From NCBI GenBank assembly GCA_025331445.1, contig JAIWNE010000058.1, positions 124,001-188,000 on the forward strand: a stretch of 64,000 nt of DNA, read 5' to 3'. The notes below the pieces were generated by a model. That model was given only the letters and a program-made list of their open reading frames with translations. It did not search any database and had not been told where the DNA came from. The position numbers and the translations under genes are program-made. Shown in pieces: positions 1-64,000 of this stretch (position 1 is the first letter of the stretch; every line of letters begins with the position of its first letter). This DNA comes from Blakeslea trispora. Lineage: Eukaryota; Mucoromycota; Mucoromycetes; Mucorales; Choanephoraceae.

Positions 1-1547
1 CCGAAACAGTTTCTCTGTCAATGATTTCACGTAGATGAAGATTTGATTATTATGAAGGTGAAGATGGTGAGTACCTCAAGATGATGTAAGAATTGTTATT
101 GACATTATGCAGATTACTTTCAATAAAATGTGGAATCATCAAATGACTCAGTCAGTAATCAAGTATATTTAAGCAATTTTAATGCTTTTGAGTACAATTT
201 AGACGATGGTAAAATGCCTAAGAATTAATGATAGGCAATTAAAGCGAAAAATTTGACATTAAACCTAGAAGATAAAGAAGAAGTTGGAAGAGAAGTTGAT
301 TGTGAGTCAGTAGAAGCCATTAAAGTTGATGATGAAAAATGTTTGGAGATTGAAGTTGATGGTGATGACGATAGTTGCGCGGTTTTTGATTTTACTAAGG
401 ATAATATTACAAGTATTCATGGCTCAATAGTGAAGATATCGCCTGATGCAGATGCAAATATCTTATAAGTTGCTACTAATCTTATCGCACTTCATAAGTC
501 GCTCAACACAGAGCAAGACAAAAAAAATTCGATAGATTCAGTAAGAAAAGCAATGGATGACGTTGAAACCAAGCGCTCAGAAAAAGTCTAGCCTCCAAGA
601 CGAAGAGTCAATATCAGAGGTAGACCCAAAAATGTCAAGCGTCAGAAAATCCATCACGAGTTTGTTAAAAAGAAAAAAAAAGAAAGAAGCTGAGGAAGCA
701 AGAGCACAGAAGAAGATGGAGAATAAAAACAAGATGATTAAGAAGAACATAGGTATTTGGTAGTATGTGATACTTTCCTTAATCGCTGACAATTTTATCA
801 GTAGACAAACTGATCATCAAAAAAAGAAAGGCGCATGAGATGAGCTATGGCAAAGATGATTTTGTTTTTGACAGACCTTACAAGTTGCACAAACGGTCAC
901 GAGGTGTCATCAGCAGCTCTTTCGAAAGTGTCCTCAAGTCTGCCATTAAAAAAGACGAAATAACAAAATATCTTGATCCAAAAGCAGATGGCAATTGCGG
1001 ATTTCTAGTACTCGCTTTCTTGATTGACAGAAACAACTTGAAGTACGAAGATGGTGATCAATACCTGAAAGGTAAATCAAAAATGCTTAAAACATACAAT
1101 CAATTGAAATTAGTGTATTTAAAGCATTTTCTTGCTTTCCAGGTTGCAAGGTTAGGTGAAGTGATAAGTAAAGAACTCAAAAAAGAACAAGTAGCCGAAT
1201 GGTTCTACGGCCCCGACTGCGGTCAGCTTGTAGCTGATACTTACGATGTTCCTGTTCGTTTGTATCCGTCTGTTGAATCAATAATGCCTGGGATAAACCC
1301 ACCTTTGACTTTTTTGCCCCTCACTCTGCCAAAAATTAAATCGAAACCAGTCGCCATTAATCTCCAAAACAACCACAACTTGCACTGGTATGAGGTTAGT
1401 CTCGGCGTCAATCAAGCCAACCTTCCTTCTGTGTACCATTGTTTCTTTAAGATTAATGAAAAACAGAAGAGTATAATCATTATTGGAACAAATGGCGCCA
1501 ATTTTCTAAAAAAAAAATCAATACATCACCTGAAATTATTACAATAG
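1..1547 (+). pseudogene. 3' part of a decayed MULE transposase-OTU protease gene
   Basis: This is the C-terminal half of a Mutator-like transposase followed by an OTU-type cysteine protease domain, cut by the window start. It aligns in order with the better copy at 43580-46909. The first ~60 bases match the exon end after the SWIM finger (a VSLSMISRR-like string, with TGA where the other copy has Trp). Next come an acidic stretch (253-468, DDDSCAVFDFTKDN), an RGRPKNVKRQK basic patch (~620-650, with an in-frame TAG before it), and the OTU domain (840-1547). The OTU part keeps DGNCGF with the nucleophile Cys codon at 996-998 and a HWYEV His codon at 1383-1385. Several in-frame stops and frame changes upstream show the transposase part is dead, although the 235-codon OTU exon is still open. 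OTU enzymes remove ubiquitin; the role in a transposon is unknown. Confidence 0.8.
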
Positions 1548-1659
1548 AATAAGCATTATCTTATATATCATCGTTAATTGTCTGCGTAGTGTGGACATCG
1601 GAGTAAATGTAGTGCTAGTCTAGAATAAACCATGATTGCCAATGCCAAGGGAGATTGAT

Positions 1660-1797
1660 TTTAATGGAGTGGACAGTAGAGATGGGGGAGAGGAATAATT
1701 ACTATCATAACGAGAAATCTGGAGTGGACAAAACTTTTTTAAGGTGTCTATAAGACTTTTTTGGAGTGGACGGTGGAGTGGACGTAGCATTATTCTT
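1660..1797 (+). repeat. Degraded right terminal inverted repeat of the MULE-OTU remnant
   Basis: The motif GGAGTGGAC occurs four times here (about 1665, 1722, 1763 and 1773). In the intact relative the right terminus at 46965-47108 is built from the same GGAGTGGAC units. The end near 1797 is inferred by that comparison; no target-site duplication can be assigned because the left end is outside the window. Confidence 0.6.
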
Positions 1798-2010
1798 ACA
1801 GATTATGTTAAGCTTCATCTAGGATGCAAATAATGTACGTTAAGCCAGCGTTTTTCTCTCCGCCAAAAAATTAAATGATCTCGTTAACTGAGCATGAGCG
1901 GCCTCCCCCACTCTCCTCGACCTCCCCTCAGTTCATTTCCTATAGAGAACTTTCACCCCTCCCTTCTTTTCATGTCTTATTTGATTGGAGCTCAGTTTAA
2001 GCACTGAAAA
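1798..2010. repeat. Dispersed repeat, short copy (inverted relative to 14749-15365)
   Basis: About 210 bp match the reverse complement of 14749-15365 in two blocks. The first has ACGTTAAGCCA, a TTAAATGATCTCG run and a GC-rich GAGCGGCCTCCCCCA string. The second has TAGAGAACTTT and ATGTCTTATTTGATTGGAGC. About 410 bp present between the blocks in the other copy are missing here. No coding potential is seen. Confidence 0.6.
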
Positions 2011-2058
2011 AAAATTGCATATAAAAACTGACAAAAGTAATGATTATCATAATATGTT

Positions 2059-5000
2059 TTAAACGAAATAATTTTTTATTTTAATTTTCGTCACTTTCGA
2101 AAAAAAAGACTTTCTATCGTCCTCAGAAGAGTCAGACTCGTGGTCAGAGCCATAGTCGTTTTTGTCTCCATCTACTACATCTTGCGATGAAGAGATTTCA
2201 TCGACACGAAGAGGGAGAGAGGTAGGAAGGAGAGGACAAGGAGAAGGAGAAATGGAAATACCGCACTCAGTAAAAGCTATGCTTTGCAGCATTTTTGTTG
2301 TTGTTTTTGCTGCATGAGCAAGACATGGTGGCCAAGCTCAGCGTTTTTTAATGCTCTTTCGAGTTTAGAGAGCTTTTGCTCTAAATTTGACAAGAGTCTT
2401 TACTCTTCTTCCTATGATAGAGAATCAGTACATCATTTGTTGCAAGACATCATGATTCCAACTTACTTCCAGCAAAACAAGTTCTTGTTTTGTTTTGCAC
2501 AGTTGGTGCCAGATTGTTACAAAATTAGGGGACGCAATGTCTTGACTTTCAAATTTTTTGATAGCTATTTCTAGACTATCGATTTTCATTTTATTATAGT
2601 CTTCAAGACCTAAGTGAAGCAAAAACAGTTAAGCCCTTTGTTCATCTCCATTATCTTTCTATGCATAGACTTACTACAAGTATCACTCAAATGTTTGTTG
2701 AGGATATCAATAATTTTATTGGAATTTTTTTTTTGGCTATTGTTGATTAAGATAAACTTTGCAGCTTTCTTGAAACCTACACGGGAGAGCAATTTGTATC
2801 ATGTAGTTCAAATTTATCAGGTTGATTTCCATAGAGACTTACTAATTTTGCCGCTTTTTGACAAATGCTTCTTGTTGACTGTAAGAGCAAGCAAGTAGTT
2901 CTTCAACAAAGCAACTAAAAATCTTGTGACTTCAAAGTCAACCAAGCTTCTCAAGTGAGTGAATTGAGGATCATTGACATCAACAGGAGCACTAAAGGTT
3001 GAGCTATGTTCAAATACTTCATAAGCAAACGTTGCTTGTCATAATCGCTCAATTCTCTTGCTCATTTTTTGATCTGGCTTGCCGTTGATAGAAAATTTGC
3101 AAGTAAAGAGTAATGCCGACATTTGAAAATACAAATGACTTACATCTGAGTCAAAACAAGGTATTTTTTGTTTGCCAAGTATTCTAGGCAAGGCCTGCTT
3201 CAGATAACTTGGTTTTCAAGGGTTTGAAACAAAGTTTCTAAAAGAAACTTCTCAGTAGCGTTTAAAGAGAGCAACTCTTTTGACTTTTGCCATTCATGCT
3301 AAATGACATTTTGGTCAACATGTTGTATCGGGATCTTAACTACCTATTGACTCTATAAATCAAGCTATCCGTTCCGTTTCTTGATTATAATTTCTATTCC
3401 TAACGTCTTTAGGAATCAGGGCTTATTCGAGAATTAATAGGGGATAGAAAGGCTTGTTTTATTAATGTTCAAAATAATAATATTTTATACATCTACTTTG
3501 TTGTACGAGGTGCTACCTAAAAGCATACGAATATTGTTCTTAATTGTGAATATTCAAATACCTCTAGGCTGCTTACTAGCCGTGGGTTGATGAGAGTATT
3601 TATTACAGCTAAGCGACACAACAGTCACCTCACCACAAACACAAACACCCAAGAGCTTACTTTCAAACTCTTTGAGCTCTTTTTTTATTGTTTTTTCTTG
3701 TTTTTTATTTACTTAGTTAAAAGAAAAAGAAGAGTGAGCAACATGAATTAGAGGCAAATCATTCACAACTCACGCAACTCAAGCATTTTTTGATAACCAA
3801 AGTGAGATAAAGAGTCTGTGATTATCAAGAGGCGGTTGCTAGATGACATGCTACGTGTCATGGACACGAAGCCGTTCAAATAGAAACAAAACCTCTCACA
3901 GCTCTCACCATCAGTATACCCAAATTCTGGGATATACTTCGGGTTGTATTTCATCTGGCACGCCATGCTGTGAGCATATGCATGGAAAGCGGTAACACCA
4001 TACCAGGTGTCATTTTCCTTCAGGTATGGAACTATTGTTAAAAATTATATCATGAATTAGTTTCCCAGTTGATTTGTTTTAGGAAACAAGTACTTACTTT
4101 TAAGTTCTACTTCACCATACATAAAAAATCATTCATAATACCATACTTGGTGTATCTGCCTTGTTGGCTTTTCACCATGTGGAAAACACAAGCAAGAGCA
4201 TATTTGTGGCTAATGGATGACAGAGTTAGGCTACGATAATGAGGTTTTCAGATCACAACTTACCCTTCGCCATAACAAGCGTCATATAGACGCTCAGGAA
4301 CACCATGTCTAGCGCATGACATAGATAAAACATCATTTGCACCATACCTGCTACTAGAAATGTTTCTGTTGCTGTTGCTGTTGGTCTTGAAACACTGTCT
4401 TCTACTTGATCAAGAACACACTATTAAGCGAAATTAATGCTGCACTTCAAATATTTAGGCCCTTGCTCTATTCTTACATCATCCTTTTCATTCTTAAAGT
4501 TTTCAAAGGCATTCACCGAATCTCTTGAGCCTCAAAGAGAGCTTTCGAAGGCGGATGGAGCTAGAATACCATATTGGTGCAATGTTTTAGATGAAGCATC
4601 GAAAGGAAGCTTCATCTGAAAGTTGCCGTCCAAGGTAACCAACTTTCTGTCTGCACCCTATCGACTTTATTTTAGTGTACACATGTCTTATCACTTGATG
4701 AGCTATACACCCGCTTACTTCGCATGCAAGACATTAATCAGCTGTATTAAGATTGTATTTCTTGTTGACATTGTGTTGGACAAACAAGAGCAATCTTCGG
4801 TACAAAAAGTGCAAGTTGTTGACGATGAGCTTCGTCAAGGGAAACTCCTAAATTTTAAGTAAATATGAGTAAAATGATAAAGTAATAAAAGAAGTTGTCC
4901 ATTTACATCAGCACTCGATGCACCTGTTTTTTGATACATCTGATTGCTAATTCGAGCAAAGAAATGATTCGACACATAGGCATTCATCTTCAAAAGATGA

Positions 5001-5815
5001 AAGTAATCCATCATTGCAAAATGGATCGCTGTTTTGGGCGATTGGAAAGAAGCAGGCATTAGCTGGTTGCTAATGAGCTGCTTCGTCAAAGGCGAGCAGG
5101 AACAAAGCTCAACATTTACTTTTTGAACACCTAAGCGTTGCTTTATGTAAGTCTTTATATAACTTTCGGAACTGCTTTTGATGACTTACTGTCCAAAAAG
5201 TTAAGTGTTGATTTAGGCATTCTCTTGTCCGGACAAAGGCATTGAAGAGGCCTAAAGGTGGCACAAACCTTGTAGAGGTTAGGCTCTTCCATCAAGTCAA
5301 AAGACTTGATGTACCACTCCACTAACTCTTCGGAATGGGCGTTCTATTTCTGAAACATGAGTTGCTTGGGTGCAGGTCTGGTTTGATTAGCATGCTCCCT
5401 GCAGTCAACATTAACATCAACATCAATTCTGTTACCTATTCCGAGGTCATCGTCTCTGAAGTAGAAAAGGTTGCTTGTCACTTGTTGGCTTGATGCTTCT
5501 TCTTACAGTTTAGATGCTTGGTCTTTCAGATACATCTGATAGAACTTGGCATCTTTTTGTTGCTGTTCTTCGAATGATAGCATAGACTCCCTTCTACATG
5601 CTTTTTTGACTCTCTTCTTATGATGTTCAAGGTTATACTTTTCTAAAACAAATTCTTCATGGTGCGATGTTCTGTGGTTAATAAGTGGAAGAAAAAGAAG
5701 ATAATGGCATGTGAGGTTTGTTGGTGTTTTTGCCTGTCATCTGGCTTTTAAAATCTATCAAACATTGCTTAATTAAATAAATTCTATAACAAGAAAGTAC
5801 CTTTTTTCTGCCCAT
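2059..5815 (-). pseudogene. Decayed KDZ-superfamily transposase (Dileera/Kyakuja-like)
   Basis: A multi-exon minus-strand gene can be followed from MGRKK (ATG at 5815, donor GTACTT directly after) to an acidic tail ending in SDSSEDDR near 2110. Visible KDZ landmarks, in order: a cysteine-containing N-terminal part (CLCPDKR, ~5230); TKQLISNQLMPASFQSP (~5080-5020); the catalytic-Asp motif TLDGNFQ (~4650); SCARHGVPERLYDACYGEG (~4310-4265), then HKYALACVF; and WYGVTAFHAYAHSMACQMKY running into FGYTDGESCERF (~4000-3890), the acidic core motif of the family. In-frame stops (about 5505, 5345, 4530) and frame breaks show it is inactive. KDZ transposases are known from fungal genomes. The subfamily call is from memory of motifs and is tentative. 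Confidence 0.75.
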
Positions 5816-5829
5816 GCTCTCGAATGAAA

Positions 5830-8300
5830 TAGCCTCTGCTTGCGTATCGCATGTCTTGACTAAACTAGTTACATTGTATAAAAAAAAGGCTGAATATATC
5901 CAAAACTGGGTGCGATAAAAGTAATCTGCATTCAAATTTGATACTATGCCCAAGATTTGGCTATGATTTATGTCGTTATAGGAGGATAACTTTTCATAAA
6001 AGAGCATCCAAACGCTAAGACTTCGTCTGTATTTTCTTTTATATTAGTTACTAATCTTTAGGCAAAAAAAAACCCTATAAAAATGAGAAAAGTGTAAATC
6101 AAACTTTTAGGAAGACATTCGAACTTGTTTTACATATCAGTTTTGTAAAAACAAGAAACTCAAAGCTTACATGTTAAAAAAGATCAATTAAAATCACTCA
6201 AATTACATGTAGTATTAGATGAATGTTTGGCCAAACTCAATCAGGTACTAAAACCTGTTACTTGACATCAGAATGTAATGATATCAGCATCAAAGTGGGT
6301 CAAATGCCATGGTTTTGCACTAATTATTCTCAAAATTGGCATATTAGCCACAATTGGTCACTCTTAGAAACGGGAAAGCTTCCGGAAGCAAAGCTTAATA
6401 TTCTGCTATTTATCAGAAATCATTTCAAGCATTTCTAGGCTTTTCAGATGAGTGAAAGTGCTTAAATGGATAGTCAATCATGGATGCGACTTTGACATGC
6501 TCCAAATATGGAAATTTTATTTACATTTTATTCAAGTTTGAAAGATTAACTTGTTGTATTGGGTCTTTTGTATCTTTGTGACTGACTAACTATTCTGATT
6601 TCTAATATCTCCTTGACTATAAGATATCTTGAAGAAAATTCAATAATTGCGAGGGCAGTTGTTTTTAAGGGGAAGTAAAACAAGTTATTCTTTTTATTTC
6701 GATTCATAATAATAGTTTTATATCTTTTTCTGTGTTACTAGCTGTTTCAGTATATACTCCTAATTTCGTTGCTTTGTTTGTTGAACATCAACAAACACCA
6801 GAATCTCTTGGTTTGATCTCCAATTTCAGTTCGTTCGAGAGTGACAGATCTCCCAGTCACACCCTAACAAACTCCCAGGATCGGATGTATAATCTGACAA
6901 TAAAAGATTTTTATTTTTAATTACCAGAAATCAATCAAATAAATGCACGCTATTTATGAGTTATAAATTTTTTATTTTGTCCTCTTCATTCTCAGACTCC
7001 CTTCTTTGTGGCTTCTTCATCTCTTCATGTTCATCCCCATGTTCACCTCTCCATGTTTGTCTTTTAGGCTTACTCCTTGCTAACTTATCTTACCTTTTAG
7101 ACCCACTGAACCAAGCCTATTTGACTGCATTCTTTGATGCTCTTTTCGCCTTTTGTCCCTTCTTTGTAAACATTCTTAGGAGGCTTTTGAGTCCATAGAA
7201 AGATGGACGCGTCTTTCTGTTTTGTCGACTTCTTTTCTAGACAAGGTTTTTTGGATTAAGGACACGACTGTGTTTCGTAGCATCTATTTTTCTATTTGTT
7301 CATTACAAGCAACACTAGACAGTTTGGTTTAGATATATGAGTATGGAGTTGATGACTATCTGTTGGCTTGACCTTGTTAGAAACAAGCTGCACTATTCTA
7401 AGCTTCAGCCTTACCCTGGTCTTTTTCTCATAAAAAATTATCTTATCACTACTGCTTCGAGATGTAAGCAATTGCGTTCAAATGACTTGACATGAGCTTT
7501 AGTTCAAGACGCCAGCCTTTTTTCTAAAAAGACAGGGGTACAAAAAGAAATAAACATAAAATAGCAGATGCTTACAGATACATTTTAAGACATAAAGCAC
7601 AACAAAGAAGTGTAGCGTATTATTGGTTTTTTATTATTTGAAGAAAAAATCTATATATATCTAAAAACAAAAATACTATAACTAAGAAACTTACTGGTTA
7701 TAAGCCAAGACAGATTATAGACTACAAGCTTGAAAGCTTCTCCATACATGTATAGCCTGCAATATCAGAGCATCTGGCTGAAGACCCTTTGGCTGGAGAG
7801 CGTCTGTAGTGCCTGTTGTCATGTAAAATCAAAAGTGAGTAGAGGGCTTGTTGACTTTAGCTAGTGGAATGGCAGGAAGGTTGGGATGAGAGTTGCACGT
7901 CAAAATGATAACAAACCTGACTTTTCATCAATTTGAATCTAGAGAAGAAAAAAAATTCTAAAAAAAACCTGTTGCGAAATTCTAAACTCCAAAAATTAAT
8001 ACTCAAATACAAATGACTGCTTGGTGCCGATAAGTGGCTTGCTGATTCAATTCCGCTTAAAGAGTGAGTACAAGCTACCAAGTTTAGCCATACACTGGCA
8101 AAGTATGTTAAGTTGTATAATTGTGAAAAAAAAGTCAGTAGATCATCAGGCTGCGGAATGGAATATAAAAACACAATTTATAAAAACAAAGAGAGAGAAA
8201 ATTCTTTCGGGAGAAAAAGAGAAAGAATTTACGTTATGTGATCCGATGTTATACGAATCCAAAACGCAATCTAGAGTCCAATGGAACTACTGAAAGGAGG
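5830..8300. other. AT-rich stretch with no supportable gene
   Basis: Only short open frames occur. On the minus strand, 7190-6960 can be read as a charged tail (KRQTWRGEHGDEHEEMKKP then ESENEEDKIKNL) interrupted by stops, which looks like the end of another decayed transposase. Segments 3330-3480 and 6545-6730 share weak similarity (TTGTTGTAT-GGG and AATAATA-TTTTATA strings), perhaps remnants of one old repeat. No TIR pair was found that would bound the KDZ element. Confidence 0.4.
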
Positions 8301-8309
8301 GAAAAGCTT

Positions 8310-9400
8310 TTATTCAGCATTGATGATAATGACACCTGCATCTAGCCTGTCTTTGATGTCATTCAGGTGTCGAACACTCAAGTTCTGAAGGCGATAAGTC
8401 CCTGTCTTCGAGACATCACCTTTAAAACCTGGCCAGTTTCTTAGCTGTAAACAGCCAGTCTCACCACTCAACAGATCCATCTAGGGAACTCCCTGGAACC
8501 TTTTACGTCCTACTTGTTCCAAACAAGATGATTCAGTTTTCAAATACGGAAGTATAAAAAGCCACTTTTACTTACCCCGCATGCTCAGGACTACTTGTCG
8601 GATTGATTTGACAAGCAGAAGAAGCTGAAACAGACACTGGAACAGGAACAGAAACAGGAACAGAGGACACAGAGGAGGGAGATGGCATCTTAAGCAAGAA
8701 GGCTCTTATTTTGACACCAGTAGCTATGACCAACATGTGGACATATTCTTCGGGACAAACACCAAGCTTCTCACTGATGCGACTTTCGAGCGGTTTGCCT
8801 ACGTCTATACTCATATTGTTAGATGAATCTTAATAGATATATGATTTGTTAAAACCAAAACAATACCTGAGTTTGAGTAGTAAGCATTGTATTTGTTGGC
8901 TCAAATACCGTCAATGGCATAGACGTGCATCATACGCACGTCGAATTCTGCAAGAAGCCAGTTGGAGTAGCTCCTCAAGTTGGCTAACGCCTTCGAGAGA
9001 ATATCCTCTCTAAATGGCAAAGTCTTTTTCTCGTTGGCGTTGTAAGCGTTTGTCTGATCGACAAGCGCTTGCAAGGAAGAAGGTGGGCCATTTGTTATCT
9101 CTTGATAACCTGACAAAATGGCAGGCATGTCCTCCTTCTTTTTAAAAAAACAAGCCTCTTTCCACCGACATGTTGCTCACATGCTGCTGCAAGATGCTTC
9201 TTTTTCTGGCGACAGGAATTCGCGTGAACTTGGTCTGGAAATCATTGAGGTAAGGAAGACCAAGCTTGCCAGCAGCCATGCGTCGGATCTCTACTTCATC
9301 TTCTTCAGGATGCTCGACGTAAAATTGTCTCAAAGAGCATTCGAGCATGTCCAACATAGCCTTAACTTGGGGCTTTTCTTGGAGTAAATATTCGGTAGGG
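8310..9400 (-). pseudogene. Unrecognised spliced protein-gene remnant
   Basis: The minus strand carries at least three coding blocks that read like a real, protein-like sequence. Block 1 (about 9400-8901) contains LECSLRQFYVEHPEEDEVEI, PVARKRSILQQHVSNMSVER and EFDVRMMHVYAIDGI. Block 2 (8814-8572) contains EKLGVCPEEYVHMLVIATG and a Val/Ser/Pro-rich low-complexity run. Block 3 (8480-8310) contains RNWPGFKGDVSKTGTYRLQ and ends IIINAE-stop. The joins need introns or frameshifts. I do not recognise the family. It follows a KDZ gene on the same strand, so it may be the helical C-terminal part of a second KDZ-type transposase or an accessory protein of that element. Confidence 0.4.
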
Positions 9401-9509
9401 AAGAAAATTGCATTTTATAAGTAAAGGGAAAGAGATTGGTAAAGAGAAGAGTTTTTTATTATCATTATTTTTTTTATGAAGAAATTTATAAAAAAAAGTC
9501 ATACAATAA

Positions 9510-9648
9510 CATTTGACATCGTGTAGTAAATAGAGACAAAAGTGACTATAGCTCTGGCCACAAGTCAGACTCTTCTGAAGATGACAGAGAGTCTCATTCT
9601 TTTGAAAGTGACGAAAACTAAAATAAACCATTATTTTATTAATCTTTA
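9510..9648 (+). repeat. Inverted copy of the 3' end of the KDZ gene
   Basis: About 130 bp resemble the reverse complement of ~2041-2190. Read on the plus strand it encodes a tail with HKSDSSEDDRESHSFESDEN-stop, which parallels the minus-strand tail HESDSSEDDRKSFF at ~2165-2095. The two copies face each other across 2.05-9.65 kb. It is cut on its right by the Tc1-type element at 9651. Confidence 0.6.
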
Positions 9649-9650
9649 TA

Positions 9651-11356
9651 GAAATATGTCCAAAAATTATCAGTCCCGAAATCAACATTTTTTTGAAAAA
9701 GTTGGCTACCTTACGAGGAATGGTGATACAAAGTCGAGACTACTACCATTATTTTTCTTTTTTCTTCTTCTAAGTACTTACTATAAAAAAACCACATATT
9801 GAAATGTCAATTTTCCCTAAACACTTAAGTTCTACTAATTTTACCAACGAAACATATATTCTTTTAAACCGAATGTATGATGTAATTGTTAATGACAAGC
9901 TCTCAGATCCCCATCTGGCTGGTCTAGATCAGCGCGAACGATTCTCCAAACTTCTAGGAATCAGCAACTATGCAGCTCGTAAGGCCATCCATATGTACGA
10001 TGACCCATCGGAAGATTCCGAAAAACAAAAGGTCGGTCGACCTTTAGAAGAACTCGAGCCCGATTATATTTCCGCTGTAAAGGAAATTGTCAGAGAAAAC
10101 AACAAAGGCAAGCGCCCAAATACTGTCAAGACCATCTCTGTGACACTCAAGATCAAGACGGGTCTGGACATAACCAGATCAACACTAATGAGAGATCTGC
10201 ACTCTATGGGCTTGAACTATAAGACGGGAGACCGCAAAAATGTGCAGCATGACTCTGATGCTAACACCAACTACAGATACTTGTATGTAAACCAAAGATT
10301 TCTGAACATCAACAGCAATAGATACCTTGAGATACCAGAGGTATTTTTAGATGAATCTTACTGCCATGTAGATCATCATGCTTGCAAAACCTGGGCTGAA
10401 CCTGGAGCAACTATCCTAGAGAGATGAAGAGGTCCAATGCTGGTCATCTTTGTTGCATTCATTGTATTTCCTTTTGGAAATACAACCAGGGCAAGCATGA
10501 TGAAAAATAGCATTACAGTATGGCTTGTCAAAGGAAGCAGAGGTTTAGAGGCTGATTACCATGGCCATTTCAATTCTGGAAAGTTTGAAGAGCTTTTTCA
10601 GAGGCTTTGCATCACCCTGGAGCGATACGGTAATTGCGTTATTCACATGGATGGCGCAAGCCACCACAAGCGTTGCGATGATGATAAGCCATCTCAAAAA
10701 GACAAGAAGGAGGTGATTAAGAGTTGGCTGATCAGAAACGGTCACTTGAGGGAAGAAGAAGCCGATGCCAACATGAAAGAGGATGAACTTTTGCAGACGG
10801 CAAAGGCCTCAATGCCTGAACCGGTATATGCCACCTACCGTATTGCTTCAGAACATGGCCATACAATCATGATCACACCCCCTTACCACTGCGAACTTCA
10901 ACCCTTTGAGAAGGTTTGGGGTGTGTAAAAAACTCAATTGCCTTCGCCCCTGATCCAAATGAGACGACCAGAAGTTTGAAGCAAAAACTTGAGTCGGATC
11001 TCGAACAAATTCCTGAATCAACTCTGCTTTCGGTTTGGAGGAAGTCGTTCAATCAGACCATCGCATATCATGATGAGTTTGTTGACGAATGTATGAGTGA
11101 GGAGACATCAGAAGAGAATGATGAAGAAGAAACGATGTCTTTCTGAGTTTTTATTATATAAAATTAAAGGAGTTTTTCCAAAAACACACTTTTCATTATG
11201 GGTCATATAAGTTTAACGAAAAGCAGAAAAAGTAATGAGACAGAAAAAAAATCCCTGCGATTCCTCACAGAATGATACCTTTTTTTTTGGTAATCGACAA
11301 TGCGTATTTTGAGAAAATTCAAAACGGAGCGGGGCGATAATTTTTGGACATATCTC
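9651..11356 (+). mobile_element. IS630/Tc1-type DNA transposon (1706 bp)
   Basis: The termini are inverted repeats. The left end starts GAAATATGTCCAAAAATTAT; the reverse complement of the right end is GAGATATGTCCAAAAATTAT, followed on both sides by similar C/G-rich bases. The element is flanked by TA on both sides (9649-9650 and 11357-11358), the target duplication expected for Tc1/mariner/IS630 elements. It carries one transposase gene, now broken. Confidence 0.9.
9804..11146 (+). pseudogene. DDE transposase of the IS630/Tc1-type element
   Basis: The protein reads from ATG 9804 through a helix-turn-helix-like N-terminal region (KLLGISNYAARKAIHMY), a GRP-like linker (VGRPLEEL), then the catalytic region: VFLDESYCHVDH (first Asp), CVIHMDGASHHKR (second Asp) and PPYHCELQPFEKVWG (final acidic residue). 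It ends in a Glu-rich tail at 11146. Two lesions break it: a TGA at 10425-10427 (CGA to TGA fits the context) and a frameshift at about 10920 within a GTGTGT run, consistent with a 2-bp expansion. Intact TIRs with a damaged enzyme suggest fairly recent death. Confidence 0.85.
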
Positions 11357-11510
11357 TATGCATTTTTTTTTGGAACGATTATATTTTCTGGTAACTTGAG
11401 GAATTTAAACACCGTTTGTGGCTTGCAAAATTCTGTTATTTAGAAAAATGGCTTAAGGTTCTGAACAAAATAATTACTAAGTATTTTTGAAGGAAAAAAT
11501 GTTAGGTCAT

Positions 11511-14500
11511 TTATTGAAAAAGAAAAAACGACTTTTGTCTTTGTATGTTCATTCTAGTGAGGTGGTTGTATTTATTCATGAATGCTTGCAAGGCATTCAA
11601 GGATGTTTGCATGTTGCTTTTTAGAAGTTTTGCTTCTTCAAGTGTTGTACAGTTTTGTGTTTGGAGCAAATCGTTTCGATTATGATATAAAGTTGATATA
11701 ATACTACTTGCTTGAGAGAGTTCGTATTGAATTTGTGAAAGCTTTTCGGCAGCACTATCGTGATTTTGTTCAATGATAGGAGCTGTCGTATTTGGGCATA
11801 TACAGAAGCCAGAACGACTTATAATCGGAACTTCAATTAATCATCATCAAAGGTTATTTTGACAGATAATGTCAAAATAACAATTAATCGAGTAATGTTC
11901 ACAAAGTTGGAAACTTAAAATCACTTCAGATATTACCAGAGGTAATTCTGAAATCAAACAGTGAACAAGCATTGGTAAAAAGCGATGATATGATATATAA
12001 AGCGTTCAATGTGCCCAGATAACACATTGAAAGCATGATCAGATTTATATTCATTGACTCTCTTCTCATCAATACTTAAAATGGCCATGTGACATGACAC
12101 ATGTGACAGCAGGATGGTTGCAAAGGTCTTATAATATCAAGGTAACAGCATCTAACAAAACAAGCAATGATTCTAGAGATTTCGTTATAAGAAAAGACTA
12201 AATCATTATATGGATAAAGATAATTCTGAGACATAATTACAAAGGACTTGGCTATCGTCATCACCTAATCTAAACAAATCTAAACATCCAACGAAACAAG
12301 TGAACAAGTATGAAACAGTTATGCCTGATATATTGAAACACTAATCAAGATTAAATATATCTTGTCGAGCATAATCATTATCTCTTCAAGATATAAATCA
12401 AGTAAACAATATATCTCCACCTTATTCAAGGCGGGGATGAAATCTGGCTACAGCTATCGTTCAATTAAGGTGACCAGTCATCCTAGTAGGAAAACTGCTC
12501 ATACAGATAAAATTATAACGGAGTGATTGATTGAAACCGAGATAGAAATAATATATAAACACAACATGGACTTGCAGTAGAATTAGTTCCCTCTCTTTCT
12601 TTTGAATAAAAAAATCGAGTTCCCTCTCATTGAATCTATTTGAGACTGCAAATATCACAGGAGCATCATTAGAAAAGATGTTGATGTTAGTGAGTTGAGG
12701 GAAGCTCAAGTGAGGAGCATGAAGCTTCAACAAGTGCAAAAGTTTACACAGCCTTTTGTTTTTTTGGAAATAGTAGCATGTACAGCTTCTGATAACTTGG
12801 TCGTTATCAATTGAAGCAGTGTACAACACATCCTCAGAATTAAATGGTTGAATCATATAAAACTTTTCTACCTCAACATCACCTTCTACTTTAACTTCTT
12901 CTTCAGAGAATGTAACCATTCTGCTTCTCATTTCTTCTGGAATTCTTTCAGCTTCCAACTCAACTCTTCTTCTTTTTCTTTGACCACGGGTCATTGCACC
13001 TGTGTTTTGCAAGATCCTGATCTTTTCCTTCTCACGATCGTACTCAACTTCTTCTGTCAAAACATAGGCCAATCGATCCAATCTCTTGTTCCTGCTTCCC
13101 AACAAATACACAGTTTGAGCTGGTTGTGCCAGAACTCAATATAGTTGTTGGTAAGCAGATGGCTGACTCGAGAGGATGATACGCACGGCTCCGAATCTTA
13201 AACTTCTCCTCACTGCACCACTCTTTTTCAAAATAATCAAGAAACTCAGGAAAGTTTGAATATTCATCAAAGAAAGCCTCAATCTTGCGATGAAACTCAT
13301 CCAAATCTTCTTCAAACAACAGCGACTTCAGCTCAGTCATCATTTCACCTCTCATGACACGGTTGTCTGCAGGTCTTTCACCGTACTTCACCTTGAGATT
13401 CAGCTGTCTGCTCCATGCCTGCTAAACATGAAATAGACAGTACTGAATTTCACAACCAGGAAAGACGTTTTTGATAGCTGTAGTTTCAGCATCACTACAA
13501 TCGATGGTTATTTGCTTGGGATCAACCATCAAACCATTGTCTTTCAAGTACCTCAACTACTGAGTGACAGGACGCAACGTAAAACCATTGGTGATCATGT
13601 AGGCAACAGGATGACCACGATCAATCAATTCATCACGCACAACAATGCTATACAAGATGTCATTAACTCTTCTTGAAATACCATAAGTGGCATCCAAACA
13701 GAAGGTATGACATTCCTTGATAGTTGACGGTTGTGCAGGGGAAAAAAAGCCGTACGCAAAGAGAGTGCTATCATCCGAGTATGAGGCAAGATCTCCTTGA
13801 ACGATCACATAGCCTTTACCAGGAAGAATCTCATTTAACCAGATGCTGAGAGAAGACATGTCATCATTGTGGAACAAAAATAGCTTTTTGTTGATCTAAG
13901 ATAAAGAGGCAAACTGTCAGAATATAGTGGCCAATCCAGCTATTTACTACTTACCTTCTTCAACTGGTTCCATACATCATGGTAGGAAATGCTTCTACCA
14001 TGCAGTCTGGACTCTTGGCTGTCTAATTTGCGGAGGAGGTCGATCCTAACTTGTCTAGGAAGCTTAGACAAGTTCATAAGCTGCTGCTTAATTTCATTAA
14101 TGATGGGAAAGGCAAGAGGCAAGGTGCGCAAGTCTTCGGCTCGGTCACCAGGGGTGTGGTTGGCATGCGAGTTAATGGGCTGGAAGAGGTAGTAGGAAGG
14201 CGTTTTGGTGTAGCAGACAACCTTCAGTTGAGCAGGACAGCCGCACTTCTTGGACTTCTTTTGAATCAAGCGACCATCTACTTTGGCTGTTGATTCATAT
14301 TTGCCTGCACGATGACACTCATATGATTGAGCAAATATAACACGCTTAGCGCGAGTCTTCTTGGCTGAATTCTTAACATTTTCGGAATCCTCAACTCTTC
14401 TTTTCTTTTGATGGGTTGTAAACGTTCCACTTGACTGACAATTCCTGTTCGATTTTCTCAAGACATTCTTCCCAAACAGAGGCGTCAACTTTAATTGTTT

Positions 14501-14603
14501 GGTTAAAAACTCTAACACCGTTTTCTTCGGAAGCACTAAGAGCAATGCTAATGTTTTCAAGATCGAATACGGTTTTAATTGCAGAAGTGATAACTGATGA
14601 CAT
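11511..14603 (-). pseudogene. Mutator-like transposase, copy A
   Basis: The reading starts at ATG 14603 (MSSVITSAIKTVFDLENI). A frameshift follows near 14410, then a Cys/His-rich N-terminal DNA-binding-like region (CHRAGKYESTAK, KKSKKCGCPAQLKVVC). The catalytic part has FCLDATYGISR (first Asp, ~13700), TIDCSDAETTAI (second Asp, ~13505) and a FLDYFEKEW block (~13230). A SWIM-type finger CTCYYFQKNKRLC (~12740) has Leu where the His is expected. Stops include a TAG where relatives have Trp (VTQ-stop-LRYLK, ~13556). The C-terminal coiled part (EKLSQIQYELSQASSI) continues at 11790-11511 beyond the insert. Spliced and multiply broken. Confidence 0.8.
11786..12565. repeat. ~780-bp insert in MULE A, shared with 27370-28153 (LTR-like)
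   Basis: This block interrupts the C-terminal coding part of MULE A and is found, inverted and nearly identical, at 27370-28153. A 62-codon open frame inside (12076-12264) encodes the same peptide in both. It begins TGTCGTATTTGG and could end AAACACAACA, so it has TG...CA ends like a solo LTR, but I found no target duplication. The boundaries are therefore tentative. Confidence 0.55.
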
Positions 14604-14748
14604 TTTTAATAAGTAGGATGTAAAAATTTTCATGAAAAATAGTGTGTAAAGCCTAGGTTTGTAAAAAAAAAAAAATAAAAGGAAGAGAGGAAATTGAGTC
14701 ACGCAGACGGATATTGAATTCTTAAGTTACCAGGAAATAGAGAATTCC

Positions 14749-15365
14749 TTTTTTTTGCTTAAGCTGAGCTTCAATTAAATAAGACATAAAAAGAAGGGGG
14801 GGTAAAAGTTCTCTATTGGAGATTGTTCTGGGGTTGAAATGAGAACTTGAAAGGGCTGTAAATCTTTATTTATATAAAAAGGAATATACAAAATGAAAAG
14901 CAAAGAAAATACAGTAGTGAGCATTAAGCTATTGTAACAGGGACGAGGCACGAAACACTGTGCTTTTGGACGCTTGGGGATCTTACATTATATGTGGACT
15001 TGACTGCAGATTTGTTCAGTTATACGCTTAGAACCACTTTACTCGAAAAGACCAAAAGAAATATGTAGGAGGAAGAACCCGTTTTTATTTAAAAGATATT
15101 CATATTGTTATTTATATAAAGAATAAAGATATGTTCTACCATGACATACGCATTGTGCATCATGGCAGGATCATCTGATTTTAATAAAGTGAGGGGTGGT
15201 AAGTGCTACTCACTGCGCACACCCCACGTCACAAAATGAACTGAGAGGAGGTCGAGGGGACTGGGGGAGGCCGCTCATGCTCAGTTAGCGAGATCATTTA
15301 ATTTTTTGCCGGAAAGAAAAACGTTGGCTTAACGTGAATTATTTGCAAGCTTAGTTAGGAAAAAT
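14749..15365. repeat. Dispersed repeat, longer copy
   Basis: Reverse-complement partner of 1798-2010. It adds ~410 bp between the two shared blocks (about 14820-15230). It contains the GC-rich string GACTGGGGGAGGCCGCTCAT. No convincing ORF, RNA gene or TIR was found, so the nature of the repeat is unknown. Confidence 0.55.
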
Positions 15366-15956
15366 TTCCACTTTGCACTTTAAAGGATTATTACTCTATG
15401 TACGTGCGCCAATTTCATGCATGTAACAAATGTCTGAAGTATTGAACAATGGATAAAAATACATAAAATAAAAAAACGTATTAATTAACATTTTTGCGGT
15501 GACGCATTTTCCGCCAAACAAAACGTTACAATAATATTTTAAAAAAATTTATGTTATTTACAGTTGTAAACAATATTTAATTAGATAAAAAAATAAATAA
15601 TTTTACTTATTATTAAATTAATTATTAAAAAGTATTGTAAATAAACTTTTTTTTTTTTTTTTTAATAATAATAACATATAAATTTTGTCAATTAAAATAT
15701 TTCGCCATTTTGACATATATATTTTCTTAACATTTAACTGTACTAAAAATTCCAAAGAGCACTGAAACTTTGGTTTATTGATCATAATAAATCGTAACAG
15801 CAACATTGTTTTTGTGATTTTGTGATTTAATATATTTTAAAATTTTTTCATATTGTTCTTGTATAACAAGTTATTTGATAAATCAAAAGGAAATAGTCAC
15901 ACGCCATCAAGACTGGTGCAAGGAGAAGAGAAAGACGGAAAGAAAAGAGGAATTAT
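15366..15956. other. AT-rich spacer
   Basis: Very AT-rich, with an ~18-nt T run at about 15646-15663. If it were the 3' tail of the minus-strand LINE displaced by MULE B, a T run on the plus strand would be expected, but no sequence proof is visible. Nothing else is recognised. Confidence 0.3.
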
Positions 15957-16939
15957 GTAAGTTTCTATTCCTTGGTAAATTTACTTTCTAATTCCGCCAA
16001 TGTGACGGTTAATACTCCTTCAATAAACTTCCTTGAAAACTTTTATTTTAAATTGAAAGTGCATTTTTACGCGATTATCATAATGTCTGCTACTGACAAC
16101 AGAATCATCTATTTTATAGACAATATTCACGAAGCCCTTTCTTCCAGTATACTTTCTGGTGTTTATTCTTTGACCCGCTCTATCAAGGTAAAGGAATCAG
16201 ACTGGCAAGACTGTCTCGAAGAAATGAGCGAGTTGTGCGCCATGAAATTGGTGGTTTTCAGCTCAAACAAGCAACCCACTTTCACGGATGCTCAAGAAGC
16301 TCTTCAAAAGAAGATCAGAATGAAATATTTTGCCAAGTATATCTGTCACCATTGTGGCAATTATGCTTCTGTTGCTCGTAATGAAGGCAGAACAACCCAG
16401 AAGAAGTCAAAAAAGGCTGAATGCACTGCTTCCATTAGCATTAAGTGCTATTTTAAGGAACCTGAGGTGTATCACTTCATTCCCGTTGTCCAAGAACATG
16501 CCTTTCATGTTCCTGGTGACCAAGCCGATGATCTTCGTTGTCTTCCCCTTTCAAGAAGATACCTGCTGAAGATTCAAAATGAGTTGGAACATAGCTCCAA
16601 ATCTGCTCGTCAGATCAGAATGGATCTTCTTCGTGAGATGGACAGATACGGCAACAGAAACGAGAGAAGAGTGAAGTATCACGACGTTTGGAACTTGATG
16701 AATAAGGTATTATTTTTTAAAATTTATTTCGAGAGATTGTCTAATTACTTTTATTTGCTACATGATAGGTCAACGAGCGATTCTATCAACACACGCGGTG
16801 AAAAATTTCTTGATTTTTTTGAAGAAAAGTGCCAGCAAAATTTTGGAGTCATATTTATACCATATATGGAAACTACTTAAAGGACTATTTTGATTGGACG
16901 AAATACAAGATATTTTATTGGTTTAAAAAAGTTCAGGAT

Positions 16940-17530
16940 TTGATAGCTTACCTACAGCATAGGGTATCATCCTCAGGCACCAGAATGAGCTAATAGCGTT
17001 TGCTTGACCAATTCGATCTTTGCAATTGCCAACTAAGCCTAATCTGACTTATGCCTTTTGATGAACCATAGATTTGCAGATAGTAGCTTCTACGACAATA
17101 CTTGAAACAAAAGACATGAACTAAATAGATACATTGTTAAAACATGTTCTTCAGAATATAATGCAATTTGAGATTACCTTACGAGGACGAACTTTCTTTT
17201 CAAGCTTGCATTGTATTCTAATATAATTGAAATCATTAGTCAAACGAAATTGCTTCAGCATAGAAAAAGAAGCTTACCTTCCATAACAATCGCGAAGGAC
17301 TACAACTAGACATTGGGATGCATATCTATTGATCCTGTTTTAATTAATAAGCATGTCAAATCGTTGCAATTCTACTTGATTTAGCTTACCTTTGGTTTTG
17401 AAATAGCAATTATGTAGAACTACAAAGATACTACTTCAACTAACAAAATATTATGGATTAGAAAGACAGTCCAAAAAACGAAATAAATGCTTTGTTTACG
17501 GCTGCTTACCATAAAAAGAATTTACTTTCT
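16940..17530 (-). other. Possible antisense spliced mini-gene in the CACTA-like element
   Basis: The minus strand has a series of splice-donor-like AG/GTAAGC or GTAATC sites at about 17514, 17392, 17278, 17178 and 16952. They separate short open blocks such as INRYASQCLVVVLRDCYG and QCKLEKKVRPRK. A second divergently transcribed gene is possible, as in other CACTA elements, but no known domain is seen and no full model can be fixed. Confidence 0.25.
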
Positions 17531-17571
17531 GAAACTTGACAACCACCTTTTTCACTTAATTAGTTTCAAAA

Positions 17572-20280
17572 ATGGGAAAATCAATCGACAGACCCTACAC
17601 TGTTCTCAAACATAAGATCAGTAAAAGATTTGATTGTACTTACCTTGGTTGCAAAAAGTCGTATACCATGAACCACAGACTCACTTTGCACATCAAGAAA
17701 ACCCACAAAGGAAACAGCACTGAGGACGACATTCAACCCATGAGTGGCGTTTCTTTTTCTTTTGATGAAACGCCTACCATTGATGCAGAGTACGAAGGAG
17801 ATTACGAACGTGATTCAGAAGAAGCATAAGTTGATGAAGAAGAGGACGATGATAGTGCAGAAGATAGTGATTTCGAAGATGATGAGGAAGATATGACAGA
17901 TGTCAGAAACAGCTTGGACGAGATCATGGCCGAGCGCCAAGCCGAGTGGGACCATGATGTTTCAGGAGGAAGCCCCTTCCGAAACGCTCAAACAATGATC
18001 ATGATGTGCCTCTATAATGGCTATGTAGGCATGATGTCCAGAAGTCAGCTGAAGACTTTTTTGTATGGCGTCCAGAAGATAATTGAAATTGCTGTCCAAG
18101 AAACAAAAGAAGGAAGGGTGTTCAAGATGCCAAAGGCCAACATGATCATGAGAGAAGATGCAAACAAAAAGTTCAGTGGCCCTTCAATTACTACTACAAC
18201 TACTTCTCATGACGTGGTCGTCAAGGGACAAAAGCAAGAGAGTCAATGTAGCTCAAACTTACCTTCTGAGCATCTCAAGTTGTCCATGGCTAATCCTGTC
18301 ATCAGCTCCAAAATCAGCGCACTTCCAGATCGCACCCACGGTGCATCAAAAAGCTTGGCAAATGGAACAAAGTGGAAGGAACATGCCTTATTCCAACCAC
18401 CACAGATTACCGTTGGAGGAAAAGATTTCTGGGTAGGAGATGTTGTTCAGGTAGAGACATCCAACCTGCTCTTTCTGATCAAATCCTTCTTCCGCATTAA
18501 TGGTGTTGATTCAGCTGACGGCTATTATGTTCTGGTGATGCACAATTCTTTTGGTTTCTTGTCAGAAGTCTCTACGATTGCTCAAAGCCAGCTCGTGTCA
18601 GTTGTTAACAAGAGCATGATGACTGAAAATAACTGTTGTGCGCTTCTTCCCGGTGCTGATACCATGCCTCGATCTTTGTCAAGTGAACAGAAACACCTCC
18701 TGTTCGGACAAAATCCATTGAAAGTGGCAAACACCGAAGGGCCTGGCCAATTCTACAAGATGGTAATTGCCCTTATCATTCTCTTTACGGATGATACATC
18801 TGGTGGTTCGTCGAAGCAGCACTTACCGTACGAGAGCTGGTCAATGACATATGCTGCTCTGTCATTGGAGAAACGTGGGTGTCGCGAGAACACTATGCTT
18901 GTTGGCTGTGCACCAAAGAGTGAAGTGCTCAATGCAATGCATTTTGTCCCCTCTCTTGCTGCTGATTTGTTGAAGTTGGAAAAGGGTATCCTGTTGTATT
19001 CTAGTCACTATGATGAAATGGTATTAGTAAGGGCGCCTCTTCTGTTCATCTCTGCTGACAATCCAGCCCACTCTGACATCTGCGGTATCATGCAGCAAAC
19101 CACCTTGTACTTCTGCCGCAAATGCTACACTTTGAAGCAAAGTAAGAAGAAAAGACAGACACTTTTGGAAAGCAATGTCACTCCCGATGCGCTCAACAAG
19201 CCAGGTCCAAAAAGGTTCAAGTCACATTATGTCTTGGCAGCAACACAAGAAAACAGAAAGGATGTCCGCATGGAAAGTGAGATGCCCGGCTCCACATTGA
19301 CAGCTGCTGATTACAGCTATAAAAATACTGGATCGAAAGATCTCTTGCATCTTGAATCGTTTGATCCCGCTCTCGACACACCAGTGGAGGTATTGCATTG
19401 CTTGCCTCTAGGTGTTGTCAAATACTTGGTGACACATCTGGTGAAGGTTACTCTTGCTGGAAAAGGCAATCAAGACCGTTTAGCTCGCTTAACCAAAAGG
19501 TTACAAGACAACAGAAGCAACACCTCTTACAGCAGAAACTTCCGAGGTAACCTTCGACATGTTGGCTCTTTTGTGGGACGCGATTTCAAGCAGTTAATCC
19601 AGGTCTTGCCATTAATTATTGAAGAAGAATTTACTGACAATGAAGCTGATGCTAACATTCTACTCTTGAACGAACCACTCAAAGGCTTGGCAAAGCTTTG
19701 CTCTCTGGTGTTTATTCGTGAGACAGCAACAAACCTTGAAGAATATGCAATGGTAGTTAAAAAAGCAGTTGAAGAGCTTACTCAAGCTCTTTATAATTTC
19801 GATGTCATCACTAACAACGAGACACCATTTTCAACTCGGCCTAAGGTCCATTATCTTCATCATCTTCATGAAGATATCCTTCACTTTGGATGTGCATTGC
19901 AATACGAGACAGAAAAAGGTGAAATGTACAACAAGTTTATCAGAGAGCAGTTGTTTCACACCAACAGACACTCTCCCTCAAAAGATGTTGCTGTTCGTTT
20001 TGGCAAGCAAGAAGTGTTACGACACATTATAGACGGCGGCTCTTGGGTGAACAAAGAAGGCAACAGAGTGAAGTATGGTCAAGATATCGAGAGTGTGATT
20101 AAGTCGAATAAAGACGAATTCATGCAGACCATTTTTGGTGTTCGTGGTTTATCTGACCCAGGCTACGATCCAGTTAAGGGCAAACCAGAGCCAAAATTTT
20201 TGGGTGTTTTTGAAGATGAGTACGAAAACTGTTTTATTGGCGTTGTTTGTTGCATACAACAGCCTCTTTCAGAGCAATAA
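17572..20280 (+). pseudogene. Plavaka/CACTA-type transposase with N-terminal C2H2 finger, one in-frame stop
   Basis: ATG 17572 opens a frame with one C2H2 zinc finger (CTYLGCKKSYTMNHRLTLH, then KKTH). A TAA at 17827-17829 interrupts it. The same frame continues through an acidic linker (EEEDDDSAEDSDFEDDEED) into ~800 residues that stay open to 20280. The C-terminal part has features seen in Plavaka/Tnp2-like transposases: a DNPAHSDICGI block followed by FCRKC, and a late FIREQLFHTNRHSPSKDVA block. Without the stop the product would be ~902 residues. Either a single nonsense mutation killed the gene, or the finger and the transposase are made separately (ATG 17893 follows). The family call rests on motifs and TIR type. 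Confidence 0.75.
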
Positions 20281-23200
20281 AATAAAGTAAGATCAGATTA
20301 GGCTTATTGTGACCAGTCTATTTCTATATATGGAATTCTCAGGCTGTTGCGTTCAAACGATACAAACACTGGATACAATGTATCCAGGTTACAGGCAATG
20401 TATACATTGTGCTCAAGTTACTCAGTTATCATACCAGTATTTCCCATAGTATAAATAGAGACAGAAAACATATATCTGAATAGAACATCTTTTTTTTGGT
20501 CTGATTGACTTTTTATTGTTATTAATAGTGAATATATCACATTGTTAAAGAAGATGGTGTGAGTGTACGAAAGTACACGGTAGCTGCCAGAAGAAGTGAG
20601 AGCTTGTTAGAATGTCAAGCCACAGACGAAGTGTTTGAACTTGTCGCGTTACAACCATTGGGTATCTTGGATACACACTCTGCCTCTCCTACAATCAATT
20701 TATATGTCAATCTGTTTAAGTTTGGAACTATCACGCTTTTGAATAGCTGTAACATCTACTCTTACCATTAATAAAAAAATTTCATTTGTAAAAGGACTTC
20801 TTCAAAAAAATGTGTCTGGGTAGAAAAGGACTTAGCAAAAAAAAAACGGAAAAAATCAGAGGAATAAGAGGACAACCAATCGTATTGCTCAGAACTTAAG
20901 CCTCTGAGCTTGTGAAAGTACTTCTCAATTTTTGAAGTGGCAAAAAGTAAAAAAATACATAAAATAGTCTTTAAAAACGGTTTTCAGCCAATCATAGAGC
21001 TTACTGCAGTATTTTTACCAAATTTAATCGAATTTTTCACCGCGTGTGAATTGGATAGTGATCATTTCGTTTCTTTCAAGATGTGGTTACAAACCAAGCT
21101 TCCTGAAAGAAACTTTTTGATTTTCACCGCTGATCTTTGTACTTACAGCGGCAATGCCAATCTTTTTGGTCTTGGTTTCTCTTCTCCTTTGCAGCAGACA
21201 AAAATGAGAAACGCCATCTGTTTTTGTTTGGATGCAACCCATGATGTGTCCCAAGGTGTTGATGTTATCATGTACACCTTGTTGATTCGTGATAAAGAGA
21301 TTTGTCGTGGTTGGCCCGTTGGATACATGATGACTAACGATCATTCAGTAGCACCTATTGTACAATGGCTTCAATTCTTGAAGTCATCCAACGTGTTGGT
21401 CGATCCCAAGCAATTCGCCATCGATTATTGCAAGGCAAAATCTAGAGCTATCAGAACAACTTCCCCGAAACCAGCATTCAATACTGTGTTTTTCACGTCA
21501 TGCAAGTTTGGGGTGGAAAAATAGACGTCGTTTGCAAAGCTCCCGGTGTTATTTGCTGAAAACAAATTTTTTCGAACAGCAATATGTCGTGCTCTTTCGC
21601 AAATAATTTACGAAAATGATCTGAAGGTCTTTCATCAGAAAATTAACCGGTTGGTTGTAGACTACGCCTCTCAAGTTCAGTTGTTTGACTATCTCAAGAA
21701 AAACTGGTTTTGGAAAATATTATGAAGGTATAGAGTAGAGCTTACCACGAAAATCAGTTTTCGCATTTGTTTTTTAAAAACTATATTGAATCGTGGCATA
21801 ATTAACTGAAGATTGTGTTTCTTAGGAGAGCAAGAAACAGAAGGTTAAACAAGTTTTTCTATTCTGGTGGGAGAAGTGGAGTACTTTTTTGCCTAGGCAG
21901 AGAAGTTGACTGCCGATGAAGTCTTGGCCATGATTAGTGGCTCTTTTGGACATTTTGAGGATTAATGCGGTGAGTGGTAAGTTTTTTCTTTTTCCGAGGA
22001 AGGAGGTGTGTATAACTTTGTTGTCAATGGCGATCTTCTTGTTGTTTTTTGCTCTTGTTTGGATTTCGAGCATCGTAGTAGACCTTGCAAGCATATGTAC
22101 TTGCTTGCTCGTTTTCTTTCATTGAAAGTATATCCTCCCTCCGCTTCTATGTCTGCTGCTGAAGACAGTGTTCCTGTCAATGCGACTGACGAGATTCAGA
22201 AAGAAACAAGAGACGCAATAAAGATTAAAGCTAAACGATGTGTACAGATTGAAAGAACTTTGCATCACTTCAATAATGATTTGGGAAGGATGTCTAACTA
22301 TGCAACAGACGCAGACATTAGCATCCTACTCAAGTCATACGAAAATGTACTTGCAGTCATACAACAACTCAAAGATAAATATGCTAACAAACTCCGTACC
22401 TCAGACACACAACGTTAGATTTTTTTATTTTTTACTTTATTTTTGCTTCATTTTTTTTGTTTTATTTTTTTTAAAATTCATTTTCACCCTTTTTTTTTAA
22501 ATTTCCTAAACTTGCTCATCCAAAATTAAACAGGAGATCTACCTTAAAAAGCCACGTTAGCGGAATTAGAAAGTAAATCTATCAGGAAATATAAACATAC
22601 GAAATTATCTATGTCGGTAAATATATTCCAGGATTGTGAACTCTCTAGAGGAAGTTGCTTGACGGACAAACACCCAGTGTGCGCACCAGATGACTCTAGC
22701 AGAGGCAGCACAAAGTGTGGAAAGGGGAACAGTTGGAGCATAATCAAAAGTTTGAAATTTTTAGAGAACGTTCATGACATGACCAGGACTGAAGGCAAGG
22801 AAGGGAAAAGTGGAACGGACAGCAATTTGGTAAATGGCCCATCTGGTGGGACACTCAACAAGAAGGTGAGAAAGGGATACAGAAGGCAAGAGACAGAACG
22901 GACAAGCAAAGGACACGTTAGGTCGGAAGAGGGTAATGGTAGACTGACAGTGAAACTTGTTGTAGAACACTGGGAACCAGAAGGTTCGGTAAAAAGGATT
23001 GAGAGGCAAAAACGAAAACCGTAGCAAATGAACAGAAGATAGCGCAGATGGTTTCACTTGGAGAAGGTTGCGACGCAGGCAGGAGTTGAAAAGATTCGAT
23101 GTGGGATCAGTCCAGTGGACTGATGAACGCAGAGAGGCTGCAAGGGCCGTAGTACCAAAGTCGCCTGTAAGGTCGAGGAAAAGCTCAATTGCTTCTCGTA

Positions 23201-23765
23201 AATGAGGGTGTATGCGAATAGAGCAATCCCTTAAGCCTCTATCCAGATGGCTCTGTAAGCGAGGAAAGCGAGGATGATCAGAGTCTCCAAGGAGTCGAAA
23301 GCTATGACGGGTATGGTCAATACAGAAAAAATCTGAAGTCAACAACAGCCGATGGCGTTTCTGCAGTATCCAATGGTCCTCCCATAGTTCTTGGAAGCAA
23401 GTCGCTAGAGACAGGTGAAGAAAGATCGGGAGATTGCTAGCAACCCTGACGCACATCCTCATCATAGTACAGATCAAAAGTAAGGAAGAATTAATGCATG
23501 AAGTGACCGAAGTCCAAGGAACTAGGAGTTCTCCAGTCTGAATAGAAATATAACATGATAAATTTGTTGCCTTTAGTGAAGAAGCGGCCAATATGATCTA
23601 GGAGGTAAGGATGGACAAGCAAAAAGGACGAAGAGTGAAAAGCCTTTATGATTCACCGAACATATAGGCGGTGATGCTGCATCATGGGATCCAGAAGTTC
23701 AAGACCACCTTGCGAGATTGGTAGACAGAAAACATCTTATTTAAACACGGTCTGATACCTTGATT

Positions 23766-26241
23766 GTACGTTTATATTTCCTGGTACTTTTTAAATGTTT
23801 ATCCGGTTTTGGGGCTAAGTTCTGGTAATTTTGAAATTTGATATCAAGTATTTTCAAAGTATTTTCAGCTTTGTTTGAGATTTCTTCCAGTAATTTCAAA
23901 AGTAATTTAAATTTTGTTTTACATTTTGTTTATTCTTGAGAGAGAAAAAAAAAAGAGAGAAAAGAAGAAACTACTGTTGTGTATCAGCAGTGCGAAAGTT
24001 GTTTGTATACTTATCTTTTAGTTGTTGCATCAAAGCAAGTGTACTCTCTATTAAGTTAAGCATTCTTGAGGGCTCTTCATCACTCATATAGTTTGACATC
24101 CGAAGAGCATCACTATTTAAGTGATGAAGAGTCTTTTCTACTTCAACGTATCGCTTTACCTTATCCCTGACGGTACGTCTAAGAGCTTTATCTGCTTGAA
24201 ATTCTTCGTCAGAGGCAAGGGCAAGAGTACTGACTGGTAGGGCAGCAGAAGGGAAATACACATCAAGTGTAATAAATTGAGTTAGCAAGTACATATGCTT
24301 GCATGGACGGCGTCTATAGTAAAAGTCCAAGCAAGAATACGAAGCAACAAGGAAGTCTATGTTTGCAACAACAGTATAAACAGTTTCGCTGCTGTTGAAC
24401 AAACAAACGTACCAATCTCCTGCTTTTTCATTTGCCACGCTTTCAGGGCGACTGATCATTCTACTGACTTCATCGGCTTCGAACTTCTCTGCCTCCATCT
24501 CTCGAACTCTCTGCTCCTTCTGGTACTTGCTCATAGCATTTTGTTCCCCATCACACGGTCATACTCAGACTTGAGAAAATACTCAACCTCTTCCACCAGA
24601 ACAAAAACAAGCTTGTCTAATTTTTTGTTTCTTACTCTCTCAAGAAACACAATTTTCAGTTGATTATGCCACGATTAAATGAAATTGTTGGTGAGCATAT
24701 GAAAGAATTGGTTTCCGTGGAATGCTCTGGACCATACCTTCATCTGTTCATCATTGCACCAGTTTTTCTTGAAATAGTCAACAAAAGCGGCTTGATCAAC
24801 ATAATCCATGATAAATTGGTTAATCTTTTCATGAAAACCAGATAACACATTTTCAGGGATGATGTGAGACAAAGCACGACGCATTTGTTCACAAAGAACC
24901 TTATTGTCCGCAGCAAGACCAGGTGAAGATTTGCAAGTGGTGTCAATCTTTCTTCCCCAAGCCTGCAAAATGTGGAAGACACAAAATTGGATCGTTGCCT
25001 CCGGGTATACTACTCCAATAGCATTGACCTCAGCCTTACAACAGTCAATAGTGAATTGTTGAGGTGCCATCAAAACACCTGGCAGTTTCAAGAAACTGAG
25101 CCATTGAACGACAGGACCAGTTAAATGATCGTTGGTCAAGAGATAACCAACGGGTCACCCACGGCAAATCTCTTCATCACGAACTAACAGAGTGTACATG
25201 ATGACAGATGCATTTTGAGAAATACCATGAGTAGCATCCAGACAAAAAAAGACAGCATTTTTCATCTTCTGTTGTTGAAGAGGGGACTGAAATCCATGAG
25301 CAAACAGAGTTGCGTCGTTGCTATAGGCCTGAAGGTTGGCTTCAAACACCAAGAAACCTCTTTCGGGCAGCTTTTCCTTCATCCAGATCAAGAAGGAGGC
25401 CATGTGGTCGCTGTCAAATTGGTAGAGCAGCTTATTGACCTATTTAAATTTAACAGAATAATAAGAAAAGACATTAAATAATAGATTGATATAACTAATA
25501 CCTTAGCGACCATGTTCCAGATGTCATGGTAGTTGACTCTACGTTCAGCATTTCTTCCATAGCAATCCATGTCGCGAAGAAGGTCAATTCGGATTTGTCT
25601 AGGAGACTTGGAACTATGCTCCAGTTTTTGCTGAATCTTCAACAAATATCTTCTGGAAAGAGGAAGACAACTCAAATCATCAGCACAATCACCGGGTTGA
25701 TGGTGAGAATGGCCTTCATTACCGGGGACAAACTCAAAAATCTCAGGTGCACGATAGAAGCACTTGATGCTGAGAGAGGCAGACCATCCAGCTTTCTTAC
25801 TCTTCTTTTGAATAGGGCGGCTTTCGATGGAAGAGCCAGGGATGTAGGAGCCACTGCAATGACAAAGGTATTTTACCGAAAACTTGAGGCGGACGCCTTT
25901 AATTTGAGCTTCTTCAGGGCTCATAACGGCTTTCGTGTTGTCATTATGTAAGATCCATTTCGTGGCACAAAGTTCATTCCTTCCAATCTTCTGCCCTGAC
26001 CCTAATGGTGCGGTTCAGCTTAAAAACGCCGGTTATCTCGCTGGGTATAAGAGCTTGATGAATAGTCTCTAAAGTATAAATGATGTCGTTGTTAGCAGCG
26101 TTCATGTTTGATATACGCGTAAAAAGTACACTGATTATATTCTTTCCCTAAATGTTAAAAGGTTTTTGAAAGTTTAGTCAAAAGTAAAAGCAGTCTCATT
26201 TCGGAAAAACATTTTAAAAGTACCAGGAAATAGAGACTTAC
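23766..26241 (-). mobile_element. MULE copy C (2476 bp), inserted in the LINE
   Basis: Inverted ends GTACGTTTATATTTCCTGGT and (reverse complement) GTAAGTCTCTATTTCCTGGT continue ACTTTTWAAATGTTTWTCCG. A perfect 9-bp duplication ACCTTGATT lies at 23757-23765 and 26242-26250. The LINE reading frame (VRSSLNQG before, IRPCLNK after) joins across it, confirming the insertion. Confidence 0.93.
23971..26105 (-). pseudogene. Mutator-like transposase, copy C
   Basis: ATG at 26105 (MNAANNDIIYTLETIHQAL). A frame break occurs at ~25975, then the N-terminal domain (KYLCHCSGSYIPG, KKAGWSASLSIKCFY) and PGDCADDLSCLPLSRRYLL. After an intron at ~25505-25440 comes the catalytic domain: FFCLDATHGISQNA (first Asp, ~25240), FTIDCCKAEVNAI (second Asp, ~25040), FCVFHILQAWGRKI, and FVDYFKKNWCNDEQMKVW (~24770). 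A SWIM-like SYSCLDFYYRRRPCKHMYLL (~24330-24270) has Ser at the first Cys position. It ends at 23971 with NNFRTADTQQ. It is the best-preserved member of the A/B/C family but carries frame breaks near the start and at ~24660-24540. Confidence 0.8.
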
Positions 26242-27275
26242 ACCTTGATTTAGAGAAGAACGTACCAAGCTGGAAACCCTGTTGAAGAAGTCTACGGGTA
26301 AAGATAGCACTCGCATGCAGTACCATAATTTGCTCAATACAACGATATTGACAACGGTAGCGCGGCTCTGGATTGAGAGCTGACGAGAGGCATAAGCGCT
26401 ACAAGAGTTCCTAATGGAGAGAAAAAGCTGTTTTTCAACCCATTTTTTTTTGAAAGGGAACTGACCAGCGAGAAATCCAAATAACGGAGTGGTTGATTGG
26501 AAGTACGATCATGCCAACTATGAATGTCTTGGGATTGCAGACATGGCACCAGTTCTAAGATGGTCGACCACTGAGAGCAATGATCTCAATTTTCTACATA
26601 TTTACCTCGGCATCGTATACGTTACTATACCGCATTAGATGACCCTGAACTAAATCGAAGTCAGTGGACGACGACAAGAATACGCATACATCATCAGCAT
26701 ATGCATGTACTTTCAGAGAAGACGGTAAGGGAGCGGAACGAGTACCTGTGGAAGTCCCAAACTCATAACCTTGAAAAGACAAATCTTGAAGTATATGCCT
26801 TAGCAGTGACTCATAAGCCAAATTGAATAGCAAAAGCGAGAGAGGATCACCTTGGCGGAGGCCACGGTGATGTATCGTAAGCTAGATGCATCATTAAATC
26901 AAGACATTTATTCAAGACACAATCCTACTTTGTGTCACCAAGCTCAATTTATATTGACAATCTCATTCTACACTGAATAAAACCCTCTCTTAATCTTGTT
27001 TAACTCATCTTGACTTAACAGATAAATTACACGGCACTGTTCAACCTCATCAGAAAAATAGTCATTCACTTTGATTTGTGCCCGGTTCAAGAAGAAGAGA
27101 CGAAAGATACAATCAACGAACGGTGAGGGAAAGTTAAATATCTCAAAAACCTTACGTAAGTAAGACGGGTGAACATGGTTATTGGCCTTTTCCTGGTCCA
27201 AAAGCATGGCAATAGTATCGCTGGAAGTTTGGAGAGCATGTTCCATGACGATGTTGAATATTAAACCATTAGCAC

Positions 27276-28153
27276 ATGTGATAATTGCAGTCTTAGATAG
27301 ATTCAATCAGAGGGAACTCGATTCTCTTATTAAAAATAAAGAGAGGAAACTTATTTAATTACAAGTTTATGTGGTGTTTATATCTTATTTCTCTCTCGGT
27401 TTCAATCAATCACTCCGTTATAACTTTATTTGTATGAGGAGCTTTTCTACTAGGATCACCGGTCACCTTAATTGAAAGATGGCTGTAGCCAGATTTCATT
27501 CCCTGCCTTGAATAAGGCGGAGATATATTGTTTACTTGATTTATATCTTGATGAGATATTGATTATGCTCGATAAGATATATTTAATCTTGATTAGTGTT
27601 TCAATATATCAGGCATAACTGTTTCATACTTGTTCACTTGTTTCGTTGGATGTTTAGATTTGTTTAGATTAGGTGATGACGATAGCCAAGTCCTTTGTAA
27701 TTATGTCTCAGAATTATCTTTATCCATATAATGATTTAGTCTTTTCTTATAACGAAATCTCTAGAATCATTGCTTGTTTTGTTAGATGCTGTTACCTTGA
27801 TATTATAAGACCTTTGCAACCATCCTGCTGTCACATGTGTCATGTCACATGGCCATTTTAAGTATTGATGAGAAGAGAGTCAATGAATATAAATCTGATC
27901 ATGCTTTCAATGTGTTATCTGGGCACATTGAACGCTTTATATATCATATCATCGCTTTTTACCAATGCTTGTTCACTGTTTGATTTCAGAATTACCTCTG
28001 GTAATATCTGAAGTGATTTTAAGTTTCCAACTTTGTGAACATTACTCGATTAATTGTTATTTTGACATTATCTGTCAAAATAACCTTTGATGATGATTAA
28101 TTGAATTACCAGTTATAAGTCATTCTCGCTTCTTTATATGTCCAAATACGACA
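27276..28153 (+). pseudogene. Fragment related to MULE copy A with the same 780-bp insert
   Basis: The plus strand first reads VIIAVLDRFNQRELDSLI, matching VIFAVSNRFNERELDFFI of MULE A. It then continues with the LTR-like insert found at 11786-12565 (inverted). It ends exactly where the Tc1 element begins, and starts abruptly at the LINE junction. No TIRs of its own are visible. Confidence 0.65.
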
Positions 28154-28705
28154 TACAGTGTGGTTGGAAATAATTTGCGGATTCTGAAAATTAAATTTAA
28201 AGATGCTCGATCAGGTAAAAATTATAGCAAAGAAAGTGTGAGATAAAGAGTTAACCCTTTATTGTATGTAATAATCTGATGTATTTATACTAATTTGAAT
28301 ATTTCTAGTTAATACTGATGAGAGTTGTAATGAAAGTGATTAAGTGTGATGGGAAAGAAAACCATATGTATTTGAATCATGGCCATTCGTGTATGTATGT
28401 GTTTTTATCCTTTTATTGACAAGACGATGTCTATTGTCATGCTTTAATTCATTAAAACCGTACACATGATTTTGTATATGTACATTTGTCCAAATATGGA
28501 TGTGTCAACATTGAAATTGGGACATGATTATTTATAACTGTAATCTGAGCCTATGTAACTATGCCTGTATAAGACAAAAGAGTAATTTACATCATGAAGA
28601 CTGTTATGCATCAGTCCAGTTTTTGTCTATTGAAAGTGCCTTCAAACTTTAAGGTTTTGTGAGATAGAGTATGCTGCTCTATTTGGCTAAAAAAAAGTGG
28701 ATTTG

Positions 28706-29770
28706 TTAATATTTTGTGTGACCTCCATGCGCTTTTGCAATTGATTTGCATCTTCGGCTCATACTGCTAACAAGGTTGTTTAGATACCCTGGCGTCAGCT
28801 AATACCATTCTTCTTTCAAAACCCTTTCCAAGTCACTGAGGGTGTTCACTCACTCTCGCGCTCATACAAACGCTTTCTCAGCTGAGCCCAGACATTTTCA
28901 ATTGGGTTGAGGTCTGGACTCTGTGATGGTCATCTGTCAAAGGTGTTGGTCATGGTCTTCATCTTGAACCACTTAAAATATGCTCCTACATGACAAGGAG
29001 CATTGTATTCTTGCAATGTGGAGTCAATGTTGATCTTGAATTCTTTTTCGATCCAGGGAAGATAGTAATCAACCAAACATTGGACATAGACTTCTTGATC
29101 AATTGATCCATGTTGCACGACTAGAGGACCAACACCATTTGCATGAAAGCATCCCCATACCATCACAGAACCCAAACCAAACTTGTGAGTACCCTTTATG
29201 TGCCTCTCCTCGTACCTTTCTCCATCCTTTCTGATTACTCTAGTTCCAGCACTAGCACTCTTAAGGGTAAAGTTGGCCTCATCAGACCAAACTACCTTAT
29301 CCCAGTCAGCTTTTGCCCAATTCAACCTCTCTTTGATCCAAGCTAAACGCAATTGTTTGTGCGTCTGCTTCAAAGCAAACTTTTTTGCCGCTACACAAGA
29401 TTTGAACTTCATACGAGTCAATGCATCTCGAAAAGCTGACAAAGAGACCTTCTTGCCTGAACCCAAAAACCGATGATGCTGAGCCTTACTTGACTCAGTA
29501 GGTTGACGACGAACACTTTGACTAATCGCGTTCAAATCAGTCTGAGAAAAAAGCCCTTTTCTTCCAGTTGATGTTTTAAGAAGAGTGATTTGGGTTTTCT
29601 GAAGTCTTTTATGAGCTGATCGTACAGTTGATTCAGGGAGGTCGAGACTTCTTAAGATTCGGGCAAAGTTTCTTTTGTACAAGAAAGCACCTGCTAATCA
29701 ACCGTAATCGTATTCGGAAAGGTGCTTATTGGCTTCTTTGACAACAGGAGTGGTAGTAGATGTGCTTATT
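28706..29770 (-). pseudogene. Tc1-type transposase, inactive
   Basis: The minus-strand reading contains an N-terminal HTH part (ARILRSLDLPESTVRSAHKR), DKVVWSDEANFTLKS (first catalytic Asp), HKFGLGSVMVWGCF, LQEYNAPCHVG, SQSPDLNPIENVWAQL (final acidic residue), and ends HGGHTKY-stop. The second catalytic Asp of the usual QDNAPCH motif is replaced by Tyr. A TGA stands where Trp is expected (FDR-stop-PSQSPD, ~28932), and another TGA lies near the N terminus (~29697). These three lesions make it dead. Confidence 0.88.
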
Positions 29771-29796
29771 TTATTATTTTTATTGAGAAAAAGGGG

Positions 29797-32700
29797 TGTT
29801 ACGCACAGGAATTTTCCTAGTACTCAATTATTTTCTGACTTCTTTTCGCTGCTTTGAATCCAACTCTGTATTTCCTATTTGATATTTTACCCATTTGACA
29901 GCTCCTCTTGATCTCTTATTACACAACAACCTTATTAGAATCCTTCTCTGACTTTCCATATCATAATGAATAGAACTTTTAGACATGTATTAATAATCCA
30001 TACATCACCACGGCGTATAGGAGTTTTAAAAATATTCGAGTGAGCTTTTTCTGATTGAGGTCAATATTCAGCTTTAATAGACATGGTTCTTTTGGCTTTT
30101 GAAATGATTAAAGTGATGGATTTTTTTGTTGAAAGGTAATGTAGAGACTTAAGGGAGGTTATTTTTTTTAATTTGAAGCTGATCTGAAGAGATGAATTGA
30201 TCTCGGTTTTTTTTTACATGTCAAAGGCCATAAAATAAATAAAAAGACTAAGAAAAATAATCTGTGAGAAAGAGATTTGGCTGAAAAGGGAAAAAAATAG
30301 CAGTGAAAATGAAGAGACAATCAAATGGGGGGGATCGATTTCAGAATTTATGCAAAAGAAATGTACAAAAAGGGTAAATGGGGGGATAGGCCAAGTGAGG
30401 TGAAACAATCTGTGTAAAAAAATAGAGAGTATGTATGCAAATTTAATTTAAAGGTAAAGAAGAGGTATTTGGAAGGTAATGCTAAAGTAAAGTCAGATAA
30501 ATGACGAAATGAAGATAGTAGGCTGAAAGAGAAGAAAAATAAGCATAAGCCATTTAATTATAAAGCCAAAGGCTAAAGAGCCATTTTTTAAATTTTTGTG
30601 TAATCATAACAAGGTGTAGAAAGCTAAAGAAGTGTAAAAAAGTGTAAAAAATAAAATAGCAAGGTTTAGAGAAGGTGTTTGTTATTCATACTTTTAAATT
30701 TTAAGATGGTAGTACAAGAATTTTACGATCATGACTAAATGTCGATCTTGAGATCTCTCATCACCATCACTGAAGCAACATGAGCACATGGAGAAGGACT
30801 CGTTGTTGCTGTAAGTGTCTTTAAGTCAAATAATGACTGGCAAAATGAATAACAGACATTCCAGCAGTTAGGTAAAATAAAAACTGCACTCATCTTTGTA
30901 TAAAGTGAGGTGAGATAGTTTGGGCTATATCAAATCGCATTGTATGAGGGTAAGCAGTACTTAAAAAAGCTGGAAAAGTCAGATGAAGATGTAAGACTAT
31001 AAATGACAACTTAAAGAGAAGTCTAAAAAGGAGAAAAGAAGCAAGTGCTACTTTCAAGCATGTCAAAAGGAAAGAAAGAAAAGTAATAACAATCACTACT
31101 GAATCACTATCTTATCCTCAGTTAATGACTCTCACTAAATAAGGATGGAATGTTTCATTATCACTTTTAAGAACTGCTAGTTTTAAACATTGGAAGTCAA
31201 TCTTGAGACTAGGCAAATCAATTGTGTAGACAAAAAACTTCAGATACTCTAAATTAGGTATTTGACTTGATGGTGAATTAGAATGCTTAGTTGAGAAGTC
31301 ATGAAAGAGGAACAGAAGGATCAATGTTAGGCTTTAAATGACTAATCCATTCACTTCTTTTATAGGAACAATTGATAATTTCACATATCCATCGTAAGAG
31401 ATATCATCAACAGATTTCAATACTTATGGTCAATGTTATCAATAAATGGATTCAAAGGGTGTCATAAGAAGTATTTGTGTTAGTGAGCCTTTACAATAAA
31501 TAAATAATCTTATTACATTTGGCATCTGATGTGCCATCCTATTATTATAGTCTATTATATCTCTAACAAGAGCGACACTATATAATAGGGTTGCTCTTGA
31601 TACATTTTGTTTTTAAGCTAGTTACTTGTATGTTAAAAAATGGTTCATTGATATACATGTATAATTTTGAGACAGCTTGACGCTTTGCTATCAACTTTTT
31701 TATAAATTCTACTTTGGTATTTCTTTAGGATCCCCTTTACAAAAGCGTTCCTTTAATTGATCACTAATAAGATCTGTTCATGCAAATCCAAGACATTTTC
31801 CTTTTCAGTACAATTTTAGCCTGAATCTGTCAATGAAATTATACTTTCTTCCCATCACTGCCATATTTCTCATATATACTGGCCTTTTTTTTCAATCCCC
31901 CATTTTCTTTTTCTCTCTTTTTGTTTCATTAAATGCACAGCAAAAGGTAAGCACTTTTATCTCTTTTTTTTATTATAAATACCATATAATCCATTAACAT
32001 CACTGACTCTTTTATTTTACAATAGCTACATGTATATCATCTTATCATGACAGCATCTCAATAACTCTACTACGCTTCTCTTCTATTTCTTTGAATCCTT
32101 CAACTCTTCTTCCGTATATATCTGTTTATCATCAACTTTATATACATTTATACAAACACTCATCATAAGCCCTGATTGACAATCCTTTATCTATGACACC
32201 TTCTTCTGCACTACTTTTCACCATCTCATCCATGACTTTTTGATCCAAACTGCCTGTTCTCTACCATGTTTCTCAAACTTATACTTCTTTGACTGATATT
32301 TGAATACCACCTCCATTTATGCTGCCTATCTAGATTGATGCCTCTCTTTCAAATTGCTCTTGTCTTAGGTCTTTCGGTTTCTCCATTTGTTTGACTATCT
32401 TATTCTTTGCATCGCATTTACTAACTTGCTCTGTTTGTAGTCATTGCCTTGAAGCCTTTTAACAAACACACATCCAATTGCCTACCATGCTTCCATCCTA
32501 TGTCTGATTTGTTCATGTCTACCTTCTTTCTTATGTGCTCATGTGATCTTTCTCTCTAACTGTTGCCACTGGTCATTGTCCTAAATTCAAGAGATACTTT
32601 TTTTCTCTGATATACCGTCGTTCAGGGTACTTGGTCTCTTCTCATGTCGCCATCTCTCTACCTCATCTTTAAGAAATGCTCTTTACCTGCCTATTTTCCT

Positions 32701-34261
32701 TCCACTACTATGGTCTGTCCTTTTAAAGGTTGCCAAATCTCTTTTTGATTGAACTTGGGGTTCTTTCCAACTTTAATGCTTGTGGGTTTTTTTCTTTTTG
32801 TGTCTTCTCGCCTTTGCTCATGCTTACATGTGTGCTCTATCTCAGATGAGCTTGCCTCATCGCTTTGAATCTCTTTCGTGACAAGTGAAATACCGCTTAC
32901 AGATTATTTTGACTTGACTGTCTTACCGAATGAACTTCTCTTTATTAACTGTTTACTTCTGACTGTTGCTCTCACTGCTGGCTGGACTCATGAGGTACCT
33001 AAGCACAACTAAAGGACACAACATGCTCATGACAAAGTACATGTGTAAAGGATCGCGTCTCATCTTCATTTTTTTTTGTTTTTTTTAGACTTTCTATGCT
33101 ATTCACTTTCTTCCTCTGTTGTTTCTGACTCTTGTGTATACTGGTGACGAGTGATCTCTTACTTGGTGTTGCTCATGACCTTGCATGTTGCTTCAAAATG
33201 GCTGTCAAGAAAAAAAATTACGAAAAAAAAGCCCGGTTAAGGCTGTATATTTTTTCAAGCGCAGCTACTGCAAAGCTTATTGAAGGCTCTAGTCATGGAA
33301 ATTAATTCATTTCTGCTTCCTATACTGCTTCTTATGGTTCCAAAAGGTACCTATATCAAAGCCAAGCATGCCAATCTATCTGAGTACACCCGATGCAGCA
33401 TCCCTATTACAAAAAAGGACATCTGAGCTACAAATCAGCCTAAAGAAAAACCCATACATAGCATATATTGATTCAAATTAATAAAATCAAAGAAGCTCAA
33501 TTTGCCCATAATACTTAAATAATCCAATCGTATGCCAAGCTTATCCGAAGATTAAAGCGATACGATTAGCCCATTTATCGCTTATACTTCTAAAACTTGT
33601 TAAATCATCATTACTATATACTCTAAAGGCCATTTGTCACTATAACTCCCCTTTGAGACCTAAGTTAGATATGATTCGACTATAAACAACTCTTATTTAA
33701 AGTAATTCGCGAAAGGGTTTTGCCTTTCAACAAAAAATGTCAGAATCTGACAAAATATCATGTCAGATTGCTTAAAAAACCTTAAACCGCCTTAATTGAA
33801 TTTCAAGGTTTACGTGTCAGAACCTGACAAAAAATAATGTAATTTCAACATCTTTTAAGCCGTGGTGCATGATGACTCATTAATCTGACTATTTAAATTA
33901 TTAGTTTGCAAGTCCAACATGACTTCTTTTAGAATAGTATATAAACTCTTTCATCTTCTCTTATTGATAAACTCAACTATTATCTCTCTTATTTACTTTA
34001 CGCTTGGTTGTAGATTGACATATTCACTACCTAAATCCACATATTGTTATTAGTTCCCTTGATACTTATTACAGATCATTGTATTCATATATTACATCTC
34101 TTCTTTTATATTACTTTATTCTCTTTACTTTACTTATATCTCTAGTCGGACAACTTAAAACCTGGTGCTCATTACTTATAACCTTGCTGCCTGATCGCTC
34201 TGTTATATCTATTTGTTCTCCTTCTCAAATTACTGCAAAAACTATCCTTTGTCCTGTAACA
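29797..34261 (+). repeat. 5' LTR of element 1, interrupted
   Basis: Two LTR parts (29797-30005 and 33868-34261) match 42554-43072 plus 47109-47197 of the 3' LTR. The break point CCATACAT/GATGACTC is uninterrupted in the 3' LTR at about 42757-42772, which defines the inserted element exactly. Confidence 0.92.
30006..33867. mobile_element. Non-coding 3.86-kb TIR element, CACTA-like
   Basis: It starts CACCACGGC and ends GCCGTGGTG, a perfect 9-bp inverted terminus, with a 3-bp duplication CAT (30003-30005, 33868-33870) shown by the intact 3' LTR. CAC ends and a 3-bp duplication suggest a CACTA-type non-autonomous element, but the ends differ from CACACGCGG of the element at 16790. No ORF above ~70 codons is convincing. 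About 31.85-33.2 kb is strongly pyrimidine-rich on the plus strand. Near the right end TGTCAGA-TCTGACA and TGTCAGAACCTGACA palindromes occur. Confidence 0.8.
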
Positions 34262-34265
34262 TATT

Positions 34266-34283
34266 TGGTGCTCATTACAGGGG
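34266..34283 (+). promoter_or_regulatory. Putative primer-binding site of element 1
   Basis: Four bases after the 5' LTR end lies TGGTGCTCATTACAGGGG, placed like a tRNA primer-binding site beginning with TGG. Which tRNA would pair is not determined. The first 13 bases also occur inside the LTR at 34163-34175. Confidence 0.5.
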
Positions 34284-34449
34284 TTCTCTTATTCAAATCT
34301 ACAAATCTCTTTACTGTTTCTCTCTCTGGTTTACTCTTTGGTTAAATCTCTCTCTGGTTTATTACTCTCTGGTTTATTACTCTCCGGTTTTCTCTCTTTT
34401 GGTTTATTTCTCTCTATATTTCTGAACTTACTGTGTTGGTTACTTTACT

Positions 34450-35696
34450 ATGACTTCTACTACTGATGCTAACGCTTACTCTGGCTTCCGTCCTCGTCTC
34501 ATTGAATTCCATGGCTATGAAGGCGAAGACTTCAGACACTTCAGACACACTCTGGACACTTTCTTCTCTATTTGTGGCATTAATTCTGGTCACCGTAAGT
34601 TAACTATTCTGGTTTCCCAACTTCGTCGTGCTGCTTCCACTTTCTATTCAAGATATCTCAAGACTGTGCAGGCTACTAATCCCGAGGCGTTACCCACTTA
34701 TGAAGATGCTATCAATGTATTACAAGATAAATACATTACTCCCGCTTTGGTCCAGCGCTTTGAACTCGCTTTTAATGATATGGTACAAGGTGCAAATGAA
34801 TCTCCTCAATTATTTTTATCAAGACTCTATGAAGCTGCTGAACTCGCTGAAATAGATGATGATAATATGATTCATAGTCGTTTCCGTGCTGGTCTTCTCC
34901 GCCCTATCCGTGTCTTCTGTATTGAATGCTCCTCCAAGACTTTTGATGACTGGGTTAATCATGCTGATGGCTGGTGGAACGCTCATAAGCCGGTTGATGT
35001 CAATTTGGTTGATAATCCTTTCATCGCTTCTGGTACCGCTCCTGACAACGCTCCTCACTCTATGGTTGACGCAGTTAAGTATCCCAATCTGGAAGGCCAA
35101 GTCTACAAGAATTTCAAAGCAACAATGTATGCAGGTAAGGATGGGTTTAGAGGTAAAAGGATGCCAGTCCAAGAGGAGAAGATGGTGAACCGTCGGGGTG
35201 TTGACACTATGGGTTCAGAAGTCGAACAGCTCGCTGCTAGACTGAAGAATTTGGAGTTGCACCACATGGGACAGCTATTCGAATCCGAAGGGGCGAGATC
35301 TGTTACTCCTAACTATACGTCCTATCGCTCCCAAGACTTCTCGGAAGCAGACACTGTGAATCTCATTAAAGATACTATCAAGAATGAACTACGTACAAAT
35401 GGTTCTGGTCCCATCGTTCCGATCGTCACCCTCAAGGTCGTTATGATGATGCCCGCGTTCAAGATGGTTACAACTCAAGATACAACAATCGCCGTCGTTA
35501 CAATGGCAATTACTCTCAAGGAAATTACAATGGTGGTTATCAAGACAACTCAAGACGCCCTGACTTCTTTGACAATGACTATGCTAGCCCTGGTGAAGGT
35601 TACTACCCCAACAAGCGTAACAATCAACATGGCCTGATGCATCTATTCACTCTAAAAATGGTTCTGGTTCAAAAAACTAGATCGGACAATTGCTAA
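34450..35696 (+). pseudogene. gag: Gag of Ty3/Gypsy element 1
   Basis: ATG 34450 (MTSTTDANAYSGFRPRLIEF) begins a Gag with a capsid-like helical region (FRHTLDTFFSICGINSG, LFLSRLYEAAELAEIDDDN, FDDWVNHADGWWNAHKPVD). At ~35405 the frame must shift by one base. The new frame gives a basic tail with RYDDAR, YNNRRRYNGNYSQGN and DNSRRPDFFDN before TAA at 35694-35696. No CCHC zinc knuckle is seen; an RG/YN-rich tail may bind RNA instead. The single indel inactivates the copy. Confidence 0.75.
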
Positions 35697-35712
35697 CTCT
35701 GATAATGGTCAA

Positions 35713-36762
35713 TTGTCTATGAATCAAACAAAACCCATTAAATCTATGAACTATATTGATAATCAAGATCATTATGATCTCTATGCTGCAAGACTCTCAA
35801 AACCTCCTACCGTATCTGACTCATCTACTCTAATGGCTAAGGATACCAAGGCTAAACGTGTAACCAAGACTATAAAAGGGAAAGAAAAGGCTGATGAAAT
35901 GAAACGTGGTGTAATCAAGGCTGCAAAACACTCTGAAGCTCAGATTCAACCTCCTCAGGGTCCTACTTCTTTTACTAGCGCCGCTCCTCTCACTGACATC
36001 TATGAACCAATGATGGATGTGACACCTTCTCTACCTATTGCTCAAGTACCTAGTCCTGCTACTGCTGTCTCCTCTACTGTTAAACGTCGAAAGTCTACTT
36101 CTACTGTTCCTGATCCCTCTCTCACTTATGACATTGTAGAAGATATTTTGAAATCTAAGGCTAATATTGATGTCGGTGATTTATTAGTTGCATCGCCGCG
36201 ACTGAAGCGTCAATTCATCAAGGCTTGTAGAATGAAAGGAAGACGTTCTGTTACATTCTCTTAACCACCTGTTACTCAAGGCTCCTCTTCGGCTAAACTA
36301 GCTTTCGTTGGAAAGACTGGTGAACCTGATACTACTGCTATGTACTCTGACTTCTTTGTGAAAGGTCAAAAGATTCCTGTTATCATCGACACTGGTGCTG
36401 CCCGAACTTGTATGTCTAAAGAATTAGCTGACAAACTTTCACTTGACATTGATGCTCCCTCTAATACGGTGCTTACTATGGGTAACGGTGTGAAACAGCC
36501 GGCTCTCGGTCTAATATTTGATGTGCCTATTAGTGCTGGTGGACAAGTCACTATTCCCGCTACTGTTGAAGTGTTACCTACATTACCTTCTCACTTACTA
36601 ATTGGTACTGATTTTATGGCGAAAGGACATGCTCGAATTAGTCTGGAATCCAACACTATCAAATACGGTACAAGAACGTTAAAGCTGAAGTCCCTGTTGC
36701 TTATGTTAGAAAAACCAAGGAAGGAAAAACTATCAAGCCTACTCCACCGGTTGTGTCGCTGA
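35713..36762 (+). pseudogene. Spacer and aspartic protease of element 1
   Basis: A low-complexity Lys/Ser/Pro-rich region (35713-36264) ends in TAA at 36262-36264, where CAA would keep the frame open. The same frame continues into a retropepsin: VIIDTGAARTCMS (Asp-Thr-Gly active site, ~36385-36420), then LLIGTDFMAKG near 36600. The frame is lost after ~36700 into stop-rich sequence up to 37080. Confidence 0.75.
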
Positions 36763-37456
36763 AAAAATGCTTACTCATTGGAAGGTGCTAAGAAGAAGAC
36801 CATTGCTTCTGAACCCGACTCTGATGACTCTGATGCTGATACCGATGACTCTATTACTCTGATGAAGAAGAATACACTATGAAATAATGATGCTATCCCG
36901 AACTCTGATGACTCTGATGATCTGACTATGAACAAACTCTGAATACTGTGAACCTCACGGTAGAACAATCCACAGGTTCGATGAACAAGACTCCGCTCCT
37001 ATTTCTATCACTAAGATACCTGGTGATGACGAAGACTATACTATTAAAACTGATCAAGCATTACTATTGGTCCACGAACGGTGCATACTACCTCTTTAAC
37101 AAGTTATTACAAGTTCTTTGCTCAAGATATCCCTACGACTAAGTACTACTTTACCCCTATGGTCTCGGATAACTTTTTGAATACACATGCTGGAATCTCA
37201 TTTTATATACATGTTGGTTTTGTTGACGTCGACTTCTGCATCCGTAACAACTCTGACTCTGATCTTATCATCGAGAAATCTTTGGTACTAGGAATACTTG
37301 AATGCTTTCGAAAAACAGATTATCAAAAATTTAACTCGTATTGCATTCCTGATTCTATTGGAACTCACGTTAATCCTCATCTTGTCGCTCACGTCACTAC
37401 GCTTCATAATGTTGATATTACATCCTCTTAGAAGATGAACAAGAGTAGATCCTGAA

Positions 37457-38892
37457 TTGCGAAAGCTGATCAATATTGACGGAACGCCTGAGCTCTTGAG
37501 GTCCAGGTTTCTTAAACTGTTGAATCGGTATCGTGATATCTTTGATTGGCACAATGATAGTATGGGTGAAATCACTATCTCTTCTCATGAAATACGGCTC
37601 CAACCTGGTTCTGTCCCCAAGAAAGTTCGTCCTTACCGTTTGTCTCCTCAGGAAAGTGAATCTCTCAAGAAAGAACTAGACAAGATGCTCAAGCTTGGTA
37701 TTATCTCTGAAACTAAGTACTCTGACTGGGCAAGTCCTATTATTATGATCCCAAAGAAAGACAAGACTTATCGTTTGGTTGTTGATTATCGATATCTCAA
37801 TTCCTGTACAGTTCGTCTATCTCAGAATCTACCTCGAATTGATGATCTAATTGATACTCTTGGAAAGGCCAATTTATTCTCTCAAGTTGATATGCGTGCT
37901 GGTTTTCATCAAATGCCTTTGGATCAATCCTCTCGCCACTTAACAAATTTTGTATGCAAGTTTGGTAGCTACTCTTATAATCGATTACCTATGGGCTAGT
38001 CAATGCTCCTAGTGATTTTATGAAAATGGTTGAAATCTGTTTCCACTCTTTGCTGAACAAATGTGTGATTGCCTACTTGGATGATGTTACTACTTATACC
38101 TCTACTACTGCTGAAGACCATTTGGAAGCTATTGCCAAAACTTTCGAATGCTGTGAAAAAGGTGGACTCAAGCTCAATCCTTCTAAATGCTCATTCTTTG
38201 CTGACAAGATTAACTTTCTCGGTTATGTTATTACTTCCAAAGGTGTTGAGCAAAGTACTACTATCACTGACAAGATTACTTCATATCCTGTACCTACTCT
38301 CAAGAAACAAATCAAGAGTTTCGTGTCTCTGGCTTCATACTATCGACGCTTTATTGAAAACTTTGCAAAGATCTCTCGTCCTCTACACGATCTTACCAAA
38401 GACAATATGCCAGAAAAAGTTGAATGGACTGATAAAGCCAATGAATCATTTCATCTTCTCAAACAAAAACTGGTAGAAGCTCCTGTACTCCTGATCCCTG
38501 ACTTTGACAAACCTTTCTACATCTTATGTGATGCCTCTATTGATGGTCTTGGAAGTATATTATCCCAAAAAGATGAAGACGGTTATGAACATCCGGTTAT
38601 CTATGCAAGTCGCTCTACTACTAAAGGTGAACGTAACTATGGTATTAGCAAACTAGAACTCTGTGCTGTCGTTTGGTCCCTCAAGATATTCAGGCCCTAT
38701 GTCCTCGGTAATAAGTGTACTGTTACTGTCATAAGTGATCATGCCGCCCTTAACGGATTACTAAAAACAAAAAACCCTTCTGGTATTATTGCATGTTGGT
38801 TACAAGCTATCGCCGAATATGACTTCAAGATCGAATACCGCCCTGGCAAGAAACATAATGGTCCTGACTTTCTGTCTCGTCTTGGCTATTAA
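37457..38892 (+). pseudogene. Reverse transcriptase-RNase H of element 1
   Basis: RT begins around LRSRFLKLLNRYRDIFDW, with ASPIIMIPKKDKTYRLVVDY and QVDMRAGFHQMPLDQ, then a 1-base deletion at ~37996 (PMG-LVNAPS). The polymerase centre is AYLDDVTTY (~38070-38095). The RNase H part holds LCDASIDGLGSILSQ (~38530) and ISDHAALNGLL, and ends DFLSRLGY with TAA at 38892. A preceding open stretch (37081-37431) probably belongs to the protease-RT linker. Confidence 0.85.
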
Positions 38893-38914
38893 TATCTTCA
38901 CATACTTATCCGAC

Positions 38915-39100
38915 CAATACCGCTAATGTCATAAAACTTTGTCGTTATCGACCATCCGCTAACGTCGTTAAACTTTGTCGTATATGACCAGTAATCTGCT
39001 AAAGTCATTAAACTTTGTCAATGATCGACCAACTTCACAAACGTCGTTTAAAACTTTGTTGTCATCTGACCAGTGGAAGTGATGTCGTTAAAAGCTCTTA
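38915..39100 (+). repeat. Short tandem repeat between RNase H and integrase
   Basis: Four to five imperfect ~45-bp units share TRAAGTCATTAAACTTTGTC-like cores followed by GACCA (about 38927, 38966, 39007, 39043 and 39086). It lies in the untranslated gap separating the RNase H stop from the integrase start. Function unknown. Confidence 0.6.
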
Positions 39101-39366
39101 CTAGACCAAGCTGTGTTGAAGTCTCAAAAAGCTCATTGTTATTGATTACTCATGGAAAAGCCAAAAACAATTCAAAATCCTACAAAAGACTCGGAAAAAC
39201 AATCTCAAGCCTAGAAACAATATATCTCTCATTTATTGTTGTAATAAAAATTTGCCAAAATCCAAAAATAGTACCCATTTTGCCCAAAACATCTAAATGC
39301 CAATTTATAATCCTTGTCTGTGAATCAATACAATTATACCTAAAATTATCCCACTTATTTGCTACT

Positions 39367-40682
39367 ATGGAAGAAACTACAATTACTTTGATCAAGAACT
39401 ACCTGACTACTATGGAATATCCGCCTGGTATTAGCAAGAAAGATGAAGCCTATCTTAAGAAGAATTCGTACAAGTTTATCATCCACAATAACATCTTGTA
39501 TCGATTTAATCCTGAAGTCAACTCTGGTTTGAAGAAAGTGCTAACTCCGAATGAAGCAAAGGAAGCAATTATTATGTATCATCATCATCCTTTGGGAGGA
39601 CACTTTGCCTATTCAAACACGCTTCACAAAATATCTCAAAAGTATTATTGGGATAACATGTCAAGATCCATCATGGAATTTATCAAGGAATGCCCTCAAT
39701 GTCAACTCCAAGGAAGCAAGATCAAATCCGAGAGGTTACACCCGATTCCTGTTTCAAGTCCTGCTAAACCCTTTGACCGTGTATCCATTGATGTCAAGCA
39801 TGTGTCCACTTCCCGAATTGGTTCAAGATATATTATTGTTGGTATTGACTATCTGACGAAGTATGTAGAAGTTAGAGCCTTACAGTTTCAAACAACTTCT
39901 GATGTTGCCCTGTTTATATATGAAGATATCATCTGCAGACATGGTTGCCCTCGTTTCATACACACTGACAATGGTAAACCGATGATTTCAGAACTTATTA
40001 AGCAAGTATGCCGACAATACAATATTGTACACAAGACTATTACTCCCTACAACAGCCAAAGTCAAGGTTGGTTGAAAGGTTTAACCGTGTTATTGATCAA
40101 GTACTCCAACGAAGAGATCCTTCTCAAAAGAAAGACTGGGATATGTATCTACAAGCTACTCTATTTGCCTACAGAACTATCAAGCAAGAAAGTACCAAGT
40201 ATTCTCCTTTCTACATGATGTATGGATATGAATCGTCGACTCCGTTTGATAACAATCATCGATTATACAATCCAAAAGATGCAAGCTTTGACTTCGAACT
40301 GACTATCCGCACTTCTCAGCAAATCTTATATCTTAACCGTATCCGTGAACAAGCTATCAAGAACATTGAAACTTCTCAAAAGAATCAAATAAAAAGAATT
40401 GACAAGACCCTCCTGGAAACGACAAGAACTCTAAAACCGCCTTTCAAACTTGGTGACCGTGTACTTCTCTATAAAGATTATCGTTCTACTTCTTGGAGCG
40501 GAAAAATCGAAACTACTTGGGAAGGTCCTTATATTATTCAACATCTACTTGGAAAATCTACTTATCATATCAAGTCCGCTGATCCAGATGATACTCTCTT
40601 GAAACGTGTCCATGGTAATCGACTTAAAATTTATGTTGATAGCCACTCCAAATGGAATCAAATCACCCGAACCTTTATCTGA
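39367..40682 (+). pseudogene. Integrase of element 1 (separate ORF)
   Basis: ATG 39367 (MEETTITLIKNYL) starts an integrase with an HHCC zinc domain (HHHPLGGHFAYSNTLHK ... ECPQCQ), catalytic VSIDVKHVS and RFIHTDNGKPM, and after a 1-2 base frame change at ~40065 the Glu motif LVERFNRVIDQ. The C-terminal part has RVLLYKDYRSTSWSGKIE and TWEGPYIIQHL. No chromodomain is seen. The frame change makes this copy inactive. Confidence 0.85.
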
Positions 40683-40787
40683 TTACTCATTGTTATATTT
40701 ACTTCAAAATTTTATTTGTGATACCTGTCAAAAAAAAAGAAAAATCAAAAAAAAAAAGCTGTAGTTCAAAAAAATTCAAAAAAATAG

Positions 40788-40796
40788 TATATAAAG
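40788..40796 (+). promoter_or_regulatory. Candidate TATA box for the accessory ORF
   Basis: TATATAAAG sits ~93 bp upstream of ATG 40889, followed by a pyrimidine-rich, A/C-rich leader. This is a plausible RNA polymerase II core promoter inside the retrotransposon. Confidence 0.45.
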
Positions 40797-40888
40797 ACAG
40801 TATTTATCCAACATTTACCAAACTTCATTCATTCTTTGAACTACCTTTCTCTCCCCTTACTTACACACTTACACACGCACTTATAAAA

Positions 40889-41536
40889 ATGATGTACTCT
40901 TCAGATTTCGATGATGAGGTCGTTTGCGACAAGAGAGCTTACAGCCCTCAAGTTGACGAAAGGCTGGTCGTTGAAGTTGAGGACAACGTTGTTGCCCCTT
41001 CTGGTCCCTCCCAAATGCAAGGTATCTCGTTTGTGGGTCAAGCCCAAAATCTGTTTGCCAATGCCGACAACCAGCCCGTCACCGCTGAGATCTTTACCGC
41101 CAACATATTCCAACCTACGCCTCTGGATGCCCCTCAAGGCATGATTATCAAAGGCCGCTCCCAACAATGGTATCGCAAGCAAGGCCTCTCCGTCCACTCC
41201 CCAACAAAGCAAGCCCCCCGAAAACGCTCTCAAACTGAGAAAACCCATGCCAAGTTTGCCAAGTGGCTCACCGACTATGAAGAAGTAGTGAAAAAGAGAG
41301 ACGACCTCGTCTCCAAGGCCGCCCGATTCCACCAAGAAATCATTTTGGAGATCGTAAAATACTGTCACCACTTGAATGAGGAACCCGTGTCTCAGAAGAG
41401 CTTCGACTCCTACCAAACAAGATGCGCTGATGTGGTGAAGTCGTTGCTCCGCAACCATTCTCTTATTTACCCCGCTGTAATGAAGGCTGTCCGCAAGGCT
41501 GATCCTTGGTCTCACCCTGGCCCCTTCGAAGAATAA
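40889..41536 (+). CDS. Intact accessory ORF in the env position of element 1
   Basis: A 215-residue protein starting MMYSSDFDDEVVCDKRAY. It has no signal peptide or membrane segment, so it is not an envelope protein. The N-terminal half is acidic/Pro-Gln-rich (SGPSQMQGISFVGQAQN, PTPLDAPQG). A basic patch follows (KQAPRKRSQTEKTHAKFAK), then a likely helical region (LTDYEEVVKKRDDLVSKAA, FDSYQTRCADVVKSLLRNH). Codons favour C in the third position, unlike the AT-rich gag-pol, and the frame is unbroken although gag-pol is damaged. This suggests a captured host gene or separate selection. No family is recognised. Confidence 0.65.
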   Translation: MMYSSDFDDEVVCDKRAYSPQVDERLVVEVEDNVVAPSGPSQMQGISFVGQAQNLFANADNQPVTAEIFTANIFQPTPLDAPQGMIIKGRSQQWYRKQGLSVHSPTKQAPRKRSQTEKTHAKFAKWLTDYEEVVKKRDDLVSKAARFHQEIILEIVKYCHHLNEEPVSQKSFDSYQTRCADVVKSLLRNHSLIYPAVMKAVRKADPWSHPGPFEE

Positions 41537-41825
41537 GTCTTTGGTTTCTCTTTTCGTGTGCTTTGTTCTGTCTCTTTTGGTTGTTGTCGCTTTCTCTTTC
41601 TCCTTTTCTTTTGGTTCCTCTGCTTTTTTCCCCTTGTGGTTTTCTCTGGTGCTCCTCTATATTACATACCATTATCATTTTTTTCCTCTCTCAAATAAAT
41701 CATTTTTTTAAAAAAGAAATTATTATCAAGTTTTACATTTCAAGAAATTTTTATCAAGATTATATACTACTCAAGAAAATCTCATCAAGACTCTATATTT
41801 TATTATCCTGCCACTTTATTTCCAA

Positions 41826-42350
41826 GATGCGTCAATATTTCTGATCTCCTAACCTTCCGCTATCAGTTTGGCTGTTCCTTGTCATCAACTTCACTAATTG
41901 TTACTTCACCTTCGACAATTATTCTCAACAAAATCTATTTCAACAAAGTTTATTTAACAAAATCTATTTCAACAAAATCTTATTCAACAAAGTTTATTCA
42001 ACAACTTACCTCAACAACGATTTTATCTTCAACAATTTATCTTAACAACAAATTATATTCAACAATTTATCTTAACAACAATTTTACTTCAACAAATCAA
42101 CTTCGACAAATTAATTTCGATATATTCACCTACAAGATGCGTCAATACTTCTGATCTCTCATCCCTCCGCTATCAGTTTGGCTGTTCCTTGCCATCAACC
42201 TTTTAATTGTTACATCACTTTCAACAATTATTCTCAACAAATTATCATCCACAATTATTTCTTCGACAAATTTTTATCAACAACTTGTTTAGAACATTCA
42301 ATTATCAACTTCGACAAATGTTATCGACAATTATTTACAATTCTCAATGT
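41826..42350 (+). repeat. Tandem TTCAACAA-type repeat and duplicated 75-bp block
   Basis: Irregular iterations of TTCAACAAA-TCTAT / TTCAACAATTTATC fill 41900-42110, and related units 42220-42340. A ~70-bp block (AAGATGCGTCAATA ... GCTATCAGTTTGGCTGTTCC) occurs at ~41825-41895 and again at ~42132-42205. This lies between the accessory ORF and the 3' LTR. Confidence 0.7.
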
Positions 42351-43072
42351 TCCCAGATCAGTATTTCAACAATTTTCAATAACTGATCCATCTCAAATTC
42401 AACTTATTTCAATGAATCAACATCAATTATCATTTTATTTCACAATGGTACTTCAAGACTTTATATTTTTTTAAGACTCTTGGTGCAAGACTGACTCTTA
42501 CTTGAATCCTTTTGACGATCATGGGTCATGATCTTCCTCCAACCCGGAGGAGATGTTACGCACAGGAATTTTCCTAGTACTCAATTATTTTCTGACTTCT
42601 TTTCGCTGCTTTGAATCCAACTCTGTATTTCCTATTTGGTATTTTACTCATTTGACAGCTCCTCTTGATCTCTTATTACACAACAACCTTATTAGAATCC
42701 TTCTCTGACTTTCCTTATCATAATGAATAGAACTTTTAGACATGTATTAATAATCCATACATGATGACTCATAAACTTGACTGTTTAAATTATTAGTTTG
42801 CAAGTCCAACATGACTTCTTTTAGAATAGTATATAAGCTCCTTCATCTTCTCTTATTGATAAACTCAACTATTATCTCTCTTATTTACTTTACGCTTGGT
42901 TGTAGATTGACATATTCACTACCTAAATCCACATATTGTTATTAGTTCCCTTGATACTTATTACAGATCATTGTATTCATATATTGCATCTCTTCTATTA
43001 TATTACTTTATTCTCTTTACTTTACTTATATCTCTAGTCGGACAACTTAAAACCTGGTGCTCATTACTTATA

Positions 43073-46000
43073 GGTAAACACTCCGTCCACTCCAATGTCC
43101 ACTCCCTTCAGACACCCCACTCATTTTTTTTCTTTTGTCCACTCCCTCCAGACACCCCACTTTTGTTTTGTCCACTCCCTAGAGACACTCCATCTTTTTT
43201 TAGTAATTCTCTGTTTAATCCTGATAGTATTGACCCCCCATTGTTTACTTTTGAAGTCCAATCTGGTAGTTTTGAGTTCACTTCTTGAAAAGGAAAAAGC
43301 ATAGTAATCCAGGAGAAAGCTTTATAGAAACTTGAAAAGATTAACATATGCTCTTATAACTGTGCATTTTATCTATTTATTCTTGTACCGAGAGATTATT
43401 CTGATTGAATCAAAAAATAAATAGAAAAGGGGATGTATATTGTATCTTTTTTATTTCTCTTTGTTGGCTCTCAATGGTCATGTCAACTCTAAACATTAAC
43501 TCAGATATTTTTTTATCAGAAAATAGACATATTTTGACACCAACTGTAAAAAAAACTTTTTCTTCCCTCTACTAACAAAATGACCCAAGATATTCAAACT
43601 CATTCAACTTTCTTCAACACGATTGTAAGCAAGAAATACAGCAACAAAAGCGAAATCTACGATGATATTCGTCGATTCGGAAAGGAATTCAACGTTGTCA
43701 TGAGTATCAAGACATCCAAGCCAACAGCCATCAACTACATATGTAAGCATGGTGGCAAGAAGCGCATCAGATCCAACAGAAATGATCCCTTTAAAGATAC
43801 CAAAAGCCAGAAAATGCTTTGCGATGTTTTCATCAACTTTCGTTTTGATGCAATGATTCAGAAATGGATTGTCAGCAACTCTCAAGGTCAGCACAATCAC
43901 AGTATCTCAGAAGACCCAACCAACTACAGCATCAACAGAAAAATGTCTGCTGAACTTGAAGAGAAGATTTATGGCTACTTCAAGACTGGAATGAATGCTA
44001 GCAGCGTTTATCAAAACTTGATTTCTGATAAAGTGTTCAACGTCACTAAAAAGATTTAGAAAATCTTCAGTATCGCTACTTCAACACCCAGCGTAGTAAG
44101 ATGATGTATGAATATGTCATCGGCCTACAGAACAAATGATACGAAGTATTCTACAACGTTGACAATGACAAAAGAATCAGTGCTGTTTTCTTTGCACTTA
44201 AGTCAAACATTGAGCGTGCTAAGAATATGCCTGAAAACTTGGCCATTGATGCTACTTACAAGATCAATGCTCACAAGTTGACATTTGTCAACATTGTTGG
44301 CACTAGTAGTGTCGAAGGCATTAAGCCTAATACCCTCGTAACTTTTGAGGTTGCTGGTGCATTTATCAGCGAAGAGGACAACACCCAGTACAAATGGGTG
44401 CTTGACTGCCTCAAAAAAATCACTTGGCCTGAAGAGAACCAAGGACCTCAGACGATTACCACCGACAATGAGCAAGCATTGAAAAATGCCATTTCCAGTG
44501 TCTTTCCTCAAACACATAACATTTTATGTTATGTGCATATGCAAAAAAGACTTGAGGCGAAGCTAATGGAGTGTGTTGTTGAAAAAGACAAAGACCGAAG
44601 AGATCGCATTCGACAAGAGATCCAGATGCGATATCAAGAAGTTGCATTGAAAGCGATTACTCGTGAAGAAATGGTAGTTGCAGTTCGCTCGCTGAAGGAA
44701 CTTTTTGTCAATCAGCCAGATATTTTTTCTGAGGGAGAAAAGGTAAGCGATCAGTAAATAAGCTGAATGATGTCTAAACGAGGTTTTGAACATTTAAGAA
44801 AAACCTGAAGCAGCTTGATGACGGCAGCCAAGCTCCATTGGTTTATGTGAGTGAAGACGGCAAGAAAAAAGCAATTGATTTCATTGAAAGGTAAATCTAC
44901 TTTCTATCAAGTTAAAGTCACTAACTTTGATTTAAATAGCAAAATGGAAGAAGCTGAAAAATGGACAGCCTTCCATACTTACAAACTTCCTCATTTTGGA
45001 AACCGCTCTTCAAACAGAGTAGAAGGCAGCCACTCTTCTTTAAAGAGATTTATTAAGTCTTCATCTGGTACTATTGTGATGGTCACTGAAAAAATTGATC
45101 AATGGTACAGACAAAGGGTACCTATTTTTAATCTGCTGGCAATGCTTTCTTTAACTAATTCATTACATTTAGGCAAGAGAAGCTGAAAGCAAGAAAGGCC
45201 GAGAAATGTTCTCGTACAGAGGATATTACTGTCAGGAAGAAGACCTGTTTGAGATGTTGCTCCCTTTGGTCCAAAAGGTTCATTCCTTTGCTATTGGGAA
45301 AGTTTTTAACGAACTCGTTAAAATTCGTTCAGCTGAGACCCCAATCAGCTATAAAGCTTGCTTGTGCTCGGTTAGGTTGCAATATAACCTTCCTTGCAAG
45401 CACATTTTGAGCTTGGAAAAAAACCAAGTTCCTTTAAGTATGTTTCCGCGTAGATGGCGATTCAACTTTGATGAAGGTGAAGAAGGTAAGTTTATATCTA
45501 CAAATGTATAAATATGTATCTAATATCTTTTAGATTATTTTGCTTCCAAAATGCATACACAAGATGACTTGGAAGAATTAGAAGATGAGATTTGTTTGAA
45601 GACGAAAGGTAAATGAAGACTGACGCATAATAACAATACAAGATAACACTTTTTTATTAGAAGCAATTGTTGATGAAGATGAAGAAATGTGGCTAACAGA
45701 TGAAGAGAATGACGATGACGACTGTGCAGTTATTGATGCTACCAATGACAGTGACAGAGTCACTCGTAGTGATGAACCGAAGAAGGGATTCGTGGTCGGT
45801 GCTTCAAGAAAGGCCATCATCATGAACTTGGCTAACGAGCTCATTGATCTTCACAGTTCTTTGGAATCTATCCAAGATCAAAGAAGATTAGAAGAAAGTG
45901 TTGAAAAGTGCATGAGAAGCATTGAAGAAAGAAGATTCGAGAAGGTGCTTCCTCCTCGAAGAAAAGTCAGTGTTAGAGGACGACCAAAGAATACGAAAAG

Positions 46001-47108
46001 AAGAAAAACTCACTATGAGTTCTCTTTGGAAAAAGAAAAAGAAGAATTGAAAGAAGTCGCTAAACGAGAAAAAAAACAACAGGCGAAGAAAGATGAAGGT
46101 AATGCTCAAATATAATTATTTCTATTCTAAAACTAAATAATAATTGCGCTTCAAAAATAGAAGCCAAGGGCAAGAAAAGAAAAGCCTCAGAGGCAAGCTA
46201 TGGTAAAGATGATTTCGTTTACGAAAGCCCTTTACCTCAAACCAAGCGCTCGCGAGGCAATCTTCCGCCTTCAATCACTAGCATCCTCAGTCCATCAATC
46301 AAGGAATCCGAAGTTACTGATTACCTCAATCCCTTAGGGGATGGTAACTGTGGTTTTAGAGCAGTTGCCTTCTTGGTGGACAGAAGCGGCTCTAAATACG
46401 TGGATGGGGACCAGTATCTGGAAGTCAGATCCAAAATGTTGAAGACTTTGGAAAACATCAAAGACAGTTACAGGAAGTACTTTCCAAACTTTGATGTTGA
46501 AAGACTTCGGACAGTTGTTGCAACAGGGCTAGATAAGAAAGAAATGCCTGAGCGGTTCTACGGGCCTGACTGTGCTCAACTGGTTGCAGACACCTATTCT
46601 ATTCCTGTTTGTATTTACCCTTCTGCTGAACAAGAGCATCCAGGAATTAATCCTGCTATCACCTACCTGCCATTAAATGTTCCCAAATCAAAATCCAAGC
46701 CTGTTGCCATTCATATCCAAAACGGTCATAATGTCCATTGGTATGCAATCAGGTTTGGTATTAACCAATCAAATCTCCCACCAGTATACAATTACTACCT
46801 CAGAATTGAGGGAAAACTTAAAGAATACGAAACATACTGGAACAAGTGGCGCCAGTTCCCTAAGCAACCAAAAAAATTAGAAGCGCCCACTTATATTTAC
46901 TTAGAATAAAATTATAAAGATATCTTTCAAATTTACTAAGGCGTATTTGACATTTAAAAAAGATGGGGGGAGAGAAAAATAATTACTATCCTGACAAGAA
47001 ATGTCAACAAGAAAAAGAAAGTGGGGTGTCTGGAGGGAGTGGACAAAAGAAAAAAAATGAGTGGGGTGTCTGAAGGGAGTGGACATTGGAGTGGACGGAG
47101 TGTTTACC
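43073..47108 (+). mobile_element. MULE-OTU element (4036 bp) with long perfect TIRs
   Basis: Terminal inverted repeats start GGTAAACACTCCGTCCACT and appear perfect for ~90 bp. They contain iterated GTCCACTCC and CAGACACCCCAC units. The 8-bp duplication TACTTATA is exact (43065-43072 and 47109-47116), and the LTR sequence joins across it. The element carries a seven-intron-type transposase-OTU gene on the plus strand. Confidence 0.95.
43580..46909 (+). pseudogene. MULE transposase fused to an OTU cysteine protease
   Basis: Order: FAR1/WRKY-GCM1-like zinc domain (YICKHGGKKR ... NSQGQHNHS); DDE core with NLAIDATYKINAHK (~44240), ITTDNEQALKNAI (~44460) and FGNRSSNRVEGSHS (~45000); SWIM finger ACLCSVRLQYNLPCKHIL (~45360-45410); basic patch RGRPKNTKRRK (~45985); OTU domain with DGNCGF (Cys codon 46349-46351) and NVHWYAI (His codon 46736-46738), ending at 46909. 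GT-AG introns are visible at 44743-44798, 44891-44939, 45118-45172, 45486-45533, 45609-45660 and 46099-46160. Lesions: a 1-base loss at ~44055 and TGA for Trp at ~44139. The OTU part is undamaged. A MULE with an OTU/ULP-type protease is known in plants (ULP1 in Kaonashi); the OTU pairing here is seen twice in this window. Confidence 0.85.
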
Positions 47109-47288
47109 TACTTATAACCTTGCTGCCTGATTGCTCTGTTATATCTATTTGTTCTCTTTCTCAAGTTACTACAAAAACTATCCTTTGTCCTGTAACAAGG
47201 GGATGAGAAGATCGACCTAACAACCATGGGTTAGATGATCAAATCGCGGAATTTACAAAATACGCGACTTATTCCCACCACATTTAAG

Positions 47289-47294
47289 AAAAAA
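47289..47294 (-). terminator. Pol III terminator of tRNA-Ser
   Basis: Six T on the minus strand begin five bases after the tRNA 3' end. Confidence 0.8.
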
Positions 47295-47298
47295 GTAA

Positions 47299-47380
47299 CG
47301 TCGCCTGCAGGATTTGAACCTGCGCAGGCAGAGCCTATATGATTTCTAGTCATACTCCTTAACCACTCGGACAAAGCGAC
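47299..47380 (-). tRNA. tRNA-Ser (anticodon AGA)
   Basis: The 82-nt cloverleaf on the minus strand has acceptor arms GTCGCTT/AGGCGAC, a D arm with GTGGTTAAGG, an anticodon stem TATGA/TCATA around loop CTAGAAA (anticodon AGA), a class II variable arm (AGGC-TCT-GCCT) and a T arm GCAGG-TTCAAAT-CCTGC. No intron. A T-run terminator follows. It looks functional. It is flanked downstream by the Tc1/LTR element 1 nest and upstream, from 10 bp before its 5' end, by stacked LTR elements. Confidence 0.95.
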
Positions 47381-47389
47381 TGAACTAAT

Positions 47390-47826
47390 TGTCAAGTCTT
47401 GTTGTGATCCTGATTCTAGGTGGTAAAATTCCTCTTGTCCGCCAGATTTTCGACTCGCACACCCAAAATATTCCGGATGACGTAGACAAAATTGTTAAAG
47501 ACACCCCAGATATTGAAGCGCAGCTGTTAATTACACCCCACTTTTTCTTTTATTTTATTTCTCATTTCTGTCCTGACTTTTATTTCTTATTTTGTTTTCT
47601 CCAATTTGACTCTACTTTATTTTTGATCTACTTTACATTTTCTTTACAAATTTCCTTATATATATTTTACCATTTATATCTTATTTGAATTAGTGTACCA
47701 TTGTACAAGCTATCAGAAAACATATATATATATCTCATTCATATTTTAAATAAAACTTATCGATTACTTACTAGAAAATAATTTGAACCTACTATTTTCT
47801 ATAACCTACTTAAAACATTCTTGTCA
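47390..47826 (+). repeat. Solo LTR E1 (diverged relative of the 48944 element LTR)
   Basis: It starts TGTCAAGTCTTG and ends TTGTCA like the LTRs of the intact element, but is clearly diverged. It is flanked by TAAT on both sides (47386-47389 and 47827-47830), 10 bp upstream of the tRNA 5' end. Confidence 0.85.
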
Positions 47827-47830
47827 TAAT

Positions 47831-48939
47831 TGACGTGTGTCTGATTTGTTGTTGTGTCGCTTTTCGGTACTCTTAAGGTGTCAAGATGCTTGGTATTGTT
47901 GGTATGATTATGAGAAGGTGTAGAAGTTGATTTGTTGTTATGATGAAGAGTAGCTGTCTTTTGGTGTAAGTCTGGATTGTGTTACTTTGGTTGATAAAGT
48001 AATAGCTAGCTACAGTTGTCGCTGTTTGAAGTGCTCAAGTTGATATCGGTGTTCTGATCTCTCTCTCCTTTGTCTATGATTGTTAAATACTCTACATTTT
48101 GTTGTCTTTGAATTGGTAACACACTCTGTCATTGTTTTCGTTCCGTACTTCCTGGTTGTCCTGATTGTACTCTGTTTCTTATTTTTTTTATTGTTTATCT
48201 TTATTTTATTTTTTATTCTGTATTTTATTTATTTTGTATGTTCTCTATATTTTTTTTATTCTTTATTTTCTTTGTTATCTTTAGCTCTGTTGATTATTGT
48301 ACTATCTATATTGGTGTTCCTGATGTTCTGTGGCTATTTTTGTTATTTGAAGTTGGTGTCACTACTAGGTTGATTAGTATCTATTGTTCTCTGATTTACT
48401 GGTGTTACTCTCTTTTTTTGGTCTGATCTGTTGTCAAGAAATTAATTTATGCTTTGAAGTGGCGACCTATTATTTCTGTTATTATGCCAATTGACAGCTT
48501 AGTCTCTATACTTTGGTTACTTCTGTTCACGTTGTCTCTTACTTTGGAGATGCTCTCAAGAAAGTCTGTTAGATCGATGGATCTATTGTTGAAATCACTA
48601 TTGGAATTTATTTTATTGGTGTTTTGTAGAAATTATTGGATTGACTAAGTAATTAGTCTGTCTCTTTAAATAGAGTGCTTCGTGCCTCAATTATTAGAAT
48701 ATTTTATCTTTTATAGATATAACTTTTTCCCAAGTTTTAAAAAAATATACTTACTGTTACCTACTACCTTTAAATTCTGTCTTTAAAGCGTACAAGTGCC
48801 TATTGTCTCTATATTTTCTTATTGTTCTCCCTGTTGTAATTGATAGTCTTTACAGTCTTCTATCTCCCTTTGTATTTCTTTTTGTTGTTTCACTTGTTCG
48901 AATCAAAGGTAAACATACAGGAGGATAATAAAGTTGTCA
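47831..48939 (+). repeat. LTR-like element E2 (1.1 kb)
   Basis: It starts TGACGTGTGTCTG and ends GTTGTCA, between TAAT (47827-47830) and TAAT (48940-48943). It resembles 56420-57338 in several blocks (a TGTGTCGC-TTTCG block near the start; ACAAGTGCCTA, TTTACAGTCTTCT and TCAAAGGTAAACATA near the end). No coding frame of note; long T-rich tracts at 48170-48290. Confidence 0.6.
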
Positions 48940-48943
48940 TAAT

Positions 48944-49397
48944 TGTCAAGTCTTGCTGTGGCTTTGTTCTTTGGTAGGCACAATTCCTTTTGTCCGGCAG
49001 TATTTCGGTCCGCACACTCTCTTTGTTCCGGATGACGTAGACAAAATAATTAAGTGCACCCTAATTATTGAAGCGCAGCTGGTACCTACACCCCATTTTT
49101 CACTTTACCTCTTTGTTTTATTATTTACTTTCTGTTCTCGATTTCACTTTTCTTATTTTTTCAATTTTATTTTCTATTCCCAAATTTATTTTATTTTCTC
49201 GATCCCACCTTTATCTACATTTACTCTATTTTTATTTTTGGTACCTCATCTTATTCGAATTAGTGTATCATCGTACAAACTATTAGAAACAATATATATA
49301 TCTCAATTATATTTTAAATAAACTCCTTATCGATTGCTTACTAGAAAAATATTTCGAACCTGTATTTTTCTATAACCTACTTAAAACAAATTTGTCA
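48944..49397 (+). repeat. 5' LTR of E3
   Basis: 454 bp, TGTCAAGTCTTG ... TTGTCA. It contains TATATATATC and AAATAAACTCC promoter/polyA-like strings near the end. Identical, as far as I can read, to 55098-55551. Confidence 0.95.
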
Positions 49398-49516
49398 AAT
49401 GGGTGAGGCTACCAGGGGTAATTCAAAATTTACAGCTTTCAGTAAAACGATTCAGACTATTTGATACACATTTGAGAGTAACTACAGTGAAGATAATAAA
49501 CAACAAGGATAAAGAA

Positions 49517-50476
49517 ATGACGAATCAAATGCTGGGCCAGTTAATTGAAAAACCTCCAACTTTTACCGGTGAACACGATCTTGGCGAAGGAACGAGATGG
49601 TTGAGGCAGATCGAACGATTGAAACAAGGTTTGAACCTGGCGGACGAAGATATCCTATTTGTCATAGGAAATCGTCTCAGAGGGAGAGCAGCCACTTGGT
49701 GGAACACGCATGAAAAGAAGACGAAGAAGTGGGATGATTTCGTCATTCAATTTAAGAAATCATTTGCACCCGATGAATCGACTATCGATCTATGGTGGAA
49801 TCAGTTGGTCAATTTGAAGCAGCAGAATGATCAGTCAGTGGAAGACTTGAAAATACAAATCAAAGATTTGTGTAATTCATTAGAAGCAGCTGAAGAAGCA
49901 GTATCCGAGACGTACAAAATCAGACATTTCAGAAAAGCTTTGAAGAGAGATATTTTGTATGAATTAGATAGAGCACCGATCTCAGTTAGAGACAACTGGG
50001 AATTGATGATCAAAGAATGCAAGAGAATAGAAACAAACTTTAAAAGATACGATATCATCGACGATGAAAGCTTTCATGGAATCATTAATAAGGCCATACA
50101 GCATAAAGTTAACAATACTCATCACCAAGGTCAACATTCTAATAATGCGACATCTTCGAACGCTGGATCAATAGACGATTTTAGTACAGTGATCAGAGAA
50201 CTTGCACAAGAGATGAAAGAATTGAAGATTAGCCTTAGCAACAATGAATCACTGCATAATGCGCAAGGCAGTAATTATAGTAGACCGGCAAATGGATACA
50301 GCAATTATCGCAACAACAATTACGCATATAATCCTAACAATATCAGATGCTGTGTATGTGGTAGAATGGGCCACAAAGCTGTGCAATGTAATAGCAATGT
50401 CAGACAAAACGAGTACAGTAACCAAGATGCCCTTAACAACGGACAAATGCAGGGAAAAGAGAAAGGACAACAGTAG
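49517..50476 (+). CDS. gag: Gag of E3
   Basis: 319 residues from ATG 49517 (MTNQMLGQLIEKPPTFTGEH), the first ATG of the long frame. The capsid region shows Ty3/Gypsy-type strings (WLRQIERLKQGLNLADEDI, GRAATWWNTHEKKTKKWDDF, QFKKSFAP). An Asn-rich linker leads to one CCHC zinc knuckle CCVCGRMGHKAVQC (C-X2-C-X4-H-X4-C). A short upstream ORF at 49399-49464 may lower initiation. The last codons overlap a frameshift signal, and TAG is at 50474-50476. Confidence 0.9.
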   Translation: MTNQMLGQLIEKPPTFTGEHDLGEGTRWLRQIERLKQGLNLADEDILFVIGNRLRGRAATWWNTHEKKTKKWDDFVIQFKKSFAPDESTIDLWWNQLVNLKQQNDQSVEDLKIQIKDLCNSLEAAEEAVSETYKIRHFRKALKRDILYELDRAPISVRDNWELMIKECKRIETNFKRYDIIDDESFHGIINKAIQHKVNNTHHQGQHSNNATSSNAGSIDDFSTVIRELAQEMKELKISLSNNESLHNAQGSNYSRPANGYSNYRNNNYAYNPNNIRCCVCGRMGHKAVQCNSNVRQNEYSNQDALNNGQMQGKEKGQQ

Positions 50477-53421
50477 ATGAGTATGAAACTGTTGTCCAAA
50501 ACAAGAACATGAATACTCAAAACAACAAAAACGACAAAAATTTACAAAAAAATGCTAATACTAACACAAAAATTAACGCAGTAATGGTAGTACCTGAATT
50601 TGAAGAAGATTATGATGATACACCAAACGATATTTACAAAATAACTAAAAGAGGACGTGAGCAGAATTCAGATCCTTCCATAAGAGGAGATAATGAGGAA
50701 ATGAGGAATCAGCAAAGAAAAACAAATGTACCTCAAAACCCTATTCCAGTTATACAACAAGGTGCACAGCCAATATCTGCAGTACCACCACATGATCAAC
50801 AACATTTTTATCCACATTTGCTACCACAACCTTCTACCTCACAAATGCCAAGAGCGTTGCAATTTACACAACCTATACAACCCGTTCAACATGTACAACC
50901 CATCAATATGGAAGTAGCATCGAACAAAGCAACATCAGGAAAGAAACCAAAACCAAAAAGATTGAGAGCACCGCCTAGAAAAATACCTGTGACTCAAGAT
51001 AATGTGAACTCTGATATTTGGAAGAAATTGGGTGAAACCACCATAGAAGTGCCATTCAAAGAGTGGATCATCAATAACAAAGAAGCACAAAGAGATCTCA
51101 GAGATGGTACAAGATTTTTATTAGGCAGAAGGGTTACTAATACTAAAAATAAGAAGGGGGCTGCAGTAGTGACAAATAATAAAGGAAAAGAAAGGGAAGT
51201 GGTACACCCGCAGACTAACATGATAGAAATCAATAAGGTGTCTAATGTTCAAGATGAAGAGTCAAGTTACTATGATGATACTGAACTCTCTGAAAGCGAT
51301 GCATATACTTCTTCGGCTAGTTACGATACTGAAGGTGTTATTGATGAAGAATACTCTCAGGATGATATGGACTCCGATAGTGATGACACCGAGTACGAGT
51401 ACCCTTATAACCTGAACGATATGAAGCGTTCTACACCATTAAGAGCTCCTATTACTATCCATGACCAACAAATTGAAGCTATCTTTGATTCCGGTGCTTC
51501 TGTATCTCTGATAAGTCGTGCTCTTGCAAAAAGATTAAGGTTACTGCCTAATGGAGATACCATACCGATCGCCAGTGTAGATGACAAGAAAAACTCTAAT
51601 TTGAGAAATGACCCTCGATGTAGATCCGATATTACCTCGTTTGTTCCCATAAGAGTAGCTGGCAAATTAAGATCAGAGCATATGGTAATCAGTGATGACT
51701 GTGGTGATGATACTTGCATCCTAGGTATGACTTGGTTCAAGCAATATGGTATATCTCAACAATTGAAAGATGATATTATAATCATCCCTACTAAAGGTGG
51801 AAGGTCGAGAGTATTACTGCAAGGAAAAAGCTCGGTTGAAAAACCAGTAAAACAAGCCAAAATCTATACTGTATCTGTTAGGGAAATTGGTGATGAAGCA
51901 CAAGATAAATCTCTTAATCAATTTCACAAGCTTGTGACATATGACGAAGAGATCGTAAGTGAGAATGGTAGTGATGATGCATATTCTTTTATAGAAGTTG
52001 TAGATTCAAAAGATAAGGAAGAAGAAGAAATACATCCACGTATCAAGATCCTATTAGATAGGTTTACGAATAGTTTCGCAGAAAACGCAGGCCTGGGAAA
52101 GGTATCAAAAGAATATGAACATGCTATCGAGTTGACAGATCCGAATGAAACTATCAAGGCTAAGCCATACCGACTTACTTGGGAGGAAGATGCTCAATTG
52201 AAACAAGAATTACAAGAACTGTTGGATAAGGAGCTTATCAGACCATCTAGAGGTAGATGGACATCGCCAGTATTTTTTGTTCAGAAGAAAGACAAGGGCC
52301 TTAGATTAGTAGTGGATTTCCGGAAGCTTAATAAGAACACTAGAAAGGAAAACTATCCTTTGCCTCATATCAATGAATTACTCGATTCTCTCGGTGGTGC
52401 TGCGGTATTTTCTACTTTAGACGCTGCTTCAGGATATTGGCAGGTGCCTATGCACGAAGATTCGATTGAAAAGACGGGGTTTATCACCAAATATGGGACT
52501 TATGAATTCCTTGTAATGCCTTTCGGTCTATGTACTGCTAGTGATACTTATCAAAGAATGATGTCGCAATTAATGGCACCCTTCATTGGCAAATTTGTGT
52601 TTGTCTTTATAGATGATATTATCGTCTACTCAAGATCCATGGAAGACCACATAATTCATTTGGGTAAAATATTCGAAACATGTAATGCCGCTAACCTCAA
52701 GTTCAAAAGATCAAAATGCCATTTTGCTAGAAATCAAGTAGAATATTTAGGTCATGTAGTCTCTGCGACTGGTGTGCTTCCAACTACGCGGAATGTCTCT
52801 AAATTACTGAATATGAAGACCCCCACTGGCGTTTCTGAGGTTAGATCCTTATTGGGTACCACGAACTACTATAGACGGTACATCCAGGACTATGCTATGC
52901 TCATGAGACCGATTACCAAGCTTTTAAAGAAAAATAGCACTTTTGTATGGGAACAAGAACAAGAGGAGGCCTTTATTCAAGTAAAGAATCTACTATGTAA
53001 TCCACCCGTACTATCTTATCCAGATGAAGAACAAGTGCAAATATTGACAACTGATGGCTGTAGTACTGGAGTCGGTGCTATTCTTTCCCAATCACCCGAT
53101 GGATCTAACAAGAAAGAAACAGTTATTGCTTACGCTTCTAAGGCACTTAAGGCGACTGAAAATAATTGGACGACTACTGAAATTGAAGCATATGCTTTGA
53201 TTTGGGGTGTCAAGTACTTCAGACACTATTTGGCAGGAAGAAACAGACGATTCATATTATATACGGATCATTCAGCCTTGGCCTTTATACTCAATAATAA
53301 CAAACCAACACCAAAAATTAGTCGATGGGCAGCTGCACTGATGGAACATAACTACGAAATCAGGTATAAACCAGGAAAGAGTAACCCTGCGGATGCTCTA
53401 TCTAGATTGATCCAAAAGTAA
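50437..53421 (+). CDS. pol: Protease-RT-RNase H polyprotein of E3 (pol part 1)
   Basis: Probably made as a gag-pol fusion by -1 frameshifting; the first in-frame ATG is at 50509 (970 residues from there). Numbered from that ATG: a disordered Gln/Pro-rich region (1-150), a Lys/Arg patch (~125-145), an acidic segment (~255-300), aspartic protease AIFDSGASVSLIS (Asp ~327), RT with SPVFFVQKKDKGLRLVVDFR, DAASGYWQVPM and the catalytic FIDDIIVYS (Asp 702-703), then RNase H TTDGCSTGVGAILSQ (Asp ~849), TEIEAYALIWG and YTDHSAL, ending NPADALSRLIQK with TAA at 53419-53421. The frame is unbroken. Confidence 0.92.
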   Translation, partial: QRTNAGKRERTTVDEYETVVQNKNMNTQNNKNDKNLQKNANTNTKINAVMVVPEFEEDYDDTPNDIYKITKRGREQNSDPSIRGDNEEMRNQQRKTNVPQNPIPVIQQGAQPISAVPPHDQQHFYPHLLPQPSTSQMPRALQFTQPIQPVQHVQPINMEVASNKATSGKKPKPKRLRAPPRKIPVTQDNVNSDIWKKLGETTIEVPFKEWIINNKEAQRDLRDGTRFLLGRRVTNTKNKKGAAVVTNNKGKEREVVHPQTNMIEINKVSNVQDEESSYYDDTELSESDAYTSSASYDTEGVIDEEYSQDDMDSDSDDTEYEYPYNLNDMKRSTPLRAPITIHDQQIEAIFDSGASVSLISRALAKRLRLLPNGDTIPIASVDDKKNSNLRNDPRCRSDITSFVPIRVAGKLRSEHMVISDDCGDDTCILGMTWFKQYGISQQLKDDIIIIPTKGGRSRVLLQGKSSVEKPVKQAKIYTVSVREIGDEAQDKSLNQFHKLVTYDEEIVSENGSDDAYSFIEVVDSKDKEEEEIHPRIKILLDRFTNSFAENAGLGKVSKEYEHAIELTDPNETIKAKPYRLTWEEDAQLKQELQELLDKELIRPSRGRWTSPVFFVQKKDKGLRLVVDFRKLNKNTRKENYPLPHINELLDSLGGAAVFSTLDAASGYWQVPMHEDSIEKTGFITKYGTYEFLVMPFGLCTASDTYQRMMSQLMAPFIGKFVFVFIDDIIVYSRSMEDHIIHLGKIFETCNAANLKFKRSKCHFARNQVEYLGHVVSATGVLPTTRNVSKLLNMKTPTGVSEVRSLLGTTNYYRRYIQDYAMLMRPITKLLKKNSTFVWEQEQEEAFIQVKNLLCNPPVLSYPDEEQVQILTTDGCSTGVGAILSQSPDGSNKKETVIAYASKALKATENNWTTTEIEAYALIWGVKYFRHYLAGRNRRFILYTDHSALAFILNNNKPTPKISRWAAALMEHNYEIRYKPGKSNPADALSRLIQK
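50452..50497 (+). promoter_or_regulatory. -1 ribosomal frameshift signal (slippery heptamer plus hairpin)
   Basis: In the gag frame the heptamer reads G-GGA-AAA (50452-50458), a canonical X-XXY-YYZ site. After a 6-nt spacer (50459-50464) comes GGACAACAG (50465-50473), a 15-nt loop, then CTGTTGTCC (50489-50497): a perfect 9-bp stem. The -1 frame is open from 50437, crosses the gag TAG, and joins the pol frame in phase. Confidence 0.85.
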
Positions 53422-53729
53422 TATTTATTAACAAAAAAAAAAGAAAAGAAAAGAAAAGACTACAAAAAAAAAGGAAAAGAATACAAAAAAAAACTTTTGG
53501 TAGGACATATTATTATTAAAAGAATGGGGATGGTTGGCGGGATTGTATGAATATCACTTATATTTTACCTTATATTTATTTTTATATTTTACATTTTGTG
53601 TTTGTATTACTACTACATTTTATTTTCACCTTATCCTTGTACTCTATTTTATTTCGCATTTTACCTTCTATCTCTCTTGTTGTTACTTACCTTTTATTAC
53701 ACTTAACTTTCTAGCTTGTTTTTGGTACT
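53422..53729 (+). other. Untranslated gap between RNase H and integrase
   Basis: 308 bp: first purine-rich (repeated AAAAGAAAAG and AAAAAAAA), then ~170 bp of T-rich, pyrimidine-rich DNA ending TTTCTAG at 53706-53712, 17 bp before the integrase ATG. The second half looks like a polypyrimidine tract and 3' splice site. No in-frame donor that would fuse RNase H to integrase was found. Confidence 0.5.
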
Positions 53730-55067
53730 ATGGACTATCCAGAATATGTTGCCCTGTATTACTACATCACTCGAGGAACACTGCCTACTGATTGTGATCC
53801 CAAGAATGCAAGAAAAATTAAGAACAAATCTAAGAAATACTTGGCTCACAAAGGAAAATTGTTCAGGAAGGTGATAGATATCGAAACTGATGATATTCTT
53901 CTCGGTCAAGAATTGCTCCATGAGGGTAATATCGATGATGTTATCACCAAGGTTCACAAGGAAGGTCATCATGGTATCAAGAATACATATCATAAATTGA
54001 AGATCCAATATGAAGGTAAAAAGATGCACGAAAGGATGGTAGATATTGTGAAGGCATGTGAAATGTGTCAGAAGCGACAGATTACGCCAAAAAGGAAAAT
54101 CATCAAGATGCATCCGATACCAACGCCTCGAAAACCATTTTTCATGATCGGTTTAGATGCCGTGGGTCCAATAGAAGAAGAGGGAAATGATTTCAAATAT
54201 ATGTTGGTGTGTGTAGATTATTTGACAAGATGGCCAATTGCTGCTGCTGTACGGGATATTACTGCGCTTACAACTGACAGGTTTCTGTATAACTACGTAT
54301 TTATGCATCATGGAATACCTACATATCTACTGACTGACAGAGGTACTTCTTTCAAAGCAGAGTACATTGATCATATCTTGAAGAATTTGGAGTGTCGTCA
54401 CTTGATCACTTGTGCTTACCGTCCTCAAACTAATGGAATGGTGGAAAGAATGAATCAAACACTCGTACAAACAATCGCCAAACTCAAGATGGATGACCAA
54501 TTCCCAAAGAATTGGAATGCCTACATCAACAACGCCCTTTTTGCTATTCGTACTATGGTGAATGACTCAACTGGTTATAGTCCAGCTATGTTGTTATATG
54601 GATACGAATTGCGTACTCCTGCTACTTGGTCTGCCCCACGTTATGATTATGTTGAGGGTGAAATAGAAGAAGAAGTGAAACGTCGTATACTAGATATTGA
54701 CAAACAAATGGATGCTTTGAGAAATGATGCTGTGAAGAAGTCTATGGACAAAAAGAAGAAGATGAAACAACGATATGATCAAGACGTAGTAGAAAGAAAG
54801 TACTTCAAGGTTGGTGACTTAGTGCTCATGAAAGATCATGTACCCAAAGACAAGTTCGCGTCAAAATGGTTGGGTCCTTTTGAAGTAGTCAAGGTGAATC
54901 AGAACCACACGTATCATTTGGTTGGCAAGAATTCCAGACGTTTAGAAGATGCGGTAAATGGTCATTACTTGTTGCCATTTCACATGTCTTCCAGATTTAT
55001 TCCTGAAGTGAATCAGAAATCCAAGATCAATGATATAGAAGTCTGGTTAGAGAAGCAAAAGACATAA
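53730..55067 (+). CDS. Integrase of E3 on a separate ORF
   Basis: 445 residues from ATG 53730 (MDYPEYVALYYYITRG). HHCC zinc domain: His76, His80, Cys110, Cys113. Catalytic core: Asp143 (IGLDAVGP), Asp203 (LTDRGTSF), Glu239 (MVERMNQT), giving the D,D-35-E spacing. The C-terminal part has a Lys-rich helix (KKSMDKKKKMKQRYD) and the motif FKVGDLVLMKDHVPK ... KWLGPFEVVKV. No chromodomain is evident. The adjacent stacked insertions at a tRNA gene suggest it recognises a Pol III complex, as Ty3 integrase does in yeast; this is inference. Confidence 0.92.
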   Translation: MDYPEYVALYYYITRGTLPTDCDPKNARKIKNKSKKYLAHKGKLFRKVIDIETDDILLGQELLHEGNIDDVITKVHKEGHHGIKNTYHKLKIQYEGKKMHERMVDIVKACEMCQKRQITPKRKIIKMHPIPTPRKPFFMIGLDAVGPIEEEGNDFKYMLVCVDYLTRWPIAAAVRDITALTTDRFLYNYVFMHHGIPTYLLTDRGTSFKAEYIDHILKNLECRHLITCAYRPQTNGMVERMNQTLVQTIAKLKMDDQFPKNWNAYINNALFAIRTMVNDSTGYSPAMLLYGYELRTPATWSAPRYDYVEGEIEEEVKRRILDIDKQMDALRNDAVKKSMDKKKKMKQRYDQDVVERKYFKVGDLVLMKDHVPKDKFASKWLGPFEVVKVNQNHTYHLVGKNSRRLEDAVNGHYLLPFHMSSRFIPEVNQKSKINDIEVWLEKQKT

Positions 55068-55097
55068 AAAGGAATTCTACCTCTGTTGTGGGGGGTT

Positions 55098-55551
55098 TGT
55101 CAAGTCTTGCTGTGGCTTTGTTCTTTGGTAGGCACAATTCCTTTTGTCCGGCAGTATTTCGGTCCGCACACTCTCTTTGTTCCGGATGACGTAGACAAAA
55201 TAATTAAGTGCACCCTAATTATTGAAGCGCAGCTGGTACCTACACCCCATTTTTCACTTTACCTCTTTGTTTTATTATTTACTTTCTGTTCTCGATTTCA
55301 CTTTTCTTATTTTTTCAATTTTATTTTCTATTCCCAAATTTATTTTATTTTCTCGATCCCACCTTTATCTACATTTACTCTATTTTTATTTTTGGTACCT
55401 CATCTTATTCGAATTAGTGTATCATCGTACAAACTATTAGAAACAATATATATATCTCAATTATATTTTAAATAAACTCCTTATCGATTGCTTACTAGAA
55501 AAATATTTCGAACCTGTATTTTTCTATAACCTACTTAAAACAAATTTGTCA
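55098..55551 (+). repeat. 3' LTR of E3
   Basis: 454 bp, indistinguishable by eye from the 5' LTR. Confidence 0.95.
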
Positions 55552-55556
55552 TAATT

Positions 55557-56416
55557 TGTCGTCTTGATATATCATGAGGATGTTTAGACTAGATCACGTG
55601 ATAGGAGTTAAGCTTTTGAGCCAATAGGATCACTGGAAAAGCTTGACGTAGACAACTGTGTTTTATATTGTAAGTCTAAGATCTTTTTATTTTATTTTAT
55701 ATTTCTTTTACAAATATGTTACCTGTGTTTTATATTGTAAGTCTAAGATAAAGAGCTTACAATATTCGACACCACGGTATTTATACTTTTCTATTTGACT
55801 AAATATTGATACTATTATAAATAAAGAAGGAAGCAATTATATACTCGAAGATGATTGAGTGTTGTGTCTTGACGAATCGATTGACAGTCTGACTTTTCTT
55901 AAATGTAATAGCTTCATACTAATCAAGTTGAGTCGGGTCTTCTTTCTTTTCTTGTTCAACAATTGATGTTTAAACCTTCGCTTATTTGGATTGTATTTGT
56001 AAGGAAGGTTGTACTCTACTTTAATTGGTTGTTTATGCTTAGTATCGCTATTTTCTACGACAAATTTGTCGTGCCTGTCAGTAGCAATGAGCGTATTAGT
56101 AATCAAGAAGAAGTACTCCAATTTATTAGAAGTTGGAACAAGTCTAAGAAGAAGGCATTTAAGCCAAACGTACAAGTAAAAAGATATATCAAGCGAAGAA
56201 GAACAACTGTAGGCGAAGAGTCTACAAAATCAAGTAGATCAAACAGATTCAATTCAGACTCCGAATAATAGAATAAGAGAGAGCATCAAATGCATTTGAA
56301 TAAAAATTATCTTTCATCTGGTTTACTTTAAAAAGTTTACAACAAGGTCTTTATAAATCATAGTAAAGTCTTCCCTACTGTCTTCTGGTAAGTCAAGCTG
56401 GTAGTATAACGCAGCT
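55557..56416 (+). repeat. Putative LTR-like element E4a
   Basis: It starts TGTCGTCTTGAT just after TAAT (55552-55555, plus one T) and may end CTTGAC(A) before AAAT/TGATAC at ~56417. It contains a duplicated TGTGTTTTATATTGTAAGTC block (~55658 and ~55727). A short frame at 56090-56268 has a Lys/Arg-rich peptide (RYIKRRRTTVGEE). The assignment as a separate LTR is tentative. Confidence 0.4.
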
Positions 56417-56419
56417 TGA

Positions 56420-57338
56420 CAAATTGATACATGTCGTATTTTGTTTTGTGTCGCCTTTCGTTCTATTTGTGGTTGTAATGGTGTTGAGTTCGAGATTAGT
56501 GATGTTGAACAAGTTGGTGTTGAAGTGTGATGAAGAAGAAAAAGCCTGTCAAAGAAAAATTTGTGTCTTCTGGTCGGAAAATCAATTGGTTAGGAATAGA
56601 AATGGCTGTGAGTGTCTATCAAGTAGGCCTATTACTGGTGTTGGAGTGTTGCCTATTCCCTTCGTTGCTTGTGTTACTACTATTTCCTTTGCATTCATAT
56701 CATCATCATTATTGTTCATATCATTTTTCTGTTTCTCTTATTTTTATTTTATTTTAATTACTATTTTTATTTATTCTCTTTGTATCTCTATGTATTCCAT
56801 TCCTTTATTTTATTTTTGTTCTTTTCCCGTTTATCTTGTATCTCTTGTGGTAACCTCGTGCTCTTGCCGACTCTCGGTGTTGTTAAGAAGAAGTCAATTG
56901 AATGTGAGTTCAATTTATTGTCAAGTACAAGGTTACATCCTGTCAAGAATGATTGTGTTGCTTGGTGCAACTTAGACCCTGTCGGTGATCATTGTCAAAA
57001 AAAAATATTTAACAAAAAAAAAGGGTAACTCTAGAAACTGAAGGCGCTCGAATATTGATTGTAACAAGAAGTAACTGTGTGGTGTAAATTACTTGAAGTA
57101 TAAGTAATGTCTCTATTTTTATCATTGTAATAAACAACCTCTTTCTTTTACTTTTCCTGATTTACATACTTCTTCAATTTCCTTTTTGAAGCTAACAAGT
57201 GCCTAAATCCATATTATTCTCTGCAGATAATTACGACGTAGTCTTTTACAGTCTTCTACTGAATATTATATCATTTGTGTTTATTTTTGTGAAGTCAAAT
57301 ATCAAAGGTAAACATAAGAGAGAATTATACCACTGTCA
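56420..57338 (+). repeat. LTR-like element E4b, relative of E2
   Basis: It starts TGATACATGTCG and ends ACTGTCA, followed by TAAT (57339-57342). It shares several ordered blocks with E2. It is non-coding; T-rich tracts occur at 56690-56860. Confidence 0.5.
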
Positions 57339-57342
57339 TAAT

Positions 57343-57794
57343 TTGTCAGGCCAGCTATAGTAGATAGCAGTAACGAAAGTGCGAAGAAAGCACTACACCT
57401 CACCCGTGTCGGACGCACGTCGGACACGTGCGGCTAACATGTGCTTATTTTTCCAACTTTTGATTTTGACTATTAAAATTGCTGTTTTTTTTGCAGAAAT
57501 GTAGATGTATCTTCTAGGCTTCCAAAACTTCTTACAAATTTAAAATTGGATGTATATTCATAAAGTTATTACCATTTACATTTCTTTTATCATTTCACTG
57601 TTTAAAGAAATTTCGCTCTTTAAATTTTTTGGCAGTGATTTTTTCTCTGCCTAAGATTTTGAAGCAACTTGATTTTCTTAATGCTGAGGAGTTTGAAATG
57701 TCTTGTCATTTTTTCTTCAAAAAATACAAAGACCTGAAAAATCACTGCTTAAAAAATTGGAAAATACTTTCGGAAACGAGAAAATTTGTCTTTT
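57343..57794. other. Unassigned sequence with a GC-rich palindromic island
   Basis: It begins TTGTCAGGCC, possibly the start of one more LTR. At ~57403-57433 a GC-rich run contains GTGTCGGACG and CGTCGGACACGTGCGG, near-palindromic in otherwise AT-rich DNA. No gene seen. Confidence 0.35.
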
Positions 57795-57804
57795 AGACAT
57801 TAGA

Positions 57805-57915
57805 TTACCAAATAAGACAGTGTAATATATATGCTTGTGATCTTCTCTTTATTTAATGTCAGCGAAAAATATAAAATTTTTCTCTAATCTAATATATAAC
57901 AAATTGATCTTCTAA
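57805..57915. repeat. Left inverted terminal repeat of the DIRS element
   Basis: About 110 bp that match the inverse of ~61968-62079, with scattered differences (for example AAAATTTTTC versus AAGTTCTTC). Confidence 0.88.
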
Positions 57916-57949
57916 GCGAGTATAAAGGGTAAGGGAGGGAGGGCCTATT

Positions 57950-58064
57950 ACACTGTCTTATTTGGTAATCTAATGTCTAAAAGACAATTCTGAGTGTCGA
58001 AATAAATTTCTCTCAGAATTTATTGAGACCACGATTACCAAATAAGACAGTGTAATATATATGC
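57950..58064. repeat. Internal complementary region of the DIRS element
   Basis: The first part (57950-57988) is the inverse of 57797-57832. The second part (57989-58060) is the inverse of the right end 62055-62126. Their junction predicts the joined ends of a circular intermediate. Confidence 0.85.
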
Positions 58065-60233
58065 TTATCCAGAGACAAGTTCTTCCTGATGTTCCACAGC
58101 ATCAAAGAATGCATCATCTTCTTCCAAAAAATTAGACTCAATAGTAAAGGAGGAAGCAGGAGCTACAGGAAGGAGAGTGTTGGTAAAATCAAATTGAGCG
58201 AGATGTTCCCGACGATAATGATTTTCAAAGACAGAATCGTTTGACCAGTTCCCCATGGTAACGATATCCTCTCTTGGAACACCACGCTTGAGGGCTAAGG
58301 ATGAGGCCAAGGAGCGAACTGATATGCGACTGTCCGTAGTAGAGCAAGAAAGAAAATTTCGGAGCCAAATTCCAATGGTGCGATCCACTAAGTGGGAGGA
58401 AGGAGACTTAGTGTGTACAAAGAGGAGGGAGCAGGAAGCATGGCGCCTATTTCTCAAGGGCAAGAAGATCCGAAGCGTATCCACGGGGCAAAGGAAACGG
58501 TCTTGATGAGGTTTTACCTCGTAAGACTTGATGATACGACGGCCTGCTCGTTTCTCTTTTGGACCCACCACCTCAAAAGAAAGCACACCCGAAACCGAGT
58601 CGATGACCAGGGACGAAAAGGGAATGCGATTCAAATCGGAAGGGCGCAGAAAGCAAGTAAACGCCAAAAGAAAAGCAAGCTTGCGTTGGCAAGAAGACAA
58701 AGTAGAAGTCAACGATTGTCGGAGCAAGGTAAAAGTGGGAGTCAAATCCACAGTTGGTTTGTGCAATCGGACAGGAGGAGCTCGAGCCTTTTGAGAGCGT
58801 AAGAACACGGCTATGTCTGCACTGTTGCGAATGGTCGCCGGGTCACGATGCAGGTGAGTTACTGCCGTACGAGCCAGAAGAAGAGTTGCCACTTGATAGT
58901 TCTTGTACAGTTTGAGATCCGCCAAGAAATTGATCATGTCGACCGGAGAATAGCTGTTGGAGGAAATGCCATGATAGTAAGCCCAACGAAGGAAATGATG
59001 ATGATGCGGACGGTAGGAGCGGTTGGTAGGTGTATCCGCCAGAAGTGTATCCATCATTATCTTTCTAGCATCTTTCCCTAATGCAATGGAGGTCTGGAAG
59101 CGAGACCGGATAGCCTCCATACGGAGAGTCTCCAGCTGCTGTTGGCTAAGGGATGAGCAGTCAAAGGGGTTGTCACTTGGACGCTGTCGTTTGGGAGCAG
59201 TAGTGGCTGATCGACACTCAATTGGAGGGGCAGAGGGAACCAGAGTGCTTGCGTCCAAAGAGGGACTACCAATGTGGCAAATGGCACTTGATCGAAGCGA
59301 ATCTTCTCCAGACATCTCGAGATCAGGTTCCAAGGTGGATGCATAAATGGGTTTACGAAGTTGGACCAGTTCATCGTGAATGCATCTGTCCAGATCGACC
59401 CCGGATCCGGTAACCACGCTACGTATTTTGGGAGGAGGTGGGTCGTCCTGTCGGCGAAGAGGTCTATATCGTGAGGACCCCATGCCTGTTGGATTCGATC
59501 GAATATCCTTGGTTTCAACATCCATTGATTCTTCAAAAATATTCGGCGGGACTCGTAATCTGCAGCTTGATTCTCCAAACCAGGTATGTGGCGAGCCAAC
59601 AACAGTATACCCCTCTGGAGACACCACTTCCAAAGATGGATGGCTAGCTGCATCAATGGTACTGACCTGGTACCTCCTTGTTTGTTGATATAGGCCAGAG
59701 AGGTTGTGTTGTCTGTCCTGACCAAAATAGTCATGTTGTTGAGGTCTTGAAAAGTTTGGAGAGCTAGATGGGCCGCCTTCAACTCTCTCCAGTTGATTGA
59801 CATATCTGCCTCTTGTGGGGTCCAGAAGCCGTACGCCGTCCTTGGAGGAAGAGTGTCCTGTGGAGGTACATAGCAACCCCAACCTGTGTCGCTTGCATCC
59901 ACATAGATGGTCTGATCCGGAGTCTGTGGAAGAATGCTCCGGCCATTCCAAGAGGAGAGGTTGTCTTGCCACCATTTCAACTCCTTGAGGCACTCTTTCG
60001 GAAGGGAGAGAGGAATATCCCAGTCGGCCTTGTTGTGAACCGATAGGTTCTTCGTCTGTAGTAGGTACCGGGTATACAAGCGAGCTGGGAGGACTGCAAA
60101 CGTAGCTGCTTGTATCCTCATGGTGAGACTGTGAATTACCCGTGGTGACTGGATAGGATTTCGTATTACCTGTTGGATGGATCGGCGTAAATCGCGCAAC
60201 TTTTTGGTAGGCAAACGAGCAGTCATGGAGCAA
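58065..60233 (-). CDS. Tyrosine recombinase ORF of the DIRS element
   Basis: The recombinase domain occupies roughly residues 340-722. A SAM-like N-terminal core-binding region (PHHHHFLRWAYYHGIS, LYKNYQVATLLLARTAVTHL) leads to the catalytic domain: Arg in CFLRPSDLNRI, the second Arg in RISVRSLASSLAL (the usual His two before it is replaced by Ser), and the nucleophile Tyr673 in FENHYRRE. An acidic tail ends at 58065. The upstream ~385 codons (60233-59080) stay open while overlapping the RT-RNase H gene in another frame; overlapping RT and recombinase frames are typical of DIRS1. The true start is unknown. Confidence 0.85.
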   Translation of the reverse strand: MLHDCSFAYQKVARFTPIHPTGNTKSYPVTTGNSQSHHEDTSSYVCSPPSSLVYPVPTTDEEPIGSQQGRLGYSSLPSERVPQGVEMVARQPLLLEWPEHSSTDSGSDHLCGCKRHRLGLLCTSTGHSSSKDGVRLLDPTRGRYVNQLERVEGGPSSSPNFSRPQQHDYFGQDRQHNLSGLYQQTRRYQVSTIDAASHPSLEVVSPEGYTVVGSPHTWFGESSCRLRVPPNIFEESMDVETKDIRSNPTGMGSSRYRPLRRQDDPPPPKIRSVVTGSGVDLDRCIHDELVQLRKPIYASTLEPDLEMSGEDSLRSSAICHIGSPSLDASTLVPSAPPIECRSATTAPKRQRPSDNPFDCSSLSQQQLETLRMEAIRSRFQTSIALGKDARKIMMDTLLADTPTNRSYRPHHHHFLRWAYYHGISSNSYSPVDMINFLADLKLYKNYQVATLLLARTAVTHLHRDPATIRNSADIAVFLRSQKARAPPVRLHKPTVDLTPTFTLLRQSLTSTLSSCQRKLAFLLAFTCFLRPSDLNRIPFSSLVIDSVSGVLSFEVVGPKEKRAGRRIIKSYEVKPHQDRFLCPVDTLRIFLPLRNRRHASCSLLFVHTKSPSSHLVDRTIGIWLRNFLSCSTTDSRISVRSLASSLALKRGVPREDIVTMGNWSNDSVFENHYRREHLAQFDFTNTLLPVAPASSFTIESNFLEEDDAFFDAVEHQEELVSG

Positions 60234-60958
60234 CTGTCTAGAAGAAAACCCAGATGTTCTAGAGTTTGGGAGGGTTCAAACACTGATTTCTTCGCATTGA
60301 CTAGCCAGCCCAAATCTTGCAGCTTTTGTAGGACCAGTTGAGTCTGCTGAGATACCAGGGATTTGGAGTCTGCAATAATAATCAGGTCGTCCAAATACAT
60401 GCTCAGGCGAATTTGTTGCGATCTGGCCCAATCCAAAAGAGGTTTTGTCAGCTTGGTGAACAGGAAGGGAACCACCGACAAACCAAACGGGGTAGTTGTA
60501 AATTGGTAGGTTTGATCTTGCCAATTGAACCGTAGGAAACGACGAGACGAAGGGTGAATTGGAATGTGGAGAAAGGCATCTGAAAGGTCTATCGAAGTCA
60601 TCCAGTCGTTGGGTTGAAGCAAGTGACAGACTTCTGAGATGGTCTCCATCTTGAAGGAGGGACAGTCGAGATAGCGATTGAGAGCTTTCAAATTGAACAC
60701 GGGTCGACTGCCGCCATTCTTTTTGGGTATTACAAACATTGAGCTGAAGAAGCCTGGTTGTAGGTCTGAGAGAGGAACTTTCTCGATGGCATTCTTCTGA
60801 AGCAGAGACGTAATCTCCTGGTCTAAAAGAAGTTTCTGCTCCGGGTTGTAACATATGATGGGTGTTCCTTGATGAGAGGTGGAAGGAGAGGAGTGGAAGG
60901 GCAGGCGGAACCCGTCTTTTACGACGGAGACTATCCAATCTGCTTTGCAAATCTCCAT
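59078..60958 (-). CDS. Reverse transcriptase-RNase H of the DIRS element
   Basis: 626 residues from the first ATG (60958); the frame is open further upstream through GRLSRFVSAW and overlaps the gag end in the -1 frame. RT motifs: SSMFVIPKKNGGSRPVFNLK, MTSIDLSDAFLHIPIH, FTTTPFGLSVVP, and MYLDDLIIIAD (Asp190-191). RNase H: IYVDASDTGWGCYV, INWRELKAA, LVRTDNTTS, and QAADYESR. The DIRS-specific C-terminal extension follows (DIDLFADRTTHLLPKYVAW, TLVVPLWTQALWFP). No break seen. Confidence 0.92.
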   Translation of the reverse strand: MEICKADWIVSVVKDGFRLPFHSSPSTSHQGTPIICYNPEQKLLLDQEITSLLQKNAIEKVPLSDLQPGFFSSMFVIPKKNGGSRPVFNLKALNRYLDCPSFKMETISEVCHLLQPNDWMTSIDLSDAFLHIPIHPSSRRFLRFNWQDQTYQFTTTPFGLSVVPFLFTKLTKPLLDWARSQQIRLSMYLDDLIIIADSKSLVSQQTQLVLQKLQDLGWLVNAKKSVFEPSQTLEHLGFLLDSCSMTARLPTKKLRDLRRSIQQVIRNPIQSPRVIHSLTMRIQAATFAVLPARLYTRYLLQTKNLSVHNKADWDIPLSLPKECLKELKWWQDNLSSWNGRSILPQTPDQTIYVDASDTGWGCYVPPQDTLPPRTAYGFWTPQEADMSINWRELKAAHLALQTFQDLNNMTILVRTDNTTSLAYINKQGGTRSVPLMQLAIHLWKWCLQRGILLLARHIPGLENQAADYESRRIFLKNQWMLKPRIFDRIQQAWGPHDIDLFADRTTHLLPKYVAWLPDPGSIWTDAFTMNWSNFVNPFMHPPWNLISRCLEKIRFDQVPFATLVVPLWTQALWFPLPLQLSVDQPLLLPNDSVQVTTPLTAHPLANSSWRLSVWRLSGLASRPPLH

Positions 60959-61008
60959 CCAGGCAGAAACGAACCTGGACAGACGTCCCCCGACCTCTGA
61001 CGTGCCAT

Positions 61009-61935
61009 CTACTGGCGATTGTTCTTGATGAACGGATTGGTGTTGGGTTTGTGTTGTGTTCCTTGGGAACGGTTGCCGTGGCGTTGTCCATGGCTTCTGG
61101 TGTTGTTCGAGAACCCGCCCTGACCCATGGGCGGACCTGCTCGAAAAAACGGATTGTTAGAAGTAGCGCCAGTGTTGTTGCTACTATTAAAGCTGGGTTG
61201 ACCCGAATTGTTGTTCTTGCGACGATTGCGCTGCAAGAAGGATGAAGCTTCTCGCATGGTTTTCTGGGCGGCAGATTGATGCGAAACAGCATCCGTGAAA
61301 CTTTCAGGCGACATCAGATAGTTATGTGTGTCATTGGTGGCAGCCTTGAAAGCCGGATGAACAGCTCGAAAGTTGATGTCCAGTCGAGAGGACGAAATAG
61401 TCGAACTGACGTTCAACAACAACGTACGAACATCTGCCAAGATAGCAATGAAGCGTTGAGTTTCCTCCATAGGAAGGTTAGTGGTGCATATTTCACTACC
61501 CAAAATATCCAAAGGGCAAAATACTCCAGAAATCAAATATCGGAGGTTGCGCAAAGTAGCATCCTCTTGAGCCTGGCCCTTGTTCATTTTGCGTCTTGAA
61601 TCGGGCATTGTCTGTGGTGGCTGATAATTAGTGTTGCTCATAGGAGGATATGTGTCAATAATGGAACCCCTTTCATCGTCTGTGAGTGTGGTACTTTTAA
61701 ACAGATTGCGATCTAAACCGAGGCTACTCTGCACTTCCACATCAGGCGTCCATTCAAATCGAGGACAAACCCCAAAGGAGTGTAAGGTTGAGGTCTCACC
61801 AGAATCCTGTGACCCCTTGTCACCCCTGAGTGCCGATTGTTCTTGTGCTACAAGCAGTCCTTTCAGCAACTGTTGCGTTTCTTCCAATTGGTTCTTTAAA
61901 AAGCTAAAATCTTCGTCTGAAGGCATGATAGTCAT
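61009..61935 (-). CDS. Gag-like protein of the DIRS element
   Basis: 308 residues from ATG 61935 (MTIMPSDEDFSFLKNQLEET; the next ATG is 61926). An N-terminal coiled coil (FLKNQLEETQQLLKGLLVAQ) is followed by a helical core (MEETQRFIAILADVRTLLLN, INFRAVHPAFKAATNDTHN) and a Gln/Asn/Gly/Arg-rich tail (RNRRKNNNSGQPSFN ... MGQGGFSNNTRSHGQRHGN). No zinc knuckle. It lies just inside the right inverted repeat. Confidence 0.8.
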   Translation of the reverse strand: MTIMPSDEDFSFLKNQLEETQQLLKGLLVAQEQSALRGDKGSQDSGETSTLHSFGVCPRFEWTPDVEVQSSLGLDRNLFKSTTLTDDERGSIIDTYPPMSNTNYQPPQTMPDSRRKMNKGQAQEDATLRNLRYLISGVFCPLDILGSEICTTNLPMEETQRFIAILADVRTLLLNVSSTISSSRLDINFRAVHPAFKAATNDTHNYLMSPESFTDAVSHQSAAQKTMREASSFLQRNRRKNNNSGQPSFNSSNNTGATSNNPFFRAGPPMGQGGFSNNTRSHGQRHGNRSQGTQHKPNTNPFIKNNRQ

Positions 61936-61967
61936 TTTCCAAGCGGTAATGTCCAGACGAGCGAAAA

Positions 61968-62079
61968 AGAAGATCAATTTGTTATATATTAAATTAGAGA
62001 AGAACTTTATATTTTTCGCTGACATTAAATAAAGAGAAGATCACAAGCATATATATTACACTGTCTTATTTGGTAATCG
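61968..62079. repeat. Right inverted terminal repeat of the DIRS element
   Basis: Inverted partner of the left repeat. It probably carries the promoter and leader for the minus-strand genes. Confidence 0.88.
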
Positions 62080-62126
62080 TGGTCTCAATAAATTCTGAGA
62101 GATATTTATTTCGACACTCAGAATAT

Positions 62127-63200
62127 AAAATTGAGAACGAGACTCACAAAATAGTTGAGAAAATCTTTTAAAAATGGGAAATAAAAATCTTAAAGCACTA
62201 AAAAAGAGAATCTCAAAAAAAAAAAAGATACTAGAAAAAATAAATAAAAAAAAGAGGTTGAAAAAAAAAAGAGATAAAGTGCGTCCAGTTTGTAATCGCC
62301 ACAGTTTGGTGGTGAAAATTTTTGGCACTTTTGGAGCAAAATAGCAACTTTTTTTTGCAGACAAAATTAAAAAGCGAGGCCGACCATCTGTTCAAAATTT
62401 AATTCTCTATCGATCCTCGGAGCAGTGTAAGAACATCCCCGGATTTTTTAAAAGTGGTAAAAATGCATATAACTTTTTGTACGGACTGCTAGATGTACTA
62501 GCATCAATTTGCAACAATTGCTGACCCTCAAACATCATTGGCTGACTATAAATAATTTCTGTAAAATTTGCAACAATGCCATGTAAATTATCTATCAATA
62601 ATATTTGATTAGAGGTATTGTTGGCTTATTGGTCAACACGTTAACCTTTTACCAGAAAAACGTAAGTTCGAATCTTGCTGGGCTCTATTTTTATTTTTTA
62701 TATTTATAAAGTGAAATCAATAGCTCAAACCTTTCTTTTGATTGCTTTGTTATTGATGGTGCATTTTTCAATAGTTTTGTATTCCAAATAGCTAAGATAG
62801 CTTTTATTTTTCATGAAAAGAAATAAAAAATCTAAGATGATACAGCTTTTTATTTGACGTCAAAAAATATGTTAGCAACAATGTATTGAAATGATCACAT
62901 CAAAGCTGCTGTATTTTATTTCTTTTTAAAATTAGTAAAAAAGAAAATACTTATTCTTTTAAATAAATATAATACAACAGCGATAAAAGTTTTAAATTAC
63001 TTCATTAAAGTTTGATTTTTATCTTTTTACTTGAATGAAGTTAAATGATCTTTAAATAAAATATGTTAGATTATAAAATAACTAGTTCATTATTTTTAGA
63101 AACCAACTAAACATTTGCTAATAATTGTCTTCTGAATAAATCGTTTGGGGTTTTTTTTAAAAAAAAGAATTGAGCATTTATTGAATTAATTAATAAAAAA
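62127..63200. other. AT-rich intergenic stretch
   Basis: No convincing ORF. At ~62625-62690 there is a tRNA-like block (TGGCTTATTGG A-box-like, GTTCGAATC B-box, then a T run), but the acceptor ends do not pair. The rest is A/T-rich with homopolymers. Confidence 0.4.
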
Positions 63201-63204
63201 ACTT

Positions 63205-63991
63205 TTAATCATTCTCATCGTAATCAGTGATAAAAGGTGGATTAATTTGGGCACGAGCAAATTGTACTTCTTTAAGTACTTTTTCAATACCACCCCAAAT
63301 GTCTCCAAAATGCTTTCTTGTCCAAATAAACTTCAACAAAACCCAAGGCATCATTTGTTTGTTTCTTTGGCGAGGAGTAACATTAATTTTTATTCCATGC
63401 CATGTGCCTATTTAATTTATTAGTAAAAAAATAACTTAAGATATAAAATAACTTACCTTCAATCGTGTTTGTATGAACACCTTCTTCGGTAACATATTCT
63501 ACACTATGATTCACTGTAAAATGCTCATAGAGTCTACCTAACTCTTCAATTCGATCATATGCTTTCCAACAATCCGTGTGGATGATGGATCCAGGAAGCA
63601 CATGTCTTTCGATTACATCCAATAAAGTAGCAGCTGTTCGATTGGGCGCAGTAACCAAAAAGCATTTTCTTTCATCTGATCGTTCGATACCACCAAAGAC
63701 CCAAACACCTTCAACTCGATGACCTTGATGATATTTCCTTTTTCCAAACTTGGATTCATCTAATTCTACAATAACACCTGGTCCACCAATCTTCACATCA
63801 TCGTTACGAATGTCTTCTTGGATCATTTGATACCATCCATTCATTAACTCTCTAATAGAGTTAAATGAAGTACCAACAAAAAGAGTCAACTGGGAATTAC
63901 GCATGCCTAAAGCCCAGCCATATAGGAATCGCATTACTTCAGCTTCGTTCAATTTGCGATTTTCGAAAAAAGAGTTTTTTTTTGCTGTCAT
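63205..63991 (-). CDS. Merlin-type (IS1016/ISXO2-like) transposase, 5' partial
   Basis: Two exons: 63991-63457 and 63407-63205, with a 49-bp GT-AG intron (63408-63456) splitting the Gly codon after IE. The DDE core has VELDESKFGKRKYHQGH (first Asp), VWVFGGIER, SIIHTDCWKAYDRI (second Asp) and the Glu in VHTNTIEGTWHG, and ends ITDYDEND-stop. An ATG exists at 63991, but relatives carry an N-terminal zinc ribbon before the FFENRKL-like string, so another exon probably lies beyond the window. The frame is intact. Confidence 0.88.
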
Positions 63992-64000
63992 TTCTTTGCC

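Follow-up and report, generated by a model that had tools for sequence, protein, structure and literature searches.

Stacked LTR insertions of probably Ty3-like elements and two further transposon zones around tRNA genes of Blakeslea trispora

In the genome of the Mucorales fungus Blakeslea trispora, LTR units lie head to tail upstream of a tRNA-Ser gene, with the letters TAAT recurring between them. What placed these units at one site, and does their succession record the order in which they arrived? The locus was analysed in a window of 64,000 nucleotides, together with related copies of its units elsewhere in the genome and 69 tRNA genes.

A stack of LTR units upstream of tRNA-Ser

ARAGORN placed the tRNA-Ser(AGA) gene, the apparent insertion target, on the minus strand (47299-47380). 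The nearest TAAT (47386-47389), taken as a copy of the target-site duplication, starts 6 nt from the 5′ end of the tRNA on its upstream side, and the LTR next to it starts at 10 nt. This first unit, A′, is a solo LTR of 437 bp (47390-47826, plus strand, as are all the units that follow; TGTCAAG...TTGTCA) with 92-96% identity to four other full copies. Beyond the TAAT at the A′/B junction (47827-47830) stands solo LTR B (1109 bp; 47831-48939; TGACGTG...GTTGTCA), which has at least 41 genome matches, about ten of them copies or pieces at 96-99% identity (40 of 60 candidates scored). The TAAT at the B/A junction (48940-48943) is followed by element A (48944-55551), a full-length Ty3-type element to which A′ is related (73%). 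Past the TAAT at the A/C junction (55552-55555) lies LTR-like unit C (55557-56421; TGTCGTC...TTGACA), whose relatives begin about 7-11 nt from tRNA-Asn, tRNA-Lys and tRNA-Gln genes. Its outer duplication, AATT (56422-56425), shares its final T with the first T of LTR-like unit B2 (about 56425-57338; TGATACATG...CTGTCA), and a copy of B2 with 98.2-98.6% identity is part of a stack at a tRNA-Phe gene on C280. TAAT (57339-57342) again marks the outer end of the stack, behind which stand the first 47 bases of an older LTR-like unit, F (57344-57390; TGTCAGGCC...), cut by a CACTA element. Starts similar to that of F were seen by eye beside the L054 and L071 copies and at a tRNA-Ala gene (L080).

All five TAAT copies listed in the initial annotation were thus found, each at an LTR boundary. 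Unit C ends in TTGACA and not in the TGTCA of the initial annotation. The decayed AAAT reported near 56417 is instead the AATT at 56422-56425, an exact match to AATT at 55553-55556, which overlaps the TAAT of the A/C junction and is C's own duplication; a decayed TAAT was accordingly ruled out in favour of an exact duplication shifted by one base. A one-base shift of the same kind occurs at a tRNA-Asn gene (L036, tetramer ATTT).

TAAT is a common word, present 339 times in the window, and might in principle belong invariably to the LTR termini or coincide with them by chance. The association goes beyond chance: TAAT follows immediately on GTCA or GACA only seven times, four of these at stack junctions. 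It is absent from the inner LTR ends of element A, where AATGGG comes after the 5′ LTR and GGGGTT just before the 3′ LTR, exactly as annotated. Moreover, copies of the stack families elsewhere carry TCTT, TATC, TTAT, GATT, AGAA or ATTT, the first three at other tRNA genes. Copies with other tetramers rule out TAAT as part of the LTR, and the probability of this reading as a whole is negligible.

The two LTRs of element A (48944-49397 and 55098-55551) are 454 bp each and identical. Between them, Pfam detected gag, protease, reverse transcriptase, RNase H and integrase domains in the Ty3/gypsy order PR-RT-RH-IN, a gene order shared with Ty3 of Saccharomyces cerevisiae (and Ty3p). Among solved structures in the PDB, the best relative of the integrase was the Ty3 polyprotein 7q5b, which for the reverse transcriptase came second by a hair to 4ol8, presumably also the Ty3 reverse transcriptase. 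Because the Ty3 match ends at residue 423 of the 450-aa ORF, element A probably has no counterpart of Ty3's vestigial chromodomain. The primer binding site region (49398-49420, plus strand) is complementary to the 3′ end of tRNA-Arg(ACG), with a 16-nt match and, as read by eye, one extra G; this primer differs from that of Ty3. Four of the six other ORFs in the window gave no Pfam family.

LTR boundaries across tRNA genes

Repeat boundaries were located upstream of the 69 tRNA genes. As the initial annotation had anticipated, such boundaries are enriched close to the 5′ end: 25 of the 69 genes have one 7-13 nt upstream, about 19 of these being firm on reading by eye, and a boundary count over the same genes gave 11 loci with an additional boundary at 5-6 nt. 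In the sequence examined, 30 of the 69 genes had none of the three element types described here. The tRNA-Ser query also held about 60 LTR bases; its 12 tRNA-bearing matches are among the 69, and flank-only matches were left out. Four tRNA genes found only through LTR searches or the flank of this query (L050, L051, L074, L108) were likewise excluded. Besides the firm boundary cases and unit F, the tRNA pieces in L111, L117 and L139 were judged by eye. A search for 5S rRNA genes as possible targets returned only two matches. Rfam was run on 14 loci and recovered four tRNAs; two weak matches to mir-299 fell below the cut-off.

The LTR of A′ starts 10 nt upstream of tRNA-Ser, tRNA-Thr and tRNA-Ala genes, whereas element A itself occurs in stacks only. 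Tetramers are specific to the locus (TAAT, TCTT, TTAT, TATC, CATT), and one full A′ relative stands at a tRNA-Thr gene with its own tetramer, TATC. When flanks were tabulated by hand and then counted, 10 of the 11 complete A, A′ and B copies had identical 4-bp flanks, rather than the 5-bp duplications of the Ty3/Tj1 type; this count excludes a B copy on C278 that is interrupted and has GTGA at either side, as well as copies with a single flank. A crude test of tetramer recurrence over 28 candidate loci gave 7, against a mean of 2.5 and a maximum of 8 in 1000 shuffles, and is weak by itself.

Most units of the stack adjoin another LTR, which would fit insertion into TAAT itself or into existing LTR ends, with the tRNA gene incidental. 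However, the tetramers vary from locus to locus, the sequence after the second TATC of the A′ copy at tRNA-Thr (C33) has no LTR-like start, and boundaries concentrate at 7-13 nt in 25 of 69 tRNA genes. On these grounds TAAT or LTR ends as the real target were rejected as very unlikely. An origin of the array by segmental duplication, or by LTR-LTR recombination starting from a single insertion, could draw on the relatedness of A′ and A and on the solo LTRs, which suggest that LTR recombination happens. Against this, the units come from different families (A, B, C and B2), every unit has a 4-bp copy of its own beside it, and comparable stacks with different tetramers occur next to other tRNA genes, making such an origin very unlikely.

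Taken together, the fixed distance, the locus-specific 4-bp duplication, the many tRNA genes involved, and the Ty3-type proteins and tRNA-Arg primer site of element A support the view that the stack very probably arose as Ty3-like LTR retrotransposons integrated one after another in the start region of a single tRNA gene. Each newcomer would land about 10 bp upstream of the coding sequence of the tRNA, duplicate the usual 4 bp (TAAT, or AATT with a one-base shift) and push earlier arrivals outward, and most copies would later be reduced to solo LTRs. By analogy with Ty3, the integrase may be guided to its site by TFIIIB, the initiation factor of Pol III, and B, C and B2 presumably belong to elements similar to A. 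CACTA DNA transposons about 56 bp upstream and a LINE starting 31-133 bp downstream occupy two further zones of the same tRNA genes, all three zones being set very probably by attachment to the Pol III complex and not by sequence. Selection could also contribute, since the preference is inferred from surviving copies.

CACTA and LINE zones around the same genes

Behind unit F lies the tRNA-facing end of a CACTA transposon, X1 (57391-57786, plus strand; CACTACACC...), with 92-96% identity to X1 ends at other tRNA genes. X1 is interrupted by a DIRS-like element (57787-62126, minus strand), labelled by eye and with inverted repeats, and resumes at about 62127. Pfam found a reverse transcriptase domain in the ORF at 59078-61156 of the DIRS-like element and no family in the ORF at 58065-60272, which was read by eye as a tyrosine recombinase. 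As it is nested inside X1, the DIRS-like element was rejected as the occupant of the −56 position.

By coordinates, the distance from tRNA-Ser to X1 without the stack is 57 bases. CACTAYA starts 52-59 bases upstream in 15 of the 69 tRNA genes, against 0.15 expected; the wider boundary peak at 49-60 nt is made up of CACTA ends together with short shared upstream motifs, and the CACTAYA count alone was used. Of the 37 X1 ends retrieved, 10 have an intact tRNA 55-58 nt away, 9 follow immediately on another CACTA end, and 11 are found 46-50 nt beyond an LTR-like start. CACTA ends also occur within different LTRs and in stacks.

X1 has the terminal inverted repeat CACTA...TAGTG, with ends CACTACA and TGTAGTG. 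Its 3-bp target-site duplication is GTG on C280, inside a B2 LTR; 8 of 15 further pairs compared by script are identical, whereas 7 of the 15 and the C18 pair are not, and four were not comparable. Transposase_21 (tnp2-type) has 148 genome matches, a few below cut-off, and by coordinates lies inside long X1 copies at tRNA-Thr (C18) and tRNA-Tyr (C139), where it may sit in another element nested in X1. Most paired X1 copies are about 3 kb, and the one that was read has no long frame. We consider it likely that this cut-and-paste transposon measures about 56 bp upstream of tRNA genes whatever the local sequence, with the same end apparently facing the tRNA, and stacks head to tail; this would be the first known case of a DNA transposon directed by a Pol III complex instead of by target sequence. 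No report of a CACTA element keeping a fixed distance from tRNA genes was found in the literature searched.

On the other side of the tRNA-Ser gene, a 5′ end fragment of LINE Y (47109-47197, minus strand) lies downstream, about 102 nt from the 3′ end of the tRNA. LINE Y starts 31-133 nt downstream of tRNA genes in 26 of 40 cases, in line with the TRE3-like arrangement of a LINE 40-150 bp downstream on the same strand. One copy on the tRNA strand (C56) continues into a 1291-aa ORF with a reverse transcriptase domain (ORF2); the LINE ORF1 of L018 gave no Pfam family. Convergence with the TRE elements of dictyostelids is as likely as descent.

Insertion order and relation to known systems

Repeated integration at one base pair, give or take one, with 4 bp duplicated each time, was the central proposal of the initial annotation and is strongly supported, having come through both the enrichment check and the check on TAAT at LTR ends elsewhere. 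Its further claim of a time-ordered record held in part; the mutual order of A′, B and A is unreadable from TAAT alone. The duplication of C includes the first base of B2, so that C has to be the younger of the two. X1 has to predate the five LTR units in front of it, since it stands at its usual distance (57 nt) only when these are discounted.

The three proximal units are nearly free of private changes (1/437 in A′, 1/1107 in B); the count was made without short A′ fragments (the C130 5′ end and C169) and partial B copies (C278 and C78), and one B copy, C161, is an outlier with 27. For B2 and C, ages were estimated from the nearest copies only, from which they diverge by about 1.4% and 1.8%, respectively. 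It is possible, though we would not favour it, that targeting is real but the succession of units does not strictly follow their age, some having come in at outer junctions. Element A is the only intact unit and has identical LTRs, yet is third from the tRNA; the junction letters are the same for A-then-C and C-then-A; and one-base shifts indicate that the site is not absolute. However, A′ and B can be as young as A, because they carry so few private changes, and both the overlap of C with B2 and the CACTA distance, restored only when all five inner units are removed, speak against this reading. Successive insertion next to the tRNA gene remains the preferred reading, with a strict age order only partly shown.

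The retrotransposon layer corresponds to a known habit of yeast Ty3-like elements. Ty3 likewise inserts a few bases from the Pol III start (PMC5911963, excerpt), the distances here being measured from tRNA 5′ ends; unlike Ty3, which duplicates 5 bp (PMC8632968, excerpt), the present elements duplicate 4 bp and several families share one site. Tj1 of Schizosaccharomyces japonicus inserts 5-11 bp upstream of mature tRNA 5′ ends and also duplicates 5 bp, and stacks such as those seen here are not mentioned in the excerpted text (PMC4600332). In dictyostelids, a distant host group, the same three zones are described for DGLT-A, TRE5 and TRE3, with LTR elements at about 15 bp and a second kind at about 50 bp on the upstream side and LINEs about 100 bp downstream, and several elements at one tRNA gene were noted (PMC5006619 and PMC5911963, excerpts); there LINEs fill the −50 zone, which in the present genome is taken by a CACTA DNA transposon. 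Frequent co-localisation of Ty3/gypsy elements with tRNA genes was reported before in Rhizopus oryzae, where LINEs, DIRS and En/Spn elements are also listed; the excerpted text gives no distances, duplications, stacks or CACTA position (PMC2699053). Such zones are known from yeasts and Dictyostelium. Dada DNA transposons target tRNA genes but insert into the RNA gene itself (PMC3706591 and PMC8869645, excerpts), whereas the CACTA elements here lie outside the gene, at a fixed distance and within unrelated sequence. A CACTA transposon at about 56 bases from tRNA genes appears to be new.

With these observations, detailed evidence of tRNA-gene targeting now includes a Mucorales fungus, and a DNA transposon joins the retrotransposons. 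An LTR integrase, a cut-and-paste transposase and a LINE are unrelated as integration machines, yet they seem to respond to one host complex at three different distances, which would offer a natural measure of how large the Pol III initiation complex is. The relative order of insertions can be read from the layers, since every insertion retains a short duplication of its own and a fixed distance. If X1 is indeed guided by a Pol III complex, tRNA genes of this fungus would be three-zone landing platforms (Ty3-like elements at −10, CACTA at about −56 and a LINE downstream), whose layers serve as a relative chronology.

The TAAT stack upstream of tRNA-Ser

The sole tRNA gene found in the window, which belongs to an assembly of 37.2 Mb in 285 contigs, is tRNA-Ser(AGA) (47299-47380, minus strand). 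Inspection of the sequence to its right confirmed TAAT at 47386, 47827, 48940, 55552 and 57339, each copy with an LTR-like end on one side and an LTR-like start on the other, as claimed in the initial annotation. Outward from the tRNA, the stack consists of two solo LTRs (A', 47390-47826; B, 47831-48939), the full-length element A and two LTR-like units (C, 55557-56421; B2, ~56425-57338). A further tetramer had been described as a decayed AAAT at ~56417; instead, AATT at 56422-56425 exactly matches AATT at 55553-55556, an intact 4-bp duplication of C that is offset by one base and takes in the first base (T) of the adjacent B2. The identical one-base offset was observed at a tRNA-Asn locus, with the tetramer ATTT (L036).

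TAAT was tested as a fixed part of the LTR ends and this was found not to be so. An A copy in a tRNA-Phe stack (contig C280) has TCTT on either side, an A' copy at tRNA-Thr has TATC, and a B copy at tRNA-Pro has TTAT, where the next unit is followed by a third TTAT; GATT, AGAA and ATTT were found at other copies of these families. Flanking tetramers were identical in 10/11 complete A, A' and B copies for which both flanks were read, and those of the sole mismatched copy (contig C24) differ by one base. Since other copies of these LTR families have other tetramers, the sequences indicate that TAAT is a target duplication. The main inference made initially, repeated integration beside the tRNA gene with a 4-bp duplication, was correct.

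The two 454-bp LTRs of element A (48944-55551) are identical, and the element shows similarity, in Ty3/gypsy order, to the gag, aspartyl protease, RT, RNase H and integrase families. Among solved structures, the Ty3 polyprotein was the integrase's best match and ranked second for the RT, behind 4ol8, the RT of Ty3. Sequence following the 5′ LTR can pair over 16 nt with the tRNA-Arg(ACG) 3′ end. Among named relatives of the integrase, the nearest came from Rhizopus (a Rhizopus arrhizus protein, 78%) and from other Mucorales, and one further relative reached 82%; the host is accordingly regarded as a member of the Mucorales. A genome search with the integrase scored 94 matches of 279 candidates; among the matches scored, a closer group (41-82%) was located on 10 contigs, 6 of which contained B-type LTR matches, and this co-occurrence suggests that B-type LTRs may come from the same clade. 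A second gypsy-type element was observed at 34426-41536 (RT and RNase H at 37981-38889), and no tRNA gene was found near it in the window.

Distance of LTR elements from tRNA genes

As the initial annotation had proposed, distances were measured over tRNA genes. The 69 genes comprised all 57 covariance-model matches and 12 tRNA-bearing hits of the tRNA-Ser query; the covariance-model search scored 63 of 1905 candidates, such that these genes represent a sample. Taking as the boundary the start of similarity to some other fetched place, boundaries were concentrated 7-13 nt upstream (25/69), with ~19 of the 25 firm by eye and the rest supported by few weak matches. By bin, 25 loci fell at 7-12 nt, compared with 4-8 per bin between 13 and 42 nt. 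Eleven loci additionally had an unexplained boundary at 5-6 nt.

At two tRNA-Trp genes (L012, L013) the LTR appears to be reversed, with its 3′ end toward the tRNA, so LTR orientation is not absolute. Truncated tRNA pieces of about the first 20 bases, named by eye as tRNA-Leu, -Phe and -Asp (L111, L139 and L051), still have elements spaced roughly as usual. Insertions of LTR or CACTA type, again near the usual distances, were also observed at a repeated unit starting about GTCTAATATAGGCTTTTGAGG (L046, L057, L116, L133), where no tRNA was detected by ARAGORN (usual settings) or Rfam; this unit is possibly a relic of a tRNA, or else a different Pol III gene. Genes for tRNA-Met, -Thr, -Phe and -Lys (L022, L079, L087, L032), whose anticodons differ, have ~400 bp of upstream sequence in common (96-99% identical) that reaches the coding start and terminates in GCGAAAGAAAAG, and neither LTR nor CACTA ends were recognised within it. 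When the region 45-75 nt upstream of many tRNA genes was surveyed by eye, CACGTG and CCGGAC-type motifs ~50-70 nt from the tRNA were common to apparently native upstream regions, possibly a regulatory site.

A CACTA element behind the stack and a LINE downstream

Past the last TAAT there is one T; the next 47 bases (57344-57390) are the start of another LTR-like unit, and these are followed at 57391 by CACTACACC, the tRNA-facing end of element X1. With the stack left out, this copy stands 57 bases from tRNA-Ser by coordinates. Ends like the CACTACACC start were found at position 52-59 upstream in 15/69 tRNA genes, against an expected 0.15 derived from how often such ends occur in the remainder of this upstream sequence. 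Insertion points vary in sequence between tRNA genes and often fall in LTR sequence of different families, indicating that distance, not sequence, is what the sites have in common.

Genome-wide, the best 40 X1 ends of 117 candidates were the window copy, those at tRNA-Phe (L088) and tRNA-Thr (L038), and 37 for which flanks were obtained. Ten of the 37 were 55-58 nt from an intact tRNA, nine were directly behind another CACTA end, and 11 stood 46-50 nt beyond the start of an LTR-like unit (this rule has a background of 17.5%). The other seven fitted no category, three of them, by eye, lying at a similar distance behind a truncated tRNA or a tRNA-like sequence.

On C280 an X1 copy with the ends CACTACA...TGTAGTG splits a B2 LTR and is flanked by a 3-bp duplication (GTG); inspection of tRNA flanks by eye, covering X1 ends only, revealed no case of its far end facing the tRNA. 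Far ends were obtained for 20 copies, mostly short (~3 kb), giving 19 scripted pairs. Identical 3-bp flanks were present in 8 of the 15 comparable pairs, and those of the twentieth pair (contig C18) mismatch. A further CACTACA end was found 2-4 bases beyond 6/20 far ends. Transposase_21, a CACTA transposase family, had 148 genome matches and, judged by coordinates, falls within long copies of X1 at tRNA-Thr (C18) and tRNA-Tyr (C139). Taken together, the ends, the 3-bp flanks and Transposase_21 inside long copies indicate that X1-type elements are CACTA elements. Nested in the window X1 copy is an element labelled by eye as DIRS-like (57787-62126), with inverted repeats near its ends and overlapping ORFs on the minus strand.

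Downstream, 40 tRNA genes from the set of 69 offered enough sequence, and in 26 of them a repeat starting TGTTACAGGACAAAGG begins 31-133 nt beyond the tRNA 3′ end. On contig C56 it runs on, on the tRNA strand, into two ORFs: the first has zinc-knuckle-like motifs (by eye) and no Pfam family was found in it, and the second (1291 aa) matches RVT_1, with a weak zf-RVT match below cut-off. This LINE shares position and orientation with dictyostelid TRE3.

Order of the layers and known systems

The stack had been proposed to be a time-ordered record, and a strict chronology is plausible and in part demonstrated. The letters show that the CACTA element, given the constant distance it keeps from tRNA genes, is older than all five LTR units between it and the tRNA, and that C entered after B2; the relative order of A', B and A is not proven. 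Private changes number 1/437 in A' and 1/1107 in B, with none between the LTRs of A, compared with differences from the nearest copies of ~1.4% for B2 and ~1.8% for C, figures that are consistent with the layer order. Intact A sits third from the tRNA, which asks either for very recent entry and interior loss of both B and A', or for entry of A at an outer junction.

Table 1 of PMC5911963 lists Ty3, which inserts 1-4 bp from the start, together with Tj1, Tyl3, Ylt1, Tyl6, DGLT-A, TRE5 and TRE3, whose hosts are ascomycete yeasts or dictyostelids. Element-tRNA distances are reported for dictyostelids, where one tRNA gene can receive several elements (PMC5006619), and in Rhizopus oryzae Ty3/gypsy elements are described as often co-localising with tRNA genes (PMC2699053). 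On these accounts the LTR elements show an already known habit, in a host group for which it has been reported, and the 4-bp duplication is a point of difference. For a CACTA or other DNA transposon at a distance from tRNA genes, no precedent was found in literature covered mostly at title and abstract level, with few subscription papers. Dada transposons are described as inserting into RNA genes, whereas the CACTA element here keeps its distance, a different case. Greatest novelty attaches to the CACTA transposon that stays at a fixed distance from tRNA genes, just outside the coordinates of the initial annotation.
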